Shown one piece after another: positions 1 through 64,000 of a DNA stretch of 64,000 nt; within the stretch, counting starts at the first letter, position 1; each line of letters starts with the position of its first letter. The DNA comes from Syncephalis plumigaleata (Eukaryota > Zoopagomycota > Zoopagomycetes > Zoopagales > Piptocephalidaceae). The notes under the pieces are model-generated. The model had not been told where the DNA came from. It did not search any database and saw only the letters and a list, made by a program, of their open reading frames with translations. Location of the stretch: NCBI GenBank assembly GCA_025201365.1, contig JAIXMF010000003.1:496001-560000 (forward strand), given 5' to 3'. Position numbers and translations under genes: made by a program.

Positions 1-666
1 AGGGCTGTACATGGTGGCGAATCCGCCGCCAATGTTATTGTGAACGACGCTATGGGGGACACCCTCGACACTCGGCCAAAATTGCCCGAAATCCGTGGTG
101 TTCCGTACTATAGCGGTGACAACCTCCATCGATACGAACGCGCCAATTGTGTTGGTCACCGTTTGGTTCGAGAAATAACGAGTAAGACAGTTTGGAGTGC
201 CCTCCAACACGTAGACCGGCTTGTGATCCTTGAACGGACCGCTGTTGATACACCATTGAGGAGCATATCCATTACCGCCAAAGTACTTGTCGGTGAAGAT
301 GTCGGATGCCGCGGGATTCTGCGAGTCCAACGACCAATCCCAGTAGGGAAGAACGAAATCGGGATCCGTTTTTCGAATAGCATTCTCTATATCCGATAGC
401 ATTACACGATGCCAGGGCAGGAATTCCGGGACACCATGAATCGCCGTATGGTGGGAGTTGTGGACGTTCGCGTACTCGTGATACGGGCTGTTCTCCTGGG
501 ACATGAATTTCCATAGCGTGGAAGTGAACTGGGATAATTCCGACTCGCTCAGGTCACGTATCTCTCGACGAAGGAATACTTTCTCACATTCGGCGGCAGT
601 TCGATCGACCATCATGGCACCAGCCATGATACCGGTAAGCAATAGTTGTTTGATTAACAGGTGCAT
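1..666 (-). CDS. Tyrosinase 1 (N-terminal part, runs off window)
   Basis: Secreted type-3 copper phenol oxidase that would oxidise phenols to quinones (melanin or wall cross-linking). From the ATG at 664-666 the minus frame is open for 222 codons to the window edge. A hydrophobic N-terminus (MHLLIKQLLLTGIMAGAMM) suggests a signal peptide. The CuA site is visible at about residues 69-86 (HNSHHTAIHGVPEFLPWHR), followed by the family motif LPYWDWSLDSQNP, and the first two CuB histidines appear in HSVVHNNIGG just before the edge. The rest of CuB and the C-terminus lie outside the window. It is divergent from tyrosinase 2 across 5.5 kb. Family assignment is firm; the substrate is unknown. Confidence 0.9.
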   Translation of the reverse strand, partial: MHLLIKQLLLTGIMAGAMMVDRTAAECEKVFLRREIRDLSESELSQFTSTLWKFMSQENSPYHEYANVHNSHHTAIHGVPEFLPWHRVMLSDIENAIRKTDPDFVLPYWDWSLDSQNPAASDIFTDKYFGGNGYAPQWCINSGPFKDHKPVYVLEGTPNCLTRYFSNQTVTNTIGAFVSMEVVTAIVRNTTDFGQFWPSVEGVPHSVVHNNIGGGFATMYSP

Positions 667-3600
667 ACTGATTGTAGTAGCAGTAGCAGCAGTAGTAGTA
701 GTAGTGTTGGAGGATATAATTTAGCAATGGAACAATGACAATAATTAAAGTTTACAGGTCACTCCAGCGGTGGACGAGGAAGACTAGGTTGAATTTATAT
801 ACTAGGTAGGATCGACAATGTTAGTAGGGATATATTTCACCCAAGAGAATACAATATATCCGATACGACGACCTGCGACGTAAATAAGATACACAAAGAG
901 GTTTTTGTTGTTGAAAGAGAATGATTGTAACGAAGGGATAATGGTATGTTACTACTAAAGCGAACAAAGAAGAATGATTTTCCTACTTAAAACCCTTCAA
1001 GTTTGGCGTAGTATTTTATACTTTGAATGGTAACGCTTAACGGTATGGCATCGCAATACATGTGATGGATGTTGCATGCAGTTTCTCTGTGACACCAAGC
1101 AGTGGTGTGCTCTTCCTTTCCCTATTGAGCATCATAGTAAGGTATATACGGATGTATAAAGCATCATTAACTATTATGACCCCGAAACCGGTAGAAATGC
1201 AACATTCCTCTAGTTAGGACGATACATGTGTACTAAGAAATGAGTATACGCACGGCACAGGGACTGCACAGCAAAGGGAAAGTGCGAAACAAGCAATAAG
1301 ACATGCAGTGCAACGCATATGCATGAGTGAGCAGTCATTTCTTGGCCATGCCATCAATGAGTCCACAAGTTGTACTATGCGCACTCGAATGTGACTGTCA
1401 CACTTCTTTTCCATTCAAGCCCATTGATTGATAACGCTTAAGCCGAGCAAACAAGAAACACATCATCATTATCATCATCACCAATAGTAATTATAGCCAG
1501 TATCCGAATAATGAACGTATCACTTACTTGAATATGTATGATAACGTGTAAGCGCAATGTTGTAGCTAATATTAGCAGTAATAAACAACTAAATAAAAGA
1601 AGAATGTATATCTCTATGCGTTTACTAGAAATGCCAAGTAATCTATAATTGTTGGCAGATGCCGGGTATACGAGAGCGAGAAAGTAAATGTGTATTTGTG
1701 TGTGTGTGTGTGTGTGTGTGTTGCTCTATGCCACAATGTAATTCAATGGAGACATGCAGTTAATAGTCAATAGAATGACAAATGATTAATGACAAAGAGA
1801 ATCAAGCTAGATTGTAGAATCATGTGCAAAAGTGTGAAAAATGAAGAACACATGTTGGACGGGTAAATGTTGTGCATCTTTTAATATTGTAACATTTCAG
1901 AGCGTAACCATTGAGCAAATGGTTGATAATAGCAATGGGACATGCTGCTTGGCTACACCTACATTGAAAGTACATGCTAGAGGTCGTCACACGAATACAC
2001 GCCTGCTTCTTTTGACAGATTTCGTGTCCGAAGCAAAGGAGAATAACGTGGATGACACGTAGAGAGAGAGAGAGAGAGAGAGAGAGAATACGTAGGAATC
2101 ATCCGTAGATGAGCGGTACACGACTTGCATCACTCAGGAGTAGCGTTATCATCCCCATGCTAATAATGAACCATTACTTATTACGTATATTAATTGCGCA
2201 ATTAAATTGTATACTTATACGTATGTATTGTCGTAGGATAAAACGAATCATGAATCAATTCATTTTGGCACTAGTTATTATTATTACTAGCAATACATGT
2301 CTAGTTATTTTGTTATTAGTTAGTGGGATCAAAGTGGATAATAATCTGTAGAGTTTATACGTGGTATACGTATACATGGCTATAACTTTCTCTATGGATA
2401 TGGCATGACGCAGTGCTGAATACGTTGGCTGAGTCTGAGGAATGACAAACGACCAGGTAATGCCAAGGGGCGAGTGGATGATGTCGACTTTGAATAGCTA
2501 TAGGTAAAAAAAGGAGCCCACATTACAAGTCTGAATCGTTCTACCTGCTAGATCGACGTAGACCAGGCTAGATGATGATACTGATGATGATACTGATGAT
2601 GATGATGATGATGATGATGATGGTCGTGTCGCCGGCATGTACATTGGTGCATTCATATGTGCAACTTTATGGAGGTATGTAGCATACTCGATACTACTAC
2701 TTTATGCGGTCTATCCTATTTATGTCAGGAATAAGGAGTAAAAATAGCACTATTAATGATAAATCAGCATGAATATTGGTTTCTCTAGTTGAAATAACGT
2801 GGAGTGTACAACACGTAAATGAACTTATTTATTTCATCATAGTTATATCATTTAATTATGGAGAATACATTACCCAACAAGTATATATCACGCATCTAAT
2901 AAAGGTAAATAAAAGGCCAGCGGAGTATTATTCGATATTCCGACTGAGTTATGCAACAATACAAATATCAATAGGTGATGATGCTATTTATAGACATGTG
3001 TAGGACATAGTATTACGTCGATCTTTAACCGCGATCTTGTCTTGCGGTCAACATGTCAAGAGAAGAACTACCAGTGATGATGAAGGTACGATCAGTATAC
3101 CTGCTTATTATCGTGTGTTCATTTAGCATGGAAGTGATATCATGTAATGTGTCGAGTAATTCAGGGGTTATAGATTGTTGGACAGGGAAAGAAACAGGAA
3201 ACAATAGTATAGAGAGAGAAAGAGGGAGAGAGAGAGAGCTGCCTTCTTCTCCACTTTGGATCTGATTCTAGCTTATGTTGGAAGAAGGAAAAGACCAACA
3301 ACCATTTTTCATGATGATCATTGCAGCTAATTTTTATTCCATGCCCGTCGTGTTCCTAGTGCTGCAACGATACAGGGTTTACACCATTATCATTTGCTCA
3401 TTACCTTCTAGATACCCCCTTAGATGACATTAGCGATGGTAAAGAGCGACACTAAAATTGGAACGTAAAAGTTCGCTAATAACAACGACGACGACGACGA
3501 CGACGAAGAAGAAGAAGAAGAACAATGATATATAGCCATAAATCGACATTATCACCATTTACCATACTATACCTTACTCTATTCCGTTCAATTCATTAAC

Positions 3601-6220
3601 AATAATCATCGTGTACCACTTGACTATCATTATTCATATCCTCTTACATTACTAGATTATACATTACTAGTGAGCTAGTTATTATTCATTAGAGGTAAGC
3701 AGTCATTTTTCTTCTTCTTCTTCTTCTATCTTTCCTTATTATATCTTTGTTCATAATATGGAGTAATGATCCAAGAACCTCTGTCACTACCGTTGTGTAT
3801 GTTGCCGCATTGACAAGGCGTGCTTCCTGTCAAGTTAATACATATATACGCACACGTACTGTATAATAGCTATGAATCTAGTTGTACAAAGATTATTGCA
3901 CGTCTTGAAATGGTCAGTCTATATAGCTAACTCCATTTATGGGCGCTTTCCTTGTTTGTCACATATTACGACAATTATGGATTGGCGAAAGGGAATCACA
4001 CTAGGGACACATCGTACAGCAGGCCTTTTTGGGCCCATTGTCACTTTATTTAAGACGTTGAAAGAGATACAGCGGAGATGATGATGACTCCTCCGCCCTA
4101 TTCGTTGGCATCTCTTACCCATACACGCATACGCACACGCATACACACACACACACATATACATAACCCATCAACTCGCGTGCACATGCATTTGGTTGTT
4201 CCTTGAATACCTCTCTCTCTCTATTTCTATCTATTCTATTCTATTCTATTCCATTTATTCAACATAACCTTCTTGTTACTTCTGTACCGAATACTACCTA
4301 TCTATTAGTACTTTGCTCTTTTTACACTCACGTTATACTCGTGATTCCAGTCTTCAACCTCGCCTATATTGTTTCAGGCCCATTGATTGCTGGCTATATC
4401 AGCGGTGAATCTCCCTCCCTCGTGGAATGATTCTAGTGGGGCGCCATCCAATATAATTATCTATTTACCTCACTCGCTCACTCACTCATTCTATACTACA
4501 CTATACTATACTACACTATACTATTGTATACCCCTTGTCTCTAGTAGTAGCACACTGATTAATATTACTATTATTTACATATTATAATTAATTCTAATTC
4601 AAGGGACGTTTCTTTCTCGTCCGTCCACCTAATTACTTCACCTAATTCTTCTTCCACGGTAAGTTTGCAAATAGTGAAAATTGTCCCTGTCCCTCTATCT
4701 ATTATCTATCTATCTGTCTATCTATCTATCTATATATGCGTCTATGCGTCTATTCGTGTATCCATTTGTATATACATATATGGGGATGTATATGCTTTTG
4801 CCAACCGTGTCGAGTATCACAACAGAGTATGCATATGCAATGTGTATATCTCTCCGAATAGAGAATAAGCAAGAATGCTAAAAATACATACATATCATTA
4901 GCATTTCTAGCATGATAGTCGTTGCGTAGTATTGAACATACCTAGAACGATGGCCTCGTCTTTTGCGCTTCTCACGTTGTATCAACTTCATCCTTGCGAG
5001 AATTGCGACAATGCGTCAACCCTCGTGGGATAAAGTAGTGAATGTGGTATAGTAGTAGTAGCAGCAGTAGTAGTAACTTCTACCACTACTTGCTTAGTGA
5101 TAGTAATATCGTGTTCTTTAGCGCAAGTACCTTTCAGCTATATTGCATGTTGGTTTTACCGCTTTTAGTCGTGCTAGATTTCTATCCTTTTTTTCTTACC
5201 TCTTCTCTCCCCATTCCATGAATGTGCGTGTGCCATGAGTGACATACTCATTTCTGCTATTGCGGCATAATTCGTAGACGTATTTGGTGAGCGGCGATGA
5301 GACTGTGGTCCCAATCACGTTTCAGAAGCACATTCTTTTGATTCTCCGCTATCTGTGTAGCACTCCGTTTTGGGCATCATCGAAATGTAATTTCACTTGT
5401 CAAATCATCATGTTATTCCATGAGCTGACTAGTTTTTTTTGGACTATCCTTTACATTCTTCTCGTATCTTTTCAGCTTGATTTCACTATTCGCTACCTGT
5501 TGGCGACACTCGTTCGTTCGCTCGTCCGTTTGTTCACTCGCTCACTCACTTGCTCGCTCACTTGTCCGCCCGCTCTCGCTACTTCTTATTTACTTTTAGT
5601 TTATTATTACTTGTGTCGCTGCTCTTTAACGTATTTTATTCTCAGGTGTTGGTCCCTCGACTTGATACGCTACGTTTCGTTTCGATTGGCGTCTATTTTT
5701 TAGCATTTATTCTTATTATTACTACCATTGCTATTGCTATTATTATTGCTGCTGCCATTGGCGTTATTACTCGCATCATCTCCGGGGAACAATCCTTTTT
5801 TACGAATACGCCATTCTTAGTATAAATCATCTATGTGTTGAAGAGACGTCAAGGTTCCGCTTTGTTGCTACCCTTCCATTTTACAGTGTTCCACTTAACT
5901 GATAAAGCATCGAGTGCTTTTGACAATTGACTAGTTTCTCGACCTATCGACCTATCGTCCATTCTTATTTCACATAGAATATATACATACATGTATTCTG
6001 CTTTCTGCATACTTGCCCTTAAACATCCGCGTATACATATTGCAGAGTATTAAACACCTACACACACCTACACACACCTACACACACACACACACATCTA
6101 CACCCATACACCATCCACAAGTACCACCGACACTAGCTAAATTAAACTAACCAAAAAACAATACACACCTACTATACAGATTATATTACACTAGGCAACC
6201 ACTCGCCAATACCGTACACC
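667..6220. other. 5.5 kb intergenic region between divergent tyrosinases
   Basis: No convincing gene on either strand. Short open frames occur, but they are low-complexity and lack domains. Microsatellites include TG (1697-1721), AG (2061-2087), GAT (about 2570-2622), CGA/GAA (3484-3522), TTC (about 3707-3727) and CA (about 6055-6100). From about 4180 to 6200 the plus strand is pyrimidine-rich, which would suit a long leader of tyrosinase 2. Donor-like GTAAGT elements occur (for example near 4660), so spliced untranslated exons are possible but not shown. Confidence 0.6.
2061..2087. repeat. AG dinucleotide microsatellite
   Basis: Uninterrupted AG repeat of about 13 units within the tyrosinase 1/2 intergenic region. 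Confidence 0.95.
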
Positions 6221-7842
6221 ATGAGGAATCTATTTTCTATCGTGGTTGCCACGGCCACTATTCTTCTAACGTCCACCACTCTCGTTCACCAAGTCGACGC
6301 TAAATGTAGCTCCATACTAACACGTCGTGAAATTCGTGAACTTTCCGACTCGGATCGTCAATCATTCTTTGATGCAGTTAAGAAGATGCAAGCCGAAAAA
6401 CAACCCAACAAATTCGATGAATTTATTAATTATCACATCACCTATTCGACACGGGCTCATGGCGTACCCGCTTTCTTGCCATGGCATCGCGAGTACTTGC
6501 GTCGTTTCGACGAGCTCATCCGTAGCTACGGCAGCAACGTCCCTTTGCCATACTGGGACTGGGCCAGTGACTCGCAAGCACCAGAGACCGCGCCCATTTT
6601 CCAAGCCGACTGGCTCGGTGGTAATGGAAAGGGCTCCGATCGCTGTGTCACCGATGGTCAATTTAGCAGCTATAAGCCGTATTACCCGTCACCCGGTGGA
6701 TGTTTCTCGCGTGCATTCGACGGTAAATCCCCCAACACTATCGGCGCGCTTTACAGTTCAGATTTCGTAGCCGAACTACAAGCGTCCTCGAAGGACTACG
6801 ACACCTTCCGTCGTGGCTATGAAGGCACGGCTCACGCTCGTGTACACAACGCGATCGGCTCTTCATTCTCGTATATGTCGTCACCGGGCGATCTTATCTT
6901 CTGGTTGCATCACTCGCTTGTCGATAAGCACTGGGCGGAATGGCAGGCACTTGGCCATACCAACGACTACGGCCCGACTAGTGCCGACGAGAAACTTGTC
7001 CCTTGGGATATCACCGCGAAATCTACCTTTGATACCACTGCCGAGCCATTCTGCTACGTTTATAGCAATATGAACGCGCGTACAGCTGCTGCCAAGAATG
7101 CTCCAGTGCCAGATGCATCCGGCGATGATGATCTCGGTGATATGGGAAGCAACCTGCTTCGTCGTTCATTACAGGTACTTTTGCGTCGTCGTGGCTATGA
7201 AGCTCCTGCACCAGCCGCATCCGGTCCAGCCCGCACCACAGCTTGCGGTTGTAAACAACAGCAACAACAGCAACAGCGTAAGGATCCACTCGATTACCTT
7301 CTACCGGACAATTCCGATCGTAAGAATATACTCAGTCTCCGTGTTCCAATCGACACACCCAAGTGGTGGGCCAAGATGAACAACCTCCCTTACGAGGATA
7401 TAGAATTCTTCCAGGACCGTAATCGCAACTTGACCAAGGTGCTCAACAACATTCCCGGCTACATCTCCCAGTGTGCCATCTTCAACCGACCGGATATCCT
7501 TGCTAAACTCGTCAAGACCACCAAGGACTTTATCGGTTATCTTAACGGTAAGAAGATCGATTTCTCCATCAAGTGCAATGATGATCCTTTGAAGGCCGTA
7601 AAGGAGATTCGCGATCAAGTGGTGAAATTCGTCAAGACCTCACCCGATGCCTCGGAGGTTGTCAAGCTTATCGGTGCTGATGCGGCGAACTTGATTCAAG
7701 GCTACAACGGCGGTGTCTCCATCCCGACCTACTTGCTAAAACGAAGAATATTATTAAATCGGTGACAGGTAAAGAGGTCGAGGTACCATCGGCCGATCAG
7801 GTGAGCAGCATGATTGCCAAACTTGCCGGTAAATCATCGTAA
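6221..7842 (+). CDS. Tyrosinase 2 (one apparent 1-base loss near the 3' end)
   Basis: Secreted tyrosinase. The signal peptide covers about residues 1-27 (ends HQVDA). CuA histidines are H72, H80 and H89 (YHITYSTRAHGVPAFLPWHR); CuB is H205 and H209 (HARVHNAIG) plus the HH pair at 230-231 in FWLHHSLVDKHW. LPYWDWASDSQAPE is the usual family motif. A Gln run (about residues 347-353) links to a C-terminal region of about 180 residues with no recognised domain. The uninterrupted frame stops at 7765. One missing base near 7738, in an A run, would continue it in register as a Lys-rich tail ending MIAKLAGKSS with a stop at 7840-7842, which looks like the true end. The long CT-rich upstream region suggests an extended leader. 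Confidence 0.92.
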
Positions 7843-8269
7843 AGTTCGCTTGATATGACGACACGATCATGATTGTGTTGCTACACAATGAGCTGAACTT
7901 GAGCTTAAGCTGAGCTATTACATCGAATAATTTCACGTATAATGATCGATTAAACGGCGCAATATATATTCGACATTGCTTTACTTCTCTTCTCTTTTCA
8001 TATCGTCGTTTCTTTTTACGATTACAACATTCTATCCTTCACTTAATAGCTCGGTTATCTGTCCGATTAGTTTCCTCAATAAATTCACTCTACTTGAATG
8101 GCTTGTGTTTGTATTTGCATCGATAGTAGTAAGATGATGTCATTCGTTGAAATTAGTCACAAATCACATTACAAATTAGACTGCTATTATTCCCTGTCGG
8201 CTTTTGTTTATTAAGTACAAGACGCTGAAATATGTACTAAAAAAGAACATCATGTTAATTCTAGCTATA
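7843..8269. other. Convergent intergenic spacer
   Basis: About 430 bp of AT-rich DNA between the ends of tyrosinase 2 and the minus-strand 7TM gene. Nothing beyond likely 3' untranslated sequence is visible. Confidence 0.6.
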
Positions 8270-9333
8270 CTAATAGCAATTACAGGTATAATTGTTGTGT
8301 TGCAAGGAATGATGATGAGGATGAGGATGATGAGGATGATGGATGGATCGTGCAGTAGCAATAGCCGATAGATGTAGTATATAATCTGTTTTCGGCTTAT
8401 TAGAGATCTCCGTGACATCGCGCAAGTTTCGACAATGAGTCACTAGTAAAGTGGTAACAATTGCCCTAATCAATGAATGTTAGCGATATCAAATGACATC
8501 GTGTACTCCCGTGGACACTTACCAATCTAGAGGGAACAGGATATCGGAATAGTTACCGCCAATTCGTGTGATAATAAAGAAACAACAAGTGATATTGCAT
8601 AACACGGCGAAACACATCGTTTGAATGCCGTCGCGAGCAAGACGTCGCCATGCATCCGATCCGAAAGTACGATACTGCTTGTAGGCAATACGACAAAAGA
8701 TAAACGAGAATAGAAAGTTGATGGAGGCCACGGCGCCAAACCAATACCACGGTATGAATGCAGGATAGTGCATGACACAGGCGCTGTCATCGTCAAGTGA
8801 TATGTAGGCCAGGGTCATGATAAAGGTGCCGTAGCATAATTGAGGAACCATAAGCGGGATACCAAGGTAGAGTACCCATTTCTGCCGACAAAGAATCAGG
8901 TAAGCCTTCCGTAGCAATACCATACTATTGCAGAAATGAGATATCGATATACTAAACGATACGGACCAAATGAGTATACGACACGAGATGTCGCCGTCGA
9001 ATATCATCACAGATTCTGTAGACTTATCATGCAACCGAGCGAGGATGAGACGAGACAACACCAACAGGAAAAGTTACGCGGTAGTGCTACGAGCATTTTT
9101 ATGGTGATCAAGAAATTACGAGTGAACATATACGAGGCGAGTATAAGCATCATGAATTGCTTCTGTGTGCTGGCGAGTCGTGTCCGTTGCATACTTAAAT
9201 CGTCAGATGCCTCCATGTAAAAGTCGTAAATGTTACGTTCACCGCTGGGATTAAGTGGGATGCTATTCCATAATTGTTTCGCGTCATACTTCCATCCTAT
9301 ATCCGCACTACTCGTATAATTGATAGACGGCAT
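8270..9333 (-). CDS. Seven-transmembrane receptor-like protein 1
   Basis: Multi-pass membrane protein resembling fungal GPCRs in layout; ligand and subfamily are not recognisable. Exons on the minus strand are 8523-9333 and 8270-8465, joined across GTAAGT...TTAG with codon Trp split (LDW|AIVTTLLVTHCRN). A soluble N-terminus of about 60 residues (starting MPSINYTSSADIGW) precedes hydrophobic segments such as QFMMLILASYMF, ILIWSVSFSISIS, GIPLMVPQLCYGTFIMTL, WFGAVASINFLFSFIF, MCFAVLCNITCCFFII and DWAIVTTLLV. One apparent 1-base loss near 9010 splits the frame between the first and second segments. The C-tail is His/Pro-rich. It lies between two tyrosinase genes; whether it regulates them is unknown. 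Confidence 0.6.
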
Positions 9334-10299
9334 CTATTCAATGAAGTAGCAGTAATAATAAACTAACAAAATGAGTGAGTAAACAAGCAAGTAAATATGA
9401 AGCGAATGAGATACGGCATATATCATTGTCCTTAATTGCTAGTTGATATATGGTATTTCCGGTATAGAATATCGATATTCTACGGACGAACGAACAGGTT
9501 ATATGTACATATGCATTACTCCGTTTTGTTATCAGCAGTAGTGGCATGATGCAGTATGGTATGCTGAATTACATGTTTAACAAGGTCGTGTAACCATCTC
9601 TGCATTGTGTGCAGGTACATATGCAAGTATCTCGTTTCATTCGACTTCATTCGCAGTTCATTTTGTTTTTCGTTCTATGTTTATTAGGATGAAATAGTGC
9701 CAATAATGGCGATAGTAATAATCGAATGTCAACTACCCTGATAGTTGCAGGATTAATAATATACGATATGAATGAAGCAGCTAACAAATGATGATTACCG
9801 AATATCATGTTTGATAATGGGACCAATTGATTTGATAAGGAGAAGGGAGAAGAAATGAGGGGAAGGAGAAGGGGAAGCCATTACCACTTTCATTATGGTA
9901 CGAGAAGTAACGGAAGCAATCAAGGACAATAGGCGAGTACAACATAGTTTATTATTACATGACACATGCTATATAGACCAAGTAAGATAATGAACCATGT
10001 ATTACTGCTGCTGTTCTAATAGATATACATACTCATTAGAAATAGCTCCATTATTCTATAAGAACACATAATAAACAATTCTTACTGGCATGGCATTGTA
10101 TCGCAAGTTCATTTGTTTTATTCATACTTCTTTCGATGGAAAACAAAAACAAATGTAACCATTCATTCATCATTAGCAAAACACGTAAATCAAATAGAGA
10201 AAAGGGAATAAAACACTATGTGGTGGCGTGTAATTTGTGTCTCGTATTCATCAACGATGATGCTGGTCAACGACAACACAGAGCAACACACCGGTATAT
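9334..10299. other. Intergenic region
   Basis: About 970 bp between the 7TM gene start and the 3' end of tyrosinase 3. AT-rich, no supported gene. It probably holds the promoter of the 7TM gene and the terminator of tyrosinase 3. Confidence 0.5.
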
Positions 10300-12178
10300 T
10301 TAGTTTATATATAGCGGTGTATTAGCACTAGTTGCTGGGGTCATTGGCATGTCAAGAATCTTCGTTTGTTTCATCGACACGTTCTTCTTATTGCAACCCT
10401 TAGTGGCAGGTGTCGCGACAATTGGTGTATCTGTAGCACCATTAGTGGTAACCGATGACTTTGTGGTACTATCGCTGAGGACACTGCCATTGCTGCCATT
10501 GCTGTTGTTGCTGTTGCTGTTGCTGTCGTTATCCTTGCTCGTATCTAGTGCTTGAGCAGCTTTAGTGGTGAACAACAATTCGGTGGAGCTAGAGGTAAAG
10601 TGCTTGAGTAGAGCCTTCTTCGTGCCCTCATACATATCCTTGACTTTCTTGGTGACCTTCTTGCCGAATGCTTTGAACTTATTAGCCACACGATCGAAGC
10701 CACAGCCCAAAATACGACGTAGAGCACGGGCACGCTCGCGAATATCCTTGATAATCTTAAGACCGGCTTGCTTGAACGATGACTTGATGCTGGAGATACG
10801 CTCAGTGATGCTAAGCTTGTGTCCTGCTTTCTTGTCAAGATCCGTGTTCGACACTTCCACCAGACGACCGTTGATGTAGACACGGAATACCTTCTCGGTA
10901 ACCACGATTTGTTCCAAACTCGTTTGATGATACCATAGAGCGGATGGAGACATGTAGCCCTCGACCTTATTCAATTCATTGCACATCACATTGATACGTT
11001 TCTCTTGATGACGCACCGCGGTAACGTTGACATTCATCATGATGAGCCATGGCTCGGGAATTTCCTCGGTTGGACGTACGACGGTCAAGAAGGAACGGTC
11101 AAGGCCGGATGGCGGTCCATTATACTCGGAGCCCTTCATGTCGACCGGGATGGTTAGAATGGACGAGGAATGAGCCATGTTCGGGTTAACATCACGACGC
11201 TGGAGATCGACCAATGAACGCTTGGCCAATGTGGCAGTAGCGGCTTCACCGACATTCTTGTAAATCTTGATTGGATCCTGATAGGTGTAGCACATACCGC
11301 CACCACGCACGCTCATGGCATCACGTACACGAACATGCGGGAAGGGCTGGGGCAAGGAATGATCAAGACTAGCATCACGATTCATGACCTTGTCCCTGCC
11401 GTAGTACGCGTAGACTCGATTGGGAGGATCGATCTTCTGCCAGTCATACCAGATCTTATCGATATAGGTGTGGTGCAGTAGAATATGGGATCGTTCGGAC
11501 TGAACATGGTGGTCATGGCACCACCGACGGCATTATGCACACGACCATGGGGTGTACCTTCAATTTCACGTTGGAAAGCATCCCACGTCTTGCTGTTGGC
11601 TACAATACTAGCGATGACATCGGTAATAGGATAGGGCTTCATCTTGCCGCCACCCTCGAAATTACGCCATAAACAGTCGGGATCCCCGGATCTACGGAAG
11701 AACGGCTTAAAGTCCTTGAAGTTACCGTCCTTGACACACTGGCTAGCACCACGACCATTGCCACCGTACATGGCATCAGTGAACACGATCGAGGTCTCGG
11801 GTGCTTGCGACACCGCTGACCAGTCCCAATAGGGCATGGTAACACCGGGCTTGTGTCGTTGCAACTCTCGCTCCAAATGGAAGATCATATAACGATGATA
11901 GGGCAGAAGACCGGTGTACCATGCGAGTAGCCAGAGTGATAATTGTGGAAGTAGGAGATATCGTCGTAGAACGATGGACGATCAGGCGCCGGACGTGTTT
12001 GCACAATGCGCATTGCATCGAAGAACTCTTTAAGCTCATCGGGGGTCAGATCGTTAATTTCCTTGCGTACACGCGGTGTTACACACTCCTCGGCATGGGC
12101 ACCTAGTTGCGATAGGGGACCGGTAGCGAGCAGTAACAAGACACTCAAGGCGACCATTGGTCGTTTGAGTAACGTCAA
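10300..12178 (-). CDS. Tyrosinase 3 (two apparent 1-base losses)
   Basis: Third secreted tyrosinase. The N-terminus MTLLKRPMVALSVLLLLATG is a signal peptide. CuA lies in YFHNYHSGYSHGTPVFCPYH, where the frame is interrupted once near 11900 in a C run. MPYWDWSAVSQAPE is the family motif. CuB begins HGRVHNAVGG and continues through NDPIFY, where a second one-base loss near 11479 occurs; the shifted frame reads LHHTYIDKIWYDW, the expected CuB end. A C-terminal extension of about 300 residues follows, Lys/Arg-rich (KKVTKKVKDMYEGTKKALL) then Ser/Asn/Thr-rich, without recognised domain. Gene identity is firm; both interruptions look technical because each side stays highly conserved. Confidence 0.9.
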
Positions 12179-13787
12179 CGAAACATGTTTATAGCTGAGT
12201 GATGATGTTGATAATAATGATAATAGTGTGTGTGTGTGTGTGTGTGTGTGCTGGTAGATGATCGTGAATTAAACTTGGATTAGTCTAATAAATACGCTTT
12301 TATAGGATGGAGAAGCGTATACGTTAGAGTTAAGATTCAACGACTCAAAGAAAAAGAGGATATAGGAAGAAAGCGACAGCTGCAACAATGTGGACGATTA
12401 TGCAATGGAGAAAGTGATGATACGTTACAGTATTAGAATCAAACTAAATCTGAGCTTATATCGTGTCGTGTATGTACGTGTACGTGTACGTGTGATTATA
12501 TCATATGAATCGCGTACAAAGTATCTACTACACTACGACAGGCCAAGCTTGTATATTCGTGTTTATATTCGTGTCTCTACAAGCGAATCAATATCAATCC
12601 GCCTGGGAAAAGAAGAAAAAGGTTGTGTAGCCGTTGTTTTGTACTAGTTACTAGTTGGACAAAGGAGGAGTAGGAACAACAACCAACAGTAACAATGGTC
12701 AACTACGTCAATCAATAGATATACTAATAGATATGCTAGTAGTATTCGTAGTAATAGTAGTAGTAGTAATAATAAAAGAAATGTTCGTGTTAATCAATGA
12801 TACGTGAATAGAATGAATTGGATTGAAACGAAGAAAAAGGGCAGGCCATTAAATTTGCGCAGTTAAAAGTAAAGAAAGAGAGAGAGAGAACATCACCAAA
12901 TAGTCCATACTATATAGGAATGTTTAGAAGGAATACCAATTTGGAGAATAACCAAGTGGCATATCCTTCTCCGTCTCTCTCTATGATTGCTTTCTGCATC
13001 ACACTTAAATGGTAACACTAAAACGTGGCAAACATTTTTACTGCCATGTTTGGGAATCCATCATGGGACATGCATTAATCCGATTGTACTAGAGAGAGAG
13101 AATGAGAGAGCGAGAGAGCGGATAATAATGTGTGCAAGAGAAAGAGAAAAGAGAAGGAGCGCTTATAGATATGCTTAAAATAGTTCAAACGAATGCATAG
13201 ACGACACGTTTGTTGACACGTACAGGTGGACATGGATGTATTTGTACGAATACATAATTATAGAGCCGTATTCCATCCATAATAGTACTGATCATTGCCT
13301 ACAAGTACCATGACAGTTGCATTGCTTGTGGGTCAATTCAGATAACCGCATGAGGGTTTGACAAACGCATGTGGCTATCAAACCGTCTTTCTCTTAATTA
13401 GTAAAGGGAAGCAATGCTGTCCGTGCTTGCTTGCTTGTTTCCTCTCTCTTCACTTCTTCTCTATCATTGTATTTGCTATTGAATTGGCATGATCGTCTTT
13501 CTAACTGGGGTATAGACATTCATGGCCATGCATACCACTCTGCATAAATAGTGATACTGGGAATCATGGCATGATTTACCGTGCAAGTTGCTTTAACAGT
13601 TTGTATCACCTGACATCTCATTTCTATTTGCAGTCATGGTAGCGCCTTAGCGTGTCGCCTCAACAGCAACATCATCGTCAGCATCATCATCATTATCACT
13701 TTGTTACTATCACCGCTACTCTATCGCCGTTACTATCCTCCTCTTTCCTACGCTTACCTAAATTACCTTGCTTGTTTATTCACCAAT
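12179..13787. other. Divergent intergenic region, tyrosinase 3 / uricase
   Basis: 1.6 kb without a supported gene. Contains a GT repeat at about 12226-12250 and purine-rich tracts on the plus strand (12840-13180), meaning pyrimidine-rich in the sense of tyrosinase 3. Presumed divergent promoters. Confidence 0.5.
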
Positions 13788-14909
13788 ATGTCTTCCAATA
13801 ACTTTACCATAAAAGCGCAGCAATATGGCAAGGATCGTGTTCGTGTAGTAAAGGTTATTCGCGGTAATGACGGATGGCAAGATATTCATGAGTTGACAGT
13901 AAGCGCATTCCTCTATCTCCATACTGGCATTGACCATTTATTATGAATAGGTGCGTGTTCTATTGGAAGGTGACTTTGAAACCTCCTATACGCACGCCGA
14001 TAATACGTTGGTGGTAGCCACGGATTCCATGAAGAACACGGTCTATGCACTTGCCAAACAAAGTGAACTGGTGGGCCAACCTGAACTATTTGCTCAAGTC
14101 ATCGCACGTCATTTCCTCGACACGTATCCGCATGTTAGCGGTGCTAATGTACGCATCCATAAGCACCGATGGTCTCGTTTAACCATCGACAATCAGTTGC
14201 ATCCTCATTCGTTCCGACGTGATTCCGACGAGTTACGCATTAGCGAGGCACACGTTCGTCGCACGTCGAATAAGAACCAGTATCGTTTGGAGTTGTCATC
14301 CGGTATCGCTGGACTACTAGTGTTGAAAACGACTGGATCCGCCTTTACTAACTTCTTACGCGATCAGTTCACTACATTGCAGGAAGCGGAGGATCGTATT
14401 CTCTCCACTGTCGTGGATGCCAACTGGGCTTACAAGCCACAACTATTGCCGGCTGCCACGCTAAAGGGCGAGGAATGGAAGGCAGCCACCGCAAAACCTG
14501 GTAATCGGATTGCTCATCAAAGCGACTACGATGCCATCTATCAGGCGGCTCGTGATATTACACTGAACGTGTTCTCCAACGATCAAAGTGCCTCAGTTCA
14601 GGCGACATTGTACCGAATGGCACAGCAGATCCTTGATTTCGCGCCTGAAGTGGAGCAAGTAAGCTACGCCTTGCCTAACAAGCATGTCTTTACGGTAAAC
14701 TTGGAACCATTCGGCCAGGCCAATACTGGCAAGAATGCTACTATATTTATGCCATTTGATGATCCAGCTGGTGAGTAATTCAACGACACCCTTTGTATTT
14801 CTTGATAGTAATAATGTATTGATACACATCCATGATTATAGGACTCATTACCGCCACGATTACACGTCGAACAGGAGCGAAACTTAAATGGCAGCGTTCA
14901 TCGCTATGA
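13788..14909 (+). CDS. Urate oxidase (uricase)
   Basis: Oxidises urate to 5-hydroxyisourate in purine catabolism, in the peroxisome. Three exons: 13788-13898, 13951-14770, 14842-14909, with GTAAGC...TAG and GTGAGT...TAG introns; total 332 residues, close to the usual length. The catalytic Lys-Thr-His set is visible: K15 in YGKDRVRV, T61 in ATDSMKN, and H282 in LPNKHVF. Other family landmarks are LLEGDFETSYTHADN and SGIAGLLVLKTTGSAF. The C-terminus is RSSL, whose last three residues fit a weak PTS1 peroxisomal signal; this tail exists only if the last small exon is used, which supports the splice. Start chosen at the ATG giving the family N-terminus. No frame breaks. Confidence 0.95.
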
Positions 14910-15046
14910 ATACATATCATTGACACTCGTTAATTGTTTATATGAATAAATGCGTGTCGGTGTGTCTATGTCCGAGTCATTATTATTATGTCATCATATA
15001 TATTGTCATTATATTTATTAGTATCTAGTTGGAGAGGAAGAAGTGA

Positions 15047-15628
15047 TTAGATTTGATGAGGCTTAGCATCGAATGGAGACCAGATGCCGCGTACAGATGG
15101 TGTATCGGATATAACTGGCTTCTTGAACACCTTGACCTTCATACCACTCGTATCGCGTAGTAGTTGTACTGTTTCCGCATTTGTTTCGGTTCAGTATTAC
15201 GAACACACACTACTTTCTCGCGACCATTGACTAGCGATGGATTGAAGCAATAATAACGAATAAGCATCATAGAATATTGACGAATCACCTGTATCATAAA
15301 TACTATCTACTTACGGTAGTAGCCACGAATAACCGGGTGTTTTGACGGACGTGGCGTCACTAGTATTTCAATCTGTGGATTCTCCTTAGCAAATGGAATC
15401 AATTGCGTTCGTAAATATTCGCTATACAATAGAATACGAGTGGGGGGGCACACACGCGTTAATCACCATTCTCTGATCAAGAAAAGATGTTATCGCTTAT
15501 GCTTACTTTATACCACGACTACTACCGCTTCTCTCGCAGTATTGGAAAACAAGTTTACGGCATTGTAGGACGAATGCGCCTACGCCATTCTTATTGATGG
15601 AGAGCTGTCGTGCGGTGGCAGACGCCAT
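15047..15628 (-). CDS. Mitochondrial large ribosomal subunit protein mL43
   Basis: Component of the mitochondrial 54S subunit (yeast Mrpl51 / human MRPL43 family). Minus-strand exons: 15507-15628, 15315-15421 and 15047-15230. Joined product begins MASATARQLSINKNGVGAFV, continues CRKLVFQYCERSGSSRG and HPVIRGYYLNGREKVVCVRN, and ends SVRGIWSPFDAKPHQI. These match the conserved NGVGAFV, GSS.G, NGREK and VRGIWSP motifs of the family. One apparent one-base loss near 15183 (an A run after CVRNTEPK) interrupts the last exon. Convergent with uricase, 140 bp apart; divergent from the oxygenase gene at 16046. Confidence 0.85.
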
Positions 15629-16045
15629 GACAAATAGACAGATCTGCAAAAAGGTAAGCAAACAACAAACAAGAAAAAAGCGGGAGAATGTAAAATAGAC
15701 AATTGGTAAATTGGTAAATACCGCCAACCGATTTCAACAGCAACATGTCACAGTTACATGTTTTTTATTAACATGACTCACGCTGAATGAAAGCAGGCAC
15801 GCGTATTATTATTATCTGCCGTGTTTGATGACTTGTAGCGTTGTTTACTACTGAAAGATGAATTAGTAAGCAACTGATTTATTATTAGTTCTGGTGATAA
15901 TATACGGAAAACACTGTAGTTCATCAAATGTATAAATAGTTGAGGAAATAAGTGGCAAGTAGTATACATACAAATCATATTATCATTATCATCTATTAGT
16001 AGTTCTGTTTCTCTATCTATCTATCAATCAGTGAAAACCTATAAC
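15629..16045. promoter_or_regulatory. Divergent promoter region, mL43 / oxygenase 1
   Basis: 417 bp between two divergently transcribed genes. AT-rich; no specific motif recognised, promoter role inferred from position. Confidence 0.4.
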
Positions 16046-17330
16046 ATGTCGGCTACTGCTTCATTACCAATTATCGACTTTGGTTCGTTTATCAATCCGG
16101 ATGCCACCGATGAAGATCGCCTTACTGTTGGTCAACAGATCGATAGGGCATGTCGTGATTATGGGCAAGTAGCAGATACATAAGCATAAGCATGAGTACG
16201 AGTATCTAATCATCTAATGGATATGCAATGTAGATTCTTCTATCTAATCAATCATGGTGTGTCGCAAGAGCAGTATGATGGTATTCACAAACTTGCTCGG
16301 AAATTCTTTCTACAAACACCCGAGGAGAAAGGGAAATACAGCGTGCAAGGGCTATTCCGAGGATATCGACATTTCGCTAGACAAACAAACGGCAAGGAGC
16401 AAACGCACCATGAGACAATTGCCATTGCTCAATCTGTACGCCATCTGTCGAATGGTCATCTTCCCAATGATGATGCTGATGCCAATAAGGATGATGGCGT
16501 GAATGCACCCGATATAATAGGCTACAAAACGTCTATCCTGACCCGGAGTCTACCAAGTGACCCAGTCGTATATTCAACGACTCACCGAGCTTAGTGAACA
16601 ATTAGTAACGGCAATGTCATTAGGAATTGGTGCTGTCGACACACGCTTCGAATGGATGAACGATGCCTTCCGTGTACTTCGTATGGCATCCTATCCCATG
16701 CTAGACAGTGCTAGTGTAGAGGCTGGTGGCTACAGTCTAGAGGCCCATGCTGATTCAAGGCAAGTCGATAATAATAATAATAATTATAATAACAGCAATA
16801 GTAATGGATAATACGTCTAACACGATATGGTTATCATTAGCTTTTTGACATTATTAAATCAAGTGAGTAATTGCGTGTACCATTTAGATACTAGTTATAA
16901 CTCCTTATACGTACATAAATAGGATGCCAATGTAACATCGTTGCAAGCGATGAATAAACAGGGCGAGTGGTACTACGTTAAACCCGTGCCCAATAGTTTC
17001 GTGGTTAATGTCGGTGATATGGCAGTGGTAAGTGGAAATAGTATCGAGCAATCGAGCAATATTCGTTCATTTTTGTTAACCGATACAAAACGAATGATAC
17101 AGGTATGGTCTAATGGACAATATACCGCTGCCGTACATCGAGTGATTCATCAGGGATCGGCCGCCAGATACTCGGTGCCGTTCTTTTACGAGCCACGCTT
17201 CGACTCGACGATTCATCCGGTGGTGGAGAACAAAGAGGATCCTACGAAGCCAGCTGCTAAACCTGTTTGTTTCGGCAACTATCTCATTGATAAGATTGGT
17301 AGTTTCTACCAGTACGAAGTGAAGAAATAA
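16046..17330 (+). CDS. 2OG-Fe(II) oxygenase, IPNS-like, paralogue 1
   Basis: Isopenicillin-N-synthase-like non-heme iron dioxygenase; substrate unknown. Five exons: 16046-16164, 16234-16759, 16841-16862, 16923-17027, 17103-17330. N-terminus SLPIIDFGSF, then GFFYLINHGVSQEQYDGIH is the family start. Iron ligands are the H and D of EAHADS and the H of AVHRVIH; the RYSVPFF motif supplies the 2-oxoglutarate-binding Arg. Introns 1 and 2 use GC donors (GCAAGT) where the two paralogues in this window have GT. Two apparent one-base losses near 16521 and 16548 interrupt exon 2. Closest relatives are the genes at 40931 and 60198, sharing all four intron positions. Confidence 0.85.
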
Positions 17331-18064
17331 ACCTTGACCACTGTATAGCATTTCAATTGTTAATATGTGTATTCATTCATTTACCATGATCATAATCAGC
17401 TACTATGCAATATCATAACATAACAGTAATTCGTCATTCACTGAATATTAACGACTTTTAGCAAATGTTCATGTTGACGACAATCAAATTATCCATTTCC
17501 GCTTTACAAGGCCTAGACCAACATGTTGGTATGTACACATGTATACATTTGTTTATATCTGTTTACCATGGGTCTGGCCATTGAACAATGTAGTACATGC
17601 TTGAGATCAGGTATTTATCACCTGCCACTTGATAGGCATATGACAATTGGTGGAATTAAATGTTGGTTAAGGTATAGGTTAAGGCAATAACAATTATTAT
17701 TATTATTATTATTGCTATACCATATGCTGACTAACAAGCAACCGTATGAATGAATGAATGAATGGGTCAGCGTGATCAGTAATCAACTTGATAATGGCAC
17801 GTAAATACCGATGAAGCGAGAAACCGTATAAACCGAGTAAATACCCCACAACAATTCAATTCGATATTCTATGCTGCTCATTACTCTCCATTGTTATTCG
17901 CGCTTTCTCTTTGTTCATGTTCGATTCTTGGGTATACTACTGCACCATCATCATCATCATCATCGCTAACTATATCATTCATTTTACCAATAATCCATCG
18001 AGTATATCTGTTTAAGGTTACGCTTCCCTATTATCGTCATTATTGCTTTACTAGTAACATCATT
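17331..18064. other. Intergenic region
   Basis: About 730 bp between two plus-strand genes, with an ATT repeat near 17695-17712 and GAAT repeats near 17747-17764. No gene seen. Upstream in-frame codons exist before the 7TM start at 18065 but begin with non-ATG codons. Confidence 0.5.
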
Positions 18065-19231
18065 ATGAAATTCTCGACATCACCACCCTATGCGCCCTAT
18101 TGTGATTTCTCTGTGAATTTGCGTCATTGTATTAATGAACGACAGCACGATATCATCTATTTGGCAGGTGTATTTACACATACGCTAGCGATAATCATAG
18201 GATGCTACACATTATTCCGCTTTCGTAACTCGGTATTATTATCGAATCATACGTCCACATTCATTAGTGGTCGTCCTCGTTTAGTGGCACGTCCCATGCT
18301 ACTACTCAATATACTGTCGACGTGTTGTATAGTCACACGACTTTTATACAATACCTTGTGTGCCTTCGACCTTATTCCTCGTTTGGCCGTTCGTGCACCG
18401 TTATTCTTCGTATCGGTAGCTTGTGGCTATTTATCGGCATTACTATTCGCCGTCGGTATCATTGAAATGGTACACTTGACGACGAAACAACTACCGAATT
18501 ACTACACGGTAAGGACATTTTGCTCGCTGGAGCTTCGCATTCTACCTGGTCGACTAGTGGCCGTATTCTTGGCAACATTCGTTGTTTGTCCGATATTCGC
18601 CACTATCACTCTAAGCATTATTGCCGGTATGCATGGTGATGTCGGCGATTGGGACGAGTATGTGTTGTATCGGAAAAGCGGCTGGTGTATTTGGGGTCTG
18701 AGCGTATTATGTATCGGTATGCTCTACGGATATTACGCGTTCATCCTAAGTGGCATCTTACGGAATATCATACTAAATACTTCAGGATGTCATGGTGTAT
18801 CGGCAAATAGTCTACCATCACCTTTGTACGAGCAGCAAGAAGAAGAAAAAGATACGAAATCGTCGAAGCTAATGTTCTACCTCAAATTGATCTATTCATC
18901 AAAATCAATACGTAAAACGATAGTCCCGTCTCATTCATTAAGTGTCGAATCGACACAATGGCATAACAGTAGTAGAACCGACGGTGTCCGATCACTCTTT
19001 CGTACATTGCTATTCCTTATGGCTTGTTTCACGCTCTTTGCCATCGTATCATTTGCATGGGGCATATCCCATGAAGTCATCATTACCACACCAGTATTAG
19101 GCGATATCTTTGAGTGTGTAATCATGGTTTTCCTATGGCCTGCACTCTCTATCATTGTTGTTATTCATCGTTGGAGAACGGAGATGTTACGCGAGAATCT
19201 ACAGGAACAAGAGAAACAATCATTGGTATAG
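18065..19231 (+). CDS. Seven-transmembrane protein 2 (fungal receptor-like)
   Basis: Predicted 388-residue integral membrane protein. Start taken at ATG 18065 (MKFSTSPPYAPYCDF); the frame is open further upstream only with non-ATG codons. Seven hydrophobic stretches are visible: DIIYLAGVFTHTLAIIIGCY, PMLLLNILSTCCIVTRLLY, LFFVSVACGYLSALLFAV, LVAVFLATFVVCPIFATITL, GLSVLCIGMLYGYYAFIL, LLFLMACFTLFAIVSFAW and ECVIMVFLWPALSIIVVI. A long hydrophilic loop of about 70 residues, rich in Ser/Glu/Lys, lies between the fifth and sixth, typical of GPCR third cytoplasmic loops. No family motif is recognised. Uninterrupted single exon. Confidence 0.7.
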   Translation: MKFSTSPPYAPYCDFSVNLRHCINERQHDIIYLAGVFTHTLAIIIGCYTLFRFRNSVLLSNHTSTFISGRPRLVARPMLLLNILSTCCIVTRLLYNTLCAFDLIPRLAVRAPLFFVSVACGYLSALLFAVGIIEMVHLTTKQLPNYYTVRTFCSLELRILPGRLVAVFLATFVVCPIFATITLSIIAGMHGDVGDWDEYVLYRKSGWCIWGLSVLCIGMLYGYYAFILSGILRNIILNTSGCHGVSANSLPSPLYEQQEEEKDTKSSKLMFYLKLIYSSKSIRKTIVPSHSLSVESTQWHNSSRTDGVRSLFRTLLFLMACFTLFAIVSFAWGISHEVIITTPVLGDIFECVIMVFLWPALSIIVVIHRWRTEMLRENLQEQEKQSLV

Positions 19232-19745
19232 TTGGTTTACAGCGTATTTACAGCGATATACGTCATGTGTATTAAAAATATTATTATTATTATTATTATT
19301 ATTATCAGTTATTTATACAAGTAGATTGATGTATGTATGACATGTCATGTTTTATTATTATTAATTTAAGATACTGGCGATAAAAGTGAAGCACACAAAA
19401 GAAGATATCGCAAAAGAATGTGAACAACTAAAAAAGAAGTAGTAGTTGAGAGAAGTAGACCTATAATCCATGCACATACACAAACATAAACATACATACA
19501 CTACTTATGTTATGAATGTGAATGTGGATGACGATGGTGGTGCAAATTCATGAATAAAACAACAAGATTGAAAAGAACTATTTAACATTATTGGCATCAT
19601 GGCTTTGACATTATTACTACGATAGAACAATGTAAATGCCATGTATAACTGCCATACACAAGTGTAGACCACCCTCGTCCATTGCGTCCACATCAACGCT
19701 ACAGACACTGCTGAGGTGGTTAGAGCGGATGAAAATGACATCAAA

Positions 19746-20889
19746 TTAGAGGGTGTTTGTCGTGACACTTGCGCTATTGGTAGTCTCGCCAAATAACAGT
19801 TCAAATAGTTGCTGTTCAGGCGAGCCATCACTGTTGGGGATGGCGTGATTGTTGTTTTCATGAAGTATTGAAGATGTTGCAGGCAATGAGGAGGATAATG
19901 AGGAGGACGACGACGATGAGGTTGACGGATTGAAGATGGTATGTGATGACACATCGGACAGAACGGTCTCCGCTTCTGGGAGATACTAGCGTCCTGCACT
20001 AGTACTGGGGATACTTCTGATCCGCCAAGACTGCCTGCCGAGGTCATCACATTATTTGAGGGAAGCGAGAAAAGTTGACTAAAGACCGAGAGTAAAGTGG
20101 AAGAGGAGGAAGGGAGGAAGAGGAGGCTAATAAATCATTATCACTTGATGGAACTATTGTCGATTTGCTATAATCACCATGCTCACTAACGGGCGTGGTA
20201 ACAGTGGCATTTGCCGAGGCGAAGAACGCTAACAGATCATTGACTTGCTTTGACAGCTGCTCAACCTGACCCATAAGCGATTCCTGTTTACGTTCAGCAG
20301 TTTCCGCACGTTGTTTCAATGCTTCATTATCGATGCGTAATCGTTTGTTGGTTTCCTCCATCTCTGCAACATGCTGCCGCTTACGCTCGCGCGATGCTTG
20401 AGCGGCAGCTCGATTACGCAGCATACGAACACGCGCTTGATCTTCGGGTCGACGTTCTTCGCCCTTACGCTTTCGACCGGGTTTCTGACGAACTGGCGCC
20501 TTCTGACTAGGAGTGGTGTCCTCGCACTGACTATCCTCGCCACTAGTGCTGCTAGTGACTTGGTGATGATGATGATGATGATGATGACTTTCATCGCTAA
20601 CATCGGTCATATCACTACGGGGACTAATCGCCGCGAACATAGGCAGCGATGTATCGTGTGCGTTGATGTAGGGCGAGCAAGTCGTTGACGATAAGTTCAG
20701 TTGGGCATCGGTAGCACTAGGCGCGAACATAGGTATGTCACTGGCGAATAGTTTGTGCAATAGGTTCCACTCGGTGCTACCGTTAATAGTGTCAAGTTCA
20801 CTCATAGTCACAGAAGACATTGGTGAAGTTGCTGGTGTGTCATCAAGATCCGGAGTGCTAGGTGAGATAGGATAGTTGAAATGGTCCAT
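19746..20889 (-). CDS. Hac1/XBP1-like bZIP transcription factor with predicted Ire1 intron
   Basis: Likely unfolded-protein-response activator. Start ATG at 20887-20889. Residues 102-109 are a His run; the basic region at about 137-172 (MLRNRAAAQASRERKRQ, signature N159...R167) is closest in form to Hac1/HacA/XBP1, followed by a leucine zipper to about residue 223. One apparent 1-base loss at about 20100-20125 changes frame; the continuing frame reads LLSVFSQLFSLPSNN and MTSAGSLGGS. A 41-nt segment, 19976-20016, is bounded by two Ire1-type hairpins (separate entry). Removing it joins GGS to EAETVLSDVSSHTIF and a Ser-rich C-terminus ending PEQQLFELLFGE...TNTL, stop at 19746. Without removal the frame runs to 19505. 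Splicing is predicted, not shown; bZIP identity is firm. Confidence 0.8.
19976..20016 (-). promoter_or_regulatory. Predicted unconventional (Ire1-type) 41-nt intron with paired hairpins
   Basis: Read on the minus strand. 5' site: stem GGAT/ATCC (20020-20023 and 20009-20012) with 7-nt loop CAG|AAGT. 3' site: stem TCTCC/GGAGA with 7-nt loop CAG|AAGC (loop 19972-19978). Both loops fit the Ire1 consensus CNG|(C/A)NGN known from HAC1 and XBP1 RNAs, with cleavage after the third base. Between them the intron forms its own hairpin, stem TACTAG/CTAGTA. Length 41 is not a multiple of three, so excision shifts frame. A GT-AG reading (39 nt, in frame) is possible but does not reach the activation-domain frame. 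Confidence 0.75.
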
Positions 20890-22054
20890 GGTTTCGATAA
20901 ACGCCCAAGTTAATAGCAAATAGATAATTGTACTTGTCAAGTGATAGATTTACGAAGTGAAGAAAGAGAAGTGAATTGCCGTTGTATATAGAAAGAAGTA
21001 GAAAAAAAGGGGAGCCAGTTGGAAAGCGGCCTTTTTCAATTAGAAATGAGTGTGAAAATGGCAACGTGTTCATTTTCTAAACATCAACAATGCCAAGAGT
21101 TGCGTTTCATGTGGCTCATTGACATGTCACTTCAAGTAGAAGTTGGCTTATTCATGACACACTACACGTCTAACACTGTGTATCTGAATGCAATACTTGC
21201 TATTTAATGTAGAAGTCTATTCTATGCTATAAATATACCACATAGTACTACCTACTATAATGTAATTATAAATCATAGTTGATCACATAACAACCTATAT
21301 ATTCCTTGATTTATTATAGTAAATGACTGAATATGTATTCTAGATGTTTTCGAGTCAGGTGGAAATGCTTACAACGGTAGAGTGTTATTCAATAATGTAC
21401 TACCAGCAGCATTAAACACGCAACATAATAATACACGGCCTAACGACTCTCGATAACCACTCACTTCAATAACCCAAACGATCATATCTCTGTATTCTAT
21501 TTTATCTCATATGATCATTCATTTGAATGTTGTCAAATTGGTTTATTATAATAAAATAAGCTACGGCAATGTTAAAAGAATATATATACATATTCTAGAG
21601 AGCAAATAACATGCTCGATGATAAACGACAATGTGAGAAAATGTGTATGAAAATGTGTATGCGATTAAGTAACGAGTTTTTATTCTCCACCTTTTTATTT
21701 TCCCTCATCTACTAACCGGAAATCGAATTATAAAATAAGCAGTCGCTACTTTTTCGTCACTACTCCTTATCTTTATTCTCCTTTCCTAGTGGAATACTCT
21801 GGCGCTGTTGTCATTATACTTGTTGCCCGTTATCGTGTACTAGGCAAGTCGTTTATTTGTCTGTCTGTCTGTCTCTCTATCAGTCTATTTATAGGTAGAA
21901 TCCTCTTCTTTCTCGTTTGTTCTCCTTTCATATTAGTAGTCACAGTCTAGCACAACTACCTTTACTGCTACTCTAGTTGTTGTCGTTATTGAATTTGAAC
22001 ATTCGTTACATTCTAGTTGAGAGTCAGTACACCTATATACTACAAAGTGCAACT
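20890..22054. promoter_or_regulatory. Divergent intergenic region, bZIP factor / AMMECR1
   Basis: 1.16 kb of AT-rich DNA; the part before AMMECR1 (21740-22000) is pyrimidine-rich with TCTG repeats near 21860. No gene seen; presumed divergent promoters. Confidence 0.45.
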
Positions 22055-23190
22055 ATGGTGGTCACGGAAAAGCATTGCGTCTACTGTTTCGACGTACTCT
22101 ACAGCCATTTCGACCCGACTCACGTGGTTGTGGCCGACTTTAAAGACGATGCCTATCCGTTGTTTGTCACCTGGAAGATACGTAAACAAGTAGTGACAAC
22201 AGCATCAGTGAATAAGCGAGGCAAAGTGTTGGATTTGGAGGAAGAGGAAGAGGAGGAGGAGAACAATGACAGCAACGATGATAATATGCAGTTACGTGGT
22301 TGTATCGGTAATTTCACGGCCCAGTCATTACATAGGGGACTTCGTGAGTATGCACTGACTAGGTAAGTAATAATAATTGCTACTCTAGCTGTCATGTATA
22401 CATGGTATTTGTTCAATTACTCATTTACTTTATTACTAATTATAGCGCATTAAAAGATCGACGCTTTTCGCCTATTTCCCATAAAGAATTGCCCTATCTA
22501 AGTTGCTCGTAAGTATTCATGTACATCTACTACTATAATGTCATATTCATACTCGATCTAATCATCATATGCTACTTGGCAGTGTATCGCTTTTAACGGA
22601 TTTCATTACAGGCGATAACTATCTAGACTGGGAGGTAAGTAATATTGATAGAATTAAGGGGAAATACAAGAGTCTTATAAGTATATTTTGTTACAAGATT
22701 GGTACACACGGTGTATGGATCGAGTTTAAAGACGACTACGGTCATCGATGTACGGCCACTTACTTGCCAGAGATTGCTGAGGAACAAGGTAATGTGCCAC
22801 TAGAATGGTTAATAGTCATACATATATGCTAATGATATCATATCACTTGTAGAATGGACAAAGGAGGAAACCATTCGTTCATTATTACGTAAGGGTGGAT
22901 ATCGCGGAAAGATTACTGCCGAGAAACTTGCCAGCGTTAAACTTACTCGCTATCAAAGTAAAAAGTACTCGCTATCCTACAAGAAATACTTGGCATACCG
23001 TGCAGAACGCACACTTGCATCTACTACTAGTGTCATCACACGAAATGGTAACAGCAATGGCATAGGTACAGTTCATACCACACTCTTTATAGATTCCAAA
23101 AGGGATGATGACAATGACGACAATGACGACAATGATCATAAGCCATTGAAGCGTGTAAAACGAGCAGAGTTAATCAAACAACAGGCTTAA
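22055..23190 (+). CDS. AMMECR1-domain protein
   Basis: Conserved eukaryotic protein of uncertain biochemical role. Five exons: 22055-22362, 22446-22508, 22583-22634, 22698-22788, 22853-23190. Product starts MVVTEKHCVYCFDVLYSHF. The diagnostic AMMECR1 motif LRGCIGNF is present at the end of exon 1, followed by SALKDRRFSPISHKELPYL, VSLLTDF, GTHGVWIEF and ATYLPEIAEEQEWTKEET. An acidic Glu run (about residues 69-76) is inserted before LRGCIGNF, and an Asp/Asn-rich low-complexity tail with a basic end (KPLKRVKRAELIKQQA) extends the C-terminus. All splice phases agree. Convergent with the next gene, 96 bp apart. Confidence 0.9.
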
Positions 23191-23286
23191 TACATAAATA
23201 TACATTAATAACCACGTAAACATATGAATAATTAGTATGCAAGTTAAATAAATAACAATATTATATCATTACGATGCATTTTTCTT

Positions 23287-23385
23287 TTAATAATCTATTT
23301 GCGTGTAAACTGCAAAGGAATGGCCAATCTACGAAATGCTGAATGACGAAGGGCTAAACAATGGAATACGGTCAATACATCAATA

Positions 23386-23420
<35 letters not shown>

Positions 23421-24359
23421 CTACTTACCATCACCTCTGGGAATGCGTTTACCATGTAGGCATCGTTTCTTAAACTTGACAGCTGAACTATCAATCGACT
23501 TTGATAGCGTAGGTGTCGTTTTCAATACAGCCACCTGAATACCACTATTGCAGTCATTGTAGAGTATTAGGGTAAATAATTGTAACATATACATCATCTA
23601 GTCTAGTCTATTCGTCATATTACTTACGATTTGTTAATCGTTTTCGTTTCATTTCTCGCTCGTTTCTGTCGTCCAATATCGCCCGAGGATGGTCGTGTAC
23701 CACGCGCCCAATCCATAGGCTGTCCCGATGATTGTGACATACCACCGGGTAGTGCTAGATCGGTTTTATAGACTTCCTCGTCAGAGGTGACATCATCGTC
23801 AGAATCGAATTGCATGTGGCGGCTTGCTCGTTTCTTCTCCATCTCCTCATGTCGTGCCTGTTGTTGTCTACTCATTATTGTTAGGGGATTAATCAAGTAG
23901 AGCTGCTGTCTACTTACTGTTTCTTTTGTTCATCTAATTCGGCCACACTATCAAGTAACTCGGCGGGAAGTGCTTGTTGACTGGGTGCAACACTTGGTTT
24001 TCGTTCATCACGCTCCTTACGTTGTGATTTCAAACGAGTATCAACGGCACGACGCTTCCTACGTAACTCGGCTGCTTTTCTATCGGTGTATACAGTTGAG
24101 TAATAATGCTAACTATCATTGTTCTATCGCAAACTTACTCGTCGGCAGCAATCTGTGCCTGGCGTGTAGCTATTTCAACTTGTTGCTTACTAGTCGATAG
24201 CGATACGGCTTCCGGTGCTTCATCGTCAGAATCATCAGTAGCAGGAGACATGTCTACTACTTTAGTAATCTTGTCTTCTGCAGACACCACCTGCCATCCT
24301 TCCTCAATTGCTCCTGCTTGTCGCTTATTCTTATTCGATTTAGATTGTCGTTTAGGCAT
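23287..24359 (-). CDS. UTP16/Bud21-like U3 snoRNA-associated protein (tentative)
   Basis: Small, highly charged, probably nucleolar protein. Minus-strand exons: 24139-24359, 23918-24079, 23628-23877, 23429-23544, 23287-23309. Begins MPKRQSKSNKNKRQAGAIEE; contains AAELRRKRRAVDTRLKSQRK, an acidic DSDDDVTSDEE stretch, and a C-terminal segment IQVAVLKTTPTLSKSIDSSA followed by VKFKKRCLHGKRIPR. The C-terminal pattern (short hydrophobic strand VAVL, then a basic block ending in RxxxGxRIxR) resembles the U3 snoRNA-associated Utp16 family; this is resemblance by eye. It shares a 220 bp divergent promoter with ESA1. All introns have canonical sites. Confidence 0.55.
23388..23418. repeat. TA dinucleotide microsatellite
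   Basis: TA repeat inside the last intron of the UTP16-like gene. Confidence 0.9.
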
Positions 24360-24579
24360 AGTGAACACAACAATATACTAGAAATAAAAAAGGTTGAAAA
24401 AAAGAAAAAACACATCCACTTTCTCTCTCGTATAAATCAAAATGTCCTCTTAATTGTTGGCACTGTTTGATTTATATACACTTACCACCACGTAATAACA
24501 ATAACAGCAATAACAATCGTTTTCCTTATTTCTCGTAAATCTACTTTGTATCTAGTGTTTACATAGCTACACGTCTAGT

Positions 24580-26484
24580 ATGTCTCATCCTACATGTAAA
24601 GTAGATGATTCTGCTGTTGAACAAACAAATGACGATGCAATGAACGTAGATGAGAGCAAAGCAAAGGAGGTAGTTCAAGATGATGTATCCATGACATTAT
24701 CTATATCGGCGAGTGCACCTATGGAGGAGATTGTACCGGCTATTACCGCGACCACTGATTTGTCTATGCCCGATGGCCCTATTAACGACGCGAATACAAC
24801 GGAAAACAATACGCTAACGGAAGATCTGGGCACATTGAGCAATGACGCGGCTTCAACCACGTCGACTGCAGCGGCAACACCACAAGCTACTCCTATGACG
24901 ATGACAGCCTCTATGATGATGGTTGATAGCGCCAATAGCAGTTTGCCTAGTACGCCAGGTGCCACCGAACCGACAACACTTGAGGATATCGTCGTCGGTT
25001 GCAAAGTGTTTGTTCGACTGACCGACGAGCAAAAGGCAGCCGGTGAGATTGTCGATCGTAAGGCGGAGATCCTCTCAATTCGTCCATCGATGTACAACCC
25101 GGGCAATGGCAACCTCGACTATTACGTGCACTATGTCAACTTCAACAAACGACTCGATCAATGGGTCGCGGGTGAGCGTATCGACTTGACGCAACGTATC
25201 GAGTTCCCGCGTAGTCGTCGCGGTAAACTTGATGGTATGACTGGTGGAAAGACCGCGAATGGCAAGGAAACGGCGGAGCGAGCGAAGCGTGGCCAGAAAA
25301 CGGTAGGTCGCGCCAGACCTGGCACCAAGACTAAACTGGGGAAACGTCAGGCGAAGCATAGTAAAGACGTCGACGTGGCCACACCCACGCCAATGTCGCG
25401 TGTTAGATCCGTGGATGTTGCGCCTGACACGCCCACTCCTAGTTCACGCTGGAAGTCGTCCAACGATGCTGATGGACTTGCAAATGAAGGAGAAGAAGAG
25501 GACTCGACATTCGTCGAAACAGAAGATAAGGAAGCGATAGGTGGAGATGATGAGCCGGAGGTATTCTCAAAGGAGAATGAACTGGAACGACTACGACACG
25601 GTGGATCGATGACGCAGTCGATCACGGAGATTGCTCGTGTACGCAATATCAATCGTATTCGTATGGGCAGGCATGAAGTGGACACTTGGTACTTTTCGCC
25701 GTATCCGCAAGAGTTAACATCGCGGGAGATCGTGCACTTGTGCGAGTTCTGTTTATCGCCGTTCGACAGTGAATTCCAATTGGTGCGTCATGCCAAGCGA
25801 TGCCGATTGCTACACCCGCCTGGTAATGAGATCTATCGTCATGAGGATATTAGTTTCTTCGAGATTGACGGACGACGACAACGCACCTATTGTCGTAATC
25901 TTTGCCTATTGAGCAAGTTGTTCCTTGATCACAAGACGCTCTACTACGACGTGGATCCCTTTCTATTCTACGTGATGTGCCAGACGGATGCGCATGGTGC
26001 ACATATTATCGGCTATTTCAGTAAGGAGAAGGATTCCGCGGAGAATTACAATCTAGCGTGTATTCTTACATTGCCTCAACATCAGCGTAAGGGCTACGGA
26101 CGTATACTCATTGCGTTCTCGTACGAGCTAAGCAAAGTTGAGGGTAAGCTTGGTAGTCCCGAGAAACCATTATCGGATCTTGGTCTATTGTCGTATCGTG
26201 CTTACTGGACGGAAGCTATCGTCGAGCGTTTAATCCGATTCCGTGGTGATGTTACGATAGAGGAGGTTGCCAATGCCACCGCTATCACACCGCAGGATGT
26301 GATGCATACGCTGCAAAGTATCGACGCGCTTAAATACTACAAGGGCCAACATATTATCTGTTTAAGTAACAAAGTGGTTGATGCGTATCGACGTGCCGAA
26401 CAAAAGAAACGACGCTGTATCCATCCGGAACTACTAGATTGGAAGCCACCGGTATTTACACCAGCTCAATTACGCTTTGTCTAA
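24580..26484 (+). CDS. ESA1: MYST-family histone acetyltransferase (Esa1/Tip60 type)
   Basis: Catalytic subunit expected in a NuA4-type complex, acetylating histone H4 and H2A tails in the nucleus. 634 residues, longer than yeast Esa1 (445) because of an acidic/Thr-rich N-terminal extension (1-130) and a charged linker (about 210-350). Chromo-barrel domain at about 134-208 (LEDIVVGCKVFVRL ... DYYVHYVNFNKRLDQWV). C2HC zinc finger at about 387-408 (CEFCLSPF ... HAKRC). MYST catalytic core includes autoacetylation lysine K452 in DHKTLYYDVDPF, catalytic Cys C494 in NLACILTLPQ, acetyl-CoA loop QRKGYG (502-507) and Glu528 in SPEKPLSDLG. Single uninterrupted exon. Confidence 0.96.
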   Translation: MSHPTCKVDDSAVEQTNDDAMNVDESKAKEVVQDDVSMTLSISASAPMEEIVPAITATTDLSMPDGPINDANTTENNTLTEDLGTLSNDAASTTSTAAATPQATPMTMTASMMMVDSANSSLPSTPGATEPTTLEDIVVGCKVFVRLTDEQKAAGEIVDRKAEILSIRPSMYNPGNGNLDYYVHYVNFNKRLDQWVAGERIDLTQRIEFPRSRRGKLDGMTGGKTANGKETAERAKRGQKTVGRARPGTKTKLGKRQAKHSKDVDVATPTPMSRVRSVDVAPDTPTPSSRWKSSNDADGLANEGEEEDSTFVETEDKEAIGGDDEPEVFSKENELERLRHGGSMTQSITEIARVRNINRIRMGRHEVDTWYFSPYPQELTSREIVHLCEFCLSPFDSEFQLVRHAKRCRLLHPPGNEIYRHEDISFFEIDGRRQRTYCRNLCLLSKLFLDHKTLYYDVDPFLFYVMCQTDAHGAHIIGYFSKEKDSAENYNLACILTLPQHQRKGYGRILIAFSYELSKVEGKLGSPEKPLSDLGLLSYRAYWTEAIVERLIRFRGDVTIEEVANATAITPQDVMHTLQSIDALKYYKGQHIICLSNKVVDAYRRAEQKKRRCIHPELLDWKPPVFTPAQLRFV

Positions 26485-26644
26485 ATAATAATAATACGAT
26501 GTTGATGATGATGATGATGAACACGCCCTACTACTGCTATTGTACCTCTATACTTGATTTTCATATAAAATAAAATAAACTATACTAGTATTAACAATAA
26601 TGCGATACTTTTATTTATGTATTTTTCTGATATAAACAGCAATA

Positions 26645-28523
26645 TTACAGGAACAATTGATTAATATGTACAATGATGGTGTAGATGATGACAATTGAAC
26701 AAACAGTTGAAAGTAGATATGGCACTCTATTGTCAGCGCTTGATTTGTGCTTGACTTGCGGTGATGGATGTCCGCTTGGATCGACTTGCGCGCTACGCAG
26801 CACATCCTGACAAGAGGACTCCTGCTGTTTGGGCATAGTCGATTGGGCCGTGCCTCCAAAACTACATGTGCCGCCAGCATGCCTACTCTTGACGTAGACG
26901 GCGTTATAGGCCCATGAGAGTCGTTCTACCACGGAGCATCCGCTATACTTGCCATATCGTCCAGACATGGCATCCGTATTAATATCGCTACAATCGATTT
27001 GACCACACACGGTTCCTAGTGCTTTGCCGGCAGCAATGTTAATCTCCTCGGGCGATACACCCAATGAACTTTCGTTCACTTGGCATAAGAGCGTGTTCAA
27101 CATGCATCCGCATGCTTCCTTTGACGGTGTTGCCGGTAATCGATGACTGGAATGCCAACTAGACGTGGTTGCCGGACATTGCGATGCTTGTCGATGCTCC
27201 TTTAACGATTTTACTTTTACGCCCTAATATACAATTGCAATTCCGTAAGTAAAACAATGCATCTATTGCCGTTTATTTCCCGCTACATTACGTAATAATG
27301 ATGCTAATAACAATCACTTACCACAGGACGAACGGCAGCGTAAGCAGTCTTTAAATTGTGGAAATCTTGCATTTTGGCCACTTGTTTCTCGTTTACAATT
27401 TGCACGAGTCCATAATTATTCTCTTCGTTGCTGAACTCGTAGGCAATGCCACCGGATAGAACATCGGTCATTTGTGATCCGAATATCGCTTCAACCTTGA
27501 TGATGTCAATATGAGTTAACGTAACACATACGAGGATATTGTTTATTTATTTATTTACTTCATCACTTACCTCACCAAATGTCCTAGGCATCGATAGGTT
27601 ACAGCCGAATTCCGTAAGGAATATTGGAATACTATATTGCGCGAATTCCTCATGACGATCACGATAGCCAGATGTCTCAAAGGTGGCCTTGTTGCCGCAC
27701 CATTCGTAAAGGTTAACACCGTAGAAATCGGCTCGTTCTCCTGGTTCACCGCAGTTGAAGTAGTGTAGTAATTCCATACGGATCGTGGGATCGTCGTTGG
27801 AAGCGTAGCCGACCGGAAGGGTACGTCCACCCGCCCCTCTCTGATAAATGTAATGCTTAATATCACGGAGGGCCGCCTTGACGAATGCCGATGCCTTGGT
27901 GGTTTTCACCTCATTCGAGACTTCATTACCGGCGAGGAAGCCAAGCATATTGTCGTATTTAAGAAAGGCGTCGGCCGTCTTCTTGTAATGCTCCAGTAGC
28001 GTATAGTCATAGCTTGGCTCGAGTCGATTAATACTTTGTGCGGGCGTGGGTAGATCCAGTAATAGGTAGATGCCGGCATCGGCGAGTAACTTCATACACT
28101 TGTCGTGATTGGCACCATTATCGACCTAGTGATAGGACGGGCATTAACTGTGCGTGTAAATGATATCATCGATTATGTACTCGATTGTCTTACCTGGTAT
28201 ACACGAATGGTGTTAACGTTCAACTCCTTGAGTAGTGGTACATCCCGTTGACATCCTGCCTCGTCGGCGAGTGGATCGGTTATTCTCCCAGTCCCCCGCG
28301 GTTGATAGGCCACTCCTTTGACGAAGAACTCTTCTTGCGTGACACCATCAAACATCTTGTGCCCCTTAATGACAATGGGATTAAGAGCGTCAGCACCATT
28401 GGTTGAAATGAATACCAATAGTAGAAGAAGAGTAGAAAGTAATGGAATCAACGATGATCGCCACATGATCCTACTGAGGATCATGCGACAATGAATCATA
28501 TTAGCATTATTCGATAATGACAT
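26645..28523 (-). CDS. GH72 beta-1,3-glucanosyltransferase (Gas/Gel family) with CBM43-like domain
   Basis: Cell-surface enzyme that elongates and remodels beta-1,3-glucan. Minus-strand exons: 28194-28523, 27571-28115, 27322-27495, 26645-27223. N-terminal signal/anchor (SLIPLLSTLLLLLVFISTNG). GH72 domain: VKGVAYQPRG, LKELNVNTIRVYQ, acid/base Glu in GNEVSNEV, DFYGVNLYEWCG, nucleophile Glu in PIFLTEFGCN, GGIAYEFSNEENNYGLV. The C-terminal cysteine-rich part (CGCMLNTLLCQV ... VCGQIDCSDI ... GCSVVERLSWAYNAVY) matches the X8/CBM43 module of Gas1-type members. A final hydrophobic stretch (YLLSTVCSIVIIYTIIVHI) suggests a GPI-anchor signal. Divergent from the FKS glucan synthase gene. No frame breaks. 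Confidence 0.93.
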
Positions 28524-31500
28524 GTTATTATTATTATTATTGATATTAATTAGAAAAATGAGATATATCGTTGAATCTCCGGTTAAACCGGACCTAGTTA
28601 ACGAATGAATGTACGAATAAGAAGAAGAAAAAGAAGAAAAGAAAACAGAATAGCAATGTATGGAGATTAACAATATGTATACGAGTAGTAGAATGGTTCC
28701 TTGTGCCTATTTAGAAATGATCAAGAATGACGCGGATGTTGTTGCTGCTGCTGCTGTTGCTGTTGTGTTGTTGTTAAGCTATTGCAAACAATCCGACCAA
28801 GTAGTCTCCCTTAAATATCGACTTTGTCTGTTGTATAGACTTACGAATACAATAGCGGTAGTAGTAGTAGCAAATGACCACTGAGTAAGTCTTTTTTGTT
28901 TCGTGCAAGCAACTCAACGATACCGAACAATTCCACGAGAAACAAACAATCCATTACACAGGTAATATTGTAGATTTACTCATCGTTCTATTCGATTTTA
29001 TTCGATTTCATCGATCTATACGGTACAATTGTTGTTACTGCTGATAGCTGTGTACATGTACATGGCATTAGCTAACCTTTACAAGTCAAGCATTCTTTTT
29101 TGTTTACAATAACCATATAGCATTAGCCCCCTTGCTTATTTCCTCAATTGTCATTTGCTTTCATAATTCAATAATCCAAAACGATTATTGACATTAAATA
29201 AAAGTAAATCAAATTACTTGATTAATTAATTGCTTAATTAAATCTACATTTTAGGTAATTCTGAACCAAATATCAAGTGTCTATCATTTGTTTATCATTA
29301 GCCTTTGCTAAAATTGAGTGGATTACTCGTGAATCTTAATATGAATGTAATAAACTTTTAATTAAGATCAAAAAGAGAATAGTAGAATCAATGAGCATGT
29401 CTAATAAATTAGTTTCATGATACTTTGTACAAATAAGCAGTATTTACCAAGTTTAACATTCTCATTAGTGAGTATACCCATGAAATCGCCTTGATCTTTG
29501 TATATTTATGCTTGTGTATTATTACGCATAATCAAATTGTAATCATTGTATTAGCTGACTTTACATGATAGAGAACGTCTACATCAGCCTAGTAACCAAC
29601 TTGCCACTTGATAACAAAACCCCGGTTGTTAACCAAATAGTTTATATGTTTATTATTGTTGTTGCTATTGTTATTGTTATTGTTATTGTTATGATGATGA
29701 TGATGATTGGGGTAAGCCCTTCTTACCATAGATCATGACAAATACATGAATAGTATTCAATTGAACTAGACATCAAATTACTCGTGTATTGCACTATGAT
29801 GTTTTACTAGTGGTACATTAACCTAATGATTCCATTCTATATTCAGCAGTCCTTGTTCAGTTGCATCATTGCTTAATCAAGTGATCATGTCCTACCACCA
29901 CCATCACCATTTTCTACCTGCCTATCAATCTACCTATCTATCTGTCTATTTATTTCTATGCATAGAACGTCATTAGCCGTGTCAAAACTAATCAATGTCA
30001 CCATTATCGTCATTATCGTCATCTTCATTATCATTTGTCGTAGTAGTTGTAATAATTGTTGTAGCACTAACATTATTCCATCTTCTGTACCACTACTACT
30101 ATTGTCTCCTTTTTTTCCTCTCTACTTGGTTCTCGCCCCAGCAACCATATCAGCCACGCCCCTTATCCATCAGGTGGATTGTTTTTTCCTTTACAAATGA
30201 ACAGTGTAAATAGACGCGAACGCGTCTCTCTCTCTCTCTATCTATCTACCTTCATCTTTCTCCATCTCTCCGTTTGTTTCTTTCTTGTTTACACGCTGTC
30301 GTGAAGGTATCACCTCGGCCGCGCGTTATCATCTTGATCCGCGTCCTCTTGACCTCCTCCGCAAAGTACTCTTTAAGCTTTGCCGTTCTCGGTACTGCCA
30401 CACTCCTTCTCCTTCTTCTCCTACGTGTGTCTGTCCTTTTTCTTTTTTCTTGCAACGTCTAGCAGTTTTGTATTATAACTGCACGGTGATCCGTCCTCTT
30501 CCTTGATAGTGTATCCTTTGTGGTTCATCGCGCACATCCTAGTTCGTTCGTTGGCCGTCACCGCGATGTAAGTATATTTCATGTTCTCGCGTTTCCATCT
30601 TTCTACTGCATACTAACAAGAATAATCCTTCTTGTTCTTGTTCTTCTTCATCTATGTATCAAATATAATTGTAGACACTAGTATCAATTGGACGAATTAC
30701 CGTCTATTCATTCCCCTCTCTCTCTCTCTTATATTTCTATCTTTATTCGCGTATTACCGATCTACTATCGTTTGCTTATCTCTCTCCATCTCCATCTCTC
30801 TTTTTGTCGCTATTCTCGTCAACCCTATATATCAGCATCGATTCACACTAAACAAGGTAAGCGGTTATTTTTAGCGTTCAGCGCTATCATACAACTCCGT
30901 TTCACGCCCTACCATCATTATTCCCGCTGAGATGATTCTATTCTTACCTATTCAATGTCAGTTATCTGGGCGTACCATTCATCTCCATACACTCCCTTTC
31001 CTTGACATTTCCATATACTGACATTCACACATTCCATATTGCCAAATGTAGTCAATCTTTGTAGTTCCCACTTGTTAGGCTGAGTGGCGGTTAAACACTG
31101 TCAGTTTTGTGTGTATGCGTCCGTGTATATCTTTTGTATACGTTTCCATCTCCTTTCTATGAAGAATGTGAGTGGATTTGGCATCATCTTCACTTGCTCG
31201 CTCGCTCGCTTACTCACTCACTCACTCTCAACCACACCACGTTTACACAACTATTGTAACTTTTTAACATTTCTTCTTACATCGTCTATTCCATTCTGTG
31301 TTTATCTCTTTTCCTCGCCACGTCTGGAATGTCTTCCAGTAATTACTATTCTCTTCTTCGCTCTCGCTCTTATTCATCGGTCACTATTTCTTCTGTTGCT
31401 GTGCAGCAACTTTTCGGGTTCCAATAACACACACAGACACTCACTCACTTAATTTCGAATTAGTACGCTTACACAGTGTTAACAAAGTTGTAGATCGGGT

Positions 31501-33867
31501 TGTTGTTGTTGTCCAAGAATAATAGCCATTGTATGCAAGCTAGTCGCACTGTTTTTATTTAATTTAATTTTATTGTCTAAAAATAACCCACCTCTCTGCG
31601 ATAGTTGCTCTGAGTATCCGGCTAACTACGCGTATCCACCTGTGTGCATAAAGCCGTTGGTCGCCTATCAGGTAAGTTTAGCAGTGGTTTGGCAGGCAGG
31701 CAAAGATAGATGGACAGTTTAAAAAACCCGTATGGAAAAGGCGATATGCGCTAGGGCGAGTCGAGTGCACCTTTGTTCTTTATTGCTATTATTCCCATTG
31801 TAACAACAAGAGCATCGCATCACTTTCTTGTGTTTGTTCTTGCTTGTCACAATAATCAGTAACAATAGATGTAGCAGTAGTGCTAGTATAATGAAGGAAT
31901 CATTTGATTGTCTCTAGTAGCATTTTCATTAGCAATTCTTTCTCTATCTCTCTCTCTCTCCTTTCTTTCTTCCTTTCTTTCTCTTTCTCTTTATTTCTCT
32001 TTTTCATTTTGGTTTCTTGTAGTGTATCATTTTTATTACACTGCGACAGCAATAAGTAGGCATCCTATGAGGAGACTGCATACATTCGTGGTAGTATTCT
32101 CCTGTTGAACGCATTTCATACTCCAATCAACTGCTACTTTATGGTTTCACATCATCACAAGTTGTGCATTCTCATTATTCATTTCGACTATTTCTTTTCA
32201 GGTATATTTATTACTGTGCACCACGTTTGATCTAGCCCTCTATTCATCGAGCATCTGTCCATAGCATTGCATTATTTCTCGGTAAAATACATTGCATTTA
32301 TTTACTTTGTAGTTTGCATATTACTAGTTGACATTATAACTAACCAGAAACATTATTATTATTGTTACTATTGTTGTTATTACTATAGTTGCCCCTATCT
32401 ATAAATCAATCCATTTCAGCAATCCTTACATCCGCTGGCATATTCTGCATGGTTCTATTATTTTTTATGTAAGTAGACACATCTAAAATGATATTGACTT
32501 CGTTTTATGCCATGTGTGGATTATTATGACTGTGGCATGCCATTATCTTTAGTATGGCTCTTCCTTTTCTTCTCTTTACCTATCTATAAGCTGAATATGT
32601 GATTGGATAGTGACACGTGCTATAGGCGTAGAGTGATGATGGCCTATTGTCTTTAGTAGTAGTAGTAGTAGTGCTGTATAGTCACCTTTACTGAATAGGC
32701 AATTACTCGTTTTCTCCTTCTTCATCCTATGCATAGTTATCATTACTGGTTAGCTGCAGCCTTCTGCACTATCATTCATGTATGCTCTCACTGACAAATC
32801 AATTGCGTGTTGGTGTAGCTTTATTCCATTAGCAAAATGAATGATCAATGTATGAGCATATATACATACAGAGAAAGCTATATAGATAGAGAGATAAAGA
32901 GATAAGAGAGCGAGACTGTGTAGGATGTATGCATGGCAGAAGGATGTGTGTGTATGTGTATGCGTGTATCATTCCTCCTATTTGTACTCTCGCCTATCAT
33001 TACTTCGTCGTATCTCTCCTCTCTCTCACCTTTTTAAAACCATAATTGCAGCTGCTGATTGTATGCCTCGATCCCCGTACAAGTCGCCTTCTCCTTCGTT
33101 TCTTTTTGTGCGCTCGCCTGCTTTTTCCTATATATGACAAGTGGACTACACTAATTTGCTCCTTATATACCTCATATCCACATCGACGATTACACTTGGC
33201 TTCTTCTTCTTCTTCCTGTTCCCCTTTTTCTCTTTCTAACGTCGCTCACTCGTAGTAGCTCTTTCATATGCTCTACGGTGACGCTTATTATTACTATTAT
33301 TAGTGTTAGCCACTAGTTTGACTGCACGCTCGTCTTCTTTCTGCAACGCTTTTATTTTACAGTTTCTTGTGGTGGCAAATAGTTGCTACTTACGCTTATA
33401 GCTAGCTAGTTCGCTCATTCATACGTTCCTTCGTTTCTTGTCAAAGACAACTTACTAGTTAGTCTACGCATTATTTGTGCTGTACATTGTGCACGCACAC
33501 ACCTCTCTACTATTTTGTCACTCACTATTCCCGTTTTTCTCTTGTTCCAATAAGAAGACGTATTACAGCGCATATATCGATTATTATTTCTTCTTCTTCT
33601 CCTCCTCCTTTATCACTACTGCGCTTTGCCTTAATTGTCTGTCGGGAACAGTCATTTCAATAAGTCAATGCTAACCACCATACCTGCAACAACATTTATT
33701 ATATCTAGTGTTGGTGGTAAATAGAGAAATACTATCATATTTTGGTTGGTCTTTTATTCCGGTTGACTACTTACAGTGCTTGCTTTGATTTTACTTTATC
33801 GACTAGTAATAGTAGTAATAGTAGTAGTAAGTAAGTAGTTCATACTTGCTACACTGAAAAAAGCAAC
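28524..33867. other. 5.3 kb intergenic region between GH72 and FKS genes
   Basis: No supported gene on either strand. From about 30100 to 33860 the plus strand is markedly pyrimidine-rich with CT, TTC and TCA repeats, and donor- and acceptor-like elements are scattered through it (for example GTAAGT near 30567). A long, possibly spliced untranslated leader of the FKS gene is a reasonable inference. Region 28700-30000 is AT-rich with TTG/ATG repeats (about 29653-29707). Confidence 0.55.
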
Positions 33868-36800
33868 ATGGCGGCAAACGAACAAAATAATGTTACACGG
33901 CAGCCATCACTGCCACGGTTTCGACCTCAGCCAAATTTACCCGCTCCAGAGTCAGCCGCTCGCCAGCCATCTCCTACAGAATCAGGCCGTGCTGTTATAT
34001 CACGCTCGGCTAGTTCCGATTACATTCGTAACAATACTTACAATCCCGCTAATAATAACAACACCAACAACAACAATGACAACTATTCATCTCCAGATCC
34101 TTATGGACGAGATAGTCCATATCATCATCAACATGAACAACGCAATAATAGCGATAGTAATAGTAATAGCACTTCTCCTTTGTTGCGCCGATCACCATCC
34201 GTGCCACATACACGATCCCATGGACAAACGCCGCCCTATCATCTACATCCCGATAATAGCTACTTTGGTGATCATCCTAATGGCGGTCAGTCTTCTGGAT
34301 CGCATGATGAGTCAAATAATTCCTATCTGCAACGACCTTATGAGCCGGTACGTAGACATTCCGCTGAAGATACGACACCGCCTCGTGGTGGTGGACGACG
34401 TAATTTCGACGGTAATCAGGAGCAGATAGCCATGCCAACTGTTCCGATGGTTGCAGTGTCGCCGACCACTATGCTCTCCCCTAATTCATCATCGTATCCA
34501 GTATCATCCCGAGCATCTCCCGTGTCTCCAGCTGGCGCCGCCCAAGCTTGGTCACCGTTATTAGGCGGTCAGAATGATCCGTATGCGGCAGATCCGCGTA
34601 ATCAACACACAAGTTGGGGCTCGCAAAACACCGTGGACTCCACCAATTCCGAGACACATCTACGTAACTCGCCACCAAACGCGTATGCCATGTCCGAGCA
34701 ACGCAGTAATCGACGTACCTCCGGTCTACGGGAATCATTTACGCCCGATGACTTTTATCAAAACCCTCATAATGCTCAAGCTTCCGTTTCGTCATTGTAT
34801 CCGCCCACCATGGCAGCTACGGCGTCAGTCGGCCTATCAACTGCAGCATCTGCACGTACTGGCGATGTTGATCTTCTAAGCGCGCTACGCGATACTAACC
34901 TCGACTCCAGTCGGTATGCAATGTTCTCGCCATCGTCCGAGTCACTCCTCGCGACAATGGAACATCGCAAATTGAGTAGAGGCGGTGCTTCACAGGCCAG
35001 TCTTTACACCACCGCTCAGTCGCAGGCTGCATCGGGTCGCGTTACTCCGATGCGACGTCGACAAGAGTCCAACTCGACGATGATGCGTGAAAGTTTGCCG
35101 GCCCCCGCTGACCATTGGTATCCCGCGTGGCCAGAGGATGAGTCCGAAGTGCCCATTAGTATTCGTGAGATTCGCGGCATCTTCCAACGACTACAACGAC
35201 GATTCGGTTTCCAAGTCGATAACGCGCGTAATCAATACGACGCATTTATGCGTATGCTTGATTCACGTGCTTCGCGACAAATGCCCGATCAAGCCTAAAA
35301 ACGCTACATGCCGATTATATTGGTGGACAACATGCCAACTATCGTAAGTGGTACTTCTGCGCCTTGCTTAACAAGGATATCCGGCCCATCAAACGTGGCG
35401 TGCTGGTTCCTCGTCAAACGATGGCGGTAGCGTGGAGGATCAGAAAAGTCTACCTGCTGCCGAGCATGTATGGCGAGTGAGAATGCAACGCATGTCACCC
35501 TACATGCGTGTACGACAGATTGCACTCTGGCTATTGATATGGGGCGAGGCAAGTGTTATCCGATTCATGCCCGAGTGTCTATGCTTCCTATTCAAGCTGG
35601 CCGACGACTCGTTAGATGTTTGCGAACCAGGCACCGAGGATGCGCAGACACGCTTCGACACGAATGCTTTCCTGAATGATGTTATCACACCCATTTACCA
35701 ATACATTCGAGAGCAAGCCTACGAGATTCGCGATGGCAAATATGTGAAACGCGAGCGCGACCACGCCACCACAGTTGGCTACGACGACTGTAACGAGCTA
35801 TTCTGGACGCGTGAGGGCATTCAACGTATTCGTATCAAGGGTCCGGCACGTACGCGTCTCGTGGAAATACCGGCCGAGGCTAGATACGCGCAATTAGGTC
35901 ATGTTGACTGGACATTAGCATTCCGTAAATCGTACAAGGAACGACGTACTTTCCTGCATTTGCTCGTTAACTTCCCGCGTATCTGGATATTCACGTTTGC
36001 TTCTTCTATTACTATACGATTTTCAACGCGCCATTCGTGTACGATCCCAACGGCAATGACCCCATCAGCGTGCCATTGACCATTGCCTCGCAGGGCGGTT
36101 CCATCGCTACCATCATCATGTTATTGGCCACTATTTGCGAGTTCTTCTTTGTACGCACTCGTTGGAATGCCTCGAGTATCCTACTAAGTCGTATCACCTG
36201 GCTCGTCATCATTCTCCTTATTCATCTGGCTCCCACCGTCTACATCATTAAGTTCTCGAGTAATGGCCTGGTCCCGTTAATCATTTCGATTGTCCAGTTT
36301 GTCTATTCAATCGTTTGTACCGCCATCTTCTCACCGTTCCTTCCGGTCGACTATTCCGACGTAATGGTAAATCAAAGTCGAAGCAAGATGCCAATCTAGC
36401 CATTCGCACCTTCACCGCTAGTTTCCCCACGTTGAAACCCACGGAACGTGCCGTATCCATTGGCATGTGGACATGCGTGTTCCTGTCGAAATTCCTCGAG
36501 TCCTACTTCTTCCTGGCCCTTTCATTTAAGGATGCCCTCAAGGCAATGATTGATATCCCGCAAACGGAATGTTCCGCGTTTGCCGGCATGCAATTCTGTC
36601 AAGGTATCGGCTACTTGACGCTAATCGTGGTGACCAGTCTCGACTTGCTTCTATTCTTCCTCGACACTTATTTATGGTACATTATCTGGAATGCCATCTT
36701 TAGCGTTTGTCGTTCCTTCTACCTCGGTATTTCCATCTACTCGCCATGGCGTAACATCTTTTCACGCCTACCAAAGCGTATCTACGCCAAACTTATCGCC

Positions 36801-39800
36801 AACAGTGATATGGCGATACGTGGTAAGCCACGCTTATTGGCATCTCAAGTGTGGAATGCCATTGTGGTGTCAATGTTCCGGGAACATCTCATTTCATCCG
36901 ATACCCTAGAAAAATGATGTATCAACAGGTAAGCAATAATGTCTGCTGATAATGAAGTATATGATAACAAATCACTAATGATGTATATATACACATGTGT
37001 GTATGTTATTTAATTATAGACACCAAGTGAAGATGGTCGTAAACAATTAAAGGAGCCAACATTCTTTATTGCTCAAGAGGACTCGTCACTCAAGGGAGAA
37101 TACTTTGAACGTGGCAGTGAAGCCGAGCGACGCTTCTCCTATTTCGCGCAATCGTTGGCCACACTTTTACCGGAGCCAATGGGCGTCGAGAGAATGCCGA
37201 CCTTTACCGTTCTGACGCCACACTATGGCGAAAAGATTCTACTATCGCTAAAGGAGATTATTCGCGAGAATGACAAGCAAACACGCATCACGCTACTTGA
37301 ATACTTGAAGAAAATGCATCGTACGGAATGGGATAACTTTGTCAAGGATAGCAAGTTGCTAGCGGAGGAAATGCCGGAATTGGCCGAACCATCCATTAAT
37401 CTCGGCAATTTAATGATTCACGCACGGCTTTGGGAACAGGTGCCGCCAGCGGTACTAATAGCTTGAATATCAGCGCATCCAATAGTGTGACCACAAGCGA
37501 GAACGGTCTCGTCGATGGTAGTCCACAGAGTAACACACAACTCGACGATATTGCTTATCAGACTATCGGTTACAAGTCGGCCACACCCGAGTTCACCCTA
37601 CGTACGCGTATATGGGCCTCGCTACGTTCGCAAACCTTGTATCGTACCGTGTCCGGGTTCATGAATTACTCGCGAGCACTTCGTCTTTTATACCGTGTAG
37701 AACACCCGGAATGCCCGCAAGGCATGCTAGGCGAGATGCACGCCGATCAACACGCGAAACGTAAATTCTGCTTCTTGATCTCCATGCAGCGTTACACTAA
37801 ATTCGATGCCGAGGAACTTGAATGCGTTGAATTCCTATTCAAGGCGTATCCCGATTTGCAAATTGCCTATCTCGAGGAGGAGAAATCGGAACAGGGCGGA
37901 TCGATTGAACCACGTATCTATTCCGTGCTCATTGACGGTCGTTGTGAAATCATGCCCGATGGACGTCGTAAACCGAAATATCGTATTCAGGTAAATGATA
38001 ATAATACTAGTAACAACGATAACAATGACAATACTAATGATATAATATTAGTTGCCGGGTAATCCAATTCTAGGTGATGGTAAATCCGATAATCAGAATC
38101 ATGCCATTATCTTTATGCGTGGCGAGTACCTACAATTGATTGATGCTAATCAGGACAACTATCTTGAGGAAGCATTGAAGATTCGTAATATACTTGCTGA
38201 ATTCGAGGAATTCGAAGGCGACGTCAATTGTCAGGATCCTTACGGCGAGGGTGTTCATTATCCACCGCCCGTTGCCATTGTCGGCGCTCGTGAGTTCATC
38301 TTCTCGCAAAGTGTCGGTGTACTTGGCGACGTTGCAGCCGGTAAGGAGACCACCTTTGGCACGCTGGCTCATCGTATCATGGCCAAGATGGGTGGCAAGT
38401 TGCATTATGGCCATCCCGACTTCCTTAACGCCATCTACATGAATACACGCGGCGGTGTTAGCAAGGCGACCAAGGGTCTCCACTTGAACGAGGATATCTA
38501 CGCCGGTATGAATGCCTTTGAGCGTGGTGGTCGTATTAAACACACCGAATACTTCCAGTGCGGTAAAGGACGTGATCTCGGTTTTTGTAGCGTGCTCAAC
38601 TTCAACACGAAGATCGGTACAGGTATGGCGGAGCAATTCTTGTCGCGTGAACACTACTACATTGGCACGCAACTGCCACTCGATCGATTCCTCACCTTCT
38701 TCTACGCTCATCCCGGTTTTCAGATTAACAATATTCAGATTATGCTCGCCACACAACTGTTCATGTACTCGCTCGTGCTTATCGGTGTTTTGGGCAAATC
38801 CATCCTAATTTGCGATGAACTACCGGAGAATGCATCGCCCGATGCACAACTAATGCCACCGGGCTGTTTCAATCTATGGCCAATCATATTATGGATGAAA
38901 CGCTGCGTCATCAGTGTACTCGCCGTGTTCTTTGTCGCTTTCCTGCCACTTTTCCTGCAAATGGTCACGGAGCAAGGATTCCTACGTGCACTCGCTCGTC
39001 TAGGCAAGCAACTCTTCTCCATGTCTCCATTATTCGAGGTGTTTGCCACTCAAATCTACTCGCATAGTATCATGTCCAATTTGAGTTTCGGCGGTGCTCG
39101 TTACATTGGCACGGGTCGTGGCGTGGCCATTACACGCATGCCATTCGCTACGCTTTATTCGCGATTCGCCGGCAGTGCCATCTATCTTGGTGTACGCCTG
39201 GTGTTGATGCTGCTATTCGCGTCGGTTACCATTTGGATTCCGCATCTTAGCTACTTCTGGATTACGAATGTTGCATTGTGCATTGCACCATTCTTCTTTA
39301 ATCCGCATCAATTCATTCCAAGCGAGTTCATCATTGATTATCGTGCCTGGCTACGCTGGATGTCTGCCGGTAATGTGCGATCCGAGTCCAACTCGTGGAT
39401 CAACATTGTCGCACTGCTCGTACACGTATCACGGGACATAAGCGTAACGACTTGGTGATAGTGCACGCGGTGTGGCCAGCGTACCTCGCGCCAGTAAGTT
39501 GACCATGTTCTGGACCGAATTATTCCTACCCATTGTACTGGCGTTCATCGTCACCTTCGCTTACGTGTTCGCTAAACGATACGAGGGATTCGATCAGGTG
39601 TGAAGCGTATCTGCATACTGGCCATTCTACCGATTGCATTGAATGCAGGTATGCTTGCCGTTCAATTCGTACTATCCATCCTACTTGGCAATACACTGGG
39701 TGCATTGTTCAAATCGTTTGGTAGCCTATGGCAGGCATCGCTCATGGTTGGGCCGTGATCAATCTAATCGGTACATTCATGATACTTTACATGCTAGAGG

Positions 39801-40366
39801 AATGGAGAAGCTCCTACACCGTACTAGGCGTCATGGCTATGGTGACCATTCAACGAGCGGTATTCGCTCTAATGACCACCTTCCTACTTACACGCGAATA
39901 CGATCAGGACGCCTCCAATCTAGCCTGGTGGACGGGTAAATGGCGTGGACGCGGTCTAGGCTGGGGCGGCATACTACAACCGCTACGTGAATACTGCTGC
40001 AAGATAGTCGAGTCATCATTGTTTGCCGTCGATTTTATCGCGGGACACTTTATTCTATTTGTGCTATCGCTATTCTGCCTAGTACCATGGATGGATCGTT
40101 GGCATACAGCCATTCTATTCTGGCTGCCTCCTAGTCGTCAATTCCGTCGTCCCATCTACTCAATGCGTGAACGTAGTCGTCGTCGTCGTATTTGCGTTGG
40201 ATATGGTCTACTGTTTGCGTTAATGTTCATCGTGATGGTGGCATTACTAATCGTGCCACAGATTAAGCCAAGTTTAGCACCCAAATCAATTACCAAATTG
40301 ATCAAGTGTAAAACACACCCACACATACACGCGTATACTATGATCATCGTTATTATTACGAACTAG
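33868..40366 (+). CDS. FKS1: FKS-type 1,3-beta-glucan synthase (about ten apparent 1-base losses)
   Basis: Plasma-membrane GT48 enzyme making beta-1,3-glucan from UDP-glucose. Exons 33868-36929, 37020-37990, 38052-40366. A low-complexity N-terminal region of about 400 residues is followed by the FKS1 domain (SRQMPDQA ... [32 protein letters not shown]) and the conserved core ([113 protein letters not shown]). Apparent one-base losses at roughly 35297, 35412, 36003, 36366, 36913, 37430, 39388, 39446, 39598 and 39729 split the frame; each flank aligns with yeast Fks1 order, with no nonsense changes inside frames. The last 20 codons after LIK are low-complexity, so the true 3' end may be spliced differently. 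Confidence 0.93.
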
Positions 40367-40425
40367 CAAACATCTTCCTCCATCGTTCACTCACTCACTC
40401 ACTCACTCTAGAAGAGGATACCAAC

Positions 40426-40456
<31 letters not shown>

Positions 40457-40930
40457 GACGATGTATACATGAATACAATGTGTGTGTACGTGTACGTGCA
40501 CACATGTGTATTAATGTAAGGCCTCTTTTCTTTTATAAAACTGATGGCCCTCTCATCTATACATTGTCCTCACCATCTGCTCATTCTTCCCCTTATGAGA
40601 TTGCCCTTTTCTTTTCTTCCCTTATAATGCAAAGTAGTCATTGCTTTGATAATGATCATGCTTGATAATTGGACTGTCCTTTCCATCATCTGCACATGTT
40701 ACCGTTCATTATCATTATCATCATTGCTACTGCTTTATGCCCTTTGTGATTGGTATCCATCCCACTTTCCTATCATCATCGTCATCATCATCTATTGGTG
40801 CCCATTGATTATTAAAAATAAATAGCATTGTGTTTCTGTCAAGCCTTTTCTTCTTGTTCTTCTTCAACAGCAAAGGAATATCTCTTTCTCGTATTTCATT
40901 GTCGATTCATTAACAAGTACGACTGCCACT
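40367..40930. other. Intergenic region
   Basis: About 560 bp with TCAC repeats near 40387-40410 and a TTA microsatellite near 40427-40456. No gene seen; probably the FKS 3' end and the promoter of oxygenase 2. Confidence 0.5.
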
Positions 40931-42172
40931 ATGACTGCATCTTCTGTGTCGTTGCCTATTATTGATTTCGAGGCAATGCGCGATACCAATGCTGACCCTG
41001 AAATACGTAAGCAAGTAGCACAACAAATCGATACCGCTTGTCGTCAATATGGGTAAATTAATCGTGAATAATAAAGAATAGCATCATCGTTTATATTGAT
41101 CATTCGTGGTATATATAGATTCTTCTATCTTATTAATCATGGTATTCCATTGGAATTGCAACAAGCTATACGAGAGCAAACGAAACAATTCTTTGCCATG
41201 TCGCTCGAGGAGAAACAAGCGTTGTACGGGCATTACGGCACGGTACGAGGTTATCACAACTATACAAACGATACGAAGTTAAGTGACAATCTACAGCATG
41301 AAACATTGGCCATCGTTCAACCGCTATCCCATCATCGTAATGGCAACCAATAGGCGATGAGGCAGCCATCGATGGTGCAGACATATTTGGACCGCAAATG
41401 AAGATTGATGACGCTGCACTACACATGCCGTTTACAATTATCGTGCGGCTATCATAGAATTGGGTCGACGTATGATCAAGTTGATTGCCACCGAGTTGGG
41501 TGTCACATCATCATCATCATCATCGTTCGACTTCGAATGGCTTAACGATCTATTCTCGGTCATGCGTCTCAATTATTATCCAACTTGTGAATCAATCAAT
41601 GATGCATCCGATGTAGGCATGAGAGAACACACAGATATCGGGTAACTATAATAACACATGCGATATTAATCACTGTAATACTAATTGCCGCTTAGTATGT
41701 TGACATTTTTAGATCAGGTAATTAATTGATATAGGCATATATGGAAGTATAATATTAGTCTAATGGTTATCGATTCAGGACACACATGTTACTTCGTTGC
41801 AAATAAAGACAGCCGATGATGAATGGAAGTCGGTGGAACCGGTGCCCAATAGCTTAATCGTTAATCTGGCGACATGATGGTGGTAAGCACATAATGAGCA
41901 ATGCATTGTTATGGATAGTAACAAGGATAATGTTGAATTAGACATGGTCTAATGGTCAGTATCGATCAGCGATGCATCGTGTTGTACATAAACACAATCA
42001 GAGTCGTCACTCGATTGCCACGTTCGTTGATCCTCGATTTGATGCAATTGTACCAACGCTAAAGGAGGCGATACCTGAAGGAGAAACGGCACGCTATCCA
42101 TCTGGATGTTACGGTGATACTGCGTTAAGCAAATTGAAGGATTTCTACGATTTAACTGCCAAAACGAATTGA
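40931..42172 (+). CDS. 2OG-Fe(II) oxygenase, IPNS-like, paralogue 2
   Basis: Same family as 16046-17330 and 60198-61486. Five exons: 40931-41052, 41119-41641, 41696-41717, 41779-41882, 41942-42172, at the same positions and phases as the paralogues, all with GT donors. N-terminus SLPIIDFEAM, then GFFYLINHGIPLELQQAI. Iron ligands: H and D of REHTDIG and H of MHRVVHKH; RHSIATF carries the Arg. Apparent one-base losses near 41350, 41421 and 41868 interrupt exons 2 and 4, making it the most broken paralogue, so decay cannot be excluded here. A Ser run (SSSSSS) is inserted before FDFEWLNDLF. Confidence 0.8.
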
Positions 42173-42415
42173 ATTAATAGCAATAATAATAATTGCTCGT
42201 TACATCGACAATAATGGAATGAAATTACCATGTTATTGTTATTGCCATCATCATGGTATGAATTGATTTACACTTTCAAAGGGACTGAATTGTTAAGAGT
42301 GTAGCTTTATTCCAATCATGAAAGCATCAATTATTAATAAAACTCGTATAAACTTGCTTCCAAATAATTGCTATGACGTCTTACGGAAATACCGATTAGA
42401 TATATTTCCAGATGG

Positions 42416-43567
42416 CTATAGTAGTCGTGGTTGTGGCTGGTGTGCTTGCTGTGCTTGTACTAGCATACTCTTCAATGCAACCGCAAAGCTAGAACAGTCT
42501 CGAGTACGTGTCGCTATGGTAGTTATATGAAGCACTGAAATATAGGCAGCTACAGCTTGCTTCAATGCTGCTTTGCTTCGCATTGGGAAAAATGCTAAAT
42601 CAGCTTCTCGTGCTTGTTTTATATACTGTACTATCCTCATACGGTCCTCAGGAGTAATATTTAGTGGATTTTCCGCAATTTCTAGGCCAATCTTGCTTGA
42701 AATATAATCGTAAAGCTCCTCATGGTAGCCAGTGCATGCATAAGGACTTGGTGATCCAGGATTAATCTTTGCAGGCATGATAGCGACATTCAACTGTTTT
42801 GTAGGTGGTTGAGGCCTTCCTATTACCTCAAATTCAGATATTGCTGCCTTTAATTGTCCTTATCTGTGGTATAACAGAAATATCTACATTTATACGTTAA
42901 TAGATGTGATATAACTTGATAATGCTTACCGCCTAAGTCTAGTTTTATATCTCTAATACCGGCATGTAAAGGTAAAGGAAACCTACGAAATAGTTAGTGC
43001 ATGCACTGAATAGCATAGATAAACAGCTTACCTTTAAGCAATTGTGGTACGACTTGGCTGAGAGTAACAAGACGATTTAAATAGTTTTGTTGATGTATGA
43101 ATTGGTCCAAAGGCTTATCACCAACATTACCGTAGATAAAACAGTTTCCTGCAGGCTAAGATGGTCCTGCAGGAACCGGATAGATTTTAGTGGATTCCTG
43201 ACGTAATCACGATATTCTTTATTGGCACCTCTATTTCGTGCGGCACAAGTGCCTTTTATACAAGAGTAAGTAGAAGAGTATAAATGATATCCATTATACT
43301 TACATCAAATTGCTTTCTCAATATTAATAGGCGTGCATGTCATATATGCGGACTCTTCACCATACCTAAGTTGAGCAATACTAGAAGTTTGCCTACTCCT
43401 CCATCAATCCATCGCAAATTTGATAGACCTTCATTGGTAGCTCTTTGCTCTATGTAGTTACGAGCGTATAAGGTTGAACCATCAATTGCTTGTGCCTGGA
43501 TGGCACATGATATCAGTACCAATACCGCGGTTATCGTCAATGTCGTTTGATGTAATAATGAAAGCAT
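42416..43567 (-). CDS. Unrecognised secreted protein
   Basis: I do not recognise the family. Minus-strand exons approximately 43366-43567, 43032-43252, 42930-42982, 42416-42863. The N-terminus MLSLLHQTTLTITAVLVLIS...QAQA is a clear signal peptide. Mature part contains RWIDGGVGKLLVLLNLG, TCAARNRGANKEYRDYV, GNCFIYGNVGDKPLDQF, LPLHAGIRDIKLDLGG, and a helical C-terminus (TPEDRMRIVQYIKQAREADL). Three apparent one-base losses (near 43155, 42980 and 42850) interrupt it. Splice sites are canonical except a weak AAAG acceptor for exon 2. Convergent with oxygenase 2. Coding nature is supported by consistent phases and sense composition, not by homology. Confidence 0.5.
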
Positions 43568-44096
43568 GTTATTCGTGATATCTAATAAATCCAAAGATAG
43601 GATAAACGAGCGTGTATGTCTGTGGATACCGAGAGATGAGTGAGTAAGAGAGAAGATATGGTTGATGCAAAGAAAGTAGCAATATTAACGTCTTCATTTA
43701 TGTCGTAAATAGTTCAGATTGCCATTTTATTGAATAGAACAATGCTTCGACTGTAAACTGAGTATGGCGAACAAAACAATATCAACCCACATGTAGAATT
43801 GCCATTAATAGTATGACATCCACTAGTTGTATTCTGTTTTTATTTTATCTTGATTATTCAGAATGCGCCATTCTATTACATCTTACTTTGAATAAAGTAA
43901 TGTTTCAGTTATAGCTCATGTACTAAAGAAAGGAGAAAACATTGCACGATATCATTTGCCATTATTAGCATGCTTACTATAGAAAAGGTGCTCATTCAAA
44001 CCAATCGTGTATTGGTTAACATGTTCATGTTCAATTGACCATTACATCGATACTAATACACTGCCATCCTTATGATATGGATTGATTTACATTCAG
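43568..44096. other. Intergenic region left of inverted-repeat arm 1
   Basis: About 530 bp, AT-rich, no gene or repeat recognised. Confidence 0.5.
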
Positions 44097-45596
44097 CTAT
44101 ACTCATGTACATGATGCTCAATACAACCATTTCAATAGAATGTAACCAGCCATGATGGTTATCACAGGTGTACGCGTCATCATTGATGTAGTATTCTGAA
44201 ATGATAATGATGATGTGTAGATTCAGACAATTGACAAACCATGCGGTAACACAAAGGTCAGGCATTCACCATCATCTTCATTTATCGTCATAATGATTAA
44301 GCATGTGGACAGCTTTTCTCATATGGTGCATCTGTATGCAGTTAAAATGATAGCAACTCTTCCTTCCTTCTCACTAGCTGCACGCATAGACCAATAGCGA
44401 TAACCTGATATGTTACATCACTGTTCAGTTATGATATGTTCATGCGAAGGTGAACACCATGATGATACTGCAACCATGCATCGAACGACCTTGACAATTC
44501 AGATTAACGCTGCTCGCTCGCATGATGCATTTGGATTGCATTCGACAATTGACAGAAGCAGGCTGGACATGTATTCCTCCATCTAATTGGTACTCATCTG
44601 CTCGGTGTGTTACTACACCAATACTGCCTGCCATTTGGTATTTGTCTGTCCATTGTATCCGTCGATGATCACTCGCCTATTGACTACTACTACTACTACT
44701 ACTACTACTCATTCCATAATACACTAGTCATGTATACAACAATCAATGCAATGATTACAATAATATCAGCGTGCAATCAATCAATACAGAGTAGTCGATA
44801 TGTTTGGATGTACGATACAGACAAGCAATACCAGTTGATGCAAGTGTACGCGTCAGCATTCACCGAACATACCGATAGCTATCAATGATAATGGTGATAC
44901 GATATGTTCTGGCCATTTGATTGATGTCTACATAATTACACTAATAGGAACAGGTATTTCTAAGCTATCAGGGTGTTCGATATTACGAATAACCATACGT
45001 ACAGCCAAGCCTCTTTTCATATGCACAGTCCCATATGCATAGCTTCCAGTCTGGAAAGGATCAATCAACAAGTTTAACGTCGTTTGACATTCACCAATAA
45101 CAATGACATTGGTATGCGAATTCAGCGGTCATATGTTGTACGTCCATGCGGTGAGAGGGATGCTACATGGATGCTGTTGGTTAATTCTCAACAGGAATAA
45201 TGATATCATCATGCAAGCATGAACATAACGAATCAACTTGACATTGCTTAACTCTGAGCATTCAAACTACACTGCCAATTGACAAATGAAAGTTAGTGGT
45301 GCTTGTATTCTCAATATACTACTCACATGCAATGAATGACAATGCTGCTATACCGATATGCACCACTAACTTGCATGATGCTGCTAGAGCAGTATTGCAC
45401 TATCATTCAGATAGCAAATCTACTGGTTAATATCCACATGGATGGCATGGTAAACGTGCAGTCTGATGGATGTTCCATCATTCCGAGTACAATCCATGTA
45501 CAGAGGCGAGTATCGTATGGAGATAGTCTGACTGTGGTCTATGGCCATCCTGCTATGTTCACTAGGAATATCCGCCATCATCACTATCATCTCGGC

Positions 45597-45603
45597 TATA
45601 AAT
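45597..45603 (+). promoter_or_regulatory. TATA box of secreted peptide gene, copy 1
   Basis: TATAAAT about 170 nt before the ATG, followed by a pyrimidine-rich leader (CTCTTCTACTCTATTC-like). The same element lies at 53609-53615 in the other arm. Confidence 0.5.
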
Positions 45604-45772
45604 CAAGCACTTTTTGGCACACTCGACTTGCCATCTTCATACTCACTCTTCTACTCTATTCTACTCTAGCTACTACTCTAGCTACTACTATTAGTACTCG
45701 TATATATTATTGCTCTGTATTCTCGTTTTAGTTTGTTTATCTGTCTACCTATTCCACTAGACTAATATCAAC

Positions 45773-46033
45773 ATGAAGTTCTCTGCCGCTATCGCCATTG
45801 CCGTCGCCGTTGTCGCTGTCGCCAGCCTGGTCACCGTTGAAGCCAGGCCCAACAGGGTCCGTCGTGCTCCTCTAGCCGACAACATAAATGTCCAAGATAA
45901 CGCCGTCGGTAAAGACGCTGTAGTCGCTGTCCCTGCTATCGTTAACGCTCTTGGTAATAACCATGGCGATGTTGACAACGATCAACGCACTGGTCATCAT
46001 GTACAACCTAATCACAATATTGCTGGACATTAA
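45773..46033 (+). CDS. 86-residue secreted peptide precursor, copy 1
   Basis: Single-exon gene for a small secreted protein of unknown function. The signal peptide MKFSAAIAIAVAVVAVASLV is followed by TVEARPNRVRR, where RVRR is a typical Kex2/furin cleavage site, and then a hydrophilic mature part (APLADNINVQDNAVGKDAVV ... HHVQPNHNIAGH) rich in Asn, Asp and His and without cysteine. Translation is strongly expressed-gene-like in codon use (GCC, GTC). It differs from copy 2 only at residues 20 (V/A) and 62 (N/R) as translated. A secreted effector, pheromone-like or wall peptide are possibilities; none can be chosen from sequence. Confidence 0.8.
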   Translation: MKFSAAIAIAVAVVAVASLVTVEARPNRVRRAPLADNINVQDNAVGKDAVVAVPAIVNALGNNHGDVDNDQRTGHHVQPNHNIAGH

Positions 46034-46200
46034 GCATTATAATAAAGCTTACATGCCTCTATCCAATGATATCAAAAGAGACTATTTAGTAATAAATGTG
46101 TACAATTTTGTAATGGAATGGTAATAAATTTATTGCCAGCTAAGCACAACAGCGGATTATGGATACACCATTATCCAGCATGAGCAATAGTAGCACTCCC

Positions 46201-46225
46201 GCGAAATGCGAAATGCGAAATGCGA
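46201..46225. repeat. GCGAAAT heptamer tandem repeat
   Basis: Three and a half units of GCGAAAT, followed at 46237-46243 by the inverse ATTTCGC, so the locus can fold into a hairpin. Confidence 0.8.
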
Positions 46226-46382
46226 TTTTATGGGCTCATTTCGCGATTGAGGAAGCGACGGCCGAGTAAACTGCATCTTGAAGCGTGGGAAAGAAGAAGA
46301 GCAAACTAATTTCAGTATTTTAGAACGAAAGCCATTTGACCTTAAGTCGATGCGAAGGGAGAAAGCTATGAGAGGAATGAAC

Positions 46383-46607
46383 GAAGTGAATGAGTAAAGA
46401 GCAAAGCAGAAAGGGTAGAACACGAGGGCTTAGAGAAGTGAATGAGTATATTATGCAAGGAATACAAAAGTAGAGTGAAGTGAACGAATATACTAAGCAG
46501 AAGGAGCGAGTGTACTATGTAAGGGATACGGAGCGAATGAGTGTAATAAGCAGGAGGAATGAGTAGAACGCGCGAGCTACGATAAGTGAATGAGCAAAGA
46601 AATTAGT
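46383..46607. repeat. Degenerate purine-rich tandem repeat (units about 45-55 nt)
   Basis: Recurring element resembling GAAGTGAATGAGTA at about 46385, 46437, 46478, 46532 and 46587, with variable purine-rich spacers containing AAGCAGRAGG-like words. No gene spans it. Confidence 0.5.
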
Positions 46608-47139
46608 AAAGTTGTTAGCATTCATATGGCTACTCATATGATTCTTGTAGCTGCTTGATTTCATTTCTATTATTATGAGCTGCACCATAATAAAAACAAG
46701 CATTACAAGTCATATTACTACTATTACTACTGCTATGAGCCAATAAATATCTCTATCGTATTCATACAAATGTCATTCATTATCATGACATCTACGTGAC
46801 ATGTTCAATTGTATGTCATCTGTCATTGCTCATTTCATTGTCGCTTGACATGATCGACACTGATTGCAATGCATCACGACATGTCATCGAATGACCATAC
46901 AATCATATGGACGTGTCAATAAAGCATGAACATACTCGATGGTATCTATAATGCGATACGACATTCATCTGGTTAATATGATCATTACTCAAGCATCATT
47001 CTCTCACACACATACGCGTTTACTACATGTAAACCAAATGATATACGTTTGACATTGCCATTCTAATGTATGCATGTTCAACAATGTAAGAATAGAAAAA
47101 GTAAGCTTTATTCCTATTGATCAACAAATAATCCATGTA

Positions 47140-49516
47140 TTAAGCAGAATTCAACGGCTTGGCTGCCTTTCCTAGCTTGCCAATAGCGTATGCTAATTTA
47201 GTGGAAATCTGATCAAGGGATAAATCACCTAAAATGACTTGTTAGTATACAGCATACATATGTTACGTTGCAATTGCTTACCTAGTTTTTCATCATCACG
47301 CACTTCCATAACAATCGTATGTGGATTAGTGCTATTCTTTGCACTTTGAGCAGTAGCAGCACGTAGTTTGGCCACCCATTTAGCACCATCTATCGTAAGT
47401 GGCATTAGTTAGTACGGATTAATAAGTAAACTGATTGATCACACTTACCCCAGTATGATGAAAACATGTTCTCGAGATAGTTAATCACAAGTATGTTGGG
47501 ATATATGGCATTAGACTTGATGTTTTCGTATGGTGAATATGATCTAATGGCTTTATATTCATCGATCGATTTATCTGGATTACCCCATGCAGGCACACGT
47601 ACGGATCCGCGATTACTGTTTTGATCCATTATTCTATTCAGGACATTTAAAAATGGTCCTATAATATCAAATTAGCATTCATCACTATTCAATGTACGAT
47701 CTTTACACTTACTGTCGATAATGGCCACCTTGGCAATATCAGGTTGCTTATTGAGTGCAGCACCAATAGTTGTAGAGCCATCGTTATAACCTTCAACTAC
47801 CATTAGATTATGACTGGTATACTTCTCGGATACCAACATATTAGTGGCAGACATAAAATCATCAACGAGAGCTGGTTTATCATTTTGTATCGTTGCTGGT
47901 TCACCTGCAGCCAAAGTTTTGCCAGTTATTCTTCTGTTATGAACAACAACACAGACAAATCCACGCTTAAGTAGCATTGCGAAATCTTTCCTAAAGCCCA
48001 TTTCATTCCTGAGGGTGCCACCATTGCTTATTAACCAAGCAGGATTCGCACCATTCTTCTGCATTCCACGCTTATAGGCAATGGTAATAGGAATATCAGG
48101 TTGATTTCCCTTGCTATCTGGCTTGCCTTTAGCATAGATAAGCTCGGTAACATAATCCGATTCATTGTAGTCAGGTACTGGATCTACATATGTCTTCGTT
48201 GCCTTCTTCGTTGCCATGTTGTAGGAATAGGTTGTTGGAGGTGTGATCAATGACGAGTACTCAAATATGAGCGTATCACTGTTGTAATCAGCTACTCCTC
48301 TATTAGTTGCCTGATATGATTTAGCTGGGAACTCGATATTGTGTGATTTGGCATTAGGCTGTAATCTTCCTTCGCTGTCATAGTCGTATATGGTGACTTG
48401 CTGAGTGACTGCAACGTAATTGAAGATTGCAATATGATTTCGGAAGACGTATATAGTGCTAGTCTTGAGCGTAGCGTTTTCCAGCACTGGTTTATGCGCG
48501 GTTTTATCATTTAGCTTGTCGATATCACATACGTATGCCGTCTTCTTCTTGGTATCCTTAGACTCGGTTAGAATTAAAAATTGCTTGTTCAAATGGTATA
48601 CCTCCAAAGATGATCCAGGCGATAACAATGCTTTAATAGGCACCATTTTACTTGCAGTATCACTGGTGGCATCCAAATAAAAGTGTTGTGTTTTACCACC
48701 TTTTTGATATACGTTTATGAAAAAGTATTGATTGCTGCTGGATTTCTTTATGATAATAGATTGTGCTTTTTGATCAGTATGAATGATGCTATCTTTATCT
48801 GCAGAAGTACCCATAGTGTGTCGCATTAGGCGAGGACCATCTCGACTATAAGCTGTGTATAGAATGCTATTTCCGGTGGCACTCCATTCAAACCAAAAGA
48901 TAGTACTCTCAACCTTGTCTGGAAGTAACTTTCCAGAAGCGAGATCCCTGAATTGCAAGCTGGATAGCCGCTTAATGGAATTGTATGCTTTAAAAACAAC
49001 TATGGTATGATTGCCGTTTGGCTTTACATCAAATACGCCTCTGGATCCCTCAGGTAGTGTATTGGTATCCAATACAACTTCCTCGGGTGCATTCGCTTCG
49101 CCTATCTTCTTTCGATAGCAGACAGGAAATTTGGTACCAGGTTGCAGTTTAGAATAATAGCTGTAATTTCCAATATATCGAAATAATATTACATGAGATT
49201 GGCTTGTCGTTTTGACCAGTTCACTATAAATCTGATCCTTAAGCTGTTGATCCTTGGCGAGCACTTGCTGAGCATAGACCTTCTCGGCATCGAGGTACTC
49301 TTTCACATCTGTACTGTCCTGGCCTTCATCCTTTATCCACTGGTAAGGATCATCGATAACCTCGCCATGGTACTTGTGCTGGAATAGTTTTGTCTTGGCC
49401 ACCGGTGCTTGTTCCGATTGAGCCCCTACAAGTGCGTGCAATGGTACGGCCAATCCAATAAGTACTGCAAAGTAGGCAAGTACTACAAACTTGCTTGTAT
49501 TACGATAGCAAAGCAT
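47140..49516 (-). CDS. Secreted oligopeptidase-B-like protein lacking the catalytic triad
   Basis: Prolyl oligopeptidase family (S9A, oligopeptidase B type) by layout. Minus-strand exons: 47713-49516, 47449-47658, 47282-47389, 47140-47228; about 735 residues. Signal peptide near FVVLAYFAVLIGLAVPLHAL. Propeller domain (DDPYQWIKDEGQDS, GVFDVKPNGNHTIVVF) precedes a hydrolase domain (KPALVDDFMSATNMLVSEKY). The nucleophile elbow, normally GGSAGG, reads EGYNDGST, so the Ser position is Asn. The Asp region (normally GLNDPRV) reads INYLENMFSSYWG, and the expected GHGG His loop is absent before the short C-terminus. Flanking sequence is otherwise well conserved and unbroken, so this looks like a maintained pseudoenzyme rather than a dying gene. 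Lies between the inverted-repeat arms. Confidence 0.85.
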
Positions 49517-50665
49517 GTCTTCTTGTTAGATAATGGTTGAGGAAACGTGACGTGACGTATTGATTGTATAAACGTAAAAATGATAATGAGCTGTAAAACG
49601 AATAAAATAGAAATGCGGCGCTTGAACCATCATCTACAGCAGATTGTCCTTGACATTATAAGAAGTTTGGAGTGGGGCTGTCAATGCTTCAACATCGTGC
49701 CATCTATGGCCACATTTGTCACGTCAATATGGCGTTGCATCAAGTTATTCAGGATTAGGTATGTACTGTAGTGGTTATTCCAAGTCCTGCCAATACCAAT
49801 TTGACATTCCGTCACATGTGCTTGCAATCCTAGCTATGACTGCAATGGATGTTTCATGTTGTATATGTACTCCTCAAGAGTACCTTTACCATTTGTTCGC
49901 ATATTGATACATTGTGCTTCACATATATTTATTGGTCCAATCTGTAACATAAACCAGTCATTATTCCATTCATCATACATATTTTTCTGTACCTATTGGG
50001 AAAGAAACTGTTAATGGCTCATGATATTTACTCGATATTTGTTCTTGTGAAATCACTAGAGGACTATTAGTGAAGCAAGAGCATGGTTATTTTCAGGACT
50101 GTTTAAACAATGCCGTAGAAGATGCGACTTGTATTCATGTCTCCTGCCTAGTGATTATTATTGGGTAGTTGCTTGCTTATGCTTACGGCTAAAGCATCAT
50201 GAATGTATCCAATAAACCTTTGGTAATATTGAAGAGAGCTTACATTGATAGCATAATGATAATGATGCTGAAAACAAGAACGATACGGCGAGTGTATAAC
50301 TAGTATGAAGCCATTAGATCAAACATATAAGCAAACTGTTTATTCTAGTAATAGTCGAGAATAGTTGCAATGATGATGATACAAACCTATACTTCCTCTC
50401 CAAGATGGGTGGTATCTACTGGGCTGATCTAGCAAGGTACTTATCCAACCAATGAAACGGAAAAACTATAGTAAGGAAGAAAAAGAGAAAGAAGGAAATG
50501 TATATGTGATGACATCAAAGAGCATTGTGCATCGTACGAAAAGCGTATGATTCAAAAATACAAAGCGGTCAAACGTATCATAGGCATGGGGGACCTGTGC
50601 ATCAGTCATCGGTGCATTCCAGTCAACCAGACAGGTTCTAGCCTCCATTAGTATGATTATTGGTA

Positions 50666-50761
50666 CTGATTGCAATGCATCACGGTATGTCATCGAATGA
50701 TCTCACAATCATATGGACATGAACATACTTAATGGTATCTATAATGCGATACGATATTCAT
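50666..50761 (+). repeat. Short dispersed direct repeat (partner at 46858-46970)
   Basis: Both start ACTGATTGCAATGCATCACG and continue through TGTCATCGAATGA and GGTATCTATAATGCGATACG with small differences and a short gap. About 100 bp each, same orientation. Confidence 0.8.
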
Positions 50762-51224
50762 TCAAACAATACAATCTATTATCATTATCGATTACGCTGT
50801 ATAACCAACATATTTGATGATCTAATAAATCCATTCATTCATTTACATACACATGCAGTTTACTCTACCAACAGCTTCTTCAATTGCTCATAGATTTGCA
50901 TAACACATATTGAATCCTACTAGTATAATTACTAGCAATGCTCAACATTATACCACCATCACTTGTCACTTTATCTATTTGTTGCTGAACTATAGGCGGC
51001 ATTATACCATTGCAGCAAAGTTACCAATGGCATTAAATGATACGAAGCTTACATTGCCGTATTCACGATACATACTCGAATAAACACAAATATTAAGCAA
51101 TATATGACAATCAATTCAACGTGGAATAAAGCATTAGATACTTGCATGTCAATAATAATCATTCAAGACAGCTGTAACGTGCATTATGAGACATTAAAGA
51201 ACTAAAGCACGATCATTATTGTGA

Positions 51225-51325
51225 TATACTTTAATCAGTAACTAGAAACTAAGCATAGGAAAAGAGAAGAAAGGCGAGTATCACATACAATATTAGTTAC
51301 CATTTATAGATATGGTTTATATAGA
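51225..51325 (-). pseudogene. Fragment of duplicated small gene (exon 2 end plus intron)
   Basis: Similar to 55352-55452: shared GTATGTGATACTCG donor region, followed on the minus strand by CTTTCTTCTCTTTTCC. The exon part is degenerate compared with the 55 kb copy. Confidence 0.55.
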
Positions 51326-51418
51326 ATGCTTAACTACCAAATAATCACGGTTACGACTAATATTTTTTGTAATTTTCTTCTCTTTGTCTGAACTGTATTC
51401 GTTACTCGAATTCATACA

Positions 51419-52510
51419 ATGTCAATACGGCTTCAGTATTCATTATTACGGCGTTATCATAGTTCGTTGGCACGTTGCGTCGTCTTTGAACAGACGGGCT
51501 CACCCACTCAAGTACTCAGGTAAATGTTACTAGAAGATACACACATATACGTATACACGTATTATTATCGTTATTACTTACGCTGCTTGTTAAGAGTAAG
51601 GGAGGTGGCATTGCCCGCATTAACGAAACATTCCGTTCATATAAGAATGTTGGCGTTTCCCATTAACCCTGCGGATATTAACCAAATTGAGGGTGTCTAC
51701 CCTATCAAAGCCCATAGAATGGAGGAGCATTCGTTATGGGTACCCGGTAATGAAGGTGTTGCCCAAGTCATCGCGGTCGGAGACGAGGCGGCTTCACACT
51801 TTACACCGGGTGATTGGGTATTACCAGCGGCACCGGCATTTGGTATGTAATAATAATAATAGTAGTAGTAGTAATAGTATGGCATCAATAGAGTATTAAG
51901 TAATTAACTAATAATATGCGATTGATTAATTTAGGTACATGGCGTACAGAGATGGTAGTTAATCATGAACAAATAGATAAACTACCGCGCTATGAGACAA
52001 TGACGCCTTTAGAGGCGGCGACATTATCGGTTAATCCATGTACAGCCTACCGTATGCTTAAGGATTTCGCTAATCTTGAATCGGGTGAGTAAAGCATATT
52101 TTATTAGCAATAATATTCACATTCAATCATCAATATACAGGAGATGTAGTTCTACAAAATGGAGCCAATAGCGCTGTGGGACAAGCAGTGATACAGATAG
52201 CTCATGCTTGGGGATTACGCACGATGAATGTTATTCGTGATCGGTTAGTATAAATTTTACTTATGTATTTGCTAAATAATACTAATTATATAATAAGTCC
52301 CGATTTCGATCAAGTGGCTAATCAGCTTAAAGCCATCGGTGCTGACTGGGTTGTCCGCGACACGGAAATACGAAATACGGAAACTCAGGATTGGTTAAGG
52401 TCGGTGGCAGTGCGACCACCTTTACTAGCCTTGAATGGTGTAGGCGGTAAAAGTGCTCAGAATCTAGCACGTTTACTAGGGTAAGTGTATAGAATAAGTA
52501 ATATAATCAT

Positions 52511-52599
<89 letters not shown>

Positions 52600-52950
52600 T
52601 GTAGAGTGGGTGGTACTATCGTCACGTATGGTGCCATGTCACGTCAACCGGTGAACTTCCCTGCCTCGGCTTTCATATTTAAAGATTTGATTGCACGAGG
52701 CTACTGGATGTCGCGCTGGACGGAGGAGAAGGTGCCCGGTCGTATCGAGGCAAAGCGTACGATGCTCGCCGACTTAGTCGAGCTGTTACGTCGTGGTCAA
52801 TTAACAGGTCCGAGGGCCGAATTAGCGCACTGGGGCGATGAATCAGATACGAGTACATCACTAACTAATCTTCTGGCACATATCAATAAGGCCGGCACTA
52901 GTATGGCAGGCCAAAAACAAGTAATCATGGTGGCTAATCCTACTAAATAA
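51419..52950 (+). CDS. ETR1: Mitochondrial trans-2-enoyl-thioester reductase (Etr1/MECR)
   Basis: NADPH-dependent last step of mitochondrial fatty acid synthesis. Six exons: 51419-51519, 51595-51842, 51935-52084, 52141-52243, 52298-52480, 52605-52950. Arg/Ser-rich N-terminus [20 protein letters not shown] fits a mitochondrial presequence. Medium-chain reductase features: [50 protein letters not shown], nucleotide-binding [32 protein letters not shown] and [20 protein letters not shown], then [13 protein letters not shown]. Intron 5 is largely a TAA microsatellite. All phases agree and the frame is unbroken. Confidence 0.95.
52512..52599. repeat. TAA trinucleotide microsatellite in Etr1 intron 5
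   Basis: About 29 uninterrupted TAA units filling most of the intron. Confidence 0.95.
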
Positions 52951-53019
52951 TAAACCGTGTAAATAGACACCTATACGTATTGTTAAATAAGAATTGTATA
53001 AGTAATAATCGATAACACA

Positions 53020-53170
53020 TATTTATTCAATAAATGTTTGATTGATGATCTTGTAGATATATTTTTTGGATCAAGGAATAATGACTTGAATGGCATGGAC
53101 ACTAAATGAGGGTCTTGTAGTACCAATCCATCCTTGAGTATCAATATATCTACTTGATGATGTCCTTGTC
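53020..53170 (-). pseudogene. Fragment of duplicated small gene (last exon)
   Basis: About 150 bp similar to 55165-55320. In the frame shared by both copies it reads RTSSSRYIDTQGWIGTTRPS then SVHAIQVIIP, but contains a stop where the other copy has Trp. It abuts inverted-repeat arm 2. Confidence 0.55.
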
Positions 53171-53178
53171 TTGCTTGC

Positions 53179-53439
53179 TTAATGTCCAGCAATATTGTGA
53201 TTAGGTTGTACATGATGACCAGTGCGTTGATCGTTGTCAACATCGCCATGATTTCTACCAAGAGCGTTAACGATAGCAGGGACAGCGACTACAGCGTCTT
53301 TACCGACGGCGTTATCTTGGACATTTATGTTGTCGGCTAGAGGAGCACGACGGACCCTGTTGGGCCTGGCTTCAACGGTGGCCAGGCTGGCGACAGCGAC
53401 GACGGCGACGGCAATGGCGATAGCGGCAGAGAACTTCAT
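53179..53439 (-). CDS. 86-residue secreted peptide precursor, copy 2
   Basis: Same gene as 45773-46033 in the opposite orientation, with TATA box at 53609-53615. Signal peptide, RVRR processing site and mature part are all intact; differences are residue 20 Ala for Val and residue 62 Arg for Asn. Retention of both reading frames in both arms supports a functional product or very recent duplication. Confidence 0.8.
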   Translation of the reverse strand: MKFSAAIAIAVAVVAVASLATVEARPNRVRRAPLADNINVQDNAVGKDAVVAVPAIVNALGRNHGDVDNDQRTGHHVQPNHNIAGH

Positions 53440-54499
53440 GTTGATATTAGTCTAGTGGAATAGGTAGACAGATAAACAAACTAAAACGAGAATACAGAGC
53501 AATAATATATACGAGTACTAATAGTAGTAGCTAGAGTAGTAGCTAGAGTAGAATAGAGTAGAAGAGTGAGTATGAAGATGGCAAGTCGAGTGTGCCAAAA
53601 AGTGCTTGATTTATAGCCGAGATGATAGTGATGATGGCGGATATTCCTAGTGAACATAGCAGGATGGCCATAGACCACAGTCAGACTATCTCCATACGAT
53701 ACTCGCCTCTGTACATGGATTGTACTCGGAATGATGGAACATCCATCAGACTGCACGTTTACCATGCCATCCATGTGGATATTAACCAGTAGATTTGCTA
53801 TCTGAATGATAGTGCAATACTGCTCTAGCAGCATCATGCAAGTTAGTGGTGCATATCGGTATAGCAGCATTGTCATTCATTGCATGTGAGTAGTATATTG
53901 AGAATACAAGCACCACTAACTTTCATTTGTCAATTGGCAGTGTAGTTTGAATGCTCAGAGTTAAGCAATGTCAAGTTGATTCGTTATGTTCATGCTTGCA
54001 TGATGATATCATTATTCCTGTTGAGAATTAACCAACAGCATCCATGTAGCATCCCTCTCACCGCATGGACGTACAACATATGACCGCTGAATTCGCATAC
54101 CAATGTCATTGTTATTGGTGAATGTCAAACGACGTTAAACTTGTTGATTGATCCTTTCCAGACTGGAAGCTATGCATATGGGACTGTGCATATGAAAAGA
54201 GGCTTGGCTGTACGTATGGTTATTCGTAATATCGAACACCCTGATAGCTTAGAAATACCTGTTCCTATTAGTGTAATTATGTAGACATCAATCAAATGGC
54301 CAGAACATATCGTATCACCATTATCATTGATAGCTATCGGTATGTTCGGTGAATGCTGACGCGTACACTTGCATCAACTGGTATTGCTTGTCTGTATCGT
54401 ACATCCAAACATATCGACTACTCTGTATTGATTGATTGCACGCTGATATTATTGTAATCATTGCATTGATTGTTGTATACATGACTAGTGTATTATGGA

Positions 54500-54501
<2 letters not shown>

Positions 54502-54575
<74 letters not shown>
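54502..54575. repeat. TAG trinucleotide microsatellite in arm 2
   Basis: About 24 units, versus about 9 at the equivalent place in arm 1 (44683-44709). Confidence 0.95.
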
Positions 54576-55164
54576 ATCAATAGGTGAGTGATCATTGACG
54601 GATACAATGGACAGACAAATACCAAATGACAGGTAGTATTGGTGTAGTAACACACCGAGCAGATGAGTACCAATTAGATGGAGGAATACATGTCCAGCCT
54701 GCCTCTGTCAATTGTCGAATGCAATCCAAATGCATCATGCGAGCGAGCAGCGTTAATCTGAATTGTCAAGGTCGTTCGATGCATGGTTGCAGTATCATCA
54801 TGGTGTTCACCTTCGCATGAACATATCATAACTGAACAGTGATGTAACATATCAGGTTATCGCTATTGGTCTATGCGTGCAGCTAGTGAGAAGGAAGGAA
54901 GAGTTGCTATCATTTTAACTGCATACAGATGCACCATATGAGAAAAGCTGTCCACATGCTTAATCATTATGACGATAAATGAAGATGATGGTGAATGCCT
55001 GACCTTTGTGTTACCGCATGGTTTGTCAATTGTCTGAATCTACACATCATCATTATCATTTCAGAATACTACATCAATGATGACGCGTACACCTGTGATA
55101 ACCATCATGGCTGGTTATATTCTATTGAAATGATTGTATTGAGCATCATGTACATGAGTATAGA

Positions 55165-55571
55165 TTAACATGTTTATTCAATAAATGATTGAATGATTTT
55201 GTAGGTATATTTCTTGGTCCAAGGAATAATAACTTGAATGACATGGACACTAATTGAGGGTCTTGTTGTACCAATACATTCTTGACTTGAATACCACCTA
55301 TAATATCTACTTGATGATGTCCTCTTTTTGCTCTGTAATCATAATGAATTAGTATGGGTATACTTTAAGCAGACAAGAAATTAAACATTGGAAAAGAGAA
55401 GAAAGACGAGTATCACATACAATATTAGTTGCCATTTCTAGATATGTTTTACAGTGCTTTTCCATCCAATTTGCGCAGTTAGCCTTCTGTTTTTACGAAT
55501 AAATAATAAATAGGTCAATACTTACGTATTTAGATGTGAGTAGTGATCATCCTCAACTGCTGGAACCATGA
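55165..55571 (-). CDS. Possible small gene, complete member of the duplicated fragments
   Basis: Unrecognised and weakly supported. On the minus strand a possible exon reads KANCANWMEKHCKTYLEMAT then NI, followed by GTATGT...TACTAAT...ACAG (a good intron) and a last exon SKKRTSSSRYYRWYSSQECI, GTTRPSISVHVIQVIIPWTK, ending IIQSFIE stop near 55166-55170. Differences from the 53020-53170 copy include synonymous Lys and Val changes in this frame, which favours past coding. A first exon starting at MVPAVEDDHYSHLN (ATG at about 55571) has a good donor but its phase does not fit, so the 5' end is unresolved. Confidence 0.3.
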
Positions 55572-55720
55572 CAACTACTTAATAATAACAGCAATGCGAT
55601 AATGGTGTTAACAATTGTGCAAACTTATCTATTAATAAAGAGCAAAAGTTAATGACTAACTGCATTAATCGGTTGGAAAAACACTGTATTTTGTTTTGAT
55701 TAGACACCATTTTAATTATT

Positions 55721-58719
<2,999 letters not shown>

Positions 58720-58843
58720 ATAAATATAGATTAGGTTATTTGGTTTAACTTGTATACCACTACATGAATACATCGTAATGCAACTGTTGCCCATATCAAC
58801 TTAATACGCCATTTATTGGTTAGAAAGAAACGAAATATAACGC

Positions 58844-59406
58844 TTAGTTGTCAAATCGTATAACACTACACTTGTAATTGCCCTCGTTGAAATTAGAAAA
58901 CTCCTAAATACAATGATGGTAAGCTATTTTATACGTATGCAAATCAACTACAACTTACCTTCAAACTATCCAATGCTTTTCGAATACCATGTTTGGAGGC
59001 ATTTCGACAGCGTATCTTGACTTCCATACCATTCAAGTCACCGATGGCACTACACGACTGCCAGTTCTCCTCCCAAATTGACGATACCAATAGCGTATAC
59101 TGGTCGTCAATCACTTTTCTCGTCCCTTTAGCTAGTGTTGACTCCATATTGAGTTTACATTGCGCGCCCTCTTTCTCATCCTCACTACTGGCGATTGTAT
59201 ACTGTTCTATCGGTGGTAGCGTTCACATTAGATGAATGTAACGAATAACCGTTTAATACGTAGTAACTTACTATCGTTAGGTTGTGGTAATGGTAAACCA
59301 AAGATGGTAAGCATTCTTCGTTTTATGCTTGGTTGTGCCACAACTGTTTCTATTTGTGTAGCAACTAGTAATACGTTAATTGTAGCTAGAATAAACAAAA
59401 AGCGCA
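58844..59406 (-). CDS. Small secreted four-cysteine protein, unrecognised
   Basis: Minus-strand exons 59272-59406, 58959-59206 and 58844-58903, giving about 146 residues. Signal peptide MRFLFILATINVLLVATQIE ending near VVAQ. Then PSIKRRMLTIFGLPLPQPND, with a KRR dibasic site, and a mature region with four cysteines (AQCKLN, QSCSAIG, IRCRNAS, YKCSVIR) ending VIRFDN. Family not recognised. The even number of Cys and secretion signal are consistent with a small disulfide-stabilised extracellular protein. Confidence 0.6.
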
Positions 59407-60197
59407 TGTTGATTGTTCGAGAGAAATCGTTAGGAAATATTGTAAAGAAAGAATAGAGAGTCATTGCAAGTTCATTCATTAATTGGGATATATTTATAGG
59501 ATGGTTGCATGATTGATTACTACTAATAACAATAGTACTAGTAGTAAATAAATAGATGCGGTTGCAAGTTAATTCATCCAGTAAATCGGAATAACAATCT
59601 GTAACGCATAATCTGGCTTTTGTTTATATTTGTATGGAATTGACCTGATTCGGCATTTAACGAATGACCAAATAGAGGTAAAGAAGACCCCTGGCAATCC
59701 ATATTAGCATAATGGAAGTCTATATTGGAATATTGATGAGTTCACTAATGGCACAATGATTATGCTTGACATTTTAGAATGCATCTATTAATAGTAACAA
59801 TATTAAGAATAGTCTGCTTCATCAACAATAATGAACGTTGTTATCGATGACTAACCGGTATTGACTGTAATGATTACCATATAAAGCTATCATCGACTGG
59901 TTTCTCACTTTATGACGCATTGTTAGGCCTCTATTGAGAGATAGGGGAATGATTATGATATGTGTGGTACGAAAAGTGCAGTCAAGCCAGAGGATATTCA
60001 TGTGATGCATCTCTTTTCACTTTCAATTAACTGATACTGTTTAGCTACACTCTTGGCTCTACTTTTATCAAGTATATTACACGTTCGTGGATATCATATT
60101 TATAGGATATTACTCCGATATTGCCGCTAGTAAGATTGTTTAGCCGTAGTATTGTCTCTCTCGTTCCGTTTTTGGCAACATTCTAGTCTATTCAACC
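59407..60197. promoter_or_regulatory. Divergent intergenic region
   Basis: About 790 bp between the small secreted protein and oxygenase 3. AT-rich; nothing specific recognised, promoters inferred from gene orientation. Confidence 0.4.
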
Positions 60198-61486
60198 ATG
60201 ACCACTACTACTATTCCGATTATCGACTTTGCTCCATTCCTCAATAAGCAGTCAAGCGAGAGTGAGCGACTTGATATTGCAAAGCAAATCGATGATGCCT
60301 GTCGCAATTACGGGTAAGGTAGTTTATTTGTATTCATTCCTGTTTAACAATTGATCAACTCCATCGCGGATGATAGTTTCTTCCATCTTATTAATCATGG
60401 TCTATCTCGAGAGCAGTATGATGGCATTCATGCCATTGCACAAAGGTTTTTTGCACAATCAGAAGAGGATAAACAGCAGCATGCTGTCGAGGGGGCATTT
60501 CGCGGTTACATGCGTCGTGTCAATAGCAAGCACGGTAATCACGAGAATAGCTACGAGACATTTAGTTTCTATCCGTCGGTACAGCATTTCGTGAATGGGA
60601 AACCAACGACCGCGTATGAACAAATCGATGCCAATGCGGATATACTCGGTCCACAGAATAGGTTTCTTGATCCGGAAATCAAGCAAGCCATGTTGACCTA
60701 TCGTGCTGAGTTGATAGACATTGCCGTACAACTGGTCAAGGCCATTGCCATGGTGCATCATGGTGATATTACGCAATTTGATTGGATGCGCGAAGCATTC
60801 TGCGGTATTCGTTTTAGTTGCTATCCCACACTCGATTCGAAAATAGTCGATGAAGGCGGTTACAGTCTATCTGCTCATTCTGATTTCGGGTAGGATATTC
60901 TTCATGCGAATGACTCGTGTAATGCTAGACAATACTAATGATTGATATGAATAGATTCTTGACTTTATTAAATCAAGTAAATAACCAATAACAAATGACT
61001 AAATCATTGCTATCGGCTATTTGATAATTAACTATTACGACGACTGTTGCTTATAGGATCCCAATGTTAGCGCGCTAGAGGTGTTCGATGATCAAGCACG
61101 AGAATGGTATAAAGTTGATCCGATTCCCTATAGTCTTGTGATAAATGTCGGTGACATGGCCAGAGTAAGTTATATATATATATATACGTGCTTACATAAA
61201 CATGATCTATGTAACAACTATGAATACGACTAATAATCTCCACTAGTTATGGTCGAATGGAACGTATAAAGCGGCCGTACATCGAGTAATCCATTTGGGT
61301 AATGAAATGCGCTATTCTATTCCACTTTTCTATGAGCCACGATTTGATGCTATTATGGAACCATTCCCAGCTTTTGTAAATAGTACCAATCACAAATCCG
61401 AGTATAATCCCGTACGTTTTGGCGATTACGTGTTGAATCGATTAAAGAAGTTCTACAACGATGAAAATACGAATGACAGCAACTAA
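60198..61486 (+). CDS. 2OG-Fe(II) oxygenase, IPNS-like, paralogue 3 (intact)
   Basis: Intact member of the three-gene family. Five exons: 60198-60313, 60377-60889, 60955-60976, 61057-61164, 61247-61486, all GT-AG. Begins MTTTTIPIIDFAPFLNKQ and GFFHLINHGLSREQYDGIHA. Iron ligands are H and D of SAHSDFG and H of AVHRVIHLG; RYSIPLF carries the 2OG-binding Arg. The tiny third exon encodes only FLTLLNQ with split Gly codon, as in the other copies. Serves as the reference for judging interruptions in paralogues 1 and 2. Substrate unknown. Confidence 0.9.
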
Positions 61487-61658
61487 TAAAGTAGTAATAA
61501 TATACGTTTATAATTCATGGAAATAGTTTATTATTAGCATACGTATTTCCTTTTGGATTTCAAATAGAATTGTAATAAAAAGCTAACATGCTTGCTATAT
61601 ATGTCAATTCGTTGATAGTGATAGACGCCATTAAAACACATTCACATAGGTATGTGTA

Positions 61659-63918
61659 TTACAATTTGGCCTTAGCTGCCTCGGCGGCCAAACTTGCCTC
61701 CATTACTTGACGCATATCGTCGGCTGCCTCCGCCAAATAATGGGTCATTTGCTTGCTGCCTAGTTTCATGCTAGTGACGTTAAAGTGTAGACTATTCTCC
61801 TTGATCATATAGGCAACGCCATAACCATCGGGTACGACCTCACCCCAACCGTAGCCATCAAAGTATTCGCTAGTGAGCTGAGAAGTCGAAAGGTACCAAT
61901 GACACGACTCGGGATAGGCGGGATCAGTGAATATCTCGGGTTTCTCCTCGTTAGACTTTAGTAGCATACGTAAACCTATAAAGAGTACGAATACAAATAC
62001 GAATGATTAATCATGGATATTTAAGAAATAAAAAAAGGAAATCGCATTATAATTCAAGTGATTATTTACCAAATAGATGACGATCAACGCCACGTCCTTC
62101 TACGGCATCCGACATGTATTTAACATGAGATGTAACGGCTTGACGTAGTGCAGCAGCTTTTTTATCGGTCTAGATCAAATATATATGTATGCATATAAGA
62201 CACCTTGTATTTGGATAACTTGCAATTATTATATGCTTACCGGCAATGCGGGATCTTCCATTGCTTTAACGAAAGCGACAGAATCGCTCGAGACGGTACG
62301 ACAAGTCTCCGTACGACCATGCTTGAATTTACGCGTCTGAGCCGATTCGTAAGTGGGACGACTCACGCCGTACTTCTTAAAGTAGGCCAGTTGAATGACC
62401 ATTTGTACATAGGCATCGGGTGACATGCGGAATCGTTTAATTAGGTTTTTACCGTAAGTTGAATACGCCAACACGGATAATTCATGCTTGCCAACTAGTT
62501 GGTCAAAGTTTCGCTCGGCAGTACTAATGGCTTGCACCACCTTGTCGTCCAGTTCAAAGTCGAGACGCGTTGGAGCTGGAAGACTCGTGTTTGCCGTTAG
62601 ATTACCATGGTTTACTTGATTCTTGGCCAATCTACACGAATCTATCATAAGTATATATACGCGCTATAGCCGAGATAACATTTCACTTACCGATCGCAAA
62701 CGGTGTCATTCAAACGACTTAGCGGTGTACCATCCACACCGGAATGCTAGTGGGATAGACGCGTATCAATGATAAGCATATAGAAGCAAGCTTGTATTTA
62801 TGTCTACATATATGTGTAGGCAGGTAGGTTACTCACCTCGATAATGACACCGGCCTTGCCATTCTCGAATACAACATACTGCAACGACTTGTCAAAGTAC
62901 CGATTACGACCATCGCCGTGCCAACAAGCGGTGCTCACTTCATCGCGTGTCACAGGCGAGGTGTCATCGAGACAAAGTAGGAACACGGCACTCTCGAGTT
63001 TCTCGAGTACTGTCTCATTACGCGGGGATACAGCAAGTAGTTGTCGGCGTACATCGGTCCATGTATCACGATGTTCTGTCGTTAGGGCACCGATAGCCTG
63101 AGCCTTACGATCACCAGCCTGCGAGATAATACGATTCAATTGCCTATCACGATCCAAGTGATATTGACAATGAATACCATTAGTAGTGACAATATTATTG
63201 CACATTAGCGAATACTTACAGTTCAATATCGGCCGTTGATAATCGTTTACCATTTTGTACTAGGTCAAAAACGAATACTTGATTCTTACGCATTACCGCC
63301 AAATGCTGGTGTGTAGTCGGATCGAATGATCGTAATTTATCCGATGGTTTCACGGGATAACGACATGTATTGAAGATGTTACGATAGGCCAAACTACATA
63401 ATGGATTCTTCTTGGTATATTCCGGCTCTAGAGTCTCACTAATAAATGATCGTGCATTAGATATATATATTGATACATACGCACAGGTGGAGCAGCAATC
63501 ATGGATTCGAGCATTACACTTACTTTACCACTTGTTCTCGGAAATCCATGGCTGCAGTAACGATGCTGGCAGCACGCGATGCTTGAGCACGACGAAGACG
63601 ATCATCTTGGAAGGCAAAGAAGAAGCTAACATTAACAACGATGGGGTCACGATAGCCCATGTAGGCCACTTCATTCCACCATTCCTCGAGCCAGTTATCG
63701 ACCTTTGGATCGGCAGCACGTTCTTGCAATCGTTTCTGTAGTTGCTCGCCTAGACCACCGGGTTGTTGAAACTTTTCCACCACTTTTTCGGTACGTGCAA
63801 ATGCCGTATCATCCAGTAATGGACGAACAGTACGTAGATATTTCGCACACGTCTCCTTGAGGTCTGGCACCGGCAAATGAGGCAACTTATCCTGGAAAGC
63901 GTACAATGGACGAGACAT
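61659..63918 (-). CDS. Carnitine O-acetyltransferase
   Basis: Transfers acetyl groups between CoA and carnitine for shuttling between peroxisome and mitochondrion. Minus-strand exons: 63524-63918, 63220-63438, 62837-63143, 62691-62746, 62241-62631, 62070-62169, 61659-61975. N-terminus MSRPLYAFQDKLPHLPVPDL is typical of the choline/carnitine acyltransferase family; EEWWNEVAYMGYRDPIVVNV follows. Catalytic His is in IIEHSGVDGTPL, split across exons. ARKF-like region SAQTRKFKHGRTETCRT and substrate loop MVIQLAYFKKYG are present; the C-terminal GYGVAYMI is the family end motif. The last three residues AKL form a PTS1 peroxisomal signal. Unbroken frame. Confidence 0.93.
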
Positions 63919-64000
63919 ATTTACTGTATCTGACACTATTTGTTGCGCGGTAGCAGTTGCAGTAGAGTATTTGTTGCTAGGTGATCCGGTAGACTGACTG

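Follow-up and report, generated by a model that had tools for sequence, protein, structure and literature searches.

The 64,000-nt stretch of DNA analysed here (hereafter the window) carries, on its minus strand, what is quite probably the HAC1/XBP1 counterpart of the mycoparasitic fungus Syncephalis plumigaleata, with an mRNA containing a 41-nt Ire1 intron (19976..20016) predicted from the sequence. The genus belongs to the Zoopagales, in the Zoopagomycota. An earlier note had proposed that an mRNA of the HAC1/XBP1 type carries an Ire1 intron at this site, and the proposal is favoured by the loop motif, the geometry and the type of gene, as well as by the Ire1 and RNA ligase genes found in the assembly and by a protein from a second species.

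The switch would operate as follows. In calm cells, the message would be translated through the site, giving a long protein that ends in a conserved hydrophobic segment, which may keep the growing polypeptide, and the mRNA being translated, at the endoplasmic reticulum (ER). Upon ER stress, Ire1 would cut both 7-nt loops after CAG and an RNA ligase would join the cut ends, leading to a change of frame, to the loss of the hydrophobic tail and to a short Ser-rich tail with PEQQLFELLFGE, which would yield the active transcription factor. Cutting, ligation and stress dependence are, taken jointly, to be expected with good probability, and ER tethering by the unspliced tail is a more tentative proposal, somewhat less probable than not.

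The HAC1-like gene and the splicing machinery

The bZIP frame of the gene (20047..20889, minus strand; 280 residues and a stop as assembled) starts from the ATG at 20889, lies upstream of the hairpin sites and encodes a bZIP domain (PF07716, E 1.6e-7). Nine bZIP matches were obtained in the S. plumigaleata assembly (32.6 Mb in 383 contigs), eight of which were scanned as loci of about 3.1 kb, the HAC1-like gene, a single-copy locus, being among them. Compared with these eight loci, the Penicillium oxalicum hacA protein is nearest to the HAC1-like gene (55 bits, versus 43 for the next locus), and the named relatives outside Syncephalis, among 8000 candidates scored, include hacA and HAC1 proteins with modest scores. 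From these similarities, the gene is likely an ortholog of hacA/HAC1.

The assembly encodes Ire1, as a protein kinase piece (E 1.8e-24) followed in order by two Ribonuc_2-5A halves (E 2e-24 and 4.5e-10). Upstream of the kinase lies a frame without a Pfam match in which a hydrophobic span and a kinase-like start were recognized by eye, and a PQQ-type repeat match lies further upstream, below its cut-off. Two near-identical loci encode a fungal-type RNA ligase of the RNA_lig_T4_1 family. Neither the Ire1 search nor the ligase search gave a match in the 14 control genomes. Near-identical locus pairs are found on different contigs of the assembly (L016/L017, L018/L019 and L004/L005, with 19, 36 and 36 mismatches, respectively, over 3.1 to 3.4 kb), a pattern that two haplotypes or two strains would give.

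The gene is convergent with a 478-codon open frame (17795-19228, plus strand), resembling a multi-span membrane protein by eye, which has no Pfam match at 1e-5. The window also contains, on the plus strand, a tyrosinase gene (6146-7762; PF00264, E 1.6e-34), a MYST acetyltransferase (24556-26481), a 1,3-beta-glucan synthase gene (33835-40366, spread over several frames as judged by eye; PF02364 at 38052-39455, E 1.6e-228) and a DIOX_N oxygenase piece (60348-60890). On the minus strand are a tyrosinase-like frame recognized by eye (11382-11981), a GH72 glucanosyltransferase (27550-28125) and a prolyl oligopeptidase (47675-49525).

Twin Ire1-type hairpins

Two perfect stems with 7-nt loops and predicted cuts 41 nt apart had been described at this site, and both were re-derived on the minus strand. 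Hairpin 1, the 5′ site (GGAT-CAG|AAGT-ATCC, 20009..20023, the bar marking the cut), has a 4-bp stem and a predicted cut between 20017 and 20016, while hairpin 2, the 3′ site (TCTCC-CAG|AAGC-GGAGA, 19967..19983), has a 5-bp stem and a predicted cut between 19976 and 19975, each cut falling after the third loop base. Both loops, CAG|AAGT and CAG|AAGC, satisfy CNG|(C/A)NGN, the specificity of yeast Ire1 reported from measurements with mutant HAC1 loops (PMC8104961); an A at +1 is thus allowed, since the measured motif includes it. The inner hairpin noted between the two sites, TACTAG/CTAGTA (19984..20004, within the intron), was located with its arms at 20004-19999 and 19989-19984. The intron length had been contrasted with the 20, 26 and 252 nt of other Ire1 introns, but 41 nt lies within the range of 19 to 848 nt reported for fungal Ire1 introns (PMC6222058).

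Reading frames across the site

The frame of hairpin 1, read without excision, forms an unspliced frame of 209 open codons (19505..20134), a length kept open in 0 of 2000 shuffles; its 238-nt tail by itself stays open in 209 of 5000. Excision of the 41 nt joins two open frames, as had been claimed, moving the stop from 19507-19505 to 19748-19746 and giving the Ser-rich C-terminal part of the spliced frame (19746..19975). The earlier note did not mention that, in the sequence as assembled, the bZIP frame meets a stop (20049-20047) 30 bases short of the first predicted cut and therefore does not enter the switch; it reaches the unspliced frame only via a one-base slip near 20116, within a pyrimidine tract (20100..20134), which could be an assembly error, a real mutation or programmed slippage.

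Comparison with Syncephalis fuscata

The sole other close relative found is a database gene model from S. fuscata (BDF19DRAFT_186353, 499 aa; hereafter P0002); among 886 candidates, no further relative of the unspliced tail was found, and a search by DNA in viral contigs gave none. Residues 1-254 of P0002 match the bZIP frame and residues 261-426 match the frame of hairpin 1, with 82 of 175 columns identical to the unspliced frame (E 3e-36). This second match starts upstream of the site, runs through the intron (GGSEVSPVLVQDASISQKRRPFC in the window versus GGSEVSPMLVQDTSISRQRRPFC in P0002) and the part that overlaps the spliced frame, and continues beyond the spliced stop, with 31 identities in 59 residues there. 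The similarity across the site and the tail suggests that the unspliced message is under constraint as protein, which chance does not explain, because so long a frame was never kept open in the shuffles.

The two P0002 matches abut at 20116, leaving no room for an intron that would join the bZIP and switch frames. In the stretch searched, 12 GT-AG combinations preserve the frame between the two. A spliceosomal join at 20186-20035 was rejected, as it would remove a piece conserved in S. fuscata; this join was used in the query that found the deposited model discussed below, and the P0002 comparisons are independent of it.

Back-translation of P0002 indicates which hairpins its residues permit. 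Hairpin 1 is allowed by 8 codings, with residues identical to those of the window. For hairpin 2 only 2 codings work, each giving the loop CGG|CAG(C/A) with a C at +1, and the hairpin stays permitted despite the change of both loop codons (QK to RQ). There is no gap between the two sites in P0002, so that both hairpins are permitted at the spacing of the window, the forms being GGATC(N)GA(A/G)GTATCC and TCTCCCGGCAG(C/A)GGAGA with cuts 41 nt apart. Both outer hairpins are permitted at this geometry at 1 of 477 positions in P0002, which is the homologous site, and at 1 of 8320 positions in 22 other retrieved proteins. When synonymous codons were drawn at random for P0002, both outer hairpins formed in 0 of 400,000 draws. 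For the inner hairpin, the P0002 residues allow 7 pairs, though a V to M change forces base changes in one arm; a 7-pair inner hairpin is permitted at 208 of 12,952 positions in 33 retrieved proteins. The S. fuscata residues thus permit all three hairpins, which is permission and not proof, the shared residues making part of it automatic.

An ordinary intron as an alternative

The hairpins could be incidental to an ordinary spliceosomal GT-AG intron at 20177-19976, which is exactly what a deposited database gene model contains (P0001, "hypothetical protein BDF22DRAFT_741062 [Syncephalis plumigaleata]"). The first 237 residues of P0001 are those of the bZIP frame of the window and its end is the spliced-frame tail. 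Its 202-nt intron has the ends ATG|GTGATT and TCTCCCAG|AAG, joins open frames, and coincides exactly at its 3′ end with the second predicted Ire1 cut; a donor TTA|GTGAGC at 20186, used with the same acceptor, likewise stays open. However, the stretch that would be excised encodes protein conserved in S. fuscata, in a frame shared with the region behind it, and P0002 reads through the site in this unspliced frame, which counts against P0001. Such an intron would also leave the twin Ire1 loops unexplained. On balance this explanation is unlikely, and we infer that the 202-nt intron of P0001 is an artefact of the frame slip.

The frame slip and the integrity of the gene

The slip near 20116 bears on a second alternative, in which the circuit existed in the genus and this copy is broken by a real mutation, the protein ending at 20047 and Ire1 cutting leaving it unchanged. 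The stop of the bZIP frame as assembled is in agreement with such a loss, as are the change of frame between the S. fuscata matches at 20116 and the presence of a single locus in the assembly. Yet behind the slip the two frames remain open, the unspliced one over all its 209 codons, the hairpins are intact, and the slip falls within a pyrimidine tract. Paired copies of other loci in the assembly also differ by single-base gaps in runs; given these gaps and the nature of the tract, an assembly error is easily imagined. A broken copy is accordingly considered very unlikely, and a gene whose mRNA carries the Ire1 intron is the preferred reading.

Rarity of the hairpin pair

Single hairpins (a stem of 4 bp or more closing a 7-nt loop C.G..G) were searched on both strands of the window, giving 4 on the minus strand and 8 on the plus strand, for a shuffled expectation of 5.3 on both strands together. 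Pairs at most 900 nt apart are found once on the minus strand, which is the pair at 20023-20009 and 19983-19967, and once on the plus strand, with a spacing of 249 nt (20007/20256). The plus-strand pair, antisense to the HAC1-like gene, is taken as chance. Over 200 dinucleotide shuffles, a window contained on average 0.02 pairs, both strands together, for spacings of 15-60 nt, and 0.21 for spacings of 15-900 nt. Not a single such hairpin occurs in the seven other scanned bZIP loci of the assembly, among which are two near-duplicate pairs.

The 81-nt fold is unexceptional by energy (z -1.17, 20 of 200 shuffles equal or better). Taken alone, hairpin 1 is weak (-1.3 kcal/mol, 49 of 200 shuffles equal or better), hairpin 2 reaches -5.1 kcal/mol (21 of 200) and the inner hairpin -8 kcal/mol (12 of 200); in the 7-nt loops, RNAfold adds a pairing of loop bases 1 and 6. 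Rfam gave no match over the whole window at the gathering score, and its sole match in 19700-20300 at E up to 10 was sR12 on the plus strand, a chance match.

That the hairpins and open frames arose by chance and have no function would fit these ordinary energies and the existence of the plus-strand pair, but is the most improbable of the explanations considered, given the rarity of pairs at 15-60 nt in shuffled windows, the position of the pair towards the 3′ end of a bZIP gene and the conservation of the unspliced frame in S. fuscata.

The tail of the unspliced protein

Past the spliced stop, the unspliced frame encodes a hydrophobic, aromatic segment (19622..19696, minus strand), which is conserved in the two species and present in this frame only. 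For a membrane span, the usual cut-off of the 19-residue hydropathy mean is 1.6. The best means of the tail fall below it in both the window (1.34) and S. fuscata (1.38), and the interfacial sums over 25 residues are -10.1 and -6.7, respectively. The tail, which has no Pfam match, looks interfacial and by these values resembles the HR2 segment of the unspliced XBP1 protein (XBP1u) more than a clear membrane span.

Hydrophobic stretches are also often found behind the zipper in the other HacA-like database proteins retrieved (P0003-P0033, mostly ascomycete where named). Among these 31 proteins, P0005 was left out as its zipper was not located, and 21 of the 30 remaining tails have a 19-residue mean of at least 1.18, so that a hydrophobic tail is not peculiar to Syncephalis. 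Because it is so common in HacA-like proteins, a hydrophobic stretch by itself is weak evidence of function. A CDLQ motif failed to sort the 30 tails into spliced and unspliced forms; should P0003-P0033 represent unspliced forms, a tail like HR2 could be a general fungal feature.

Relation to known Hac1/XBP1 switches

In metazoan XBP1, the spliced protein is the longer form, unlike in Syncephalis, where it is the unspliced one. The 41-nt intron and the A instead of C after both cuts also differ from XBP1, which has a 26-nt intron. The two genes are alike in the bZIP domain, the twin 7-nt loops, the short intron and, as predicted for Syncephalis, the frame change. In both, the unspliced frame, translated in XBP1 and probably so in Syncephalis, has a hydrophobic segment towards its C-terminus; that of XBP1, HR2, is reported to bring the XBP1u message to the ER (PMC9217131, PMC4138184). 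In plant bZIP60, which has a 23-nt intron, splicing removes a hydrophobic tail of the unspliced frame (PMC4891664), as it would in Syncephalis, but this tail is a membrane span whereas the Syncephalis segment looks interfacial, and the intron lengths differ.

Among fungi, HXL1 of Cryptococcus has a medium-length intron of 56 nt with CAG at both borders, as in Syncephalis. Unlike in Syncephalis, the unspliced form of serotype B is the shorter, with 406 residues versus 426 for the spliced form, and its authors report that the unspliced product was not detected (PMC3154848). Ascomycete HAC1/hacA genes share the bZIP domain and the twin hairpins at the intron ends (PMC6222058), and the named database relatives of the Syncephalis gene are hacA/HAC1 proteins. 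For budding yeast HAC1, an intron-imposed repression and a bipartite element of the 3′UTR are described. To our knowledge, no ascomycete HAC1/hacA gene is known to have an unspliced tail conserved beyond the spliced stop.

The Syncephalis switch is thus probably a new lineage and a variant of the Hac1/XBP1 switch, the new elements being, as far as seen, its occurrence in the Zoopagomycota and an unspliced tail whose conservation extends beyond the spliced stop. In open PMC, no paper was found that combines Syncephalis with the unfolded protein response, or HAC1, Ire1, Mucoromycota and intron, and the titles and abstract starts among the matches listed mention no Zoopagomycota case of the switch. 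A Hac1/Xbp1 intron survey (Hooks and Griffiths-Jones, cited in PMC6222058) may include early-diverging fungi.

Implications

The Syncephalis case would extend the switch to the Zoopagomycota. How the HAC1 message is delivered to Ire1 outside budding yeast among fungi, and whether the unspliced protein has a role, is a question that has been raised for Aspergillus (PMC7580959). The conservation of the unspliced tail in two species, where no second frame overlaps, offers a direct handle on the role of the unspliced protein. It is conceivable, although somewhat doubtful, that a fungus outside the Dikarya keeps the animal and plant design, in which a conserved tail of the unspliced HAC1 protein anchors the mRNA that encodes it at the ER and is removed by Ire1 through a frame change. 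If this were true and general, co-translational tethering would be ancestral and the RNA-element mode of budding yeast would be derived.
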